Positions 1-64,000 of a stretch of DNA of 64,000 bases are shown piece by piece. The notes beneath the pieces were generated by a model, which saw nothing but the letters and a program-made list of their open reading frames with translations, searched no databases and was not told the DNA's origin. The translations under genes were made by a program, and so were the position numbers. Source of the stretch: Phytoseiulus persimilis (taxonomy: Eukaryota > Arthropoda > Arachnida > Mesostigmata > Phytoseiidae); the NCBI GenBank assembly GCA_037576195.1, contig CM075103.1, positions 16,492,001 to 16,556,000 of the forward strand, given 5' to 3'. Position 1 is the first letter of the stretch; each line of letters begins with the position of its first letter.

Positions 1-230
1 GGGTCACTCTCCACAGTTCCGAAACAATTCCCTGTCCCGGCAGGAGATCGATCGAGCTTCTGAGGCGTTTTATCGATCGAGCAGACGCTCGGAACCTTCG
101 GTTGGCGATGGGCAGTTCACTGCAGCGGGTGGGCCTGGGCGTAGTTGACCTGCTCGGCATGACCACCGATGCCGCGTCGGTCATGTTGAAGCTAGGGCGG
201 CTCCTCAAGGAAGCTGTCTTTTTTTTTTGA
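1..230 (+). other. Unidentified sequence with an open frame (positions 3-230)
   Basis: One frame is open from the window edge to a TGA at 228-230 (about 75 codons, no clear start) and reads like a plausible globular fragment, but I do not recognise it. It ends in the T-run that forms the poly(A) tail of the neighbouring minus-strand LINE, so the LINE probably inserted here and cut the frame. It could be host or transposon DNA. Confidence 0.25.
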
Positions 231-731
231 GTTTATAGAGGTAGAAAATGCATGATGCAGACCCGCGGCCGATGTTTCGCGCGCGGGTACTGTGAGACTC
301 GCAGACTCACTAAAAACCAACCTCTGTTCCTCGACGGGTGCCGGTATCCCTAGTTTTCTTCAGCACCCAGTCGGGAGACTCTGAGGTCTCAGTTTGTTGT
401 ATTCTGTTGGATTGTGGTACTGCTGACTGGGTTTTGTGTGGTGAGAGAGCTATCGTACTCTTCTTTTATTTGAAGTGCCTCTGTAATGAATTTGTCGAAT
501 CTGACCCATGCCTCGGGGCTATCAATGACGTGTTCCATGAGGTTTTCCGGTCTGATATCGGAGCGAGTTGAGAAGGCGCGTCGTTGGTCGCTGAATGCGG
601 AACATCTGAAAATGGTGTGTTTTGCTGTGTCGTCGTCCTCGGAAGTGCACTGGACGCATGTGGGTGTGAATTTCTTGGAAGGTACGCTTGAAAGAAGCCG
701 TGTCCAGTGAGTGCTTGTGTGATATGGTATG
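219..731 (-). pseudogene. 3' end of a non-LTR retrotransposon (LINE-A), ORF2 C-terminus plus 3' UTR and poly(A)
   Basis: Reading the minus strand from 731, the translation shows the LTGHGFF motif found just after the reverse transcriptase of R1/jockey-like LINEs. After a one-base frame break comes a zinc-knuckle-like C-terminus (CVQCTSEDD, then HTIFRC). The frame stops at 389-391 and is followed by about 160 bp of 3' UTR and a poly(A) tail, seen as ten T at 219-228. The 5' part is missing because the Copia-A 3' LTR begins at 732, inside the coding region. This is a dead 3' fragment. Assignment to the R1/jockey group rests on the LTGHG and Cys-His motifs only. Confidence 0.7.
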
Positions 732-1109
732 TGATAAGCCTTTTGGGCCTGGCTCTAGCTTCTTTGCGGCTGGATGAGAAGATCGGTGGCGCGTACAAGA
801 CTTGCCTAGAGACGACGGCTACTGAATGAAAACGACAATTCTGGTGGACAGAATGTTTAGCTCCCCCAACACACTGAAGTTTTATTCCGGCTTTTATAGT
901 CACTGACAGGGGATAGTTACACGGCGAATACTGACCCTTGACGTCAGTCTACAGGCGTCCGATTTCTATCTCAGCGATCTACAGTATCGCCTGTGCGCGG
1001 TTGATCATGCTCAAAGTTCACTGACGCTTCGACTGCTCGACTGGCGTCCTCCCTGATTACCAAAAACTGTGCCGACGACTGCTCTGGGTAAAACATCAAA
1101 TACTCAACA
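732..1109 (-). repeat. 3' LTR of Copia-A
   Basis: Matches 8410-8788 over its length with scattered substitutions. On the minus strand it begins TGTTGAGTATTTGATG, ends CTTATCA and contains TATAAAAG-like and AATAAA signals. A purine tract lies immediately upstream on the minus strand at 1110-1120. Its distal end abuts LINE-A coding sequence. Confidence 0.85.
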
Positions 1110-1471
1110 GCTCCCTCCTACACAGAACAGTCGTTTGCTGATCATAGCCGGAACCTTCCGATGTGGGGAACCTTGCATGTGACATTACTCGGATGCGCGA
1201 TTCCGCGATTACAGATCTCTTCAGCGGAAGCATTTATCGAACATGCAATGTGTAGAGACTTCACTAGATACTTTATCAGTTCAATGGTTCGAATTCTATA
1301 GAGAAACTCCAAGCTGATGTTTGTCTAGACATCTTTGTCGCGAAATTTGCTTCCGATTGAACTGACATACAACCGTATCTCGAGATAAACTCTCGCCAAA
1401 ATTCATATGAAAGGGGACACACTCGAGTTGCTAATCGTCAGAGTTTGTGCCCTCGAAATCTCCTGTCGAGC

Positions 1472-1977
1472 ATGCCTGAGAAATCCGGTGAAGACCAGGT
1501 CTCGTTGATGAAGGACACGCCAGTCGCCGCGATCCGTTTTCGATTTATGCGACTGATTCCGGCGTTGGCTCGACGATTGTGGGCTCAGCCCCACGGGAGA
1601 AACTGTCTCGTTGTAATGGTGGTAGGCTTTGGCCTAGTCGTGTGGATCTTTTACGGTGAGTTCTCCTCCTTTTTTTTCTTTGATGGACATAATGCGTAAA
1701 TATGTTTAGGACTCCTGGGTGACTTGGTATGATTCCTTTCGTCACAGATCCAGCGCGTCTGCCACGTACCGTACAGCTCGAGGAGCTGTTTTCCGAGCGC
1801 GTCGACTTGGCGCGTTTTGCGTGTAGCCGTCTGAGGCGGCACTGGGTTTGCACGTCCCGCGAGACCCGTCGTTGTCTGTTGGTGCCGGCCCACGAATCCG
1901 TTCCCGACGTAGCGGTTTGTCGACGCGTCGTCACCCAAGGGGTCGAGGCGCTGAACGAGTTGTGCCGAGAGCTATAG
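1472..1977 (+). CDS. asA of Copia-A: antisense, spliced membrane protein with Cys domain
   Basis: Exon 1 (ATG at 1472, to 1655) encodes a short basic N-terminus and a hydrophobic segment (NCLVVMVVGFGLVVWIFY). An intron at 1656-1747 has good sites (GTGAGT donor, CACAG acceptor, 92 bp) and splits a codon after its first base. Exon 2 (1748-1977) is in frame and gives a Cys domain, FAC-x8-VC-x7-CLLVP, with a further AVC. That domain aligns with asA exon 2 of Copia-C, -D and -E. No signal peptide precedes the hydrophobic segment, so the inferred topology is type II (N-in). Unlike Copia-C and -D there is no long coiled coil. An AATAAA lies shortly after the stop, near 1996. It is transcribed against the element. 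Function unknown. Confidence 0.7.
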
Positions 1978-2133
1978 GTATACTTTTGTTCCGAATAAAA
2001 GAAATTTTGCATTCACTATACATATTTTTATGAGTCTTGCTTCTTATGATGAGTTCAGACCATGATTCATTCATCCTCTTGGAGCATGTTTGAAAACATT
2101 TGGAAAGGGGAGTGGGAGTCTTGACATTACTCG

Positions 2134-3531
2134 ATGAGCACTGATACATCGAGTGCCACTTCCAAACTTACCTCCGCCTCTAGAGCTACTTCCTCTCGAT
2201 CCGTACTCTCCACGATGGAACTCCAAGGGATCGACCATGAATGTTTCATTTCTCGTCAAAGTAGCGAAATGAATGTTCGATCAATTGCTCCGAACTTACG
2301 CGTGGCCCGTGGTGTGGCGAAATACTTGTTGTTTGTGATTGCCGTGGTGTCGGTCGTACTCGGAATTCTGGTTCACTCAGGTATGTTTTAGACGTCGTTG
2401 CATATCTTGATTATGTTCCCATGAGAGCTGCATTCCAATTTTCCGTTACTCTTCCACAGTTTTCCTCTTAAGCTCCAGTTCCACGAAGAGTGAGCGCATG
2501 GTTCGCGAAGCCATGCACCCGCGAAACGCCACGAGTCTGCAGTCGGTCGGACTTCCGACAACGGCTGCAACGTCAAAACCGACATCGACTGTTAGGACCT
2601 CAACTATTCCGGAATCTGTGAGATCTGCATCCCCGACTCCAACAGCACCACTGTATCGGACTCTCACTGAACAAGTGACTCGAGGCTCTCGACTGATCGA
2701 CGCTCGAAACGTTCAACACAACGTTCGCGCCTCGAAACCTCTCCAACCATCGGTCTGCGGAAGCGTGTCAAGATTTCACGGCGTTGTGAGTCTCGTAGAG
2801 CCGTATCAAGCCGTAGAGGTCGAGGGTATCTTCCAACCACGACCGTTCGCGCTGTCAGACATGGGGAACGTCGTCAAACAACGACTCGTCGCTGGGCACC
2901 GAGTTCCACAACTCCAAGGTATACCCGTTATTTTGTAACGACGACTCATCGCTGGTATGTCGAGCATACGACCGCCGGGCGACGTTCCTATCTCAGGCCG
3001 ACTCAATCCATTTCATCTTCAACTCCATCTTCGCGGGTCACATCGTCGCTTCCCACGACGGCAATTCCCACGGTATCAACTACAACCACCACTCGGTCTT
3101 CTTTGACCACAGCCGAGGGTGTTATTGCCTCGGACCTGCCGCTTACTACAACAACTCGGACTCTTCCTTCTACTTCCACAACCAGGCCTCTCACTTCTCC
3201 AAAGTCAATCGTGCATTCGATGACAACTGACTCCGCTTCCATATCGACTCTCTCGAGTTCGAGTTCGGAAATGAGCACCGATTCGATTTCATCGACTTTG
3301 CCACCCAGGCGATTTGAATTGGATATCCGTGGATATCACTGATACCAGTTGTCGTATGTGCGGGCCTGCATCTACCGCAGCGATCGACGCTGTGTCGTCA
3401 TTCCTCTGCACATTCCGACTCCAGATCGCTCGTCAGCTCGAAACTATGATCCAAGTAGTTTCGCTGCTTTTGGACAAGATGTATCCGAGATACAAAGACT
3501 CTGTTCTAAATTTCCGATCTTCTCTGCTTGA
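2134..3531 (+). pseudogene. asB of Copia-A: antisense Ser/Thr-rich membrane protein, broken
   Basis: Exon 1 (2134-2380) has a polar N-terminus and a hydrophobic segment (YLLFVIAVVSVVLGILV). A clean 79-bp intron (2381-2459, GTATGT donor, CCACAG acceptor, phase 1) joins exon 2, whose frame runs to 2938. A second GT-AG pair (near 2919 and 2996) leads to a Ser/Thr-rich stalk at 2998-3339, but the frame is off by one base there, so an indel or a different junction is likely. A TGA at 3340-3342 interrupts the same frame, which then continues with the C-terminal motif YVRAC-x6-RCVV. That motif aligns with asB of Copia-C and -D (YNRLC-x6-C-x-LV). Mucin-like, inferred type II. Broken here; function unknown. 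Confidence 0.6.
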
Positions 3532-3626
3532 TCGACGAATATAGGTTCAAATCTTTAAATTTGTAAAAAGTGAGACATGCGTTTTATTATTTGGGAAAAG
3601 CGAGATTCACAAGAAAGAGTTATATC

Positions 3627-4133
3627 TCAAATCTCTTCCGTTGTCGGTCGGTATGGTCCATCCTCCTGTTCAAGAGGCGGATCAGGCAAGTGAGCGTATG
3701 AACGCGCTCGAATTCGTCTGATCCATCTCTTGAGGATGACCAACCCAGCGAGCACCGAGAACACGTTTGTAACTACAAAGTATATCGACAGGAATCTGAA
3801 CCAATATCCAATCGTCCGATCAGGATCGGGAACCGGGGGCGATGGCGTCGTCGGGTGCGTATGGTTGAAGTATGGAATCCAAATGTCTTCTCCTCCTACG
3901 GCAGTCCTATTCTTGATCAGGCATACATTTTCTCTTGACGCCAATCTGAGGCAGCTCGCTTCGAGCTCCACACAGTCGCATGGAAAGTTGTTCTCGTTTG
4001 TTTGGGAAATCGTGCATGGCCAGTTCATCCTCTGGCAATCAGTGTCGCAGTCGGAGTATGTGAAGTACCCCAACGCGCTACTGGCCATCACGCAAACTAT
4101 GGCGAACGTGATCATCATCTTGACGGTTTCCAT
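3627..4133 (-). CDS. Env-like type I membrane glycoprotein of Copia-A (sense)
   Basis: 168 aa with a signal peptide (ending about residue 20 at SSALGYF) and an ectodomain with regular cysteines: DC-x3-C-x5-CT, then FPCDC and two more. Next come GGEDIW and NHTHP, which contains an N-glycosylation sequon. A transmembrane segment near residues 108-130, a basic tail and a C-terminal PYRPTTEE motif follow. I chose ATG 4133 because homologous starts in Copia-C and -D occupy the same place. It overlaps the RNase H end (4078) in another frame, and a splice-acceptor-like TTGCAG directly precedes it, suggesting a spliced subgenomic mRNA. Related to the env-like ORFs at 21052, 32530 and 61497. No fusion peptide is obvious, so an Env role is inference. 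Confidence 0.75.
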   Translation of the reverse strand: METVKMMITFAIVCVMASSALGYFTYSDCDTDCQRMNWPCTISQTNENNFPCDCVELEASCLRLASRENVCLIKNRTAVGGEDIWIPYFNHTHPTTPSPPVPDPDRTIGYWFRFLSIYFVVTNVFSVLAGLVILKRWIRRIRARSYAHLPDPPLEQEDGPYRPTTEEI

Positions 4134-5313
4134 CTGCAAGTGATCTAAGTCTTTGGAACGTTTCTCTAGGCAGGCACTTCGTCAGAATGTCAGCAACGTT
4201 CTGTGCTGTCGGGCAATAATGGATTGTGATTTCTCCGCGCTGTAGTTTCTCTCGACAGTAGAAATGTCTCACCTCGATGTGCTTTGAGCGCTTGTGGAAG
4301 GATGTATTCTCAGCAAGAGCGATCGTCGACTGGTTGTCAACCAGTAACTTTGGTACGAATGGATGTCCAAGCTCTGCGAGTAAGCGCGCTGTCCAAATCG
4401 CGGTCATGAGCGACTCAGAGAGGGCCACAAGCTCCGCCTCCATTGAAGAGAGCGTCACGGACGCTTGGCTTGGCTTGCTTGCCCAAGAAATGACTCCGCC
4501 TCCGGACCGAATCAATGATCCGGTGGTGCTCCGTCTCGTTTGCTCGTCGCCAGCGAAATCTGCATCGCTAAAGCACTCGAGCAGCTCTGGACCGCTCCCC
4601 GTGTACCGGAGACCGAAAGTCCTGGTACCTTTGAGGTCGCGCAGCACTTTCAACGCGAGATCCCAAAGACGTCTGGCGGGACGATCCAGGAACCTTGACA
4701 GGTATCCCACCACGTAACCGAGGTCAAAACGCGTCGCAATCGTGAGGTACATCAAACCACCAACAATTGAACGATACGGCAGTTCTGATTCGATTCCGTC
4801 ACTGGGATTCGACTTGTAGCTGCTGTCGATTGGGGCTGCTGTTTCCTTGCATTGACATCTGGAATCTGTCTAGCAGTTTTTGGATGTACTTTGATTGGTG
4901 GACACGAATGACGGAACTGTCATCTGATGATTCGACATGTAGACCGAGAAAGAACTCTAACTTCCTGGAAGTGATTTCGAACTCCTTACCGAGGTTCTCG
5001 AGAAACTCCTGCACGACCTTTTGGTCTGATCCCGCTGTCAATCCATCGTCAACGTACAAGGCAACCAAAATCCGTTTTGGGCCAATTTGTGAAGTGCACG
5101 CAAGGATCAGCTTGGCTCTGTGTGAGTCCAAGTCCTGTCAGAACCTGGTTGATCTTCTGGTTCCAAGCCCTTGATGCCTGACGAAGGCCGTAGACTGCCT
5201 TCAAGAGTTTGCAGACTCGATTCGTTCCATCTTCGAACCCTTTAGGTTGGTTCGTGTAGATTTCTTCCGATAGTTCCGAGTGCAGAAATGCTGTCTTAAC
5301 GTCGAATTGGCAT
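4078..5313 (-). pseudogene. Copia-A reverse transcriptase and RNase H (C-terminal part of pol)
   Basis: The minus strand starts mid-RT at the gypsy junction (QFDVKTAFLHSEL) and runs through KAVYGLRQ and the catalytic YVDDGL near 5050. FFLGL and the RT end follow, then RNase H with the copia signatures SDADFAGD, TRRSTTGS, SMEAELVALSE and HIEVRHFYCRE. Frame breaks near 5131 and 4770 leave segments of 110 and 225 aa. The upstream RT palm, integrase and part of protease are absent because a gypsy fragment occupies 5314-6985, so no functional polyprotein can be made. The last 56 bp overlap the env-like ORF in another frame. Confidence 0.85.
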
Positions 5314-5525
5314 TGTTACGTTGCCGTGGCGATGAGCGCAACCTATGCCTAGCTCGGAGGAAAACAGACGAGGCTTTACGTGCTTCGGATTGCCACTCTG
5401 AGGCTTGCCTTGAGCCGACTGACTGCTTTCGGCTCCCGGTACCGAGCGACCCTCGCTCGGTGACGTTCGACCGCATCCGTCGCCAGTGGCGTATTTATTT
5501 ACATTGTAGGCATGACATCGTAACA
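5314..5525 (-). repeat. Gypsy 3' LTR
   Basis: On the minus strand it starts TGTTACGATG and ends GCAACGTAACA, with the 7-bp inverted termini TGTTACG/CGTAACA typical of LTRs. A purine tract lies just upstream (reading minus). There is no second copy in the window, so the boundaries rest on terminal structure and the end of the copia frame. Confidence 0.65.
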
Positions 5526-5541
5526 TCTTTTCGTCGTTGTA

Positions 5542-6969
5542 TTAATTTGACTGAAATCTGTCCGAGTATATGCGAGAGTTAAGTCTCGGTATGCGTCCTG
5601 ACCTGGTGGCTACCGGCCTCGGAGGCGCTGATGACTTCGGTCTCGCAAGACCGCTCGTTGAGGGTCCTGGGTGTACAAACGGCGAGGCTGACTGAGTGCG
5701 AGCGCCGTGATCGTCCCGGAGAAGCGGTGGTTGTTCTTGAACGAGAGGAACACGTGAGTTTAGTATGGTTGTTCGCGCAGTGTCCGGTACGGCAGTCTCT
5801 GATGCGTCGGCAGAGCTGGGTCGTCTTTTGTCGCTGCGTATGTCCTTTCTATTTCTTCGTATTATGACCCCGTTCTTGAGTCGTATGCGGTAAGAGCGCG
5901 GATTGTGGAGTCTCTCGATTACAACACCTTCCTCCCATTGACGACAAGCTCGCCTTACCAAAACCCTCTCCTGACAGACGAGAGGTGGGAGATCTGCAGC
6001 GCTGCGATCATAGAAAAACTTGGCGCTTTCGGCTCTTCTCGCCAAGGTGCGCCTACGGGTTTCCCAGGAAGGTGGTGGTTCCGTTGCGAGGATGTGGTCT
6101 GTCGTGAAGAGTCTTGTTCTGAGGAAACGCCCATTCGACAAACTGGCGGGTGATATTCCGTCTTCCGCCGGCGTCGTTCGGAGAGTTAGGAGAGCCTCAG
6201 TTAGACTGTTTCCGGCGTCCTCAGCTTTACTAAGCGTTGCCTTCACTGTCTGTATGGTCCGTTCGATCTGGCCATTTCCGGAGGAGTGCGTGGGGGAGAC
6301 TGGGTGCAGATCTACGCCCCAATGTTCACAGAAACCTCGGGACTCGCTGCTCCCGGAAGGAGGTCCGTTGTCGCTTATGAATCTCTGTGGCACCCCATGT
6401 TGAAGGAAAAGGTCCCTCATGGCAGACATCAGAGCCGCTGCAGTCGTAAGCCGCATTGCCCGGAGGAAAATGTCCTTGCTGAAGTAGTCGACGATGACCA
6501 GATATGACTTCCCCCGGAGATGCATGGAGTCGGCTCCGACCGTGTTCCAGGGACAGGGAGGGACTGGGGATGGCTTGAGAGTTTCCTTTGGGTTAGCGCG
6601 ACTGTACAGCTGACACTGATCACAGCTCTCGACGACTTGTCGGATTGCTGCGGTCATGCCTGGCCAGAAAACCGACAACCGAGCCCGGCGCAGCATGCGT
6701 TCCTCCCCCTGGTGAGCGGCGTGCAGCACGGTGAGGATCTCGTTCACCTGGGATCGCGGGACGACCAATCGGGTACCTCTGAACAAAAGTCCGTCCTGGA
6801 CGTGCAGTTCGTGTCTGTGTTGCCAAAAGTGTCGCGCCGCGAGTGGTGCCTGATGCCTGTGTGACCAACCCTGTTCCATGAGTTGAATGGTCGCCTTAAG
6901 TCCCGGGTCTGACGTGGTTGCCTCGGCGAGCGTGGCGTGCCATTGGCGCGACAAGAACTTTTTCGCCAC
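5542..6969 (-). CDS. Ty3/gypsy integrase domain (partial pol)
   Basis: 475 aa open frame. The N-terminal region has an H-H-C-C zinc finger (LHAAHQGEERM, then CDQCQLY), followed by an rve integrase core. First Asp in GADSMHL, second Asp in FISDNGP, and the Glu region GNGQIERTIQTV. These match the gypsy D,D-35-E core. A basic C-terminal chromodomain-like or GPY-type region (RVLVRRACRQWEEG, YRIRLKNGVIIRRN) and a Pro/Ser-rich tail follow. The local sequence after the second Asp (PPSGSSESRGF) looks rearranged relative to the usual GPQF/Y segment. It lacks the rest of pol, so it is a stranded integrase module. The first methionine shown need not be a true start. Confidence 0.8.
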   Translation of the reverse strand: MAKKFLSRQWHATLAEATTSDPGLKATIQLMEQGWSHRHQAPLAARHFWQHRHELHVQDGLLFRGTRLVVPRSQVNEILTVLHAAHQGEERMLRRARLSVFWPGMTAAIRQVVESCDQCQLYSRANPKETLKPSPVPPCPWNTVGADSMHLRGKSYLVIVDYFSKDIFLRAMRLTTAAALMSAMRDLFLQHGVPQRFISDNGPPSGSSESRGFCEHWGVDLHPVSPTHSSGNGQIERTIQTVKATLSKAEDAGNSLTEALLTLRTTPAEDGISPASLSNGRFLRTRLFTTDHILATEPPPSWETRRRTLARRAESAKFFYDRSAADLPPLVCQERVLVRRACRQWEEGVVIERLHNPRSYRIRLKNGVIIRRNRKDIRSDKRRPSSADASETAVPDTARTTILNSRVPLVQEQPPLLRDDHGARTQSASPFVHPGPSTSGLARPKSSAPPRPVATRSGRIPRLNSRIYSDRFQSN

Positions 6970-6985
6970 CCTCCTCAGTTACCAA

Positions 6986-8321
6986 AATACGAAACTTCTC
7001 GTTTAGTAGCTTTGAAACTGAAATTAGATTTCTGCGAAGCCTGGGTACGTACAGAGCGTCCTTTTAGACATAGCGTTGCGGTCTTGTTGTCGTTGTTCAC
7101 TGGCACAATTGCGGTTCCTGACCCCTGTGCACTTAGGGTGTTGGATCCGCCGAGTGCGACCACTTGGTTGTCTTCGAACGGCTTGTAGTCCGTCATCCAT
7201 TTCAGGCTGGTTAGCATGTGGTGGGTCGAGCCGCTATCAACAGCAAATATTTCTTCAGCACTTGCCTGATTGACTTCGGCTTGCTGGCATTCCACGATCA
7301 GGGCTTCAGCAATGTTGGCTTGCGGCGGTAGTGTTCTCGATTGTCCTCTGCCTCTTCCTCTGCCTCGAAATCCGCCTCTGCGTTGATTCCCGCCTTGTCG
7401 GGGAAGTCTGCAGGCTGATTGCATGTGTCCTCTTTGATTGCAGTTGTAACATATTACTTCGGATGACTGCACAGATGTTCTTCGGAAGTTGTATCTTCTG
7501 GCGAAGTTTTTTTTCTCCTGAAGTGTTGATTCCTTGAGGGGTTGAATCGGGAGAACATCGCTGTGATCTCGTTGACGTCACTTTGGTTCCTTCGAGTGGC
7601 TTCTCCTTCGATTAGATCCGTCAGTGTGTCCAGATGTTTGTCAGAGTCCAGTCGGGTGCTCCATCCCTGTCGGAACGGTTCCCATGAACTTGGAAGCGCC
7701 TCTAGAAGTTTGGAGCACTGGACATCGTCTGGTAAGTTGATTCCAACTGTGTTGAGCTCGAAGATGACTTTCTTGTAAGCGAGGAGGTTATCGCCAACGG
7801 ATAGTCCTGGCTGGTATTCGAACGTCATGAACTTCGACAGTGCCAGGCCTTTCCTTGTGCCTGTTGCGCGCGTGAACTTGTTCTTGATTCGGCGCCATAT
7901 CTCCTGTGCTGCTATGTTATCTGCGCTGTCGAGGAATAATGATGTGGCGAGATTCGGGTGTATCGAGTTGATTTAGCACGTACCTCGCAGCTCTGTTTCC
8001 GATGGTGTAGTTCTTCATTTGCGTTTTGCCCTCTGGTGTGTTTGCTTGATCTGGAGCTGGTGGGTTGAGTTTCCCGATGGTTACAGGCCAGGCATACGGT
8101 TCTCCATCTAGTACGGATGGCATGACTGTGCGCCATGGTATGTAGTTCTTGCCGTCTGGTGCTAGGATGATGTTGGTTGCGACTCGTGGTCTTGGTCCAC
8201 ACACGATGGGATCTCCGGATGTGCTGGAGCTGGGTTCTGGATCAACTTCGAGACCGTCCAGTCCGTAGTGAACGAAGCCGTGGGGGCCTTGGGCATCTCT
8301 GGCGGATTGCTGTCTTGACAT
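6986..8321 (-). pseudogene. Copia-A gag and protease
   Basis: On the minus strand, gag starts at ATG 8321 and carries the copia/UBN2 signatures (NYIPWRTVM, then GNRAARYVL). The frame breaks near 7917, resumes at about 7828 (EALPSSWEPFRQGW), and shifts again near 7470 into a CCHC knuckle (CYNCNQRGHMQSAC). An RG-rich stretch and the protease follow, with catalytic VDSGSTHHM and the LGGSNTLSAQGSGT strand. The protease then runs into gypsy sequence. At least two frameshifts make it non-functional. The same gag family is found at 26899-27030 and 37383-37560. Confidence 0.8.
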
Positions 8322-8409
8322 CGTGATGCTGAACTGTGACTTCCTTGATTCACCGATGTATACTTACGCCACCGACCCGCTCAACCTGAGTGTGTCGTGC
8401 TGATAACGC
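8322..8409 (-). promoter_or_regulatory. Copia-A leader: primer-binding candidate and strong splice donor
   Basis: Directly after the 5' LTR (minus strand) comes GCGTTATCAGCACGA (8395-8409), a motif shared with the other copia families here and therefore a candidate primer-binding site. About 25 bp further on is a consensus donor, GC|GTAAGTAT (GTAAGT complement at 8362-8367). It could supply the 5' exon for the env-like message, whose ATG has an acceptor next to it. Splicing is inferred. Confidence 0.5.
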
Positions 8410-8788
8410 TGATAAGCCTTTTCGGCCTGGCTCTAGCTTCTTTGCGGCTGGACGAGATGATCGGTGGCGCGTACAAGACTTGCACAGAGACGACGGCTAT
8501 TGAATAAAGACGACAATTCTGGTGGACAGAATGTTTGGCTCCCCCAACACACTGAAGTTTTATTCCGGCTTTTATAGTCACTGACGGGTGAGAGTTTACA
8601 CGGCGAATACTAACGCTTGACGTCAATCTACAGGGCGTCCAATTTCTATCTCAGTAATCTACAGTGATTGCCTGCGCACAGTGACCATACTCAAAGTTCA
8701 CAAATGCTTCGAGCTCGACTGGCGTCTTCCCTGATTATCCAGATACTGTGCTGACGACTGGTCTGGGTAAAACATCAAATACTCAGCA
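8410..8788 (-). repeat. 5' LTR of Copia-A
   Basis: Near-identical in layout to 732-1109 and to the plus-oriented copy at 43468-43844. On the minus strand it starts TGCTGAGTATTTGATG and ends CTTATCA. It abuts the truncated Copia-B gag at 8789. Confidence 0.85.
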
Positions 8789-8805
8789 CACTCCCAAATC
8801 TACTA

Positions 8806-9780
8806 TTGGTATGTAAAGCACTCCAAATTTTGCCGTCGACGTACGAGAACTTTCGCTCGAGCTGGATGTTATTATTGAAAGACACTGAGAAGAGCTTTGA
8901 GGATCTGGTCAATCAACTATGCATGTTCGAGAGGAATTTCAAGGCGGGGCCAGATTGTGAGAGACCAGAAGCGCTGCAGCTTAGGAAGAAGAACAGTCCA
9001 TGGCGACCAACTCCGAAGAGGAATGAAAGGAATGACCAGTGTTTCTACTGGAAAGAAGCAAGGTCACTTCAAGAGACACTGCGAAAGTGGATTGCGGATG
9101 GTAGGCCGGGTCGCGACGGTAGACGACCTCAAAGGAGGCTTGCACATGAAATAGAGACAGAGAACATGGCTTTGGCTCTATCTCACGAGTTGTGCGAGAT
9201 CGCGTCGGATTCCACTCGCTGGTGGGTTGATAATGGAGCAACTCAGCATGTAACGCACTGTTCGGACTATTTTGAAGACTTTCAGAAGTTCGATGAGTCG
9301 CATAAGGTCAAAGCTGCTGGCGGAGAGCTTCTGCAGGCAATCGGGAAAGGAACAATTCCGATCCGTACGGACAGTGGTGTAGAGTTGGTGCTCAAGGATG
9401 TCTGGTACGTGCCAAAGGTTTCGAGGAATTTGTTTTCGGTGCTCGCTGCTCATGACAGGTCAGATGACAGCACATTCATTTCCGAGGCTACGGAATGTCA
9501 TTCCAAGGTTGGGAACAAAGTCATGTTTCGTGGAGAACGTCGAAAGAACGGCACCTTGTACGAGGCAGGGTTTGGACCGGCTCGTTCTCGAAGTGAGGTG
9601 AACTCTAGCGAAGACAAAACTTCCCAACTACAGTTGTATCACGAAAGGTTCGGACACCAGGACAAGAAGCATGTGAGGGACCTCGTGAGGAGAGAGCTTG
9701 GTATCAATGTTCCGATGACCAAGGAGATCTGTGAGCCATGTATATACGGAAAGTTTACACCGATCGACGTTTGGAACTAG
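8806..9780 (+). pseudogene. Copia-B gag C-terminus, protease and integrase zinc finger
   Basis: Begins mid-gag (LPSTYENFRSSWMLLLK, typical of the copia gag C-terminal half). The zinc-knuckle region is partly disrupted. Protease follows with WWVDNGATQHVT, where Asn replaces the usual Ser/Thr after the catalytic Asp, so activity is doubtful. The LKDVWYVPKVSRNLFSV strand and the integrase HHCC finger (HERFGHQ, then CEPCIYGK) complete the frame. It ends at 9778-9780 by a frameshift into the integrase core. There is no true start codon because the 5' end is lost. Confidence 0.75.
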
Positions 9781-10597
9781 GAAAAGGTCGGAAAAGCCAG
9801 GCGAATTGCTCTCAGCAGACATTGTAGGTCCGTTCGACTCATCTTTCAAGAAGGAAAAATATGTGGTCGTCTTCAAGGATGACTTCTCAAGATTCAAGTA
9901 TGGATTCTTCCTGAAACACGAGAGTGAAGTTCCAACAGTCCTTCGGCAAGTGATCGCTCACGCCAACAACTTGGGACATAGAATCTTGGAGTTTTTGAGC
10001 GATAACGGAGGTGGATTCGACAACAGAGAGGTCAGGAGCATCTTGGCGAATGCAGGAATTATTCACAGACTCACTGCTGCTCCTTACTGCCCGGAGCAGA
10101 ACGGAGCGAGTGAGAGAGAGAATAGAACTATTGTGGAGATGGCTCGAACGCTGAAGTGTGCAAATCCGGATGCCGACTATCCAAAAGCGATTTGGGCTGA
10201 ACTAGTGCGTACGCTATTTACATCCTGAACCGAACAGGGAAGTCTTCCGTTGAGGGAAAGACGCCACAAGAGCTTTGGCTAATGAAGAAGCCACGCATAA
10301 GGCATATGCGCGTGATAGGCTGTCCCTGTTTCGCGCTCATTTCCGGATGAGAAACTGAGTAAGATGGATAGGAAAGCAGTCAAGGGTTTTCTCGTAGGTT
10401 ACGATGGAGATGAAAGATACAGGGTGTTCCTCAAAGGAGAGCACAGAATTATCGTCGCAAGGCATGTGACTTTTCAGGAGACTGTATCAGGATGTGGAGT
10501 ACAAGTGGAACTGCCCCTAAGAAATTCTTTGGAGAACAAGGGTGAGGTTGCCGAAGAGAGCGGAGATGCGAAATCAATGCGGCCCATGGAAGGATAA
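9781..10597 (+). pseudogene. Copia-B integrase core
   Basis: Frame continued at about 9731-10228 with LLSADIVGPFDSSF (first Asp), KDDFSRFKYGFF, LSDNGGGFDNREV (second Asp) and EQNGASERENRTIVE (catalytic Glu). These are complete D,D,E signatures of a copia integrase. A frameshift near 10210 and another near 10340 precede the C-terminal linker (GFLVGYDGDERYRVFL). Degraded. Confidence 0.75.
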
Positions 10598-10863
10598 CTT
10601 CGAGTTCAAGGTGAAAAAGGAGAAAGTAAAGACGAAGAACGTCCTCCGGTTGAGGAGAGTGGAGACAGAGATGATCGTCAAGTTGAAGAGAAAGGTGCTG
10701 GAGGCGGCGGATCACCGATCAAGGATGGAGCCAGTGGAGTTCTGCAGTTGGGGAAGGCTTTCTTAAGAAACCCGCTGACGCTGAAGAAGCCAGCTTACTT
10801 GGATGACTTTGCTAATTTTCAATCAATCTTTGCAGCTCCTCAGACATATGCTGATGCGATTCA

Positions 10864-12405
10864 AAGTCAGGAGAGCTCTGAATGACGAAAAGCGATGGAT
10901 TCAGAAATGGAATCTCTGAAGGAAAACGACACTTGGGAGTGGTTGACCTTCCCAAGGATGCAAGAGCGATACCATGCAAGTGGGTTTATCGGGTGAAGGA
11001 GACTCAAGATGGACAGATTGAGCGATACAAGGCACGATTGGTGATCAAAGGGTAACAGCCAGCGCTTCGGGATTGATTATAGGGAAACTTTCAGTCCGGT
11101 TGCTCGACTGAGCACTGTCCGTTCGGTTCTGAGTGTCGCAGCCCACGAGGGACTGCATTTGGGACAGTTCGATGTGACAACAGTTTTCCTGTATGGGGAG
11201 TTGGAAAAAGGACCTCGACATCTACATGAAGAGTCCGGAAGGCTACGAATTTCCAGACGGAGAAGTCGGCAAACTGAAACGAAGTTTGTATGGCCTGAAG
11301 CAAGCGCCGCGTTGTTGGAATCTACGATTTATGACCTATATTCAGAAGATGGGACTGGCCGTAAGTGAGGCCGATCCATGTTTGTTCACGAGAGAGTCTG
11401 GAAAGGAAAAGTTGCTCCTCACGCGGTATACGTCGACGACGGACTGTTGGCAGCTTCATCAGAGTCCACACTGAAAGCATGTCTGGAAGGTCTGAAGCTG
11501 CAGTTCAAAATAACGTCAAAGGCAGCAACATACTTCTTGGGGCTCGAGATAAAAAGGGACGGTGATTCAATGAGAGTCAGTCAGGCTCCACAGGCAAGGA
11601 AAATCTTGGAGAGGTACAACTTCAGTAAGTGCAAACCGGTTGACACTCCGATGATCAAGTCATCAAGAGCGGTGAAAGAAGAAGAGGATGGAAACGAAGG
11701 CAAAGGCTCAGAGGGGGAGCAGCAGTCGAAGCAGGCTGAGAACTTCCCTATCGCCAAGCGGTTGGAGCTTTGATGTACCTCATGGTCGGGTCGAGACCAG
11801 ATCTCTCCTACACCTTAGGGTGTTATCAAGAAAGCTCGAGATTCCTACGGAGGATGACGTAGCCATGCTCAAAAGAGTTCTCCGCTATGTTGCAGGTACG
11901 ATCGATTTTGGAATAACGTACGTCCGTACCGGCACAGCAGCCAGTATTGAGGCTTTCAGTGATTCAGATCACGGCGGATGTTTCCAAACTGGGCGATCTA
12001 CGTCTGGTGTGGTGGTGAAGTATGCCGGTGGCGCTGTGTCCTGGTTTAGTCAGAGACAAACTTCAGTCGCAATTTCTACCACCGAGGCTGAGGTCGTTTG
12101 CAGCGAGTGAGGCTACTAAAGAAGTTATCTGGCTCAAGCGACTGTTTAGAGAAATCGCGATGTACGAAGGTACCCCTTCGCTCTTTGTTGATAATGCCGG
12201 TGCCGTACGTCTCTCGGAAAATCCAGAGTTTCACAGGAGAACGAAGCATATAGGGATCCGTCACTCCTTCGTTAGAGAAAAGGTTCTCGAGAAGGAAATA
12301 ATAGTGCTTGTGATTCCCATGGAAAGACAAGTCGCCGATATCTTGACCAAGCCGCTTGAGAGGATTAGACACAATTATTTGTGTAAACTCATGGGAATGT
12401 CCTGA
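10864..12405 (+). pseudogene. Copia-B reverse transcriptase and RNase H
   Basis: RT starts near 10890 (AMDSEMESLKENDTWE, PCKWVYRVKE, YKARLVIKG) with a stop right after KARLVIKG. It continues in shifted frames through SLYGLKQAPRCWN and the active site VYVDDGLLAAS (about 11430), then FLGLEIKRDGDSMRVSQ. RNase H follows with SDSDHGGC, GRSTSGVVVKY, STTEAEVV, and in another frame HIGIRHSFVREKV and VADILTKPLERI, ending at 12405. At least four frame breaks; dead. Confidence 0.8.
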
Positions 12406-12451
12406 GAACATCATTCTCCCTCTGCATTTTGAACCAAACAACAGGGGGAAG

Positions 12452-12607
12452 TGTTGAAGTCACTGTTGTAGGATAACGACGAATGTCACCTCGTCGCCTA
12501 TAAAAGTCAGGCTTCGAATAAAAAGCAGATGATTTTATCTCCGGTAGATAACGAAGCTAGTGAGTTGTCATTGGCTCGTCTTCAATATAGTGGTTTTTTT
12601 CCGTTGC
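12452..12607 (+). repeat. Copia-B 3' LTR (partial)
   Basis: Begins TGTTGAAGTCACTG right after a polypurine tract and holds CTATAAAAGTC and GAATAAAAAG (promoter and polyadenylation-type signals). No second copy exists in the window; the 3' edge is set by the start of BEL/Pao gag homology, so the LTR is probably truncated. Confidence 0.6.
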
Positions 12608-12611
12608 ATAA

Positions 12612-13927
12612 CTCTAATAATTGATGTCCCCTCCTGATGCTAAAATGCTGTCCAGGGTGCGCAGATGGCTGACTTCGGCCAGATCCTCATCTCGGAATTC
12701 GTCCTCCAGGATTTGTCGCATCATGTTGTGGCTCTCCGCCGAAATATCCAGATGCCGTATACATGGAAAGCTTTTCCGGAGAGAGCCCCGCTCAGAAGCA
12801 TCACCTTCTGAAGGTCCGGAATCTGCCTGTTGTGGACGAATGCGTTGAAGGTGTTCATAGGTCTTCTGAACTCTTTGACGTCCCCACTGAATCGAGGCAT
12901 TCTAGAAAGCCAGAGGCCATCCGCTGGGTGTCGGGGGGCGATCTGCCGGGGAGGAGCTCGGTCCGCCAAGCTGGTGACCTGACGGGAACGATGGGGGCTG
13001 CTCCCTATCCTGATTCCGCGAGCTTGAGCCATCGTTGCTTGAACGTTTCGTAATATTGATTCCTTCCACCCCGCCGGGCGGAATCTCGGGGTCTTCTGGT
13101 CCTGGTGAAGGAATTGGCGTTGTGTTTTTCGTCGAAGCTCTCCAGTCTTCATTCCTGGAGGTCTGCAGGGCCAGTGGTGTTCCCTGATGCTCGGCTCGCG
13201 ATAACACGGGTACCCTGTTTGGATCTTGACTCGAACGTTGATTCCTTCGAATCTTGTGTTAGGTCGTTCATCAGGAATGTTCGCAAAGACCTGAGATACA
13301 ACAGGTTGTCTCTCAGCTCCTCCTCCACTTTTGCCGATTCGACGTGGAATTCCTGATCCAGGTCGTCGTCTGAGTTGTCCACGAGCGCCGACAGGTTTTT
13401 CCAACCACTGATCCAGGAGAGACGACAGCGTGTTCTTCAGGTCGTCCGCCATGAAGATGCTCGCTCGGGCTTTGAGGGCGTTCAGCCTCCGTCTGATCTT
13501 CTCAACTTCCTGCTGGGAATCATGACCTGTCGATGCTGTCGACGAGCTACGTCTGACCTGCGCTTCGTCCTGCGAAGCGTTCCCCGCATTTTTCTTGATC
13601 TTGGATGCTGCGGAAGTCCGTTAGATGTTGCGCCGGAGGGACCCCCTGTGAAAAGTCTTCGTTGACGTTCATCAGGTCTCCCTCTTCGGGTGTGATTGGA
13701 GCACCTTACATCTGCCCGCCTGAGGTCTCGAAAGACGAAAACCCAGTTACCGTGGAGCTTAAGAAGCTGTCCGACGCTGCTGAAGCGGCGGAGCTTGACG
13801 CCTCTGCGCGTCTGTCTGGCGCTGCTTGTCTGACCCCGACTACCTCGCTTGACGCTTGCTCTTGGAGATCGGTAGCAAGTTTTGTAGAATCACTCATGAG
13901 CGAAGCTGCCGCCTGCTGCGAAAGCAT
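12612..13927 (-). pseudogene. BEL/Pao-type gag (DUF1759-like)
   Basis: The minus strand encodes a charged coiled-coil-like N-terminus (EVEKIRRRLNALKARA), then MADDLKNTLSSLLDQW. After frame breaks comes the Pao gag core (PRFSGDVKEF, FNAFVHNRQIPDLQKVMLL, GALSGKAFHVYG). Beyond a break near 12735 it continues with MMRQILEDEFRDEDLAEV. The order is that of retropepsin-associated DUF1759 gags. Upstream frames (13927-13706, Ala/Ser-rich) may be the N-terminus. Three or more frameshifts; the protein stops at the junction with the Copia-B LTR, so protease and pol are missing. Family call moderately firm. Confidence 0.65.
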
Positions 13928-14676
13928 AGGCGATGTACGGCTCGGAACGCTGAGAATGGTTATCGAAGGCTACGTTCTTTGCGTTGGACCGGCCGTATAA
14001 TCTGTCGATTGAGGTTTGATGATTTCGATTTGCAGGCTTGACTCGATGTTTGCTCACTTGTGCACCGAAGCTTGTACGGGGAGCGTCGTGTTGACGCTGG
14101 GCCTACCCACGTACTGTTTGCGCATGCTGATAGTTTTGCGATCGCTGTTTGAAGACGATCCGCTGAGGATGCCGATGAGTTTCAATCGGACTGGGATGTA
14201 ATCACTCCTGACACCATTTTGACACCCCACGCTCCTAAGATGAGGAAAACACGTCTGCTGTCTTTCTCCGAGAGGGACGACAGGCGCACTGGGAATTTAC
14301 TACTAGCGGCGCCGGAGCGGCTTATGCTGTTGAAATAATGAACAATAGGCTCCGGAGGGGGGTCGCTAGGAGTTCGGCTGGGTTCAAACTCGGGAACCGA
14401 GTTTACACTGAACCGGTACGTTCCGTTGGATCCACACGTGAGCCGATTGCTTCGAAGTCAATATATCTTAACATGGCGCTGGAGCCAGAACGATCAGCTG
14501 GCTCCAGGGTCTGGAGAAGGTGACGTCAGCGAGAGAAGCCGTGCTGACGTCAGAGCCTGTGACTCGTGATTCCGAGTGCGCCATTGAAGTTCTCTCGTAC
14601 TTTATTTCTCGACAAGTCCGAAGGACCGGTGACGCTGCCTCTTTGTGCGGCACGTATAATTTAGACTTGACGCCAA
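13928..14676 (-). other. Probable BEL/Pao 5' leader
   Basis: No convincing ORF. Lies between the candidate LTR (14677-15198) and gag. Two perfect CRE-type palindromes (TGACGTCA) stand 24 bp apart at 14521-14528 and 14545-14552. On the minus strand the sequence directly after the LTR starts TTGGCGTCAAG, a possible primer-binding site. Confidence 0.35.
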
Positions 14677-15198
14677 TGTGTGATGATTCGCTTTCGACAT
14701 AATTAATAACTGGTTCTCACATGTATAATATCTTATCTTTGTGTTGTGTTTTGCAATCGTCTCCTTCGTGCTCTAAGGCCTGGACTCTCGAAGGGAAGGG
14801 ATCTCACGGTGATTCGTCGTCACTCCGTTTATTCGATACTGTTGGAGAGGGAATTCGTCTTCAGTGGCACACTAGCTAGAGGGCTCCGTGCCCAGGCAGA
14901 TTCACCTCGCGGACACTGATACGGTAGCAAGGAGAAGACAGTACGGCGTAAAGATGAACAGTAGTTTTATTCGGGTGTTGAGTATGGTTATATGGGATGT
15001 GATTGTGAGAGTTGTTAAGTTGAGTCTTCGGGGAGTACTTCGAGGGTATTAGTAATCACGGCACTGAGTTGGGGTTCTGAGGTTTTCTAATGAAAGGATT
15101 GATTACTTTGGCGCCTTGAGTGGTGTGAGTTCTAGTACGAATCTAGTCTGCTGAATCTAAAATCGGATGCATCCGCTTTCGCGTGTTGCATCTCAACA
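14677..15198 (-). repeat. Candidate BEL/Pao 5' LTR
   Basis: On the minus strand it starts TGTTGAGATGCAACACG and ends CACA, contains CGAATAAACGG near 14835 and is followed by a PBS-like TTGGCG and then gag. A purine tract (CAGAGGGGC) lies immediately upstream on the minus strand, which is a 3'-LTR feature, so this may be an LTR shared by tandem copies. No second copy in the window. Confidence 0.45.
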
Positions 15199-15692
15199 GC
15201 CCCTCTGATTCTGGAGACGTAGGGAGTACCATGAACAATTCGTAGTTACCTAAACCTAATTAAATGATGAATTTATCGAGACCAGAGGCAGTGTTCCATA
15301 TATTCTATGTGCTTTAACATTTGAGGGTCTTGGTTGTTCCAGAGTTGGTCTCTGAGAGCAGTCGTAAAATGGTACCTGTGTGTTCTCGTTGTAACGTGCT
15401 CGAAGACGTTGGCTCTTGTTTGTTATTGTTCTTGTTGAGGTTCTTGTTGTTGCAGGTGGCGTTGTTCTTGAGTCGTTGGGTCTGCACCGACGAGTTCGGC
15501 ACAGAGGCTTAAAGGTCTCTCCCCCCGTGCGCCGAAGCGTAGGCGCTTTGGGAGCCAGTGGGAGAATTGAATGGAACGGTTGGAGCCAAAATGGGAAGAG
15601 GGTAGATTATTGTGTTTGTTGAGGTTGAAGGTCTTAAACTGTGTCACTTTGGTCGGCAAGAAGAAAAAAAAATAGTGAAGCATTCCGAGACG
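15199..15692. other. No recognisable gene
   Basis: Low-complexity T/G-rich tract (about 15410-15480) and short non-conserved frames only. It could be the 5' leader of the ORF that starts at 15693. Confidence 0.3.
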
Positions 15693-16155
15693 ATGTCGCA
15701 TTCCGAAGGAAAATGTTCGAAGGGTGTCGGCCGAACGAGCCTCAGTGAGAGGGCGCTCCGTTACGCAAAGAGGGAGCAACGACAGGACGACGAGCCGATA
15801 GGAGATTCTGAGTTTAGAATCCTCCTTCGAGTCCGTTAGTGAAGGTCTCGCCGAGATGCCTCAATCGCCTGAGAACATCGGAGTTGATGAAGAGGAGCAC
15901 ACGGTAACGGAGGCCCCTGTGAGAGAATCGACCTCTGGCTTGGTGGCCAACATTGGATCCGTGGTGGCAGAAGCGACGCCCCCTCTGAGGGTTCGATTTT
16001 CGATCGACTCTCAGGGGCAAATGGAAATGGAGGGCTCCCTGTCGAGCCTGACTGACCGTCGAGCACGGAATCCATTCGTGTCGTTGAATCTGGATCTGGA
16101 GTTTTTTGACTTGTCGATCATCCGGGAGGGCGATCAGATCCCTGACGTTGGGTGA
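15693..16155 (+). pseudogene. Acidic ORF, possible retroelement gag N-terminus
   Basis: Starts MSHSEGKCSKG at 15693 and shifts one frame near 15810 into a Glu/Ser-rich segment (VSEGLAEMPQSPENIG) and then FVSLNLDLEFFDLSII, ending at 16155. Highly charged, with no cysteines after the start, no zinc knuckle and no recognised fold. It is cut by the Copia-C 5' LTR region. Context suggests a gag-like fragment of an LTR element, but the family is not identified. Confidence 0.3.
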
Positions 16156-16198
16156 TTGGTTCTTCGGCGCGTTGCTGGTCCCTGGTCCTGGTCGGGTC

Positions 16199-16479
16199 GG
16201 GGACAAGGACAAGCGTGTGCGTGATTACGCCACGGGCTTTCAGCGCCGAGCTAAGACGTGTGGCCTCGGCTCGAAGGCTACCCGCTTCGAGCCGGGCCCC
16301 GGTCAGCTCACGCTTTCCCTACTGGTATATATACTGCTAATAAAGAAGCTTCGCTCCCGAGGAGCTACGCATTCCCTAACCGGAACTCTGTCTGTTTATT
16401 TGGTGCCGTGATCTTCCAGCTTCCAGAGAACATCCAGATCAGTGTCTGCCGACTGCCTTCAGGGAACGAAAATCCAACA
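16199..16479 (+). repeat. Copia-C 5' LTR (5'-truncated)
   Basis: Matches 26614-26898 almost base for base, from GGGGACAAGGACAAG to CCAACA, including TATATATAC and AATAAAG. Sequence left of 16199 differs from the first 60 bp of the 3' LTR, so this LTR is truncated or rearranged. It is followed by ATCGTTATTGCGCACGA, the candidate primer-binding site. Confidence 0.85.
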
Positions 16480-16605
16480 ATCGTTATTGCGCACGATACG
16501 ACTCTGTGGACACTGTCGTTTGGAAGTGAACACTGTGAAGTGAGTGTGTGTGACTCTCGTGTAAAGTGACCTGCCGGTGAAGGTACTACAAGGTGCGACA
16601 AGAAG

Positions 16606-17737
16606 ATGGATCCAGTCGAGAGTCAACGAACACTAGAAGATTCCAGCAGCTCCCACGGCTTTAGTGAGGTTGGAGAAGAAATGCCAGGACATTCTTCAAA
16701 AACGGGTGATGAGGCGTTGGACTTCAGCCAGAAGACCATTGGGACCACTGACGACACTGACAAGGACTTGAACGACTTCAATATGGGCTCAAGACACCGA
16801 GCAAGAGATCTGGTGAAACTGAAACTGGATGGAGCAAACTACACCGAATGGCGAGTAATGATTTCTGCAGCACTGGACGCTGATCCATTCGCCCTGGACG
16901 TGACGATGGGAAATCTAATTCCACCACCGGCCACGGCGAAGAGTGCAGCCGCAAAAATCCAGAAAAGGAAATTCGAGGCAGGAAACCGTGCTGCACGCTG
17001 TACCCTGTTTGCTTCACTCCAATCCGATCTAGCGGTCTCGCTTTTCCATGCCAACGCTGAGACGGTTGATGCCCCTGAAATGTGGAGGGACATCACCGGA
17101 CGATTCAACAGTGCGAATGGAGGTCTGAAGAGAGTGGCACTGTCAAAGTTCACTACCTACAGATATCTGACCAACAAAAGCGCTGGCGAAAATCTGCTCA
17201 GGTTCAACAAGATATTGAGCCGCTGTGAAGCCCTAGGAGTTCCCCTGCCCTCTGACTTGAAAATCACGATTCTGCTTTCGAGTCTGCCACCAAACTGGGA
17301 ATCGTTCAAGCAGAGCTTTACTGCCAGAGATGAGACAGCTCAATCTCTCGTCCACTTAACATCAGCCATTGAGATGGAAGCAATTCGAAGAGGGAAAATC
17401 GATACGAGTGAAGTAACAGCTCTATTCTCGCGACTTCGGGGCCCGTCAGGTAGACGACCCACCCGAGGACGTTCAACAACAGACCCAGAGGAGGCAGGAT
17501 GCCGACTAGCACGCCAACCAGGTCTGCTATGGATGTGGTCGCCCAGGTCATGTACGCGCACAGTGCCGTACTCCTCAAGGAAGTGAAAACCAAGGAAGAG
17601 TCCAACAGCAACACCCGAATCGCTCACAATCTTCGCAGCCACCCAGGCGAAACCAGCAATCTCGGCGCGGTGGAAGGAGACCCTTCAACCGCCAACGTCC
17701 ACAACACGCAAGGGCACATCACACAGAAGCTGATGTA
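16606..17737 (+). pseudogene. Copia-C gag
   Basis: ATG 16606, after a leader with a GTGAGT donor-like site. Copia gag signatures: LKLDGANYTEWRVMISAALD, GNRAARCTLFASL, PEMWRDITGRF, LSSLPPNWESFKQSF. The frame breaks near 17505 into a CCHC knuckle (CYGCGRPGHVRAQC, about 17527). About 55% identical by eye to the Copia-D gag at 36900, in the same N-terminal layout (MDP, then SSSHG). Otherwise nearly full-length; one or two indels. Confidence 0.8.
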
Positions 17738-19425
17738 GTCGAGATCCTGAACTGTGAAACTAGAGTGCAGAGTCCCACATTGTGACACCTGACAACGAGT
17801 ATGTGGTGGACTCCGGAAACAAATTACCACATGTGTAATTCTCGCGAGCACATGTCCGACTACGTACCATTTGAACAACCACGTCAAGTAAGACTAGGAG
17901 GTTCCCGAACCCTGAGCGCTCCTGGGTCCGGAACCGTCCACGTGACGTTCATTCAGGAAGGAAAGCCGATAACAGTCCAACTGAATGAGGTACTGTACGT
18001 TCCGAAACTCCGCCGAAACCTCATATCAGTCTCGAAACTTACTGATGAGGATTTCGAGATCAGGATCTCCAGAAGGACAGTCCGTATGACTCAAGGAGAG
18101 GTGACCATTTGTGCAACAAGAAAGAATGGTCTTTACCTCCTGTATGCCGTAGATTTCGCTGAGGGAAACAACGCCGAGAACAACAAGCCGAAGAAGAAGA
18201 AAAGATCAGCCTCACTAACATGCACCGGAATTTCGCTCATATCAACATCGGATGGCTCAAGTCAATGCTGCAGCGTCAAGGATATGACGTGATCCAAGAT
18301 TTCCTCGGCTGTGATAGCTGTGTAAAAGGAAAAATGCCAAGAGCTAGCTTTCGGCCGAAACCCAGCAGCTCACGCGCCCCTCGTATTGGATGGATCAACA
18401 GCGATGTCTGCTTCGTCAGTACGCCTTCCTACGGCAGACATAACGCTTTCCTGACATTGACTGACGATTATAGCCGATTCCGAAAGGTCTACTTCCTCCA
18501 CAACAAAGCCGAAGTCTTTGATCGGATCCGGGACTTCCTCAAGTGGTTCAGGCTGAGATCAGGACAGCAGGTATACCATTTTCACTCGGATGGCGGCTCA
18601 GAGTTTCAAAACAAGAGGCACAAGCCTCTTTGCATCAACAGGATGTGATTACTCCTACAGTGCTCCGTACACTCCGATGCATAAAAAAACGCTGTAAGCG
18701 AGCGTCTGAATCGCACGTTGCTCAATCTTGCAAGGACAATGATCCTTGACAGCAACCTCGGAAAAGGAGTCTGGGCTGAGGCGATAAATTTCGGGACTTT
18801 CTGTCTCAACGCCACCAAGGAGCATAAGCCAACTGGGAAGTCCCCATTCGAGTTGATCACTGGCCACAAGCCATACCTGAACAGAGTCCTGAGATTTGGA
18901 ACCAGGTGTTGTTCTACAACATCCAGCCCGGGAAAGGGAAAACTGGATACGCGAGCCATCGCTGGTGCAGTATGCGGAATAGACGAGGACGGTCTGAGTT
19001 ACCGAGTCCTGGAGCTAGGAACAACGCGAGTACACAGGATCCGGGATATCCAGGTAAAGGATACACCACCGTTGTTCGATGACGAGAACAAGCTCCCGCC
19101 AGCACCACGAGATGCCGCTCTTGGAATCCCAGCCGACATCAACGGATCCCCGACGGGTGAAGAAGAAGAAGAAGAAGTTCAGCCAACACCCGACGGCGCC
19201 AGCGAGCCAGACAGCGCTGGTGATGACGACACATGGGAGAGAGAAAGAAATGTAGACGATGAGCTAGGCATCGCTCCGGGCACGAGACCCAGCGAAGCAG
19301 CCCCTCCGGCCAGAGAAGCGCGCGCACGCACCGATGACCAGAACCAGGCACGGATGGAGGTACAAAACGAGGGACGCAGGTACAACCTTAGAGATAGGAG
19401 TACCTTAAAAGCCGAGCCAACTTGA
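17738..19425 (+). pseudogene. Copia-C protease and integrase
   Basis: Protease: catalytic VVDSGN near 17800, then VRLGGSRTLSAPGSGTV and LYVPKLRRNLISVSKL. Integrase: HHCC finger (HRNFAHINIGW, then CDSCVKGK), core motifs INSDVCFVSTPSYGR (Asp) and FHSDGGSEFQN (Asp). The Glu region lies across a break near 18645, after which the frame resumes (LNLARTMILDSNLGKGVW). A long acidic linker (EEEEEEVQPTPDG) and a basic YNLRDRST motif end the frame at 19425. Several frame breaks. Confidence 0.8.
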
Positions 19426-19435
19426 GGCAGGGATA

Positions 19436-21116
19436 GCCTACAATGTAACAAGTAGTACTACAAATCATGAAACTAGCGACCCCCTAGGCAGGTTCAACTC
19501 ACAGGCAGACGTGCCTCTTAACCTAGCGGACGTGTATCGCTCAAAGTATAAAAATGAATGGCTAGCGGCAATGGCATTAGAATTGGAGTCCTTTAGAACC
19601 AATCAGGTCTACAAATTGGTAGCACCCAAGGCGTGCCACCCCGAACGCGGCGGACAGAACGTTCTGACAAAAAATGGGGTTTTCTCGTTAAAAACGGACA
19701 AGGACAATAACATAATCAAAAGGAAGGCTAGGCTCGTGGTAAGAGGATATAAACAAAGACCTGGCATTGACTATGATAGTCTGTTCAGCCCTGTGGCGAA
19801 GTTCGATACCATTAGGACAGTACTGTCAATTGCCGCCCAGGAGCATCTCCGTTTGAACCACACGGACATATGCACGGCCTTCTTGTCAGCCCCTTTGGAC
19901 AAGAGACTCTTTATGAAACAACCCGCCGGCTTTGAGGATGGCACAAACCGGGTTTGTGAGCTACTTAAGGCGTGCTATGGAACAGTCCAAGCTCCAAAGA
20001 TGTTCAATCAGAAATTGAGCAACACTTTGTTGAGCCTTAGTACAGTCAGATTGACCAGAAGCAAGTTGGATCCGTGCTTGTACTTTTCCAACCCTCCGAC
20101 TCGAGTATTTGTTCTAATCTATGTTGAATGATTGCCTGATAGGCTCCAACTCAGAATAAATGAATCAAAGGATAATAAAGGAACTAGAGAAAACCTTCAA
20201 ACGTACCACAGGGCCACTCAAGTTTTTCCTGGGATTGAGAATTGCTATCTCTCCCGACGGAGGTAGGATCTACTTGGATCAAGCCCAATATATCACCGAG
20301 CTACTAGATCGATTCCAGATGGCAGACTGCAAAGTGTCTCCTGTACCGATCGACTCAACGTCGAAATCTGCATTTGAGGGAGAAATCGATCTTAATCTTA
20401 AGTATAGAGAGCTGGTGGGGGATTTGATCTTCGTTTCTGTGGGAACGAGAGGAGATATTTCCTATGCGGTTTGGCTGATGTCCAGATACTCGGATAAGCC
20501 AACGCGCCATCTATGGAACATAGGATTGAAAATACTGAGGTATCTGTCAGGGACCCGGAACCACGGTCCGACTTATACTGGTGGAGTTCTAGCCAAAATT
20601 GACGCCTACTGCGACGCCGACTGGGGCGGTTGCAGGAGTACTCGGTGCAGTACCAGTGGCGCTGTGATAATGTTTGGCGGAGCACCAGTTTGCTGGTCTT
20701 CCAGACGGCAGAACTGCGTCACTCTTTCCACCCTTGAAAGTGAAATAGTGGCTTGCAGCGAAATGGGCAAAACCTGGTTGTGGCTTAGCAGACTGATTCA
20801 GGAAGTCGGATACCAAATTACTCCGACACTTCATGTAGACAACACTGGTTGCATCCAACTGCTAACTGAAGCCCAGGTGTCGAAACGTTCTAAACATATT
20901 GCCATACTTTACTTTTGGTTAAAGGAACGAATAGAAGAGGGTGAGTTCAAAATCACCCATTGCCCATCGCAACCAAACTTGGCAGATCTTGAAACGAAAG
21001 CCTTACCAGAACCTCAGTTTATCCGACTGCGAACACTTGCAGGTATCACAGATGATACTGTTCGCCCTCCTCATGGTAGCGGCAAGAGTGGCCGCGTACT
21101 TCCAGTACGAAGATAA
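19436..21116 (+). pseudogene. Copia-C reverse transcriptase and RNase H
   Basis: RT opens with LNLADVYRSKYKNEWLAAM, then KARLVVRGYKQRPGIDY and CTAFLSAPLDKRLFMKQ. The catalytic box reads IYVE then stop, because one extra A (near 20128) disrupts a YVDD. The frame resumes at about 20160 (FFLGLRIAISPDG, DQAQYITELLDRFQM). RNase H has YCDADWGGCRSTRC, STLESEIVACSEM and HIAILYFWLKERIE. The ORF ends at 21116, 65 bp past the env-like ATG in a different frame. Confidence 0.85.
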
Positions 21117-21546
21117 CTGTCTACCACAGTGCATCCGAGAGAGACAACCCTGCACCATATTCGAAATGAGTCCGGAATTCTTCCCGTGTGACTGCTTGAT
21201 AAGCAACCAGACCTGCATTGAGAAAGCGTCCCCTGGTGTAGCCTGTCTGTTACCGAATGGAACAACGTTTGGCGGACCCAGTATCTGGATTGACTCCTAT
21301 AACTATACACATCAGAAACCACCAGCACCTACACCCGTTCCATCGAAAAGAACAAACTTCCTCCTGATCTACGCGGCATCACTCACTACACTTGTTGTGA
21401 TGTATGCCTGCCCTAACAGCATCACATGCCTGATCCAAACATGGCGGCGGAGGCAGTACCAGCAGTTGAGTAGAACACAACCCACCGCGGACGATCGCCC
21501 AAGCGGCGTCGAGTCACCATATCAGCCCACGGTTGAGAACATCTGA
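21052..21546 (+). CDS. Env-like type I membrane glycoprotein of Copia-C (sense)
   Basis: 164 aa. Signal peptide MILFALLMVAARVAAYF, then an ectodomain with NC-x3-C-x5-CTIF, FPCDC, TC and AC, followed by GGPSIWIDSYNYTHQ including an NYT sequon. A Pro-rich hinge and one hydrophobic span (FLLIYAASLTTLVVMYA) come next, then a basic tail and the C-terminal SPYQPTVENI. ATG 21052 lies inside the pol end in another frame and is preceded immediately by CACAG, a splice-acceptor-like site. Intact although pol is broken. Similarity to 4133-3627 and 32530-32027 is clear along the whole length. Function unproven; Env-like by position, topology and glycosylation. Confidence 0.75.
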   Translation: MILFALLMVAARVAAYFQYEDNCLPQCIRERQPCTIFEMSPEFFPCDCLISNQTCIEKASPGVACLLPNGTTFGGPSIWIDSYNYTHQKPPAPTPVPSKRTNFLLIYAASLTTLVVMYACPNSITCLIQTWRRRQYQQLSRTQPTADDRPSGVESPYQPTVENI

Positions 21547-21625
21547 ATCTCTAAGAATTGGCTCTTCGATGCCACATAAAGACTTCCAATCTGGTCCCCT
21601 AAGGTACTGGTATTCGAATTTATTA

Positions 21626-23208
21626 CTAAGCATAGAACCTTGTAAATCCAGTGCATGATCCTTGAAATTTCATATGCTCCGAGACAGCAGCGAACTCCTC
21701 GTTTCCAACATACTGGTATACGAGAAGTTCGAGCCGCAAAGGAGTGGATCTCTGGACTAGAATACACTTTCTGTCCAGCACTGACTTGCAGAGTCGATTG
21801 TACTCTAATATGGCACCTCGGTACCTCCTGGTGGGGATGGGAAGTCCCATGGACCAAACTTCCGTGGTGGTGACGTCATCAGCCGGTAGGTCGGTAGCTG
21901 CATTCGGAGCACTGAACCCGGTGGTGCTGTCGTCGTCAGACGATGAGCTGCTGCTGTCTGACTCTGTTGTCGGAGACGCAGTGGCGTCCGTCGGAGTTGG
22001 AGTAGTGGTATCAGCTGTAATTGTGGAGGTCGAGAGGGTGCTCGAAGGGGGTGCTGGTGTAGTGCTCGAGTTGACTCGCTTCGGTTTCGATTCCTCGACG
22101 CTCAGATCCAGATCGGTTTCCTCGGCAACGGATTGCTCAATCCATTCGTAGTGAGGCGTATCATCAGCAGATACCTCCGGTGGAGAGACGGCCGTACTAA
22201 GAGTAGGTAACAGCACCTGAGAACTCAGGACTGACCCAGGGACGACGGTTGAGGAAACCAAGATGACAGCAGGAAAAATCTGAAAAAAAACAAAAACGTG
22301 GAAAGTCACATAGTAAGAAAAGAAAAAAACAACATAGGATCTCACTATTCAAAATAATCAAGAGAACTCACCGACTCTCCCATTGAAGAAATTCCTGACG
22401 ACTTCAAAATTGGAAGGGACGAGGAAATCAACTCAGGGAGGGAGACGGTCGGGAGAAGAACAGGTTTGATTATCGACAGAGGCACCTCTGAGGTGCTCTC
22501 GGGTTGATAGTCCGTTGTTCGAGAATGGACCGGAGTCTGAGTAGAAGATGCTCGGACTGTAGCCGTGCTCGTGCCAGAGCGGAATTTGGCTAAGTCGGCA
22601 TGGAGCCTTGATGTGAAATCAATATGCCCCTGCACGACCCGACTCCATCCAAGAAAAAATTCGTTATCCCGGATGTACGCTTCGAGAGCTGCATCACGGG
22701 ATGATTCAAGAGAGTCCGACTCATGACGAGAAAATGAACCAGGGAGCGATGCGGATACAGATCGCAACGTCCGAGTTGGACTAATGAGAACAGGGGTCGG
22801 AACACCGTCACTCTCGGAAAAAGCATCGTATAGTGGAGTGAGTGGCAACCCAGAGGGAACCACTCTCTGAACGACAGAGGAAGAATCAAGTGATAGCTCT
22901 AGAAAGGTCTCGCTAGAAAGAAGTACCGGAGTCACGTCAGAAACAGAAGATGACTCCTGACGATGTGAAAACGACGGCGAGACATAGCTAGTCTCAAGCT
23001 GGGGAATGTCGGCCCATGAAGCCAGCATTTACTGAGCACCGTGGATGCTCTCTGCTGAATGGCTTAAACATGGAAAGTGCTCAAACGGGTGGCATGAGGA
23101 CCAAGTGAATGAGAGGCCCTGGAAAACGTGGGCTAAAATGGTCAGGATGACCACAACCACCAAAGCACTAAGGAAACCCCCGACACCGTAGAGAACACGG
23201 GGAAACAT
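21626..23208 (-). pseudogene. asB of Copia-C: antisense mucin-like membrane protein
   Basis: Minus strand. The first in-frame ATG is 23208, followed by a hydrophobic segment (FLSALVVVVILTILAHVF). A TAA at 23029-23031 is in frame, followed by a long Ser-rich region (to about 22376). A well-formed intron (donor GTGAGT next to GAGTCG, polypyrimidine tract and TTTTTTTCAG, about 22279-22375, phase 0) joins the last exon. That exon is Ser/Thr-rich (PTPTDATASPTTESDSSSSS) and ends with EYNRLCKSVLDRKCILVQ and a final C-terminal Cys. The last exon aligns with asB of Copia-D (31571-31975). Inferred topology: short cytoplasmic N-terminus, mucin-like ectodomain. The TAA may be decay or lie in an unrecognised intron. 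Confidence 0.6.
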
Positions 23209-23472
23209 CACGAGAGCGACAATGTCCGTACAGTTGCGAATGTGAAATGAAGTAATCACATCACTCCGGACATAATCTCGGCCTTAAGTAGGAAAGTGTA
23301 AAAGAGTATTGACACTCTGACCCCAGAAATGAGAGACACCATGATCAAACGAACCGAATTGTTTATCTTTATTCTGTAAAAAGAGAAAAGCAAAATAATT
23401 GCCCAGAAAGCCAAAACAAATTGACTCCAGAGGCTGTAATGCCTAGAAGCGCAGAAAACTGCGGCAGAACGA

Positions 23473-25083
23473 TCAAGTTCGTTTACAATAACGAATTGAC
23501 CCTCCAACACCACACTCGCTGGATGCCTCTCGGGCAGAACAAGATACTTGAGATGGAACCGGATGATTTCCATCAACAAGCAGGCACTCCGAGCCAATAC
23601 GATGGCGACATTTCCACTCATCATCAAATCGAGCACACCAATATGCTCGGGTGGAGATGATGAAGCGAGGAGGAGTGGTTGAAGGAGTCGATGAGACTGT
23701 CGGAGATGGAGTGGTAAAGTCATCATCCTCCGAAGACGGAGCGGGAGTGGTAGAAGCAGAGGTGAAGCCCTGCCCACCACTGGCATTGGTTTCGGTTGGA
23801 GACCCAGGAGTGAGACGGGTGGTTGTATGGGATCCTGAAGATCCATTCAAGGCAAGCACCCAGACGAGTCCTCCTGGGAAACAATCCAAAATAAAAGAAA
23901 ATTACCCCATCTGATCATTCCGATAGTTTCGCAATGGATGGAAAGTGGTTAAAAGTAAAACTCACCAAACAGGAGGGATGCTGTGAGAATCAAGAGCACC
24001 CACCTCCGTCGGTACGTAGAAGCCACCAATCGAGTGAAGAAGGCCTGAATTGCGGCCCGGACACCACGTGAAGCCTGAAGGGATCGAGTCCCCAGGAGCG
24101 GACTCTCCCACCGGAGAGCGGAGTGGGCTCTCTGATGGTGGATCAGTGGATGAACTCACTCTTGAGACCACGTAAGAAATCTTGATTTGATCTGACTTGA
24201 TGATATCGATTTCGTGGGAAAGATGATTGATGTTGGCTGAGTTTCTTGAAATTTTCGCTTTCAACTCCTGATTGAAAGTGTCCTGGAACTGGAACTTCAA
24301 ATCCAGTTGGTCGGTCAAGACTTTGATGTTTGATTCAAAGGACCTGAATGTTGACTCCAAGTCAACCGCGCGCTCGGCAGTGGTGGAGAAGTTTTTCTTC
24401 ACCGTCTCTTCTAGCCGACGGACTTTACCATCGATCTTATGAACAAGGTCCTTTATGTTGTCCATATCGCCCGAGAGCGCGTACTCGGTTGAAGGAGCCG
24501 AACTGGGAGTTTCAGTCGCTCGGTGACTGACCTTAAGCTGGAGCTCGGTCACCTTTTGACGTAGTTCTGAGATGAGACTCTGAAGGTGACGAGCCTGATC
24601 ATGGGATACCATGCTCCCAGCGATGAAATCCTGACGCAGGCCCAGTCCGGCCTGATCTTGCTGAGTCAGGTGAAGTGTGGCTTTCTGTTCCTCCAAGGTG
24701 GCTTTCATCGACTCCAGAGATTCGATGACACCAGTGACCACGGGAGTTTGAACTACCGACTTCGCAAAAAGGTTGAGCTGCGCCAACAGATTGGTGTAGT
24801 TCTCAGTGAAAACCTCCTGCTGAGAACTCAGCTGATGAACCTTACCAAACAAGTCGTACACTCGCTGGAGTTCCGAAGAGCGTTGCAGAGACTCTTCACG
24901 ACACAGCTCAAGGCTGTTTTCAACGTTCACGATTCGATCTTACACCAGTTTGCCGTAGTTAGCAGCCAAAGCAGATTCCTGGACGTTCACCATAACCAGG
25001 TTCCCATCCGGCGGCCGGGGGACCGCCGGCGCAACCACCTCAGACGGAGGCCTAGGAACAAGTTCAAACTTCTTGTCTTCCAT
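23473..25083 (-). pseudogene. asA of Copia-C: antisense coiled-coil type II membrane protein
   Basis: Minus strand. ATG 25083 begins a Pro-rich head, then VMVNVQESALAANYGKL, which aligns with VTVNVQESGLVSEYGKL in Copia-D. A TAA (about 24953) interrupts the frame, which then continues as a 300-residue heptad-rich region (NYTNLLAQLNLFAKS aligns with NFSSLLTQLNAFAKC). A frame break near 24070-24110 precedes RRRWVLLILTASLLFG. An intron at 23874-23965 (GTGAGT, TTCCCAG, phase 1) falls within the membrane segment. Exon 2 supplies its second half (GLVWVLAL), a Thr/Ser/Pro stalk and the Cys domain YWC-x8-KC-x7-CLLV. A TATA-like GATATTTAAGG lies about 100 bp upstream. Function unknown. Confidence 0.65.
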
Positions 25084-25703
25084 GACAACAGGCTGGTAAA
25101 ATTTGAATACCTGAGGTGGCGGCGAGGAACTGGAGGTGAACAGTCGCGGCAAGATGGAGAAGGAAGAATGAACTCTAAAAGACGAGTACGACCTTAAATA
25201 TCCACGATTTGAGAGAGAACCTCGATTGAGAAACTCTGAGGACATCTTCCAAGACAACAGGTGACAAAGTCCACAGAGACAGACTAAACAAAATCCAGAA
25301 TGAACTTAGAAAATTACGATCATAGAAGTGTGAGAAGCACTTGAATCAAGAAACTGACTCGTGAGAAAGCTCCAGCAGAGTTCACAAGAACTCAGCATGA
25401 TACAGTTGGAATCAAGCACGTTGTATACACCTTGACCAAAGCCACATGTAGACAGCAAAGGCTGTAAAGTGTAGGAAGATGTAGGGGTCGAATTTCGATC
25501 AACCCCGCTGAGGAACAAATGAGATGAATCCTCTCAACGAAGAGTGGTGGATGACGGTCCGGTGAATAAGGGGCAACACGGAAGTGGTTCACATCCCTAA
25601 CCACTGGTTTTCTGTTTTTGAAACACTTGTGGCGTGAACACGAAGAAGACAACTGATGCATCAGATTGCTCTTGTGCCCGAACGACAACAACTGTAGTGC
25701 ATC
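25084..25703. promoter_or_regulatory. Divergent intergenic region of Copia-C
   Basis: Separates asA (leftward) from the accessory ORF (rightward). An asA promoter candidate, GATATTTAAGG on the minus strand, lies near 25193. No other ORF is supported. The analogous region in Copia-D is 28152-28727. Confidence 0.35.
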
Positions 25704-26278
25704 ATGCTGGACTTGGAGAAGATGAGCCCTGAACAGTTGGTGCTCCATGCCAGAGCTACGCTGGTGTTTCCATACACAGATTTATATCACACAGCCAGCC
25801 TGGAACATTTCTCGAAATCACCACACCATTCCTCAATATAAGTATCGACCACTGGTCGCTCCCCTGTTTGGACGAAAGCTGCAGGGATTGCAGCAGAGTG
25901 ACCAGGATGCACCCAAGCAGGCTCAGACGTCACCCTGGCTTCGGCGGACCAACATGGGTCATACCCTGCTTTGGGTATGTAAACCTCCGCACTAGGTATA
26001 TCAGCCGCCCAAAGACCACCAGTGCAGTGAAGGAGGCCTACCACAAGCTCATCAAGGAGCCCATCTATGCAGATTCCGGGCCCCAGTTCGACGAATCGGT
26101 AATGCAAGCCTCCCGCCAACAAATTCACGAGGTTAAGAACTGGCGCCACAAAGGAATCATACACTCAAAGGTGCTGGATAACATGAGGGAAAATACAACC
26201 CCTAGATACAAGAAAGACTTTATGGCTATGGTTAGAGGAGTATTGTTATCAGATCTTATGTCAAGAATTCAAGAATAA
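25704..26278 (+). pseudogene. Sense accessory ORF of Copia-C before the 3' LTR
   Basis: ATG 25704 starts MLDLEKMSPEQLVLHARATL and runs 45 codons to a TAA at 25839-25841. The open reading then shifts, and another frame (RPKTTSAVKEAYHKLIKEP ... MVRGVLLSDLMSRIQE) reaches a stop at 26278. Occupies the same position as the 229-aa ORF of Copia-D (28151-27462), but I see at most weak similarity at the N-terminus. No known domain. Probably a decayed gene; it might instead be two chance frames. Confidence 0.35.
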
Positions 26279-26553
26279 CCGACTATGTATCTGAACACCA
26301 CTCTGAGTCACTGAAATGTGAAACTGACATGGTGTTACTCCAAAGTATAAGGCATACGTATGGTATCAGGGTTGGGTTTGACGGCTACAGAGCCATTCTC
26401 CAGGAAATCCGGGGCCAGTGTTTTACCTGGCAATAACACCCCACATACTTATGTCCTGCTGATAAGTGCATGAGAGCAGGACACCGATTTGAATCATTAC
26501 TAACCACAAGTGATTGTTATCCCTAGTATGAGACTGTTTCATCTAAGGGAGGG
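26279..26553. other. Copia-C 3' untranslated region and polypurine tract
   Basis: No ORF. Ends in AAGGGAGGG (26545-26553) immediately before the LTR start TGTTGAG, the expected plus-strand primer site. Confidence 0.6.
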
Positions 26554-26898
26554 TGTTGAGAAATATCGTTACACTTCAGTATCTGAAACATGTCCCAACT
26601 GCTCACACCCGTAACGGGGACAAGGACAAGTCGTGTGCGTGATTACGCCACGGGTTTTCAGCGCCGAGCTAAGACGTGTGGCCTCGGCTCGAAGGCTACC
26701 CGCTTCGAGCCGGGCCCCGGTCAGCTCACGCTTTCCCTACTGGTATATATACAGCTAATAAAGAAGCTTCGCTCCCGAGGAGCTACGCATTCCCTAACCG
26801 GAACTCTGTCTGTTTATTTGGTGCCGTGACCTTTCAGCTTCCAGAGAACATTCCAGATCAGTGTCTGCCGACTGCCTTCAGGGAACGAAAATCCAACA
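26554..26898 (+). repeat. Copia-C 3' LTR
   Basis: 345 bp, TGTTGAGAAATATCG to CCAACA, with TATATATAC and AATAAAG. Complete at the 5' side, unlike the left LTR. Directly followed by the Copia-F gag fragment. Confidence 0.85.
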
Positions 26899-27030
26899 TT
26901 TGCGTTTTGCCTTCCGGTGTGTTCGCTTGATCTGGTGCTGGTGGGTTGAGTTTCCCGACGGTTACTGGCCAGGCATACGGTTCTCCATCTAGTACGGATG
27001 GCATGACTGTGCGCCATGGTATGTAGTTCT
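26899..27030 (-). pseudogene. Copia-F gag fragment (left half)
   Basis: Near-identical to 8020-8150 of Copia-A gag. It is continuous in the original element with 37383-37596: the Copia-D insertion separates them and duplicated GTTCT (27026-27030 and 37378-37382). The other side is cut by the Copia-C 3' LTR. Confidence 0.85.
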
Positions 27031-27369
27031 TGTTGGATATTTGGGCTCACTAGCTAGTTGGCGAACAGTCTCAATCTGAAAATGGGCTGAAGATCACGGC
27101 ACAAAATAAACAGACAGAGTTTCGGTTAGAAACATCTAGCTCCTCAGAGCTGTGCTTTATTAGCTCTGGTATATATACCCAGGGGAAAGTACCGTAACAG
27201 GTGGTAAGCAGATCCGAAGCTGGGTTGCCTTCGGATCTGTGTCACGACATGCGAATGCAATTCTCCGAAGTGTCAGAGGTGAACTTCGTGTTCACCTCTA
27301 CCTCTGACCACTGACCGTAATCACACTGACGGGTTTCAGATACCCGCAATATGGCTAAATAATGCATCA
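27031..27369 (-). repeat. Copia-D 3' LTR
   Basis: 339 bp. Minus-strand start TGATGCATT after the polypurine tract at 27370-27379, end CCAACA. Nearly identical to 37039-37377 (TATATATAC versus TATATACAC is the difference I see). Confidence 0.93.
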
Positions 27370-27461
27370 TCCCCCTTTAGATGAAAGCCGAGTGTTGATT
27401 ACCTAGATTACATTCTACGTATCATGACTACCTAATATCTGTACAGTATGTTTAACTTTAC

Positions 27462-28151
27462 CTATGACCACTCAAATTTGGGGGGTTCTGTCCAGTTGTT
27501 AGGAGGTGCGTCGCTCCTTCCCTCGTAAATAAATGAATCGAATCCAACATTTCTTCTGATGAAGCGTTTGAAGAAATCAACGCACTCCACTGGGGCAGGG
27601 CATCCCTCCCTTTTGTCTCTTCTGCTCCTGAACAAGAGCATGAAGTTGATGCGGTCAATCAACCACTGGATGATCAGTCCTCGTCCGATACACTGAATCG
27701 TCTTCTTGAAGATCCGGGATTCTCCTTCCCATCTTCGTTGGATTGATCTCTCCGATGGGAGAACTTCGTGGGTCACTGCCATGTAGAATGACAGCCCGTA
27801 CAGGTACGCGTCGTAACCTGTGAGTGTGTCAGGTTTGAACTCATCCGTGAGTTCTGCCTCTGCAATCTTGGTTTTGAACCATTGTCTCAATGGTTCTGGC
27901 ATGTCCTCTATCCCATGTGACAGAGCTCTCCGGTCGATGATGTTCCAGTTGTTAATATACTGGCCTCCAAGGAAAGTATTCGTATTCTTTCCTGATAGGT
28001 GAAGTGATGAGTCGATCTTACACTCACCAGATTCACATCTGCATGCCATAAGTCCGTCAAGATCGTTTACCTCTGGGAGGTGTGCGAAACGTAGTGCTAA
28101 TTTGTTGTAGCGGATGCGGTGTGATGAGATGTCCAACTGGGGTGATGCCAT
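27462..28151 (-). CDS. Sense accessory ORF of Copia-D (229 aa, unknown)
   Basis: Intact 229-aa frame between the antisense genes and the 3' LTR, in the element's own sense. Starts MASPQLDISSHRIRYNKL. A CRCESGEC cysteine cluster lies near residue 38, the middle is soluble and globular-looking (LRQWFKTKIAEAELTDEF), and a moderately hydrophobic stretch (LIIQWLIDRINFMLLF) sits near residues 160-175. I see no signal peptide and no known domain. It ends about 90 bp before the LTR and starts 576 bp from, and divergently to, asA. Position parallels 25704-26278 in Copia-C. I cannot assign a function. Confidence 0.55.
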   Translation of the reverse strand: MASPQLDISSHRIRYNKLALRFAHLPEVNDLDGLMACRCESGECKIDSSLHLSGKNTNTFLGGQYINNWNIIDRRALSHGIEDMPEPLRQWFKTKIAEAELTDEFKPDTLTGYDAYLYGLSFYMAVTHEVLPSERSIQRRWEGESRIFKKTIQCIGRGLIIQWLIDRINFMLLFRSRRDKREGCPAPVECVDFFKRFIRRNVGFDSFIYEGRSDAPPNNWTEPPKFEWS

Positions 28152-28727
28152 GATGAAGACTTTTCTACAGGTTTAAGAGCACAAAATTCACTATGGAAGG
28201 TTGACGTCTTACTACCTCGAAGGTTTTCTTCAGTATGAGCTTGTCTTTGAACTTTTCTGCTTTATACGAACTGCCCTCTATGGGCCAAAGGCCGGGCTGT
28301 GGTGTGCCCCCTGAACGTGTTGTTCGGCTGTTCAAAGCATTCTTTATGTTCTCACGAGTGTTCGATACCGACGAGTAGGTACTAACGCGAGACCGCTGTT
28401 TTCTATCTCTTTGAAAACAGCATCTTTGTTATTAGAGGCACTCGTGTATATGTTCTCTTGTTTTTCCGAGTCCGAGTCGCTCAAGTTCTAAGCACTCAAT
28501 CCTCTCATCGATATTTTTACAGTAGATTTGTCTAAATAGTATCGTTTATCGGAATTTTTCAGTCGAGAACTGCTTGTTCTGTTCCGACATTGGTATCTAG
28601 GCTACTAATCATAACGAACGATCAGAGGGGGAAAGTCTAGACCCTTTATAACCAGTATCTGAGGTCATGAGGCCATTACAACTCCTCACGAACTCTGGTC
28701 AAACGCTCGTTTGGTCTCTACTGCATC
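28152..28727. promoter_or_regulatory. Divergent intergenic region of Copia-D
   Basis: 576 bp without a supported ORF between the divergent accessory ORF and asA. On the plus strand CCCTTTATAACC (near 28640) lies about 80 bp before the asA ATG, a reasonable TATA position for a short 5' UTR. A minus-strand promoter would serve the accessory ORF. Inference from layout and a single TATA-like box. Confidence 0.35.
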
Positions 28728-30392
28728 ATGGATCCGAACCAATTGCCGTACAGTGTCGTTCCATCACCATCACCACCGCCTCGCCTCAATCATCCTCCAG
28801 GTATTCAATCTCCCGTTCCAATGAACTACACTGGTTATCGTCTTCCGGTGCCAGTTAATGTTCATGGGGTTCCTATGCCTGTTCCTGTGACACCTGGTCA
28901 AATGATTGTTCACCCCAACAACGATGGGAACGTTGTGACTGTGAACGTTCAGGAATCAGGACTCGTGTCTGAGTATGGGAAATTACTCATGGATCGACTT
29001 GTTCAAATGGAGAATGCAGTCTCCATTTATCGAAGTGAAGCTCTCGCCATCCCCAATTCAAACATTGATATTGGAGTGCTTCATGAGGAAGTCAAAATTC
29101 TTCGCTCCAATCTCGACACCTATGCCGATAATTTCTCCAGTCTTCTTACTCAGCTCAATGCATTTGCTAAGTGTGTTCCCAAGACTGCCGCTCTTGATGA
29201 GGTCATCAAGTCCATGGGTCAAATTCATGATCAGGTACAGGACCAAGGATTGGCCATCAAAATGACTCGTACAAGTCATAGTGGACTCTCTGATCGTCAA
29301 ACTGAATTTGCGTCAAAAATGGCCACAATCGAACAGATTCAACTTGTCCATGAAATGATTGCCAGTGTCCGTACTGACGTTGCCAAGGTTGTAAGTCAGG
29401 TTGGAGTCATGTCCTCCAAAGATCGTTCTCCCGACTCATCCACCACGGGGAATGTTGATTCCCTGACGCGAAGCATTGCTGAATTGAGGGACAACATTCA
29501 TCGTCTTGAGAACAAGATCATCACGGTCGATAAGTCAGCCAAGAAGCATTCTGAGATAAACTCAAGAAACATCAATGAGGCGCTTACCAAGATTACACTC
29601 ACCGAGTGTTCACTCAAGTCTCATGATGATGCCAGCAAGATGAACTGGGCAGCGAACTCGGGAAATCTCCAAGAAGTTCGCGATCAACTCGCACGTAATA
29701 GTGCCGCCGTTGTCAACATCCTGGTGTCGCTGAACGAAATCTCAGCACATGTGGACCGAGTTTACACTATGTGTAATAACTTACAAACGAACCAGTCATC
29801 GTTCGAAGAAGAGCATGAAGATATACCACCACCGCCGCCTGCTCGAAGGAGATTCTTGATCCGTCTATTTCAAGAACTTCTGAACTATGTTCTCACATGC
29901 AGAGGGTTCTGCATTTTTCTCATTCTTGTACTGATTATGGGTATGTACTTCACCATTCTAGAACTATCAGTAATGAATTTCTAATGGGGTCTTATAAATT
30001 AAATCTCTTTCCTTCTAGTTGGAAGTATCTCCTTCGGCATTTACCGCATTCATCATGCCGGTGTTGTTGTGGTGACCTCCTCAGCAATACCTGACCTCTC
30101 CGATGACGACTCAATCGTTCCCGCAAGTGATCCACCCCCAGTGATTCAGCAGCGTCCTGTGAACCACACAGGACTCGTCAAGAAGTCCGATTCGGAAAAT
30201 GTTGTGCTTCGCGACTATGGATGCAAACGTAACCCTCAGGTCTCTGGATGGATATGTATTCATGAGACCTCTAAGGCATGCTTGAGTGTTCCCGGCAATA
30301 AGCCAGTTACCCAAACAGTCCTGTGTACTCACACTATTGACAATAGTGTCTGTGGTGCTGGCAAGCCCACCACTGTTTGTAGTCGTGTTTGA
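28728..30392 (+). CDS. asA of Copia-D: antisense, spliced coiled-coil type II membrane protein (about 528 aa)
   Basis: Exon 1 (28728-29940) encodes a Pro-rich head, VNVQESGLVSEYGKL, and then about 270 residues of amphipathic heptads with few prolines (coiled coil). PPPPPARRR and a hydrophobic span (GFCIFLILVLIM) end the exon. The 78-bp intron (29941-30018; GTATGT donor, CCTTCTAG acceptor) is phase 1. Exon 2 (30019-30392) gives a short hydrophobic continuation, an acidic/Pro stalk and the Cys domain YGC-x10-IC-x7-CLSVP, then VLC, VC and VC. Both exons are open throughout. Homologues: 25083-23473, 1472-1977 and exon 2 at 47179-47547. Inferred topology: N-terminal coiled coil in the cytoplasm, Cys domain outside. 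Transcription opposes gag-pol. Function unknown. Confidence 0.75.
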
Positions 30393-30664
30393 TTTTACGC
30401 CTGTGGTTAGGCGGTTTTTAATTCGAAACCTCAATCACTTTCAGACCGTCACTTGATCTTTGGAAGTCGACGTCTGTATCTTTTGATGAGCTTGATTGTA
30501 TTGGCAACGAAATAAATCAAAACATTGGCCTGGAGATACGGAATCTTGTATTTCTGTGTTTTCGTAACACACGATGGCTCCTCCCCCTTTTCTCTACAGT
30601 CGGTAATACTCTGTTTCGTTCTGGCAGTTACTGCCATTCATCGGCCTTCCAATCAGTCGTTAGG

Positions 30665-31975
30665 ATGCAGGTCCGCGTTTCAAACAGTGCGAGTATTGCT
30701 TTTCTATGTTCAGTTTCCATGTGTCTGTTGTTTATTTGGACAATCATCCTGCACATTGGAAAACCTGACTCAGTGTCCAAATCAGGAGCGAGTATAGTGA
30801 CCTCTCTACTCTCCTCTAATGAGTCTTCTGAACCTGAGCGTGACTACATGAGGGTGACCATCGATTCATCATTCCGTTTTTCTTCTCCCAGTTCCGGTGT
30901 ATCACCCACGGAACCCAACGCTGATGCCCAGGTTAGTGTGGGCACGACCAATGCTCCACCACATTCTGAACATCATGTACCATCTCCATCGCTCGCTCCA
31001 TCTTCAATAGAGCCGTTCCGCACTGCCTCGACTCTGCATCCAACATTCAGAACTGAACTTTCAACAAGTGCACCTATATTTACGACAAAGACCTCCGTCT
31101 TTCGTCCCTCCACCGCTCAACTCTTGATGGAGCTGAGGGAACGCTTGTTCACCGAGTCGGGTCAACAACCCGATCGCATTCCTGATCGGCACCACCGATA
31201 TCCAGTTCGGTCACAACGACCAATAATCCACGGTAGTCCTTTTTCTAAGCCTATGAGTGTGAGTGTCAAAGCTCCACCACTCATGTCATTTGAGAATGCT
31301 GTATCTTCAAATCAACATTTGTCTCAGCGTGGCCTGAATGGACAATCAAGAGTTTCTTCTTATTTTGACCTCCAAGGAAGTGATTCTAACTTATCATCAG
31401 TCAGAGTGAACCCGCGGACGGCTTCGAATTCTTCATCACCGTCATTGCATTCGTTCACAACGACCACTTCCTCAACCACTCGGAAACCAATGAGCAAAGT
31501 CATGGCCTAAACAACTACCTCAACAACAACGACCACATCAAAACCAGCCAGCAAGCCATCAACATCCACCATGACCCAGGGGTCTTCATCCGAGAGCCTT
31601 TCTCTCAGTACCACGGTCTCACCAATTGCTGATGAGAGTCTTGTACAGAAAGTGGCTGCCTCTTCCACTGAGACATCATCAGCAGTGGTCCCCTCAGAGT
31701 ACTCAACGCCTCGACCGACCACTACCAGTGTTCCGCCGCCTGAAGTTCTCCCCATGCTCTTCCACATACCTTCCAATAGGTATCAATGTGAAATCATTTC
31801 ATACAATCGACTATGCAGATCTATTGTAGACCGGACATGTGTTCTTGTGAAACGAATGACCAGACTCAATCATCATTTATCTGTTGTCCCATACAAGAAA
31901 GATGATCATGTCCTGGATGAGGAACATTCAAAGATTCTACAGGTCTGTGATGGTCATCGTAACTTCATTGCGTGA
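30665..31975 (+). pseudogene. asB of Copia-D: antisense mucin-like type II membrane protein, one in-frame stop
   Basis: ATG 30665, a short N-terminus and a hydrophobic anchor (IAFLCSVSMCLLFIWTIILH). About 300 residues rich in Ser, Thr and Pro follow, consistent with an O-glycosylated stalk. A TAA at 31508-31510 interrupts a frame that is open on both sides, continuing with more Ser/Thr/Pro. The C-terminus (SYNRLCRSIVDRTCVLVKR, then a final Cys) aligns with asB of Copia-A and -C. No intron is needed here, whereas Copia-A and -C have introns at other points. The single stop may be a recent nonsense mutation or readthrough. Lies 272 bp after asA, in tandem; ends 51 bp before the convergent env-like stop. 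Confidence 0.65.
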
Positions 31976-32026
31976 AAAGTAAATTTTCAATTTGAACAAT
32001 GAGAGGGTCATTTATTTTACTATGAA

Positions 32027-32530
32027 TTAGATATTCATAACAGTTGAGCTGTATGGAGATTCAGGGCTTGGTTCCTCTCTCGAATCTGGTGGCTGTTCTG
32101 TTTCAAGCCGCTGATACGCACGTCGGCGTAAAGTCTGAGTTGTGCAAGCGAACAAGCTGTACATCACATGGAACAATACAAGTACAGTCAACATGCCTGC
32201 ATATAGATGAATGAAATCCAGTCCATTCGCTGGAGCTGGGACTGGCTGAGGTGGCCCGCTGTGGGTAAAGTTGTAATAGTCTATCCAGATGTCTGATCCA
32301 CCCTGAACTTTTCCGTCTGGATGCATACACACAACCCTAGGTGATGCTAATTCCCTACATGCATCGTTCGAGTCAATGCAATCTACCGGGAAAATTTCTG
32401 GATTACGTTCGTATAATGTGCATGGTTGTTTCAGTCGGATGCAGATGTGCGTGCAATCTTTAGCGTATTCGAAGTACGCGGCGACCTTGGTCGCCATCAT
32501 GATTGTGATCATGAGCGTCTTCAGTTGCAT
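32027..32530 (-). CDS. Env-like type I membrane glycoprotein of Copia-D (sense)
   Basis: 167 aa from ATG 32530. Signal peptide (MQLKTLMITIMMATKVAAYF), ectodomain with DC-x3-C-x5-CTLY, DC, AC and VC, then GGSDIWIDYYNFTHS with an NFT sequon. A Pro-rich hinge, one membrane span near residues 108-130 and a basic tail ending SPYSSTVMNI follow. The CDC pair of Copia-A and -C is VDC here, so one cysteine is lost. It overlaps the RNase H ORF end (32460) by 71 bp in another frame, with GGTTACAG just upstream as a possible splice acceptor. Intact. Convergent with asB, the stops 51 bp apart. Assignment as Env-like is by position and topology. Confidence 0.75.
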   Translation of the reverse strand: MQLKTLMITIMMATKVAAYFEYAKDCTHICIRLKQPCTLYERNPEIFPVDCIDSNDACRELASPRVVCMHPDGKVQGGSDIWIDYYNFTHSGPPQPVPAPANGLDFIHLYAGMLTVLVLFHVMYSLFACTTQTLRRRAYQRLETEQPPDSREEPSPESPYSSTVMNI

Positions 32531-34084
32531 CTTTTCTGTAACCGGCAAGATTTCGTAAGCGGACGAATTGGGTTTCTGGTAGGGCTTTCGTTCCCAAATC
32601 AGAGATATTCAATTCTGAAGGGCAATGGATTATCTTGAAATCTCCATTTTCAATCTTTTCTCTCAACCAGAACTCACGAGTCTCAATGTGCTTGGAGCGC
32701 CGTGTTACCTGGTTCTCGGTGAGAAGCTGGATACAGGCGGTGTTGTCCACTCGTAGTATCGGTGTGATTGGATACCCAATCTCTCTGAGCAGCCTAGCTA
32801 GCCATAAGCATGACTTTCCCATTTCGCTACAGGCCAAGATTTCACTCTCCATTGAAGAGAGGGAAACAAAGCTCTGGCGTCTGGATGACCAGATCACGCC
32901 TGCTCCACCGATCATAATGAAAGATCCGCTGGTGCTTCTTCTTGTTGATCGACATCCACTCCAGTCAGCATCGCAGTATGCATTGATACCGTCTGAGATG
33001 TCTCCGGTATACATGGGTCCTAATGTTTTGGTGCCTGAGAGATATCTCAATACTCGAAGACCAATTTCCCAAAGATGCTTGGTTGGTGCTGCCAAGTAGC
33101 GCGATAGAAACCCAACCGAATAACTGATGTCTCCGCGGCAAGCCACCGAGGCGAACATCAATCCCCCTACTAATTCTCTGTACTTTAAGTTCAGATCAAT
33201 CTTTCCTTCAAATGCAGTTTTTGATGTTGCATCAATGGGGGTGGCAATGGTTTTACAGTTCTGCATTTGGAATCTATCAAGTAGCTCATTTATGTACCGA
33301 GCTTGATTGATCCTGATTGTCCCTCTGTCTGGGGAAACAATGATTCTCAATCCCAAAAGAAACTCCAATTGCTTGGATGTCATTTCAAAGGTCTTCTCAA
33401 GTTCTTTTATGATCTCTTTGTTCAGTTGCTCGCTCTTTTAGGCTATAAGGCAATCATCTACATAGACGAGAACAAAGGCTCTTTTGGGGGGGTTGAGAAG
33501 TACAGGCATGGATCTTGTGAACTTTGAGTGAGTTTGACTGCTTTCATTTTAAGCAAGGTGTCACTCAGCTTTTTGTTAAAACATCTTGAGGCCTGTGCAG
33601 TTCCATAGCATGCCTTCTTTAGTTCACAAATTCTCTTGGTTCCATCTCCAAACCCATCCGGTTGTCGCATATAGAGTTTGCGATCTAACGGAGCTGTCAG
33701 GAAGGCTGTGCAAACATCAGCCTGAACCAAGAAAAGCCTCTCACATGCCGAGATAGACAATATAGTTCTAATTGTCTCAAAACTCGCTGTGGGGCTGAAT
33801 AGGCTTCCATATTCAATTCCAGGGCGCTGTTGACACCCTCGGACAACAAGACGAGCTTTCCTTTTGATAAGTTTTCCATCTTTATCCTTTTTTAAAGAAA
33901 ATACCCATCTGTTTGACAGAACATGCTGTCCCGGAGCAGGGTCTACTAATCTATAGACCTCATTCGTTCTGAATGATTCAAGCTCTAATGCCATTGCAGC
34001 ACACCATTCATTTTTGAATCTAGAGCGATTCACATCATTCAGGTTCAGTGGCACGCTGGCCTCTTGCTCCATAGAACTATTCAA
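32460..34084 (-). pseudogene. Copia-D reverse transcriptase and RNase H
   Basis: Minus strand: NEWCAAMALELESF, NRWVFSLKKDKDGKLIKRKA, CTAFLTAPLDRKLYMRQ, then the catalytic VLVYVDDCLIA near 33450, reached only by a shift at a C-run (33484-33490). FLLGLRIIVSPDR and RNase H follow (YCDADWSGCRSTRRS, SSMESEILACSEM, HIETREFWLREKIE). The ORF ends at 32460 inside the env-like gene. Two frame breaks in otherwise full-length domains; the shift at a homopolymer could be an assembly error. Confidence 0.85.
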
Positions 34085-34186
34085 TGTAGATGGAAAACCA
34101 CAGGAAGCAGCATTGGCTTCACCTGCTTGATATCTATCTGGTTTTCTCCTAATTCTCTTACTAGTTCTACTTCCCTCGGTTTGTCC

Positions 34187-35385
34187 TTACGTCGCTGCCG
34201 GTACTCTATTTGATGAACTGCGCAGTCCGTATTCTTGGGCAGGCGGGCTCGTGATGACCGAATCTTGTTCGGGAGCTATACCAAGCTCTTTGTCCACGAG
34301 GCGTTCGCTATCCTTTGTGACTCCAACACCTTCTTCATCATCGGTGGGGTCAGTTGGTTGTTGCTCCTCTTCATCTTCTGGTGGTTCTTCTGTGGTTGTT
34401 GGTTTGTCTTCTTTCGATGGTATCGGAGGAAATTTGTTCTTATCATCTTGTAGTGGTGCTGGTTCCTTCACTACGATGTCTGGGATACGATGCACTTTGG
34501 TGGTCCCTTTTTCTAAGACGCGATAGCTGAGTCCGTCATCATCTATCCCTACGATTATACCAGGGATAGCTCTCTTATCCAGTTTGCCCTTTGTTGGATT
34601 GATGTTGTAGAACCAACGACGAGTGCCGAAACGACGTACCCTTCCTAGGTATGGTTTGTGACCAGTGATGATTTCGAAGGGTGTCTTCTCTTCTGGTGAT
34701 ATGATTTTGATGGTGTTGAGACAAAACGTACCAAATGAAACGGCCTCAGCCACAGCTGCCTTGCTTAGGTCACTATCGATGATCATTTACCTTGCAAGAT
34801 CAAGAAGAGATCGATTCAGTCTCTCAGAAACCCCGTTATGCATCGGAGTCCGCGGAGCCGAATAAGAGTAGTCACAACCCGTTGAACGAAGGTAGGTTTG
34901 GAGCCTCTTATTCTGGAATTCGGATCCTCCATCTGAATGCAGGTGATATACCTGTTGTCCGGTTCTTGATTTAAACCACTTTGTGAAATCCACGATTCGA
35001 TCATAGACCTCTGTTTTATCACGGATGAAGTACGTTTTTCTGAAACGACTCTTGTCATCAGTCAATGTGATAAAAGCAGTATGTCTACCATAAGAGGGTA
35101 CGCTTACAAAGCATGTGTCGCTATGTATCCACCCGATACGAGGGGAAATCGAGCTTATGGGTTTCGATCGGAAACTTGCTCTATGCATCTTTCCTTTGAT
35201 GCAACTGTCACAACTGACAAAATCGGGGATAACTTCATAGCCTTCTCTTTGTAACAATGCTTTGAGCCAACCAACGTTGATATGAGCGAAACTTCGGTGC
35301 ATTTCCATAAGGCTGACCTTCATCGGGCTCTCGACCTGATGTCCTTCAGGGATATCTTCGGCATACAACACGTAAATCCGTTTTT
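34187..35385 (-). pseudogene. Copia-D integrase
   Basis: HHCC finger (HRSFAHINVGW, then CDSCIKGK), core Asp in IHSDTCFVSVPSYGR, Asp in HLHSDGGSEFQN and Glu in HNGVSERLNRSLLDL, so all catalytic residues are present. A TAA at 34787-34789 interrupts the frame right after LLDLAR, and the same frame continues with the C-terminal domain (GKLDKRAIPGIIVGIDDDG) and an acidic linker to 34187. A one-base shift near 35385 (A-run) separates it from gag-PR. Confidence 0.85.
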
Positions 35386-36900
35386 ACGAGTTGCGTGTAT
35401 ATTGACTTTTCCTTGAGTCAATATGATGGATTTGCGGCAGACTTGAATCTTGAAGTTGTCATCTGCGAGCTTGGAGACGGAGATCAGATTTCTCCTTAGC
35501 TTGGGAACATACTTGGGGACTTCCTTCAGTTGGATGGTGTGACGTTGGTTGTTGTGCACAAATGTCACACGGACTGTACCGAACCCAGGAGCGCTCAGGG
35601 TTCGGGATCCTCCCAATCTGATTTGACGAGCTTGATGATATGGAGTGTATTCTATCATATGATCTTTTGTGTTACTCATATGGAAGTTTGTTCCACTATC
35701 AATGATGTACTCATTTTCTGATGTCATCATGTGAGTCTCCATGGTACCGGCTTCGCAGTTCAAGGCTTCTGTGATGTGAGCACGGCCATAGTTTGCATTG
35801 GCCTCGGTTTGCTGCCTGCGGTTTGATGGACGCTTGCCTGTCCTTTTTGCTGACGACGACTGATGAGAACTACTCGAACCGGGTTGTGAATAGGTGCTGG
35901 AGTGATATTGGTTCTTGCCTTGATGAGGTCGGTTGTTGTAGATCTTCTTGGAAGCAGTACACTGAGATTTGATGTGTCCCTGACGACCACAGTTATAACA
36001 TGTCGTTGTAGTAACTGTGCGACTGACGTTTGTCCTTCTCTGGATTGTACTCTTGCGTCTATGCCCTTTGTTTGACACACGCATTCGGGAATACAGAGCT
36101 GTTACCTCGTTGGTGTCGAACTTGCCTCTCCTGAGTGCTTCACTTTCAATTGCCAGTTTGAGGTGGGCAAATGATCTTCCTGAGTCCTTTCTGGCTGTGA
36201 ACGCCTGTTTGAATGGTTCCCAGTTTGACGGAAGTGATTCAAGGAGAATGGTGATCTTAAGGTCATCTGGAGTTTGAACACCAAGTGCTTCAATATGACT
36301 GGTTATCTGACTGAAGCGGAAGAGGTTCTCTGATGCTGTTTTGTTCTGCTGGTACTTGTATCCCATGAGTTTTGCTAGAGCCAACTGTTTAAGTCCACCA
36401 TTGGTTAATGAGAACTTTCCAGTAATTAGTCTCCACATTTCTGGAGCGTCGATCGTCAATGAGTTGTGAGCGAAGAGGGACACTGCAAGTGATGACTGCA
36501 GGGATGAAAAGAGTGTGCATCGTGCCGCTCGATTCCCAGCGATGTATCTTTCCATCTGCTTCTTCCCCGCTGGTTTGTTTTGATCAACTGGTAGTGGTGG
36601 TGCCAGATTGCCCAAGGTGACGTCGAGTGCGAATGGGTCCGCATCAAGAGCAGCTGGTATAAGCACCTTCCACTCCTTGTAGTTACTGCCATCTAACCTG
36701 AGCACCACGCCGTTGCGATTACGATGACGTGTGCCCATGTTCAGATCATCTCCAATGCCATCGTCGCTTTGCATGAGGTTCATACCGCTTGTTTCGCCGA
36801 TTCTAATAACCGATGAGCCTGGTCTTGCGTCACCTAAATCACTGTAGCCGTGGGAGCTTGCGGAATCTTCAAGTGTGGCCGGATTCTCTGCGGGATCCAT
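35320..36900 (-). CDS. Copia-D gag and protease (526 aa open frame)
   Basis: ATG 36900. N-terminus MDPAENPATLEDSASSHGYS; copia gag region (LRLDGSNYKEWKVLIPAALD, GNRAARCTLFSSL, LLESLPSNWEPFKQAF); CCHC knuckle CYNCGRQGHIKSQC near residue 310. A Gln/Ser-rich basic linker and the protease (IIDSGTNFHMSN, RLGGSRTLSAPGFGTV, YVPKLRRNLISVSKL) follow. Open for its whole length; the last 20 residues are out of frame relative to integrase, so the true polyprotein would continue across the shift near 35385. Closely related to Copia-C gag. Confidence 0.88.
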   Translation of the reverse strand: MDPAENPATLEDSASSHGYSDLGDARPGSSVIRIGETSGMNLMQSDDGIGDDLNMGTRHRNRNGVVLRLDGSNYKEWKVLIPAALDADPFALDVTLGNLAPPLPVDQNKPAGKKQMERYIAGNRAARCTLFSSLQSSLAVSLFAHNSLTIDAPEMWRLITGKFSLTNGGLKQLALAKLMGYKYQQNKTASENLFRFSQITSHIEALGVQTPDDLKITILLESLPSNWEPFKQAFTARKDSGRSFAHLKLAIESEALRRGKFDTNEVTALYSRMRVSNKGHRRKSTIQRRTNVSRTVTTTTCYNCGRQGHIKSQCTASKKIYNNRPHQGKNQYHSSTYSQPGSSSSHQSSSAKRTGKRPSNRRQQTEANANYGRAHITEALNCEAGTMETHMMTSENEYIIDSGTNFHMSNTKDHMIEYTPYHQARQIRLGGSRTLSAPGFGTVRVTFVHNNQRHTIQLKEVPKYVPKLRRNLISVSKLADDNFKIQVCRKSIILTQGKVNIHATRKNGFTCCMPKISLKDIRSRAR

Positions 36901-37038
36901 AGAACTTGTTGTGTATGCACCGGAATATCACTTTTTGATCACTTCAAAAGTCACAATCAAGTCTACACAGAGTCACACACTTATACACCGCACTATCTGA
37001 TCAAGAATGTTCGCAGATTCAATCGTGCTGATAACGAA
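36901..37038 (-). promoter_or_regulatory. Copia-D leader with primer-binding candidate
   Basis: Immediately after the 5' LTR (minus strand) is TTCGTTATCAGCACGA (37023-37038), matching the Copia-A leader motif. The gag ATG follows 138 bp later. No strong splice donor seen. Confidence 0.5.
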
Positions 37039-37377
37039 TGTTGGATATTTGGGCTCACTAGCTAGTTGGCGAACAGTCTCAATCTGAAAATGGGCTGAAG
37101 ATCACGGCACAAAATAAACAGACAGAGTTTCGGTTAGAAACATCTAGCTCCTCAGAGCTGTGCTTTATTAGCTCTGGTATATACACCCAGGGGAAAGTAC
37201 CGTAACAGGTGGTAAGCAGATCCGAAGCTGGGTTGCCTTCGGATCTGTGTCACGACATGCGAATGCAATTCTCCGAAGTGTCAGAGGTGAACTTCGTGTT
37301 CACCTCTACCTCTGACCACTGACCGTAATCACACTGACGGGTTTCAGATACCCGCAATATGGCTAAATAATGCATCA
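37039..37377 (-). repeat. Copia-D 5' LTR
   Basis: 339 bp, the partner of 27031-27369. Contains GGTATATACACC-type TATA and CTTTATTAG context. Flanked on the right by the duplicated GTTCT (37378-37382). Confidence 0.93.
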
Positions 37378-37596
37378 GTTCTTGCCATCGAGTGCGAGGA
37401 CGATGTTGGTTGCAACTCGTGGTCTTGGTCCACACACGATGGGATCTCAGGATGTGCTGGACCTGGGTTCTGGATCAACCTCGAGACCGTCCTGTCCGCA
37501 GTGAACGAAGCCGTGGGGGCCTTGGGCATCTCTGGCGGATTGCTGTCTTGACATCGTGAATCGTGATGCTGAACTGTGACTTCATTGACTCACCGA
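37378..37596 (-). pseudogene. Copia-F gag start and leader (right half)
   Basis: Matches Copia-A 8150-8355: gag codons for the N-terminus, ATG near 37550 and the leader ending in ATCGGTGAGTCAATG (minus strand). Terminated by the poly(A) tail of LINE-B. Confidence 0.8.
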
Positions 37597-39055
37597 TTTT
37601 TTTTTTCGACGAGATGTTCGAGGCCCGGGGAATCCATTTCCGGACACCTGGGAAGGAGGCCCAGGCAGTGTGAGACTCACCCCACCAAAAGGGTGGGGAA
37701 TACTCACTAACCCGCTAAGGCGATTCTCGGCTCAGTAGTCCTCGGTCGCCCTGCAAAAGCCGGGAGTGACGCCGGAACTGGTGATTTGTGCGCAATAATT
37801 CGGGACCTCGCTTTCGACGCGGAGTTAAGAGCCTGTGGCCGGCACTGATTGCGCCAAGCCAGGACCATCGATGTTGTGAGGAGAGATTGTGGCGAGAGAG
37901 CCCGGCCGGGCAAGGGCCGCGGCAGTGACGTGAGAAGAGAGAACGGCATCTTCCATTTTGATAATCTCCGCGGCGAACCTGGCCGTCGCCGACCAACTCC
38001 CTCAGTCTCCGATCATGTATGCAACGATCGCCGGACAGGTGAGTGGTGGACCGAGAGAGGAGGTGTTGAGGGAGGATTGACGGCATTGGAGAGCTGCTGG
38101 ACAGGACTCGAAAGGAATGTTTGGCGTCGTCTTCGTCTCCGGTTAAAAAAAGTACTCACGTCGGGGAATTCAGTCTGCGGATACGGTAGAGGTATTGAGC
38201 AAGAGACCCGTGGTTGGTAAGGAGCTGTGCCAGTGGGTAAGTCAGGCTGCCGCAGTTGGCTGCGAGCCAGGTCGAGATGTCGGGGATGAGGGTGGCCGTC
38301 CAATGGCCGGGGGCCCCCGGAGGAATCGCAGACCAGCTGCGCTGCAATTCCTTGACAGAGTCGGCTCTGGAGAAAGATGATGCTTCCTCATCTTCGTGTG
38401 AGAAGTCATCAGGGTCGCCACTGAACTCGCGGACTTCGAGCTCCCTGCAACGAAGATCGTAAGGAATCTGTCGTGAGATAACCTGTGCAGCGACCGTCGA
38501 GACGGTACGGTTCGCCCGAGAGAGGCGGAAGGAGAGTGGGCGCTGGGTTCTGGCCAAGAGTCGCTGGATAGTTTTCTTGGCTGCACAGGAGCCCTAGATG
38601 GGAGCCGCATAGAGGAAGATGCTGTCAACAACGGAGGCGAGGATCCTGCGGCGGGGGTCGTGGGCCCCACGGGTTTTGGGCAATAGGCGTGCGACGGCTT
38701 GGGCGGCCTTGATTGCCTTGCCGGAGGCATAGCGGATGTGTGGAGTACCCGTGAGCCCTCCATCCAGCATCACGCCAAGGTATCGAGCCACTGGCTGGGA
38801 GTGAATCTCGTGCCCGTCGAGGGTGATGCTCACTGACGGTAGGCGCTTGCGGCCATTCAGAAGGATGGCAACTGGATTCGGAGGGGGACATGGAAAGGCC
38901 CCTCGGTCTCATACAGGCGCTGATTTCTGCCAGGGAGTCGTTCAGTATGAGCTGCAGGGTGTCGGGGTGTGGTCCGGCCGCAACCACGGCCAAGTCGTCT
39001 GCCAAGATGTCAGCGGATCATCTTGCATTTACAAGACGACGGGGAAGAAATTGTT
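37597..39055 (-). pseudogene. LINE-B: R1-like non-LTR element, 3' half with poly(A)
   Basis: Minus strand from about 39010: RT palm motif LADDLAVVAAGPHPDT (the ADD of the A/YADD box), VARYLGVMLDGGLTGTPHI (thumb region), and in later frames QRLLARTQRPLSFRLSRA and LIPDISTWLAANCGSLTYPL, then LLTNHGSLAQYLYRI, the end-of-ORF2 motif before a C-terminal Cys/His knuckle. 3' UTR to about 37607 and poly(A), seen as T10 at 37597-37606. Truncated upstream of the ADD motif with several frameshifts. It inserted into the Copia-F leader; no target duplication recognisable because the other side is rearranged (hAT-1 at about 39060). Confidence 0.7.
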
Positions 39056-39059
39056 CTGA

Positions 39060-40797
39060 CTCTAGGAACAGATTCATTCTAGCACAGAATCCCCTTCGGG
39101 TTAACATCAGTCGTGTTTGTGCCATAGATCGTTTGAATCATGCCCAGGAGGAAGTCGACCCCGGGGGAACTTGCAGAAGTTTTCGGATCCGACGTTTTCG
39201 AGTGCGATGAGGAATCGATTACGTGCATCGCGTGCTCGAAGATGTTCGCGAACCCAAGAAAGTTCACCCTGGAACAGCACATCGGCACAGCGAAGCACAA
39301 AGAGGCTCTGAAAAGGCGCGACGCTCTGTCAAGTAAGAGAGAACTTCTGACCAGGTCATCTCAAAGCTCGAAGAAGAGTCAGTATTCGGGAGAGCTCTGC
39401 AACGCCTTCCTCAAGGCTGATATCCCCCTTGACAAGTTGCAAAACCCTCATCTCGAAAACTTTCTCGAAACGTGGACTGGCGAGCATGTTCCGGCTCCGA
39501 CAACGCTTCGGGACGGCTAGGTTCCTGGGATCTACCAGGAGAGCCTCGAAAACATCCGGCAAGTCTTACAGGACAAGCCCATATGGGTTTCAATTGATGA
39601 AACCACCGATTGTTGTGGCAGGTTCATAGCAAACGTGGTCCTCGGCGAATTGGTCCCAGAGAGGTCCGGAAAGTGTTTCCTATTCGCCTGCGAAACTCTC
39701 GAAGCAACGACAACGATAGCCCAGCTATTCTGTGACACCTTGCAAAAACTGTGGCATGATAGGATGTGTGACGATCGCGTCTCACTCTTCGTGTCGGACG
39801 CTGCGTCGTACATGGTGAAGGCAGCGAAAACTCTACAAAATATCTTCCCGAAGCTCTGCCATGTGACCCGTGTGGCCCACGGTCTGCACAGGATCGCGGA
39901 AGAAGTGAGACGTTGTTTCCCGGATGCTGACACTCTCATCTCAAATATGAAGAAGGTGTTCCTGGAGGCTCCCACCGACAGCAACTCTTTCATCGAGAGC
40001 TGGCTATACCTTTGCCGCCATCGCCCATACATACACGATGGGGCACGTGGATAGAGGCAGCGCTCTACTACGCAGAGAACTTCGAGGCGCTTCGAGGCTT
40101 CCTTGACGACTGGCTTGTTTCAGAGGACGCAGCATCGATCAGAGAATCAAAGGAAATATTCAGGAAACCCTCTTTAAAAGCGGAACTCTCAGTCATTCAC
40201 GCCATGTTCAGTGCATTACCCCAGATTATCGCCAAATTAGAGAGTCGCTCACTGCCGCTGTCGGACGCTGTAGATTTGATCGACGATCTCCGAAATGATG
40301 TGCAGAGAACGAAAAGTACTAGACTCCAAAGTGTACGAGATAAATGTGCGAGAGTATTCGACAAGAACGAGGGCTTCCAGAAGTTGAGGATAATCTCGCG
40401 CTCTCTGCAGGGTATAACTCATGAAGAAACCGCAAGAGTCGTCGAGACATACAGTTGCGAGGAGCTCTCTCGATTCAAATTCGCCCCTTGCGTCCCCGTA
40501 GAGGTCGAACGTACGTTCTCGAAGTACAAAGCTTTCTTGAGGGACAACCGTCAAGGCTTCGAGTTCGAAAACATGAAAATGTACGTTATAGCACTCTGCA
40601 ATCAATGAGGTTCACAATAAATTGTAATTTTTCGCGAAGAAAGCTGTATTCCTCTGAATCAATTCAATCTATCATGCAGTTTGCATGCTGCATATGCGCC
40701 ATGCAATATGCATATCAAATATGCAACATGCATATTGCACCATGCTTTGAGCATACTGCATATGCACTATGCAAGCTGCATGAAGTCTCTGGCCCTA
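39060..40797 (+). mobile_element. hAT-1 transposon, body and 3' end
   Basis: Transposase region plus 3' terminus. Subterminal ATGCATAT-type repeats fill 40677-40785 and the end reads TGCATGAAGTCTCTGGCCCTA, followed by candidate 8-bp target duplication TTAATCAC (40798-40805). The 5' terminus is not to the left; a matching end sits inverted at 44717-44737. Confidence 0.75.
39140..40608 (+). pseudogene. hAT-1 transposase
   Basis: N-terminus with a BED/C2H2-type finger (CIACSKMFANPRKF ... HIGTAKH), hAT core IWVSIDETTDCCGRF (first Asp), LFVSDAASYMVKAAKTL (second Asp), CHVTRVAHGLHRIAEE and HTRWGTWIEAALYYAENF. The C-terminal dimerisation segment is VPVEVERTFSKYKAFLRDN. About 490 codons in all. Broken by an in-frame TAG at 39518-39520 and a one-base deletion near 40020, so inactive. 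Resembles the CGGBP1-like group of hAT proteins in its compact finger and C-terminus, a tentative placement. Confidence 0.75.
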
Positions 40798-40872
40798 TTA
40801 ATCACATTACGGAACTATCCTGCGAATACTTTTTCAACTGCAAGATCTTCGGACTCGACAGCCAGAGGGGAT
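40798..40872. other. hAT-1 right flank and polypurine tract of the next LTR
   Basis: Target duplication TTAATCAC, then 60 bp of host or retroelement DNA ending in GCCAGAGGGGA, a polypurine tract directly before TGTTGG. Confidence 0.45.
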
Positions 40873-41289
40873 GTTGGAGATCAGAATCTGAAGCCTGTCG
40901 GGCTCAGATCTCGCACGCGTCTGAGAGCATGACACATTCAGATGACTCACAGAACTCCCAGATCACGACGTCTGGGAAATGCAACGAAATCGGGGTTCCA
41001 GTCCCGACAGCAGATGTAAGGGACTGATACAGACAGTCCACAAAAAACCAAGAGTACGGAGTCGGGTCTACAACCCCTCCGACCTACAAACTAGACCATC
41101 TGTCAACTTACGTTAAGATGTGACTCATCTGGTGTCTGGACTCTGGACCAATCATGGGAGAGCCACGCTTCCCCTCAAGGGTATATAAGGACCCTCTTTT
41201 TCGAATAAACTTCACTGTGGTACAGAGCCTTCTACTCTACACGTCTCTCGCGTTGTCACTCTTATTGTTAACTGAGCTAGTGTTCCACA
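40873..41289 (+). repeat. Candidate solitary or truncated LTR
   Basis: Starts TGTTGGAGATCAG after a polypurine tract and contains GGGTATATAAGG (41178) and CGAATAAAC (41203), a promoter plus polyadenylation signal about 25 bp apart. A possible end is GTTCCACA at 41289. No partner in the window; family unknown. Confidence 0.4.
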
Positions 41290-41627
41290 CCTTCGATCCT
41301 CTACCTTCAAACCCTACGTCTCCAGTCCTATAAAATTTGTTCTGGGCGTTGATGGAGATCCGGTCTGTCGGGCGAAAGACATACTGCAACGCTTGTCAGA
41401 AAATCGCAGACTCGGCACGCAAGGTAGCTTAGCTTTATATGATGAAAGGCGACTCAGGAGGCATTCGAGGAGACGAGGAAGGCCAAGACATTCGATGATC
41501 CTTTGAGTTAGTTGCTGCAATTGGCGTGAGGAGCAACGAAGTTCTCGGTGTCATTGTGAAAAGCCGTCATTGATCCGTTTGTTCTCGCTGGTCACTTGAG
41601 GAAGGAACTGCTGAATTCGGAGACGCG

Positions 41628-42391
41628 ATGGAGAAGCACGGCCCCACCTGTGGCGTGAATCACGAAGGATCGAGTGCCTCCATGGAATCGGCTGGAGCCG
41701 TCGAACTGTTCGAGAGATCGATCGCGGATAGAGGAGTCATGTACAGACATTACATTGGCGATGGAGACTCCAAGTCTCATCGAGCTGTAGTGATTGTGAA
41801 CCCATACGGTGCAGAGAATCCGGTCATCAAGAAAGAATGCATTGGGCATGTCAGTAAGAGGATGGGAACCAGGCTTCGGAATTTGGTCAGGTCCAAATCT
41901 TCTCTCAAAGCAAGAGGGCAGCTTTCTGGTAAAGGAATTGATAGATTGACCAGATACTACGGGAATGCGATTCGTTCCAACCCGTCGAATAAAGAATTGA
42001 TGCGGCGAGCGATATGGGTAACCTATTATCACCGGACAGCTCGCGTGAGGATCTGCTCGAGAGCCGCATTGGAGGGCATTCGTAAAATAACAACGAGTCC
42101 CTCCACGCTGCAGTTTGGTGTCGTGTGCCGAAACCGAGATTTTGCGCGAGTCAGCAGCTCGAGACGGCTGTGAAGGTTGCGACTTGTACGTTCAACGAAG
42201 GACGGAGAGCCTTTCTTGTCATCTTGCAAGAACTAGGATGCGAACTGGGACAGAATAGCAACGACGCTCTTCAACGCCGCGACGACCTTCGTGTGGAGGA
42301 AGCCAACGGAAGAACCAGCAAAGCTCGGGGAGGCACGAAGCGAACCAGGCTCGAAACGGAGGACTCTGATGCCCTCGAATGTGTACCATGA
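41628..42391 (+). pseudogene. Mutator-like (MULE) transposase remnant
   Basis: ATG-starting frame 41628-42173 has NHEGSSASMESAGAVELFER, YRHYIGDGDSKSH, ECIGHVSKRMGTRLRNL and DRLTRYYGNAIRSN, the signature run of invertebrate Mutator-like transposases, including the catalytic-type GDGDSK. It drifts out of frame after IWVTYYHRTA. A second frame (42125-42391) carries the typical C-terminus FNEGRRAFLVILQELGCEL and a basic KARGGTKRTRL tail. The N-terminal half is not recognisable upstream of 41600. Dead fragment; family call from remembered conserved motifs. Confidence 0.6.
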
Positions 42392-43467
42392 ATTGATTCT
42401 GACTGATGAGTCGATGAATTTTACCCGCTCAAAAAAAAATCAGCTGCGGGAAGACTTTGATACCCTTTTTCTCGAAAGCATTCTTTCAACTGGTACGACA
42501 CCTAAGCTGCGACACCGCACGAGATTCTCCCGATCTGTTGTGATGTGGAGTTTTGTGGGAGTGTCCGCCACCCGCTGTACCAGAATCGCGAGAATCCCCA
42601 ATCGTGGAGACTGTCATATCCGGGAACGGGAATATAGTGGTCGAAAAAAATCTTTTTTTTCCTTTCTCCTCAGTATGATGGAGTCCGCTTGTGGACCTTC
42701 TGGTACAGTGGATGGACCATGATATCATTGATATTCACCTTCCTTTCGTCCTCGTCAGAAGCAGCTTTCGGGCTGTTTCGTGTCGCACGAGATTTTCCCC
42801 ATTGGGTGCAATGAACGATCATTTCGAAGAAACAGCAGCTATGAAACATATTTAACGCAATAAAGCTGAGAGACTCAGCTCTCCATTGCGCAAGGTGGCG
42901 TCAATCTGAGTGGACTCGTTTCCTCTGAAAAAAAAAACAGAAATTCGAGAAAATTTTGGGGAACGTACCCATAAGTGCCGTGATATTCTAGACCACAGAT
43001 AGTACTTCCAGATTGAGTGTCCACCGACTGAGCACAGTGGACTAAAATCCCACAGTCACCCATATACATTCATGCACGAACGTTTTATCTTGACTCAGTA
43101 AACACAATATTCCCAAGCTTGCAAAAAACAACAAGATTTCTATTCCGTTTCGACCTCCATGAAAGATTCGAACTGAAAATTCTAGCTTCATGCTTCCCGT
43201 TACATTTCTGGCCTTGCGGTTCTTTCCCTCCCTTCCCATTGCGTCTCGCACGTACATACAGCTTGGTGTAAGTGTAAGCTTCGAACGTAGCAGCGAGTAG
43301 TCACGAACGGAAGGGCTGAACCTCTTTCTTCAAAGTTTTCGCGGCACACGTTGCGGTGAACATTCTCAAGAATTTTTTTCCGCTTTGTTGCCGAAAAGTG
43401 CGTGGTACTTGCAGAAGAGTTGATTCTTCAGCTGCGGTCCTGCCGCCTGTGCTGCGGAGGATAGCAG
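42392..43467. other. Anonymous sequence
   Basis: No supported gene. Several homopolymer runs (A10 near 42430, T8 near 42653, A9 near 42930). A 71-codon minus-strand frame (43257-43042) has a hydrophobic stretch but no other support. Confidence 0.3.
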
Positions 43468-43844
43468 TGTTGGGTATTTGATGTTTTACCCAGAGCAGTC
43501 ATCGGCACTATTTGGATAGTCAGACACGACGCCAGTCGAGTAGGCGAAGCGTCGGTGAGTTTCGAGCGTAATCACCGTGCGCAGGCAAATACTTTAAATT
43601 ACTGAGATAGAAATCGGACGTCTGTAGACTGAAGTCAAGCGTCAGTAATTGCCGTGTAACTCTTCCCTGTCAGTGACTATAAAAGCAGGAATAAAACACC
43701 AGTGTGTTGGGGGAGCCAAACATTCTGTCCACGAGAATTGTCGTCTTCAATCGCCAGCCGTCGTCTCTAGGCAAGTCCTGTATGAGCCACCGATCTTCTC
43801 ATCCAGCCGCAAAGAAGCCAGAGCCAGGCCCGAAAGGCTTATCA
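43468..43844 (+). repeat. Copia-A-family 5' LTR, opposite orientation
   Basis: TGTTGGGTATTTGATG to CTTATCA, closely similar to the reverse complement of 8410-8788. It is followed by the same leader (ACGTTATCAGCACGA, then GCGTAAGTATACATCGGTGAG), so it is a 5' LTR of a lost element, not a solo LTR. Similarity stops near 43905, where LINE-C begins. Confidence 0.85.
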
Positions 43845-43905
43845 ACGTTATCAGCACGACACGCTCTGGATGAGCGGGTCGGTGGCGTAAGTATACATCG
43901 GTGAG

Positions 43906-44480
43906 TCAATCAGCTGCTTATCCTCTCTCTCCAAGGCAGTGGAGCATATCGTCCACTCACGGCTCTGCAGTGAGCTCGAAGACAGAGGGATGCTCTCCAG
44001 AGACCAGAACGGTTTTCGACCCTTCCGCTCCACAGGTCAGGCTGTACGCAGAGTCCTTCAGATCGTGAAATTCCACCGCAGCATCGCCGTCCTTCTGGAT
44101 GTCAAAAACGCCTTTAACTCAATCTCATGGGACTCTACAAACGAAAACCTCGCCCTGGGTGGAATCTCCCCATACCTTAGACGCGCCCTCGCCGACTATC
44201 TCTCTAACCGTTCCAATGAATACAACGGAGCCATCAGCACGGTCTACGCAGGGGTCCCCCAGGGCTCAATCCTCGGCCCCACCCTCTGGAATCTCGCCCA
44301 CGATGGCGTTCTCCGACTCCCCCTCCTGTAGCCGCGATGATTCAATGCAGCGAGTCGCTTTGGAGAGTTCTCAAGGTTTCCTCTCATACATTTCTGAGCT
44401 CTGGTCGAGAAGGCTTGATCATTAGAGCTCAGGCTAATCGAGACATCATCCGGGAGCGTCAAATTTCACCTCATACCCGA
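43906..44480 (+). pseudogene. LINE-C: R1-like reverse transcriptase fragment
   Basis: Open to 44331: SKAVEHIVHSRLCSELEDR, DQNGFRPFRSTGQAV (the NGFR motif of RT finger), AVLLDVKNAFNSISWD (catalytic D of motif A) and GVPQGSILGPTLWNL (motif B). The YADD motif region is lost or shifted after 44331. Ends without tail into sequence leading to the hAT-1 end. Joined on the left to the copia leader. Confidence 0.75.
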
Positions 44481-44639
44481 CTGAAATGGAATAGGCGTTG
44501 AACAAGCCCGAGTGGGAGCGGAAGCAAGCCCGTCCCGGGAGAACACGATAATCATACTATATCAAGCGACAAACTCATGGTTCAGCGTGAAATTATGAAA
44601 ATAATGAAGATCCAGATTTTCGCGTCCTCATTGTAATGC

Positions 44640-44737
44640 TCGTGCCTTCATATTTTTTGTGCATATTTTAGTGCATATTTTGGTGCATATTTGCACACTT
44701 TAACTGCATATTTTAGTGCATGAAGTCTCTCGCCCTA
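44640..44737 (-). mobile_element. Inverted 5' terminus of hAT-1
   Basis: Reads TGCATGAAGTCTCTCGCCCTA at 44717-44737, matching the 40777-40797 end with one difference, and is preceded by the same kind of TGCATATTTT subterminal repeats. The next 8 bp (44738-44745, GTGATTAA) are the exact reverse complement of the 8 bp after the other end. Interpreted as the 5' end of the same insertion, separated by an inversion. Confidence 0.6.
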
Positions 44738-44974
44738 GTGATTAAACATTGAATATCCCCTCTGGCTATGGAGATTGAGGAATCGGTCGAGCTCAAATTT
44801 TTCTTGAGAAAGTCGAGTGATTCCTTTACAGTGATTATTCTAGTTTGGATTGTTCGTGAATCCAAATATTCGCGGTAATCGGTAGACGCTACAACCGTTC
44901 GTTTTTCATCGAGACCGCATGCGCAGTTAGGAAGTTCGACGTAGTTTCTCTGGAGAGTGTACTGGTGTGCAACC

Positions 44975-45380
44975 GGGAGCTCGAAAAAAAATCCAGGGAG
45001 CTCGAAAACCCGGCATCTAGAAAACTCTTTCCCCCAAATCGGGTCCGATTTGAACACAACGAAACTTCTGGGTAGAGAGTGGAGAAGCTGATACGAGAAA
45101 AGAGTATCACGAGGTTTTCGCGATTGGTACCACACATATCTCCCAGTGCGACCCAGGGATATCAAGATACAATCGGTGTCCAAATCCGCTTGGATGTCCC
45201 TTCCAGTATGTTCGCTGTCCTATTCGGGAACTCGAAGGCTCTGCATAGAAGTTTCGTAGGGATCGAACGGAACCTAATTTGAGGGAGAGGGGTTTCGAGC
45301 TCCCGGGCTTTCGAGCTCCCGGGATTTTTTCCCGAGCTCCTGGGTTGTCGAGCTCCCGGGTTTTCGAGCTCCCGGCCTGT
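44975..45380. repeat. Inverted, iterated GAGCTCGAAA-CCCGGG repeat
   Basis: On the right (about 45290-45378) the unit TCGAGCTCCCGGG/TTT occurs about five times. On the left (about 44978-45016) two copies occur in reverse complement. The arms could fold across about 270 bp. No transposase or known family recognised. Confidence 0.45.
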
Positions 45381-45637
45381 AACCAGTGTACTATGGGTGG
45401 AGCCAGTTGGGGGGCATTTAAATGAAAGTTGAGGAAGTGCCATGTGAGATATGACCTTTTTCTTGGTGATTTGACATGGAAATCATGATCCATGTGTCTC
45501 AAGATTTGTACCATTTTCCCCTCTCACAGGGAAGTCATGATTTCTTTCAATAAAGGTGAAAATCCGTAGAGTTTTCGATGTTTTCACTCAATATTTCTAG
45601 AATTTAGAGAATTCTAGAGAATATTTCTGGAACACTT

Positions 45638-46345
45638 TTATTCAATAGAACGATGAGAATGAGCCACCGAAGACGAAGGCCACCGTCTCAGCCTATTCCG
45701 GCAAGGAGGTCCCCCGTCAGGTAGCGATCCCCTGACTGCCGCCCCGTCGCCCCTCTGCACCTCGATTGAGATCCTCTGCAACAAGTACTCCCCCGCCCTC
45801 TTGTCTCCAGAAACGACCTCGATTCGTCTCCCCGAATCCTGTAGGAATGACTGCGAAAGATGGCCCAGCACTCCCAAAGTCTCTATGCCGACGAGTTGGA
45901 AGATGAAGCGGGACTCGAGCTAACGATACTTCGTCAACTTCGCAGACTCTGCCAAATTCGCCGCGGCTCCCGCCGTGCGGGCCGCGCTAGGCCTATAGGC
46001 TGGAGCGAGGGTGTCCCAGACAGTTGCGTCCCACACCAGGCACCTGCCCGCTCTCCACGGGGTGAGCGTGAGGCCGTCCGGACGGAGCGCAGAGTTTCGC
46101 GACAAGCCCGACGGCTCCAGTTCGTTTGCGATCGACGCGGAGCGCAACGCGTGGCATAGGAGAAAATTCAAAGCCCTATGGCGGGAGTGTCGGCCACTGC
46201 TGCGTGAGCAACTGAGTCCATGGTCCCCGAAAACAGAGACCGGGGAGCCACACCTGGCACAGAGGTGGGGAGCACAGATCGGCACGCCCAGACGGAGACC
46301 AGCAGCGATGCGGAGTGTGTTGTTGTCCAGCATCGTGCCTAAAGG
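45638..46345 (-). pseudogene. LINE-D: C-terminal RLE-like endonuclease domain of a non-LTR element
   Basis: Minus strand: LDNNTLRIAAGLRLGVPICA, a CARCGSP ... GDHGLSC zinc knuckle (CCHC), GRHSRHRALN, then LRPDGLTLTPWRAG and LVWDATVWDTLAP. CCHC followed by R/H, RPD and D-x-T is the layout of the restriction-like endonuclease at the C-terminus of RLE-type LINEs. After a break near 45880 the remainder (GVLGHLSQSFLQDSGRRIEV, SIEVQRGDGAAVRG) ends at 45638, with GAATAAAAG just downstream. Fragment only; RLE assignment is by motif, and I cannot name the clade. Confidence 0.55.
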
Positions 46346-46479
46346 TTTCTAGCTTGGTTGCTGAGAGTCGCTGATCCAAGTTGCGAGAATGAGGGAAAAG
46401 TCGGTTGATTTCGCCCTAGGTGGATAGAATAAAAGGCGTGCGGAATCAGCTAGGAGAACAGTTCGTTTTGAGCTTTCCA

Positions 46480-47547
46480 ATGAACCTGCGGTCCGGAAGA
46501 CAACTCGAGGTGCAGCCAGCGGCAAGATCTCCACGCGGAGTCGACCCCCAGCTTCGAGCAGCGACATCCGAAGACAACCGAGAGCCAAGGAGAGTCAACC
46601 CGAGCAGTGCATCGCGATGGGCGGCCACAAGGACAAGGCAGGAAAGGCAGGAAACCGGGCAAGGATCAGAAGCGCCCTCAGAGGCCAGCAGCATGGGCTC
46701 CTACTGGAGCACGGTACCGGAGGAGGATCCCGAGAGCGGACGATCCGGCCCGACAGCGAGTGAGCTGTCGGATCTTGACTGGAGGAGGACCATCTCGGCG
46801 CGAGCTGAGAGGCTTGGTCGTGAAGGCATCGTGTTTGGCTCGCCAGAGCAGTGTAGCCGGGAGCTCTGGCTTTTTCGGACGAGTTCAACGGGAAGATCCG
46901 TGGACAGTTTCGGGAGGCCCCGAACGCGCAGTGATCGGAGCTGCTCGGTTCAGCCGAGTGACAACAGCAGCGGGGCCAGCGAGTTCGAGCTGCTCTTGGG
47001 GATGTGCCAGTGTGGGCGAACCCGAGCGCCCGCGGCTGCCGGGCTTGTCGTGTTGTTGATGGTGCTTGGGGTCGTGGCTGGTAAGTTATATTGAGTAGTA
47101 TGTTCTGAAAGCGATTTGACGCCCATAGGAGCGCCTACCGACCTGTGTTCCGTATGTGACCATTGATGGGTTTTGCAGGATATTCGGCGACAGCGGAGCG
47201 GCGGGCCGTCACGGAACAGCCACGAGATTAAGCAAAGGTTTGCCGTGCTGGCGGAGCGCACGCACACCAGCACGGAGAGGTGGGCGATCGGGAGCCAGAG
47301 CCCGGAGGAGATGCCTGCTATCCGGACAGGTGGGGGCCAGGATGGTCCAGCAGACGTTCGGATATCCCTGGTGGATTTCGTCTGTCGTGTTGTCGAGCAC
47401 CGCTTAGTGTGCTATACTCCTCTGCAGCAACGCTGCGTGGTATTACGCAAAGGTCGCAGCGACAGGCCACGCGAGGTTGTCGCTCGCAGAGGAGTCGGCA
47501 GTCCTATGCCACTTTGTAATAGTTATGAACTGTTTTTCGAGGAGTGA
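46480..47547 (+). pseudogene. asA of Copia-E: antisense membrane protein with intron
   Basis: ATG 46480 (MNLRSGRQLEVQP) opens a 200-residue Arg/Ser/Glu-rich exon ending in a hydrophobic anchor (AAAGLVVLLMVLGVVAG). An intron at 47081-47178 (GTAAGT, GGTTTTGCAG, 98 bp) occupies the same place, just after the membrane segment, as in the other asA genes. Exon 2 contains FVC-x8-VC-x7-CVVLRK, matching the Cys domain of Copia-A asA. The downstream frame is one base off the phase-1 joint, so an indel or alternative acceptor is needed; scored as broken. No coiled coil in exon 1. Opposite in direction to the Copia-E env-like gene. Confidence 0.55.
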
Positions 47548-47768
47548 TCGTGAATGAACGGAAAAAAAAATCCAAGCCTGAATCTCTGTTGTGTTTATCG
47601 ACTTGGGATAAAAACGTCCGTGCATACATTTTAGTAACTTAGGATTTTGATATGGCTATTGTTCATCATCGAGGGCACCTAGCATGCATTACATCGTTGA
47701 AGAGGTTCAGACAGAACCACTGTGACTGCTAGAACTGGACTCCGGCCAGTCGAGTGGTTGAGCGCGTT
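47548..47768. other. Intergenic between asA and the tandem array
   Basis: No ORF or motif recognised. It forms the convergent space between asA (rightward) and the coiled-coil ORF (leftward). Confidence 0.4.
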
Positions 47769-48668
47769 TCAGCTCAATTTCCGTTTTGAGTAGCTGTGTT
47801 CCAGCTCGTAATTCTCGTTAAGGAGATCGAGTAATTGTTGTCGATCTTTGGAATTACTTTCGGACTGCTTTCTGTTGAGGGGTTCGAGTTGCTCAATGTG
47901 ATCAGTGTGATCACACAAGTATTTGGAGGCTGTTGATTCCTCTAGTTCGTGTTCGAGGCGAGCAATTTTATTTTGATAAAATGCGCGTCCGTCATGCCAG
48001 TGTCCTCTGTCTCGATCATAGAGGCGCTGTTTAGCCTCTGATTCAGCGCGTAGATCGTAGATTTTTTGCTTGAGCATGCGGATCTCTGTCTCAGCGTGCT
48101 CAAGTTGACGAGCTTCTTCTGATACGACAGGGTCATCCGCACCAGTCGGGATTGACGGGCTGTAGACCTCTTCGTCTAGATAGTCTGGATTTGCATTTAG
48201 GTGGCCCGCCGATGCAGGCCGAGTGTTCTCAGGCGCAGGTTCTGTGGAAATTTCTTCTGAGGAGCTTTGCGATTTTCGTCGCAGGCATTCGATGGTGTAT
48301 TCTAGATCCGAAATCTTCTTTTGATTCGTGGCGCACTCCACGATTAGTGTTTCGGCATATTCTGCCGATCCGAGTGCAGGGCTCGTTAGTCTAGCGCGGT
48401 GTGCCGCGATGTGGAGCAGTTTCGCTTTTTCATTGAATTCAGGCGCGACTGCCTGTCTGTAGTAGAATCGGGACTGTTCATCCATTTGGGGCCAAAGGCG
48501 GTCTGACGCCTTCTGAGCAACATCGCGTGGACACGATGCAAATCCTGAAGTTCCAGTACGTGAATCCAGAACGGTGACTGTTTGGGCATAGTGCAGGGTT
48601 GTAGGGATTGGGGGAAAACCAAGCGATGGATTGCTAGCGGTTTGGGCGAACTGCGTCCAAGGGACCAA
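47769..48668 (-). CDS. Coiled-coil ORF of Copia-E, unit 1 (authentic 3' end)
   Basis: 299 codons of open frame on the minus strand: VPWTQFAQTASNPSLGF, FYYRQAVAPEFNEKAKLL, CATNQKKISDLEYTIECL, a Glu/Pro/Ser linker (SSSEEISTEPAPENTRP) and a heptad region (EHAETEIRMLKQKIYDLRAE, KIARLEHELEES). It ends NENYELEHSYSKRKLS. Only this unit keeps that end; in the others it is replaced by the env-like tail. The upstream ATG used in unit 2 (MILLGHGI) is cut here by TAA in place of a Gln codon, so the start is uncertain. Soluble, coiled-coil, sense orientation. No known family. Confidence 0.5.
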   Translation of the reverse strand: MVPWTQFAQTASNPSLGFPPIPTTLHYAQTVTVLDSRTGTSGFASCPRDVAQKASDRLWPQMDEQSRFYYRQAVAPEFNEKAKLLHIAAHRARLTSPALGSAEYAETLIVECATNQKKISDLEYTIECLRRKSQSSSEEISTEPAPENTRPASAGHLNANPDYLDEEVYSPSIPTGADDPVVSEEARQLEHAETEIRMLKQKIYDLRAESEAKQRLYDRDRGHWHDGRAFYQNKIARLEHELEESTASKYLCDHTDHIEQLEPLNRKQSESNSKDRQQLLDLLNENYELEHSYSKRKLS

Positions 48669-48979
48669 GGAAAAAACACGAGGGACCTGGAGGTGTACAT
48701 CAGGTTAATACCGTGATATTATGCCATGCCGAAGGAGAATCATGCGTGAGAAGTGGAAGAAGTGAATAGAGGCCGAAGAAGTTCCCTTAGAAACAGAGAG
48801 AGAAAAGATGCGTATGAACCACGCACAGCACAGCTAGGTGCCTCTTTCATATACGTCGCAGTTTCACGGCAGTTTGAAGGGCCATGGAAGAATTGAGCAT
48901 TCCGAGTTGTTTGTGCTACCGAAGTTGCATGCTAGGACCGAATGGGTGAAATAGGAATGAAGTGCATCGGATAAATGAC

Positions 48980-50032
48980 CTAGGGTTGAGAAACGAGCTC
49001 CGTGGTTGGCATGTAGGGGCCATTAACTGCTGGGTTTGGCGATGGATTCGCAAATGAATGATAGTTTCTGCGCTTATCGTAGATCATGCAAAGGACCGTG
49101 ATTCCCAGAAGGAGATCGAGTAATTGTTGTCGATCTTTGGAATTACTTTCGGACTGCTTTCTGTTGAGGGGTTCGAGTTGCTCAATGTGATCAGTGTGAT
49201 CACACAAGTATTTGGAGGCTGTTGATTCCTCTAGTTCGTGTTCGAGGCGAGCAATTTTATTTTGATAAAATGCGCGTCCGTCATGCCAGTGTCCTCTGTC
49301 TCGATCATAGAGGCGCTGTTTAGCCTCTGATTCAGCGCGTAGATCGTAGATTTTTTGCTTGAGCATGCGGATCTCTGTCTCAGCGCGCTCAAGTTGACGA
49401 GCTTCTTCTGATACGACAGGGTCATCCGCACCAGTCGGGATTGACGGGCTGTAGACCTCTTCGTCTAGATAGTCTGGATTTGCATTTAGGTGGCCCGCCG
49501 ATGCAGGCCGAGTGTTCTCAGGCGCAGGTTCTGTGGAAATTTCTTCTGAGGAGCTTTGCGATTTTCGTCGCAGGCATTCGATGGTGTATTCTAGATCCGA
49601 AATCTTCTTTTGATTCGTGGCGCACTCCACGATTAGTGTTTCGGCATATTCTGCCGATCCGAGTGCAGGGCCCGTTAGTCTAGCGCGGTGTGCCGCGGTG
49701 TGGAGCAGTTTCGCTTTTTCATTGAATTCAGGCGCGACTGCCCGTCTGTAGTAGAATCGGGACTGTTCATCCATTTGGGGCCAAAGGCGGTCTGACGCCT
49801 TCTGAGCAACATCGCGTGGACACGATGCAAATCCTGGAGTTCCAGTACGTGAATCCAGAACGGTGACTGTTTGGGCATAGTGCAGGGTTGCAAGGATTGG
49901 GGGAAAACCAAGCGATGGATTGCTAGCGGTTTGGGCGAACTGCGTCCAAGGGACCAAGGAAAAAACACGAGGGACTTGGAGGTGTACATCAGGTTGATAC
50001 CGTGATACTATGCCATGCCCAAGGAGAATCAT
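48980..50032 (-). CDS. Chimeric coiled-coil/env-tail ORF, unit 2 (350 aa, intact)
   Basis: ATG 50032 (MILLGHGIVSRYQPDVH) opens the coiled-coil ORF, which runs without interruption through RQQLLD. There the duplication joint fuses it in frame to LGITVLCMIYDKRRN and the env-like tail PYMPTTELVSQP. The predicted chimera is therefore a coiled-coil protein ending in half a membrane span plus the conserved tail motif. It is the only unit open from ATG to fused stop. Whether it is expressed is unknown; it arose by duplication, not as the ancestral gene. Confidence 0.6.
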   Translation of the reverse strand: MILLGHGIVSRYQPDVHLQVPRVFSLVPWTQFAQTASNPSLGFPPILATLHYAQTVTVLDSRTGTPGFASCPRDVAQKASDRLWPQMDEQSRFYYRRAVAPEFNEKAKLLHTAAHRARLTGPALGSAEYAETLIVECATNQKKISDLEYTIECLRRKSQSSSEEISTEPAPENTRPASAGHLNANPDYLDEEVYSPSIPTGADDPVVSEEARQLERAETEIRMLKQKIYDLRAESEAKQRLYDRDRGHWHDGRAFYQNKIARLEHELEESTASKYLCDHTDHIEQLEPLNRKQSESNSKDRQQLLDLLLGITVLCMIYDKRRNYHSFANPSPNPAVNGPYMPTTELVSQP

Positions 50033-50264
50033 GCGGGAGAAGTGAATAGAGGCCGGAGAAGTGCTCTGAGAAACAGAGAGAGAAAAGATGCGTATGAACC
50101 ACGAACAGCACAGCTAGAAGCCTCTTTCGGATACGTCGCAGTTTCACGGCAGTTTGGAGGGCCATGGAAGAATTGAATTGAGCATTCCGAGTTGTTTGTA
50201 CTACCTAAGTTGCATGCTAGGACCGAATGGGTAAAATAGGAATGAAGTGCATCGGATAAATGAC

Positions 50265-51317
50265 CTAGGGTTGAGAAACGAGCTCCGTGGTTGGCATGTA
50301 GGGGCCATCAACTGCTGGGTTTGGCGATGGATTCGCAAATGAATGATAGTTTCTGCGCTTATCGTACATCATGCTAAGGACCGTGATTCCCAGAAGGTGA
50401 TCGAGTAATTGTTGTCGATCTTTGGAATTACTTTCGGACTGCTTTCTGTTGAGGGGTTCGAGTTGCTCAATGTGATCAGTGTGATCACACAAGTATTTGA
50501 AGGCTGTTGATTCCTCTAGTTAGTGTCCGAGGCGAGCAATTTTCCTTTGATAAAATGCGCGTCCGTCATGCCAGTCTCCTCTGTCTCGATCATAGAGGCG
50601 CTGTTTAGCCTCTGATTCAGCGCGTAGATCGTAGATTTTTTGCTTGAGCATGCGGATCTCTGTCTCAGCGTGCTCAAGTTGACGAGCTTCTTCTGATACG
50701 ACGGGGTCATCCGCACCAGTCGGGATTGACGGGCTGTAGACCTCTTCGTCTAGATAGTCTGGATTTACATTTAGGTGGCCCGCCGATGCAGGCCGAGTGT
50801 TCTCAGGCGCAGGTTCTGTGGAAATTTCTTCTGAGGAGCTATGCGATTTTCGTCGCAGGCATTCGATTGTGTATTCTAGATCCGAAATCTTCTTTTGATT
50901 CGTGGCGCACTCCACGATTAGTGTTTCGGCATATTCTGCCGATCCGAGTGCAGGGCCCGTTAATCTAGCGCGGTGTGCCGCGGTGTGGAGCAGTTTCGCT
51001 TTTTCATTGAATTCAGGCGCGACTGCCTGTCTGTAGTAGAATCGGGACTGTTCGTCCATTTGGGGCCAAAGGCGGTCTGACGCCTTCTGAGCAACATCGC
51101 GTGGACACGATGCAAATCCTGGAGTTCCAGTACGTGAATCCAGAACGGTGACTGTTTGGGCATAGTGCAGGGTTGTAGGGATTGGGGGAAAACCAAGCGA
51201 TGGATTGCTAGCGGTTTGGGCGAACTGCGTCCAAGGGACCAAGGAAAAAACACGAGGGACCTGGAGGTGTACATCAGGTTGATACCGTGTTACTATGCCA
51301 TGCCGAAGGAGAATCAT
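50265..51317 (-). pseudogene. Chimeric ORF, unit 3
   Basis: Same layout as unit 2, ATG 51317. A GAA-to-TAA change right after KIARLGH (near 50522) splits it into 265 codons and a 75-codon fused tail. The nonsense change is at the site shared with later units. Confidence 0.75.
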
Positions 51318-51549
51318 GCGGGAGAAGTGGGAGAAGTGAATAGAGGCCGAAGAAGTGCTCTGAGAAACAGAGAGAGAAAAGATGCGTATGAACCACGCAC
51401 AGCACAGCTAGAAGCCTCTTTCGGATACGTCGCAGTTTCACGGCAGTTTGGAGGGCCATGGAAGAATTGAATTGAGCATTCCGAGTTGTTTGTGCTACCT
51501 AAGTTGCATGCTAGGACCGAATGGGTAAAATAGGAATGAAGTGCATCGG

Positions 51550-52588
51550 ATAAATGACCCAGGGTTGAGAAACGAGCTCCGTGGTTGGCATGTAGGGGCC
51601 ATCAACTGCTGGGTTTGGCGATGGATTCGCAAATGAATGATAGTTTCTGCGCTTATCGTAGATCATGCAAAGGACCGTGATTCCCAGAAGGTGATCGAGT
51701 AATTGTTGTCGATCTTTGGAATTACTTCCGGACTGCTTTCTGTTGAGGGGTTCGAGTTGCTCAATGTGATCAGTGTGATCACACAAGTATTTGAAGGCTG
51801 TTGATTCCTCTAGTTATTGTTCGAGGCGAGCAATTTTCTTTTGATAAAATGCGCGTCCGTCATGCCAGTCTCCTCTGTCTCGATCATAGAGGCGCTGTTT
51901 AGCCTCTGATTCAGCGCGTAGATCGTAGATTTTTTGCTTGAGCATGCGGATCTCTGTCTCAGCGTGCTCAAGTTGACGAGTTTCTTCTGATACGACAGGG
52001 TCATCCGCACCAGTCGGGATTGACGGGCTGTAGACCTCTTCGTCTAGATAGTCTGGATTTGCATTTAGGTGGCCCGCCGATGCAGGCCGAGTGTTCTCAG
52101 GCGCAGGTTCTGTGGAAATTTCTTCTGAGGAGCTTTGCGATTTTCGTCGCAGGCATTCGATGGTGTATTCCAGATCCGAAATCTTCTTTTGATTCGTGGC
52201 GCACTCCACGATTAGTGTTTCGGCATATTATGCCGATCCGAGTGCAGGGCCCGTTAGTCTAGCGCGGTGTGCCGCGGTGTGGAGCAGTTTTGCTTCTTCG
52301 TTGAATTCAGGCGCGACTGCCTGTCTGTAGTAGAATCGGGACTGTTCATCCATTTGGGGCCAAAGGCGGTCTGACGCCTTGTGAGCAACATCGCGTGGAA
52401 CACGATGCAAATCCTGGAGTTCCAGTACGTGAATCCAGAACGGTGACTGTTTGGGCATAGTGCAGGGTTGTAGGGATTGGGGAAAACCCAAGCGATGGAT
52501 TGCTAGCGGTTTGGGCGAACTGCGTCCAAGGGACCAAGGAAAAAACACGAGGGACCTGGAGGTGTACATCAGGTTAATACCGTGATAT
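51550..52588 (-). pseudogene. Chimeric ORF, unit 4 (interrupted)
   Basis: Same layout with several changes: a stop after KIARLEQ, an extra base near 52400 and a stop in the N-terminal part (TATTAA). Its 5' part is cut at 52588 by the LTR element at 52589-54405. Confidence 0.75.
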
Positions 52589-53073
52589 TGTAACGAGGTT
52601 TCCGCTATCTGCTAAAGCTCGTTCGCAGGGCGTCCTAGCGACCTGGGGGATGGATAGGCCGTCGCTCCTAGAGTAAGTAGGCGAACTTACTCGGACACAA
52701 TTCGGAGGCGCGGAAGGGCGAGGTCGGATGGGTCTTGGGACGCTGTCGGGGTCAAAGATGGGACGCTGGGTCTCTTCACAACAATTCTCCGAGCGGAGCT
52801 GGGCGCTTCAACTCTAAAGCTAGGGCTGTTGGGGTGGAAGAAAGGGACGGGCGTGAGGGTCCACAATTCGACTCCCTTGTGTTCGTCTCGTCGTCTCTTT
52901 TTTATTCAATCTCTCCTCTCTCGCCTTACTCTCGCTCCCTACACGACTTGCGCACAGAATCGCTTGCATGTGACGTACATGTGGTCTCCGCTGACTGCCC
53001 TCTGGCTACCTGTCCAGATACGGTCGTCTTTGGAGTACCTCGACTGAATGTGGCTTCCTTGAGCTTCATGACA
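52589..53073 (-). repeat. LTR of the short element (3' LTR)
   Basis: 485 bp, plus-strand TGTAACGAGG to CATGACA. Near-identical to 53921-54405. Confidence 0.9.
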
Positions 53074-53920
53074 CTGCCTCCCTCCTCAAGAAGAGCCGGC
53101 CCGGCTCTTGGGCTTTCAACTTTGAGACTCCGACAACCATCGCGGGGTCCTGCGTTATTGCCTGTTCTTTCGCGTGCGGCTTCGCTGTCGTTCTCCGATG
53201 CTCTAGCTGGTAGACCGCGTTCACCTCTCGTGACAAGTGAGACGTGCACGCTGGGTCTCGGGTGCTGATGAAGGCCTCGTGACGCGATGTTGCGAGAACA
53301 GCTTGCTTACTGGAAAAATCGGCAACTTTTTGGGTTCTTCCGTTGAGCAGTGTTTCGGCGATCGAGAGTTTCGGTCCGAGATCGATAGCCATTTTCTTGA
53401 CTGGGTTTTTGCGTTGCGACTGGTCGGAGGCGATGAGGTTCGTCCTCAGCGGGTCCTGGACGTTGCGCCGTTGAGTGGTTGATTCGGGAATCCAATTCGT
53501 ATCGTTCAGGATTGGACGTCAGGGACTGGGTCGTTGTGAGGCGGGTCGGAACGGATGATTGTTCTGCTTCTAATTTCTGATCGTTCGGGGCTCGTTGCAC
53601 ATTCCCTCTTCCGTCAAGTATTTTTGAATGAAATTATTCGACATCTCTCTTAATTTTGACAAATATTCTTCATTTTTCGGTTCATGAGCAACAATTGTGC
53701 TGTGGGCACTGGATTGGGTAAGATTGGTGAACTGCGCTCGCGCTCTATTGCGTTCCTCCCCGAGGGGTGACGCGGCAGTTTCACTCTTCACAAAGAAGTT
53801 TTGTCTTCTGGCACGAAAGACCACGGGTATTGGGCTGTTGCTCTACGATTGCTTCTCCTAGCACTGGTTTACACGTTATTTCGATCGACCGTAGGGCGGA
53901 TCGATCGCATCTCCACCAAC

Positions 53921-54405
53921 TGTAACGAGGTTTCCGCTATCTGCTAAAGCTCGTTCGCAGGGCGTCCTAGCGACCTGGGGGATGGATAGGCCGTCGCTCC
54001 TAGAGTAAGTAGGCGAACTTACTCGGACACAATTCGGAGGCGCGGAAGGGCGAGGTCGGATGGGTCTTGGGATGCTGTCGGGGTCAAAGATGGGACGCTG
54101 GGTCTCTTCACAACAATTCTCCGAGCGGAGCTGGGCGCTTCAACTCTATAGCTAGGGCTGTTGGGGTGGAAGAAAGGGACGGGCGTGAGGGTCCACAATT
54201 CGACTCCCTTGTGTTCGTCTCGTCGTCTCTTTTTTATTCAATCTCTCCTCTCTCGCCTTACTCTCGCTCCCTACACGACTTGCGCACAGAATCGCTTGCA
54301 TGTGACGTACATGTGGTCTCCGCTGACTGCCCTCTGGCTACCTGTCCAGATACGGTCGTCTTTGGAGTACCTCGACTGAATGTGGCTTCCTTGAGCTTCA
54401 TGACA
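53921..54405 (-). repeat. LTR of the short element (5' LTR)
   Basis: 485 bp, partner of 52589-53073. Differences seen include GACGCTG/GATGCTG and CTAAAGC/CTATAGC. Confidence 0.9.
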
Positions 54406-54674
54406 ATATTATGCCATGCCGAAGGAGAATCATGCGTGAGAAGTGGAAGAAGTGAATAGAGGCCGAAGAAGCTCCCTGAGAAACAGAGAGAGAAAAGATG
54501 CGTATGAACCACGCACAGCACAGCTAGGTGCCTCTTTCATATACGTCGCAGTTTCACGGCAGTTTGAAGGGCCATGGAAGAATTGAATTGAGCATTCCGA
54601 GTTGTTTGTGCTGCCGAAGTTGCATGCTAGGACCCGATGGGTAAAATAGGAATGAAGTGCATCGGATAAATGAC

Positions 54675-55727
54675 CTAGGGTTGAGAAACGAGCTCCGTGG
54701 TTGGCATGTAGGGGCCATCAACTGCTGGGTTTGGCGATGGATTCGCAAATGAATGATAGTTTCTGCGCTTATCGTAGATCATGCAAAGGACCGTGATTCC
54801 CAGAAGGAGATCGAGTAATTGTTGTCGATCTTTGGAATTACTTTCGGACTGCTTTCTGTTGAGGGGTTCGAGTTGCTCAATGTGATCAGTGTGATCACAC
54901 AAGTATTTGAAGGCTGTTGATTCCTCTAGTTAGTGTTCGAGGCGAGCAATTTTCTTTTGATAAAATGCGCGTCCGTCATGCCAGTCTCCTCTGTCTCGAT
55001 CATAGAGGCGCTGTTTAGCCTCTGATTCAGCGCGTAGATCGTAGATTTTTTGCTTGAGCATGCGGATCTCTGGCTCAGCGTGCTCAAGTTGACGAGCTTA
55101 TTCTGATACGACGGGGTCATCCGCACCAGTCGGGATTGACGGGCTGTAGACTTCTTCGTCTAGATAGTCTGGATTTGCATTTAGGTGGCCCGCCGATGCA
55201 GGCCGAGTGTTTGCTGGCGCAGGTTCTGTGGAAATTTCTTCTGAGGAGCTATGCGATTTTCGTCGCAGGCATTCGATGGTGTATTCTAGATCCGAAATCT
55301 TCTTTTGATTCGTGGCGCACTCCACGATTAGTGTTTCGGCATATTCTGCCGATCCGGGTGCAGGGCCCGTTAATCTAGCGCGGTGTGCCGCGGTGTGGAG
55401 CAGTTTCGCTTTTTCATTGAATTCAGGCGCGACTGCCTGTCTGTAGTAGAATCGGGACTGTTCGTCCATTCGGGGCCAAAGGCGGTCTGACGCCTTCTGA
55501 CCAACATCGCGTGGACACGATGCAAATCCTGGAGTTCCAGTACGTGAATCCAGAACGGTGACTGTTTGGGCATAGTGCAGGGTTGTAGGGATTGGGGGAA
55601 AACCAAGCGATGGATTGCTAGCGGTTTGGGCGAACTGCGTCCAAGGGACCAAGGAAAAAACACGAGGGACTTGGAGGTGTACATCAGGTTGATACCGTGA
55701 TACTATGCCATGCCGAAGGAGAATCAT
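54675..55727 (-). pseudogene. Chimeric ORF, unit 5
   Basis: ATG 55727; open to about 55098, where GAAGAA reads as a stop (TTATTC on plus). Later the shared TAA appears near 54933. The fused tail (54902-54675) is intact. Confidence 0.75.
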
Positions 55728-55953
55728 GCGGGAGAAGTGAATAGAGGCCGGAGAAGTGCTCTGAGAAACAGAGAGAGAAAAGATGCGTATGAACCACGAA
55801 CAGCACAGCTAGAAGCCTCTTTCGGATACGTTTCACGGCAGTTTGGAGGGCCATGGAAGAATTGAATTGAGCATTCCGAGTTGTTTGTGCTACCTAAGTT
55901 GCATGCTAGGACCAAATGGGTAAAATAGGAATGAAGTGCATCGGATAAATGAC

Positions 55954-56445
55954 CTAGGGTTGAGAAACGAGCTCCGTGGTTGGCATGTAGGGGCCATCAA
56001 CTGCTGGGTTTGGCGATGGATTCGCAAATGAATGATAGTTTCTGCGCTTATCGTACATCATGCTAAGGACCGTGATTCCCAGAAGGTGATCGAGTAATTG
56101 TTGTCGATCTTTGGAATTACTTTCGGACTGCTTTCTGTTGAGGGGGTTCGAGTTGCTCAATGTGATCAGTGTGATCACACAAGTATTTGAAGGCTGTTGA
56201 TTCCTCTAGTTAGTGTTCGAGGCGAGCAATTTTCTTTTGATAAAATGCGCGTCCGTCATGCCAGTCTCCTCTGTCTCGATCATAGAGGCGCTGTTTAGCC
56301 TCTGATTCAGCGCGTAGATCGTAGATTTTTTGCTTGAGCATGCGGATCTCTGTCTCAGCGTGCTCAAGTTGACGAGCTTCTTCTGATACGACGGGGTCAT
56401 CCGCACCAGTCGGGATTGACGGGCTGTAGACCTCTTCGTCTAGAT
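55954..56445 (-). pseudogene. Chimeric ORF, unit 6, 3' part
   Basis: 3' portion of a unit split by hAT-2 at 56446; carries the shared TAA near 56213 and one extra G (GGGGG run near 56140) that shifts the fused tail. Confidence 0.75.
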
Positions 56446-58914
56446 CAGGGGTGGGCAACTTGGTGCGGCCCGCGGGCCGCAAAATCTGCTTCGCAAGCCG
56501 CAGTGCAGAGGAACATCGCGGCGGTTCAAACTTACGGGCCGCTTCAGAGAACGTATCTCAGCGAGCTTCTTGTATTCGTGGGCCTTATGACGTGACTCCA
56601 GAGAGCAACAACCGACAAAGATCGGGTTTCGAACTCCGGCATTGTTTTCTTGGCGAGAATGAGAAATCTGAGCTCCAGAAATATCACAACACGTCGATGT
56701 GACGAACGAAAAGTGAACACTAGATTCACTCGTCGAATAGCTGTGTTGAGAATGGCATCGGAGCGAACAATCGGTGACGAAAATCGGAGGTTCCAGCCCG
56801 AATGGACAGAGAAGTTTTTCTTCGTAGAGTTGGGAGGAAAACCAACGTGTTTGATCTGTGAGAAAACCCTGTCCGTCTTCAAGGAATACAATCTGCGGCG
56901 GCACTACGAATCCACCCACCAAGGTGAGGAGATCTTCTCAGGGTGGGAGAGATTCAGCAGAATTGAGACACTGAAGACTGCTCTACAGGAGCGACAGAGA
57001 GTCCCGTCAGAAGTCGTTTCTGACGAAGCATCGATCAGAGCGAGCTACCTGATTGCTCAAGAAGTCGCATCTGCTGGCCGCCCTTTCACGGAGGGCGATT
57101 TCATCAAGAAGTGTCTTATGATCGCCGCGAACCAAGTGTGCCCCGAATCTTCCGAAAAGTTCACCGACTTGAGCCTTTCGAGGAGAACCATTACTAGGAG
57201 AATCGGTGACATCGCGACGAACATCACGGAGGAGCTCAGCCAGCGTGTGGATCACATCGAATGGTGGTCGCTCGCGATGGATGAGAGCACAGACCTGAGC
57301 GATACTGCTCAACTCCTCATTTTTGTTCGTGCGATCAATTCGAATATGGAGATCTTTGAGGAGTTGGCGGCGATGTGTTCGATCATGGGAACCACGACCG
57401 GGAAAGATATCTGTGATGAGGTTCTCAGAGTCATCGAGCGCTTCAAGCTCCCGCCGCTGAAAATCAGTGGGTGTTGCACTGATGGAGCTCCATCAATGAC
57501 AGGAAGGCGCAATGGAGCCCTCGCACTTCTAGAGAACAATCTCAACGTGCCATTCCTGAAATATCACTGCATCATCCATCAAGAAGCGCTTTGTGGAAAA
57601 GTCTTCAAATGCAAGAAGATATTGTCGCAAGTGAATTCAACGGTCAATTATATTCGTTCGCGAGCCCTGACTCACCGATCGTTCCGCGCGTTCTTGGACG
57701 AAGTTGACGCCGAATTTGGCGACATTATCTATCACACGGAGGTGCGGTGGCTCAGCCGCGGGATGATGTTGGATCGCTTCTTCGCACTCAGGGCGGAGAT
57801 TCTCCGTTTCGCCGAACAGCACGGAAACTTCGCGAGTGAGATCAAAGAGCCGAAGTGTTGGCAGGAAGTTGCCTTCCTCGCTGACATCATGGGTCACATG
57901 AATGATCTCAACATTAAGCTACAAGGCAAACAGAAGTTTGCATCAGATCTCTTCTTGGAAGTGAGGAGCTTTGTTGATACGTTGAAACTGTTCATATTTC
58001 AATTTTCGAACGGGATCCTCGCTCATTTCCCGAGGACTGAGATGACGCTCCTTGAATCCGACGAAAAAGACGCCATGTGCATCCAGTTCAAGGGAGATCT
58101 TGAGTACCTTCTACAGGAGTTTCAGATTCGTTTCGCAGACTTCAGTGCGTCAGAGGCTGATTTTCTTCTTTTCTCCGATACGTTCGCGATCGATATTCAT
58201 ACCGCCCCTACGACGGTTCAGCTCGAACTTATCACGCTTCAGAATAATCTTACTTTGAAAACGATACATAGGGAGAGCTCTCTGCTAGAATTTTACCGAT
58301 CCCTGGATCGGCGTATTTTCCCCAATATTTGTAACCATGCGACGAAGCTGATGTCACTTTTCGGTAGCACATACATCTGTGAACAGAGCTTCAGCATAAT
58401 GAATCATAACAAATCTCGACGACGGTCAAGAATCTCAAATTCCAACCTTGAGAACGTTCTGCGGATCGCAACATCAAATTTCAAACCCGACATCGACAGG
58501 ATTGTCAGAGAGAGATCCGCTCGTGAGTCGAATGAATAATAAAAATGTATTCATGGAACCGTAACTCGTTCGGGGAACTCATTTTCCTAGCATTTTGTGA
58601 GAACACTGAGAGCTGCCTGTGGAAGAAAATTCCTTCCGTTCCTCTCAGATCATTCTCGAAGATTCGGGAGCCAGACGGCGCCGGCGCAAGAGTGGTAGAT
58701 GCTGAATCGTGGGGCGGAGAGACGTCAAGAGAGGAGACTGGAAGTGATAGAAATAGGCAAGTTCGTGTTCACAGTATGGCTTTTTGCCGAATCTCTGCCT
58801 CCATGGAAGCCATTTGGCGATTTTGAGCGCTTGAGTTGTGCAAAACCCTGCTCAAACGCAGGGGTCAACTCGCGGGCCGCATGCGGCCCGCGGGCCGCAC
58901 TTTGCCCACCTCTG
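56446..58914 (+). mobile_element. hAT-2: intact autonomous hAT transposon
   Basis: 2469 bp with terminal inverted repeats CAGRGGTGGGCAA followed by palindromic GCGGCCCGCGGGCCGC at both ends, and a perfect 8-bp target duplication GTCTAGAT (56438-56445 and 58915-58922). The target is an array unit. The uninterrupted transposase and perfect duplication point to a young insertion. Confidence 0.95.
56752..58539 (+). CDS. hAT-2 transposase (595 aa)
   Basis: Frame is open from 56650; I favour ATG 56752 (MASERTIGDENRRF), the start conserved in GTF2IRD2/ZBED-like hAT proteins. BED-type finger: CLICEKTLSVFKEYNLRRHYE. RNase H-like core: WWSLAMDESTDLSDTAQL (first Asp), GCCTDGAPSMTGRRNGAL (second Asp), HCIIHQEALCGK and TEVRWLSRGMMLDRFF. 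The C-terminal dimerisation/Glu region is YICEQSFSIMNHNKSRRRSR followed by LENVLRIATS. Complete length, no frameshift or stop. Cuts and pastes DNA bearing the cognate inverted repeats in the nucleus; may be active. Confidence 0.92.
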   Translation: MASERTIGDENRRFQPEWTEKFFFVELGGKPTCLICEKTLSVFKEYNLRRHYESTHQGEEIFSGWERFSRIETLKTALQERQRVPSEVVSDEASIRASYLIAQEVASAGRPFTEGDFIKKCLMIAANQVCPESSEKFTDLSLSRRTITRRIGDIATNITEELSQRVDHIEWWSLAMDESTDLSDTAQLLIFVRAINSNMEIFEELAAMCSIMGTTTGKDICDEVLRVIERFKLPPLKISGCCTDGAPSMTGRRNGALALLENNLNVPFLKYHCIIHQEALCGKVFKCKKILSQVNSTVNYIRSRALTHRSFRAFLDEVDAEFGDIIYHTEVRWLSRGMMLDRFFALRAEILRFAEQHGNFASEIKEPKCWQEVAFLADIMGHMNDLNIKLQGKQKFASDLFLEVRSFVDTLKLFIFQFSNGILAHFPRTEMTLLESDEKDAMCIQFKGDLEYLLQEFQIRFADFSASEADFLLFSDTFAIDIHTAPTTVQLELITLQNNLTLKTIHRESSLLEFYRSLDRRIFPNICNHATKLMSLFGSTYICEQSFSIMNHNKSRRRSRISNSNLENVLRIATSNFKPDIDRIVRERSARESNE

Positions 58915-58922
58915 GTCTAGAT

Positions 58923-59474
58923 AGTCTGGATTTGCATTTAGGTGGCCCGCCGATGCAGGCCGAGTGTTCTCAGGCGCAGGTTCTGTGGAAATTTCTTCTG
59001 AGGAGCTATGCGATTTTCGTCGCAGGCATTCGATTGTGTATTCTAGATCCGAAATCTTCTTTTGATTCGTGGCGCACTCCACGATTAGTGTTTCGGCATA
59101 TTCTGCCGATCCGAGTGCAGGGCCCGTTAATCTAGCGCGGTGTGGAGCAGTTTCGCTTTTTCATTGAATTCAGGCGCGACTGCCTGTCTGTAGTAGAATC
59201 GGGACTGTTCGTCCATTTGGGGCCAAAGGCGGTCTGACGCCTTCTGAGCAACATCGCGTGGACACGATGCAAATCCTGGAGTTCCAGTACGTGAATCCAG
59301 AACGGTGACTGTTTGGGCATAGTGCAGGGTTGTAGGGATTGGGGGAAAACCAAGCGATGGATTGCTAGCGGTTTGGGCGAACTGCGTCCAAGGGACCAAG
59401 GAAAAAACACGAGGGACCTGGAGGTGTACATCAGGTTGATACCGTGTTACTATGCCATGCCGAAGGAGAATCAT
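58923..59474 (-). pseudogene. Chimeric ORF, unit 6, 5' part
   Basis: Resumes the unit after hAT-2 and runs to ATG 59474. A 10-bp deletion (GTGTGGAGC instead of GTGTGCCGCGGTGTGGAGC) near 59140 shifts the frame; the same deletion is in unit 7, indicating that the two share recent ancestry. Confidence 0.75.
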
Positions 59475-59715
59475 GCGGGAGAAGTGGGAGAAGTGAATAG
59501 AGGCCGAAGAAGTGCTCTGAGAAACAGAGAGAGAAAAGATGCGTATGAACCACGCACAGCACAGCTAGAAGCCTCTTTCGGATACGTCGCAGTTTCACGG
59601 CAGTTTGGAGGGCCATGGAAGAATTGAATTGAGCATTCCGAGTTGTTTGTGCTACCTAAGTTGCATGCTAGGACCGAATGGGTGAAATAGGAATGAAGTG
59701 CATCGGATAAATGAC

Positions 59716-60758
59716 CTAGGGTTGAGAAACGAGCTCCGTGGTTGGCATGTAGGGGCCATCAACTGCTGGGTTTGGCGATGGATTCGCAAATGAATGATAG
59801 TTTCTGCGCTTATCGTAGATCATGCAAAGGACCGTGATTCCCAGAAGGTGATCGAGTAATTGTTGTCGATCTTTGGAATCACTTCCGGACTGCTTTCTGT
59901 TGAGGGGTTCGAGTTGCTCAATGTGATCAGTGTGATCACACAAGTATTTGAAGGCTGTTGATTCCTCTAGTTAGTGTTCGAGGCGAGCAATTTTCTTTTG
60001 ATAAAATGCGCGTCCGTCATGCCAGTCTCCTCTGTCTCGATCATAGAGGCGCTGTTTAGCCTCTGATTCAGCGCGTAGATCGTAGATTTTTTTCTTGAGC
60101 ATGCGGATCTCTGTCTCAGCGTGCTCAAGTTGACGAGTTTCTTCTGATACGACAGGGTCATCCGCACCAGTCGGGATTGACGGGCTGTAGACCTCTTCGT
60201 CTAGATAGTCTGGATTTGCATTTAGGTGGCCCGCCGATGCAGGCCGAGTGTTCTCAGGCGCAGGTTCTGTGGAAATTTCTTCTGAGGAGCTTTGCGATTT
60301 TCGTCGCAGGCATTCGATGGTGTATTCCAGATCCGAAATCTTCTTTTGATTCGTGGCGCACTCCACGATTAGTGTTTCGGCATATTCTGCCGATCCGAGT
60401 GCAGGGCCCGTTAGTCTAGCGCGGTGTGGAGCAGTTTCGCTTTTTCGTTGAATTCAGGCGCGACTGCCTGTCTGTAGTAGAATCGGGACTGTTCATCCAT
60501 TTGGGGCCAGAGGCGGTCTGACGCCTTCTGAGCAACATCGCGTGGACACGATGCAAATCCTGGAGTTCCAGTACGTGAATCCAGAACGGTGACTGTTTGG
60601 GTATAGTGCAGGGTTGTAGGGATTGGGGGAAAACCAAGCGATGGATTGCTAGCGGTTTGGGCGAACTGCGTCCAAGGGACCAAGGAAAAAACACGAGGGA
60701 CCTGGAGGTGTACATCAGGCTGATACCGTGATATTATGCCATGCCGAAGGAGAATCAT
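59716..60758 (-). pseudogene. Chimeric ORF, unit 7
   Basis: ATG 60758; carries the 10-bp deletion near 60425 and the shared TAA near 59974. Fused tail intact (59943-59716). Confidence 0.75.
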
Positions 60759-60999
60759 GCGGGAGAAGTGGAAGAAGTGAATAGAGGCCGAAGAAGTGCT
60801 CTGAGAAACAGAGAGAGAAAATATGCGTATGAACCACGCACAGCACAGCTAGAAGCCTCTTTCGGATACGTCGCAGTTTCACGGCAGTTTGGAGGGCCAT
60901 GGAAGAATTGAATTGAGCATTCCGAGTTGTTTGTGCTACCTGAGTTGCATGCTAGGACCGAATGGGTAAAATAGGAATGAAGTGCATCGGATAAATGAC

Positions 61000-61497
61000 C
61001 TAGGGTCGAGAAACGAGCTCCGTGGTTGGCATGTAGGGGCCATCAACTGCTGGATCTGGCGATGGATTCGCAAATGAATGATAGTTTCTGCGCTTATCGT
61101 AGATCATGCAAAGGACCGTGATTCCCAGAAAACCGGCCAATGCGAGTATAGCGCCTGCACTTGCGAGAGCATAGTGCAGAAACCTGTTGTCAATGATGAC
61201 AGGGGGAAGGACGGGGTAGTGTTGATCCCGGAATTCTTTCCAAATTTGTTCGCCACCCACAGCAGGAAGAAGAGGCCTCAGGCAGACCACGGACTCGGAT
61301 GCTTCATTGTAGCCTGCCGATGCTGAACGTGTACAGGCGCATTGGAAACCGGTTGGCTTCTTGCTAATGGTACAGCTGATGTTTAATGAATCACAGGCGT
61401 CATCGCAGTCGTCGGAGCGAAAATAGTTCGGAGACGTGGATTGGAGAGAGAGAACGTAGAGCTTGAACACTATGAACAAGATTGTGGTAGCAGCCAT
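61000..61497 (-). CDS. Env-like type I membrane glycoprotein of Copia-E (sense)
   Basis: 165 aa. Signal peptide (MAATTILFIVFKLYVLSL), then an ectodomain with DC-x3-C-x5-CTIS, FQCAC and VC followed by GGEQIW. The NxTHP sequon of its relatives is replaced by DQHYP, but NIS near residue 40 is a sequon. One membrane span (FLHYALASAGAILALAGFLG) precedes a basic tail and PYMPTTELVSRP. Intact. The tail and half the span were copied into every array unit to its left. The most diverged of the four env-like proteins here; the Cys spacing and C-terminal PY-x-PT-x-E motif still identify it. Confidence 0.75.
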   Translation of the reverse strand: MAATTILFIVFKLYVLSLQSTSPNYFRSDDCDDACDSLNISCTISKKPTGFQCACTRSASAGYNEASESVVCLRPLLPAVGGEQIWKEFRDQHYPVLPPVIIDNRFLHYALASAGAILALAGFLGITVLCMIYDKRRNYHSFANPSPDPAVDGPYMPTTELVSRP

Positions 61498-61555
61498 GGT
61501 CGCAAATCGATCAGTGTTCGGAGACGCTCGAAGATTGGTTTGTGAAGTGGTTTAG

Positions 61556-62238
61556 TCAGACCGTCACTGAGATTATCTGTGGTCGGAATATATCGATATT
61601 CGACTTGTTTACGTTCGTGTGTTGACGAATGAAGAAGAATCTCGTGGAGATGTGTTTTGTCCGCTTGTGGAATACTGGATTCTCTATGAGCTTTCTCGCT
61701 CCAATGTCGTCCACGAAGATCACTGGACGAATAATGATTCGTAATTCTTGGAAGAGTGTTCGAAGCCAGAGAGCAGACTTTGAGCAGTCAGTGACCGCCA
61801 TGAACTCGCTCTGGGTGGAGGATAGTGAGACTGATCGTTGCTGTTTGGAAGACCACAGGACTGGACCTCCGGCAAGTGTGACAAGTGAGCCACTTACCGA
61901 GCGTCGAGTCTGTTTAAAAGCAGCGAAATCGGCGTCCGAATAAAGCTTAAGCGTTTCAGCTAGCGGAGTGGACGAGCTACCGGAGTAAACAATTGACAGG
62001 TTGGGTGTCGCCTGCATGTAACGCAGGATCTTGAGTGCTGCCTGCCAGTGTTGTTCTGAATAGTTTTCAAGGAAGCGAGCTAGGAAACACACGGAGAAAC
62101 AGACATCTGGTCGCGTACAGATAGATAAGAACATGAGAGCGCCAAGAAGTTGGCGAGAAGGTCGCTCTTCTGCGCGAGTTCCAGCTGTAGGCTCAATGTC
62201 GTATAACCCCGAGTCTGCGGGGATATACTGCGGGGATA
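61556..62238 (-). pseudogene. Copia-E RNase H (pol C-terminus)
   Basis: Minus strand from the pol linker (SRQLLGALMFLSICTRPDV) through YSDADFAAFKQTRRSVSGS, STQSEFMAVTDCSKSALWL and FVDDIGARKLIEN to HISTRFFFIRQHTN. The normal VADILTK end is missing; the reading passes into DIFRPQIISVTV and stops. A single frame but truncated at both ends; RT, integrase and gag are absent to the right, where a duplicated 14-mer (GGGGATATACTGC) marks the break. Confidence 0.8.
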
Positions 62239-62904
62239 TACTGCGGTCAACGTAAGTCGGGAATTTTCGAACCCTTCCTTCTTTTGGTCATAACTCGGTC
62301 AAAAGTGGACCGATCCCGACAATTTTTCTTTGATCGATTGCTGGAAGAATGGCGCATCTTTTCCAGCGTGATTCGATCGAATCGGTTGAAACCTCTTTTT
62401 TTCGGAAAGCCGCGAAAAATGCCAATATTTATTTTCAAACTTTCTCAAAAAACTGCCCGTGAAATGTCCTAAGTGAACCGATCCAGTTCGTCATCATTTT
62501 TTTTAATGCAGCAAAGGATGCCCCTCATTCGCTGAAGAAATGGCGAGGATCGGTCGGAAGCACGAGAAAAGGCGACCGATCGCATCAGCATCACAAAAAC
62601 CACTCATCTTTTGACAAAATCTCGTCCTCGATGCAATGCCCCCCGTATCTCCTTAGGGAAGCCGAATTCGGAAAAACTTCCGATGGCGAAATTTTCTTAG
62701 AATGGTCCAAACTATCCGACAAGGACCTTTCCGGGCCGATCCGACAGCTTTTTTTTTTTGCCAAAAAAATCGAGCTTCCCCAATTCTTCGTCTTGGAAGC
62801 CTGAAACAGCCCGAAACTGCTGGAAAGTTGAGTTGGTCAGAACTTCATCCATTCTAAGAGGAAGACAGTAACTTCGTTGTTCGAGAAGCGCAAGGATTTT
62901 TTTT
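62239..62904. other. No gene; probable mariner 3' flank
   Basis: No supported ORF. Homopolymer tracts (T8-T11 near 62500 and 62750). Could include the 3' non-coding part and inverted repeat of the mariner, but I could not find a matching repeat because the other end lies beyond the window. Confidence 0.35.
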
Positions 62905-63967
62905 TTATTCGAACCAGCTACCTTCAGCTTCGATAATTTTCTCCAATCTTGACCGGAAGCGACCGCAGGCCAACTGACACTCCTTTCTCGGGAGGTTGGC
63001 GAAGGCGTCCTTTATTGCTTCAGTCAGAGACTCTCTGTTCTCGTGCCGTCGTTTATTGGACTCTCGTTCCACTACGCCCCAAACGTAATAATCAAGGGGA
63101 TTCAGATCAGGGCTGTTGGGAGGCCACATGATTCGATTCCAAAATGAGGGGACATTCTCGACATCGGAGAGCCAATTCTGCACGAGGTTGCTAGTGTGGG
63201 CGGGGGCTCCGTCCTGTCGAAAGACGCAGGCTCGGCCCCTTGCGACCCGATCCATCCATGGTTTGACGACCGTTATGAGAAGGTTGAGGTAGACTTCCTT
63301 CGTGATCGTTTCGCCTCGCTTGAAGAAATGTGGCGGCATCGCATCACCTTCACTTGAAACTACGCCGAGGACATGCACGTTGGCGGGGAACTTCGATCTT
63401 TGCACGACGGGAACATCAGATGGCTCTCTCGCGAGCCACCGGTCGTTCTGACGATTCACTTTCTGTTCGATGGAGAAAATTTTCTCGTCGGAGAAAAATC
63501 GTATCCTACCGACTGCCTCATTTTTCAAATCACGTAAGAGTAAGCGGGCGCGCCCCAACCGCCTGGTTCTCTGGGATGGAGTCAGCTGCTGCCGAATCCT
63601 GAGTTTGTAAGATTTGCAACGAAGATCGTTGTGGATTATCGTTACAATGGTGCCTTTGCTGACGTCGAAACGTGCCGCCAGGTCGTTTAACGAGATGTTT
63701 GGTGTCTCTTCGATTGCTTCGTCAACCGCATCGATGAGCTCACGGGTCCGCACCGAGTTCTTGCGTTCACGTTTTCTTCCCTTGGATAGAAGCTGCCAGA
63801 TCTTGTGACCGGTACCACTCAGCTTTCACTCGGTAAACCATGGACTTCGAGTATCCGGTAAATGCGATGACTTCTTGGGGAGTCTTGCCGCCCGATAGCA
63901 GAGCAAGAACCGCATGGTGGTACATCTCTTCCACTAAATGGTTTCTGCTGGGTCCAGCTTCGGCCAT
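62905..63967 (-). pseudogene. Tc1/mariner transposase, one frameshift
   Basis: Minus strand, ATG 63967. Two helix-turn-helix units: LSGGKTPQEVIAFTGYSKSM, then after a one-base shift near 63760 RTRELIDAVDEAIEE and LNDLAARFDVSKGTIV. Catalytic domain: FFSDEKIFSIE (first Asp), CVFRQDGAPAHTS (second Asp) and PPNSPDLNPLDYYVWG (third acidic residue, Asp). I count 34 residues between the last two, a DD34D spacing. About 350 codons, a normal size. Only the frameshift prevents function; it may be a recent copy or an assembly error. Confidence 0.85.
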
Positions 63968-64000
63968 TTCGACAGATCACAGAAGTTCGACTTGGCAAGA

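What the first reader, a model, noticed from the sequence alone, without database searches (positions are those of the whole stretch)
27031..37377. Copia retrotransposons with a conserved antisense gene pair in their 3' third
Copia-A, -C and -D, on opposite strands and with clearly diverged proteins, share one order in their own sense: RNase H, env-like gene, then asB and asA encoded on the opposite strand, then the 3' LTR. Homologous motifs (NVQES...YGKL head, C-x8-10-[VIK]C-x7-CL-x-V domain, YNRLC-type end) sit at matching positions. Copia-B lacks this region altogether. Antisense accessory ORFs are known in some plant LTR elements; I know of none like this in animal copia elements, but I cannot search.
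Basis: partly seen in the sequence, partly recalled or inferred. Interest (0 to 1): 0.95.

Follow-up and report, generated by a model that had tools for sequence, protein, structure and literature searches.

The report
Spliced antisense gene pair in Copia
Several families of Copia jumping genes in this genome carry, besides the usual genes and a small envelope-like gene, two probably related genes on the opposite strand that look like spliced membrane-protein genes kept by natural selection, which hints that these elements are more virus-like than ordinary Copia elements.

Summary
Confirmed and extended. Window 27031-37377 is a Copia element (LTRs 99.7% identical, 5-bp target duplication) with sense gag-pol and a small env-like gene; asA and asB lie antisense between env and the 3' LTR. 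Held-out profiles find both Cys modules in five families (C, A, T, D, E) at the same place and orientation. Among diverged copies of families C and A asB exon 1 has dN/dS 0.10-0.22 and asA 0.21-0.51; in family T asA is weakly constrained and asB is not distinguishable from neutral. The sense frames of the gene pieces counted are full of stops. New: asB holds a phase-1 spliceosomal-type intron in its hydrophobic segment in these five families and in an asB-like gene of family F; family A has a second intron, in asA. Both proteins read as type II membrane proteins with Ser/Thr-rich stalk and Cys-rich end, probably paralogues. Copia-B does not lack the region altogether: it has a displaced asB-like gene, though its module match is weak. 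Best reading: spliced antisense genes for surface proteins that work with the env-like protein, perhaps in cell-to-cell transfer (function inferred). No transcripts were available. Antisense ORFs in LTR elements are known; this combination was not found in the papers searched.

The parts
27031..27369 (-). 3' LTR of element C
   Evidence: 5-bp duplication GTTCT outside both LTRs
37039..37377 (-). 5' LTR of element C
32460..36900 (-). gag-pol of element C (gag, zinc knuckle, integrase, RVT_2, RNase H), in several open pieces
32027..32548 (-). env-like gene: leader, eight-Cys outer part, one TM, basic tail
30665..31975 (+). asA, antisense: N-terminal TM, Ser/Thr-rich stalk, Cys module; one in-frame stop in this copy
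28728..29940 (+). asB exon 1, antisense: NVQES head, long charged region, first part of the TM
29941..30018 (+). asB intron, 78 bp, GTATGT to CTTCTAG, phase 1
30019..30392 (+). asB exon 2: rest of the TM, stalk, Cys module
27462..28151 (-). ORF X, sense, 229 residues, conserved among C copies, divergent from asB
16198..26898 (+). element A, LTRs 16198-16479 and 26615-26898 (97.9% identical)
20941..21546 (+). env-like gene of A (open frame)
21626..23208 (-). asA of A, two exons, intron 22280-22371 (phase 0); one stop in exon 1 of this copy
23476..25257 (-). asB of A, two exons, intron 23874-23965 (phase 1); frame broken in exon 1 of this copy
25698..26433 (+). ORF X of A, in three open pieces in this copy
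1656..3528 (+). D: asB intron 1656-1747, asB module within 1723-1974, asA from 2269 to 3528 (broken)
3630..4181 (-). env-like gene of D
46480..47544 (+). asB-like gene of Copia-B (family F), intron 47081-47178; second part shifted out of frame in this copy; weak module match

Best explanation
asA and asB are genuine protein-coding genes of this Copia lineage, read from the antisense strand as spliced messenger RNAs. That they are homologous genes at a fixed antisense place, and selected for their protein in families C and A, is shown; I hold that part at about 0.93. Splicing is strongly implied by a conserved phase-1 intron that links the two halves of the hydrophobic segment, but no RNA was seen. 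They are probably paralogues with one plan: type II membrane protein with cytoplasmic N-terminus, single TM, Ser/Thr-rich stalk and C-terminal Cys module. Inferred: together with the small sense env-like protein they coat the particle or the producing cell. The cytoplasmic part of asB, the slowest-changing part, would bind Gag or a host adaptor; the mucin-like stalks and Cys modules face out and bind a partner cell, so that capsids pass from cell to cell, for example soma to germline. Placing the genes antisense keeps their introns in the genomic RNA, where the splice signals are not read, and separates their expression from gag-pol. The confidence is for the whole statement, function included.
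For: Same order and orientation across families; held-out module homology in five families; introns at the matching place in six families with GT and YAG ends, 8 of 10 measured lengths not multiples of three; dN/dS well below 1 in C and A with Fisher p 8e-08 to 4.8e-41; stops in the sense frames; N-terminal TM of asA in C, A and T and Ser/Thr-rich stalk; module similarity of asA and asB, P 2.3e-5, probability 76%; asB exon 1 slower (0.10-0.22) than exon 2 (0.18-0.46); asA was found beside env in 55 of 64 hits.
Against: No transcript or protein data. Family T: asB 0.87-1.59 in 3 copies, asA 0.46-0.72 in 4. The asB-asA gap in C changes as slowly as asB exon 1 (1.5-5.9% of sites against 2.0-6.6%). 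The TM scan calls a TM in asB exon 1 of C only; in A and T the stretch is cut by the intron and was joined by eye only. In L030 (D) the intron is 132 bp and has no stop, so that copy does not itself demand splicing. Most copies are broken: asB exon 1 is clean in 3 of 8 and asA in 3 of 10 C copies. No known domain or homologue was found. Nothing tests the function.
Confidence: 0.5

Rival explanations
1. asA and asB are regulators of the element, like HBZ of HTLV-1 or the antisense genes of plant Grande and Retand, or their RNA regulates by pairing with the sense RNA.
For: This is the role proposed for antisense ORFs of plant elements (PMC7264820 passages; PMC11963269 passages); the genes converge on env with gaps of 51-95 bp between stops in C, A, T and D.
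Against: TM, stalk and Cys module do not suit a nuclear regulator; selection acts on the protein in C and A.
Confidence: 0.22
2. asA and asB are surface proteins that act on the producing cell: they block re-entry of related elements or glue cells together, and are not part of the particle.
For: Surface plan as above; many related families live in the same genome.
Against: asA sits beside env in 55 of 64 hits, which suits a shared task but does not exclude this one.
Confidence: 0.15
3. The pair is a foreign insertion (nested element or captured host genes) without a use to the element.
For: No homologue known, so the origin is open; family F has the asB-like gene without a detected asA.
Against: Same place and orientation in five families by held-out profile; purifying selection in C and A.
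Confidence: 0.05
4. The open antisense frames are a by-product of constraint on an overlapping sense gene.
For: Open complementary frames can arise by codon bias (general knowledge).
Against: Sense frames hold 13-26 stops over asB exon 1 of C and A, 13-36 over asA of C and T, 4-15 over the two asA exons of A; asB of T was not counted. Changes in family A asB exon 1 fall at third positions of the antisense frame, for example 42, 20 and 125.
Confidence: 0.02

Closest known systems
Antisense additional ORFs of plant Gypsy elements (Grande, RIRE2, Retand, PvRetro13) and of fungal Boty (PMC7264820, section 5 and passages; PMC11963269, abstract and passages)
   Same: One or more ORFs antisense to gag-pol between pol and the 3' LTR, kept in most copies of a family
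   Different: Gypsy-type elements in the plant cases named (recalled for some); products described as nuclear or DNA-binding-like (TRP28, Smc), no TM; the word intron does not occur in PMC11963269. Here Copia, beside an env-like gene, spliced, membrane proteins
HIV-1 ASP and HTLV-1 HBZ (search listing and abstract starts only)
   Same: Antisense genes in the 3' part of a retrovirus; ASP is called a membrane protein in a listed title; HBZ is spliced (recalled)
   Different: Single genes, start in the 3' LTR; no sequence comparison was made; host and superfamily differ
sORF2 of Drosophila MDG1-group elements (PMC11952523, abstract and passages)
   Same: Membrane protein of an LTR retrotransposon; there shown to help capsids pass to the oocyte without Env
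   Different: Gypsy-type, short, N-outside, sense strand; no sequence comparison was made
SIRE1 and other Sireviruses (reference titles seen; otherwise recalled)
   Same: Copia element with an env-like sense gene after pol
   Different: Plant lineage; no antisense pair recalled; no sequence comparison was made

Membership tests
Copia (Ty1/copia, Pseudoviridae) LTR retrotransposon | LTR pair with short target duplication | tested here: met
   LTRs 27031-27369 and 37039-37377, duplication GTTCT
Copia (Ty1/copia, Pseudoviridae) LTR retrotransposon | Copia-type gag and RVT_2, integrase upstream of reverse transcriptase | tested here: met
   Retrotran_gag_2 6.9e-14, rve 4.7e-12, RVT_2 1.3e-33 in that order
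LTR element with antisense ORF between pol and 3' LTR (aORF-3R) | ORF antisense to gag-pol in that place, kept in most copies | tested here: met
   many copies are truncated or broken
Retand-type antisense ORF | Known Pfam domain such as TRP28 (PF04195) | tested here: not met
   No Pfam family above its cut-off for asA or asB pieces of C and A
Retroviral antisense gene (HBZ, ASP) | Antisense transcript starting in the 3' LTR | not testable with these tools
   no RNA data
Retroviral antisense gene (HBZ, ASP) | Intron in the antisense gene | tested here: met
   conserved intron by sequence only
sORF2/FAST-like proteins | Short protein, N-out C-in, myristoylation motif, polybasic tail | not tested
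   no comparison made; asA and asB read as N-in type II, so the topology would differ

The most novel reading that the evidence does not exclude
An ambisense, virus-like Copia lineage: sense gag-pol-env plus an antisense transcription unit whose spliced mRNAs make two further surface glycoproteins, so that the element is a transmissible member of Pseudoviridae with three surface proteins that has diversified into many families in one genome.
Probability: 0.3. Interest if true: 0.9.

Novelty: new variant of a known kind. Interest (0 to 1): 0.74.

Why it matters
Antisense genes of retroelements are few and their functions mostly unknown. Here a pair is kept in several diverged families, with introns that can be read only in the antisense direction, so strand, splicing and product can be checked directly in ordinary RNA data of the host. 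If the products are surface proteins, these Copia elements are a new model of how a capsid-only element becomes transmissible, and of how a retroelement can keep introns by placing genes antisense to its genomic RNA.

Tried and rejected
Overlapping sense gene: rejected for the pieces counted. Copia-B as a natural lack of the region: not upheld, it has an asB-like gene with the intron, but the module match is weak. A TATA box ahead of asB: present about 82 bases before the ATG in 5 of 8 family-C copies, in 0 of 4 family-A copies, so not used. The env Cys part as a third paralogue: not supported (profile probability 0.2% and 0.4%). ORF X as one gene in C and A: suggestive only (blastp E 0.001 for one pair, profile P 0.028). 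Family G (L032): an antisense frame with a hydrophobic stretch and a G|GTGAGT donor is there, but no acceptor was settled and the asA profile without G does not find it; it is not counted among the families. Homologues of asB exon 1, env and one family-T asA in the 5.8-billion-protein collection: none at E 0.001, 0.01 and 0.01. Pfam: no family above its cut-off for asA, asB, env or ORF X pieces. Structure prediction did not complete, so no fold search was made. Host name: given by no call; four contigs of 54.7, 52.0, 38.9 and 28.1 Mb and about 50% G+C in the window suggest a phytoseiid mite to me, from memory, low confidence; two paper searches did not settle it.

The first asB exon 2 count for family C was in the wrong frame and was replaced. 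In one search the family-T asB reference was empty; it was redone. The E-values for D and E are partly by construction, since those rows were in the profiles; one search holds each family out.
Full report
What is there. Positions 27031-37377 are a Copia element on the minus strand: LTRs of 339 bp with one difference, a 5-bp duplication GTTCT at both ends and a purine tract before the 3' LTR, gag with a zinc knuckle, integrase, then RVT_2 reverse transcriptase. A second complete element, A, lies at 16198-26898 on the plus strand. At about 10.3 and 10.7 kb both are about twice as long as I recall for a usual Copia element. The extra length lies after RNase H.

The 3' third. In element sense the order is env-like gene, asA (antisense), asB (antisense), ORF X (sense), 3' LTR. 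In C the env-like gene is 32027-32548 (-), asA 30665-31975 (+), asB 28728-30392 (+) and ORF X 27462-28151 (-). tblastn of the C and A pieces against 20 fetched copies (L009-L028) and the window finds asA and asB in the same order and orientation in families C, A and T, at about 20-44% identity between families over matches of 40 residues or more. Several copies are truncated and lack one or both genes, for example L016, L018 and L020. D and E hold both modules. With each family held out in turn, profiles of the remaining families find the asB module of C, A, T, D and E with best E-values between 6e-06 and 2e-18 for the weakest and strongest family copies shown, and the asA module of C, A, T, E and D with best values from 1.2e-05 (D) to 1e-27 (A); the window's own D copy of asA scores only 0.051. 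Family F (L031 and the window's Copia-B) has an antisense gene at the matching place with hydrophobic end and intron, but its module is not significant (0.48 and 0.49) and no asA was found there.

Genome-wide layout. The env search scored 150 of 193 candidates and listed 150 matches; the asA search gave 64 matches from 96 candidates; the asB search 69 from 100. Of 64 asA hits 55 face an env hit tail to tail within 1.5 kb, none is otherwise placed and 9 have no env hit near. Of 69 asB hits 48 have asA within 6 kb, all on the same strand and upstream, and 21 have none. Against env within 8 kb 43 are tail to tail, 2 are not and 24 have none. Hits are pieces, and copies of one family share the layout by descent; the independent evidence is that of the families.

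Splicing. asB exon 1 of C ends inside a hydrophobic stretch at G|GTATGT, and the frame resumes after CTTCTAG| with more hydrophobic residues, a stalk and the Cys module. The 78-bp interval holds in-frame stops. GT and AG are kept in 8 of 8 C copies that could be aligned, 9 asked. Family A (4 copies), T (4 copies), D (window, and L030), E (L029) and F (L031) show GTGAGT, GTACGT, GTGAGT, GTGAGT and GTAAGT donors and CAG acceptors at the matching place. By my reading all are phase 1. The ten lengths measured are 78, 83, 86, 92, 92, 98, 100, 101, 103 and 132, so in 8 of 10 only removal of the interval brings exon 2 into frame; in L030 (132 bp) the interval is open and a multiple of three. Copia-B has the same donor and acceptor at 47081-47178, but its second part is shifted out of frame further on. 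Family A has a second intron, phase 0, in asA; it was measured in 3 of 4 copies asked, the fourth did not match the pattern. In five C copies the intron differs from the window's at 5-8 of 77-78 sites, while asB exon 1 differs at 2.0-2.2% in four and 6.6% in one. The gap between asB and asA, however, changes as slowly as the exon (1.5-5.9%), so slow change is not limited to exons. Because the genomic RNA is the sense strand, antisense introns are not removed before reverse transcription; this is inference from how such elements replicate.

Selection. Against the window copy, five diverged C copies of asB exon 1 give dN/dS 0.12-0.22; two close copies give 0.77 and 1.39 on 7 and 11 changes. asA: seven diverged copies 0.31-0.51, two close ones 0.52 and 1.38 on 5 and 10 changes. 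RNase H: seven copies 0.09-0.26; the reverse-transcriptase part: seven copies 0.15-0.42. env: 17 rows, five of them places seen twice; of the 12 places 8 give 0.23-0.55 and 4 give 1.13-1.57 on 5-14 changes. ORF X: five of six 0.10-0.26, one 1.76 on 7 changes. asB exon 2 of C: eight copies, six 0.18-0.40, one 0.67 on 3 changes, one without synonymous change. Family A against L022, three copies each: asB exon 1 0.10-0.12, exon 2 0.36-0.46, asA exon 1 0.27-0.37, exon 2 0.21-0.27. Fisher tests on single pairs: 9.5e-11 (C asB), 4.8e-41 (A asB), 8e-08 to 1.4e-14 (asA, four pairs). Against this, family T: asA 0.46-0.72 in four copies and asB exon 1 1.59, 1.06 and 0.87 in three copies, not different from 1; these copies are close and may have decayed after insertion. 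Pairs that share a reference are not independent. Clean frames: asB exon 1 in 3 of 8 and asA in 3 of 10 C copies, the window copy included.

No overlapping sense gene. The three sense frames hold 14, 26 and 24 stops over C asB exon 1, 36, 13 and 23 over C asA, 13, 21 and 24 over A asB exon 1, 31, 15 and 32 over T asA, and 4-15 over the two asA exons of A; T asB was not counted.

Protein plan. asA has a hydrophobic segment within its first 35 residues in C, A and T, then 26-41% Ser+Thr per stretch of 80-100 residues, and 4-6% in the last 25-36 residues, in the Cys module (C and T). asB has an NVQES head in C, A and E and a long region with coiled-coil look (reading; Pfam gave only weak matches to coiled-coil families), then basic residues and a hydrophobic stretch cut by the intron, then stalk and Cys module. 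The hydropathy scan calls a TM in asB exon 1 of C, but not in exon 1 of A or T taken alone; there the two halves were put together by eye only. Basic residues before the TM make N-in (type II) likely by the positive-inside rule. In F and D exon 1 lacks the long region in the copies read. The Cys modules of asA and asB align by profile with P 2.3e-5 and probability 76%; neither aligns with env. So asA and asB are probably an old duplication. The part of asB on the inner side changes slowest, the outer parts faster.

Function. I think it most likely that asA, asB and env are surface proteins that help capsids pass between cells. The nearest functional analogue read here is sORF2 of Drosophila MDG1-group elements, which carries capsids into the oocyte without Env (PMC11952523, abstract and passages). 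This step is inference. The rival, a regulator, rests on the precedents of HBZ and the plant antisense ORFs.

Known work. Antisense ORFs between pol and the 3' LTR are known in plant elements and in fungal Boty (PMC7264820, section 5 and passages; PMC11963269, abstract and passages). The HIV-1 and HTLV-1 cases were seen as a search listing with abstract starts only. Searches for antisense ORFs or env-like genes in Copia elements listed no paper whose title or abstract start describes such a pair in an animal Copia element; I read passages of PMC8220671, PMC5408684 and PMC12440569, and those passages do not report it. The library holds open-licence papers only, and Repbase could not be searched.

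Verdict. It is a new variant of a known kind: an LTR element with antisense genes, here in Copia, as a spliced and probably paralogous pair of membrane proteins.

Noticed in passing
window 47820-61130: Tandem array of a unit of about 1.29 kb inside Copia-B that repeats the end of its env-like gene and what follows; it separates env (61003-61551) from the asB-like gene by about 13 kb, and an LTR pair of 485 bp (52589-53073 and 53921-54405, 99.6%) sits inside it.
   Followed up: partly
window 27462-28151 (-) and 25698-26433 (+): ORF X, a third accessory gene, sense, divergent from asB, with dN/dS 0.10-0.26 in five of six C copies; the A version shows a faint similarity. No known domain.
   Followed up: partly
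just after the env stop, e.g. window 32000-32027: AATAAA or ATTAAA in sense 10-38 bases after the env stop in 5 of 7 C, 4 of 4 T, 2 of 2 D and 1 of 2 A copies where the stop was found, 0 of 1 G; no chance control was made. It could end a separate gag-pol-env RNA before the antisense genes.
   Followed up: no
window 8016-8357: A repeat that matches the outer flanks of elements A/C (26897-27032 and 37377-37597) without the element in between: an empty-site relative of the insertion site of C.
   Followed up: no
L012: A gag start like that of family C follows the 3' end of the element, as if two C elements stood in tandem with a shared LTR.
   Followed up: no
L031 828-1811 (+): In family F a 328-residue open frame rich in charged residues lies on the sense strand after env, while its asB-like gene lacks the long charged region.
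   Followed up: no
end of the env-like proteins, e.g. window 32030-32100 (-): The last residues of the env-like tail (PY..T...I or V) are alike in C, A, D, T, F and G; possibly a sorting or binding signal.
   Followed up: no
L027: A 741-residue open frame with gag and reverse-transcriptase look stands beside asB, probably another element inserted there.
   Followed up: no
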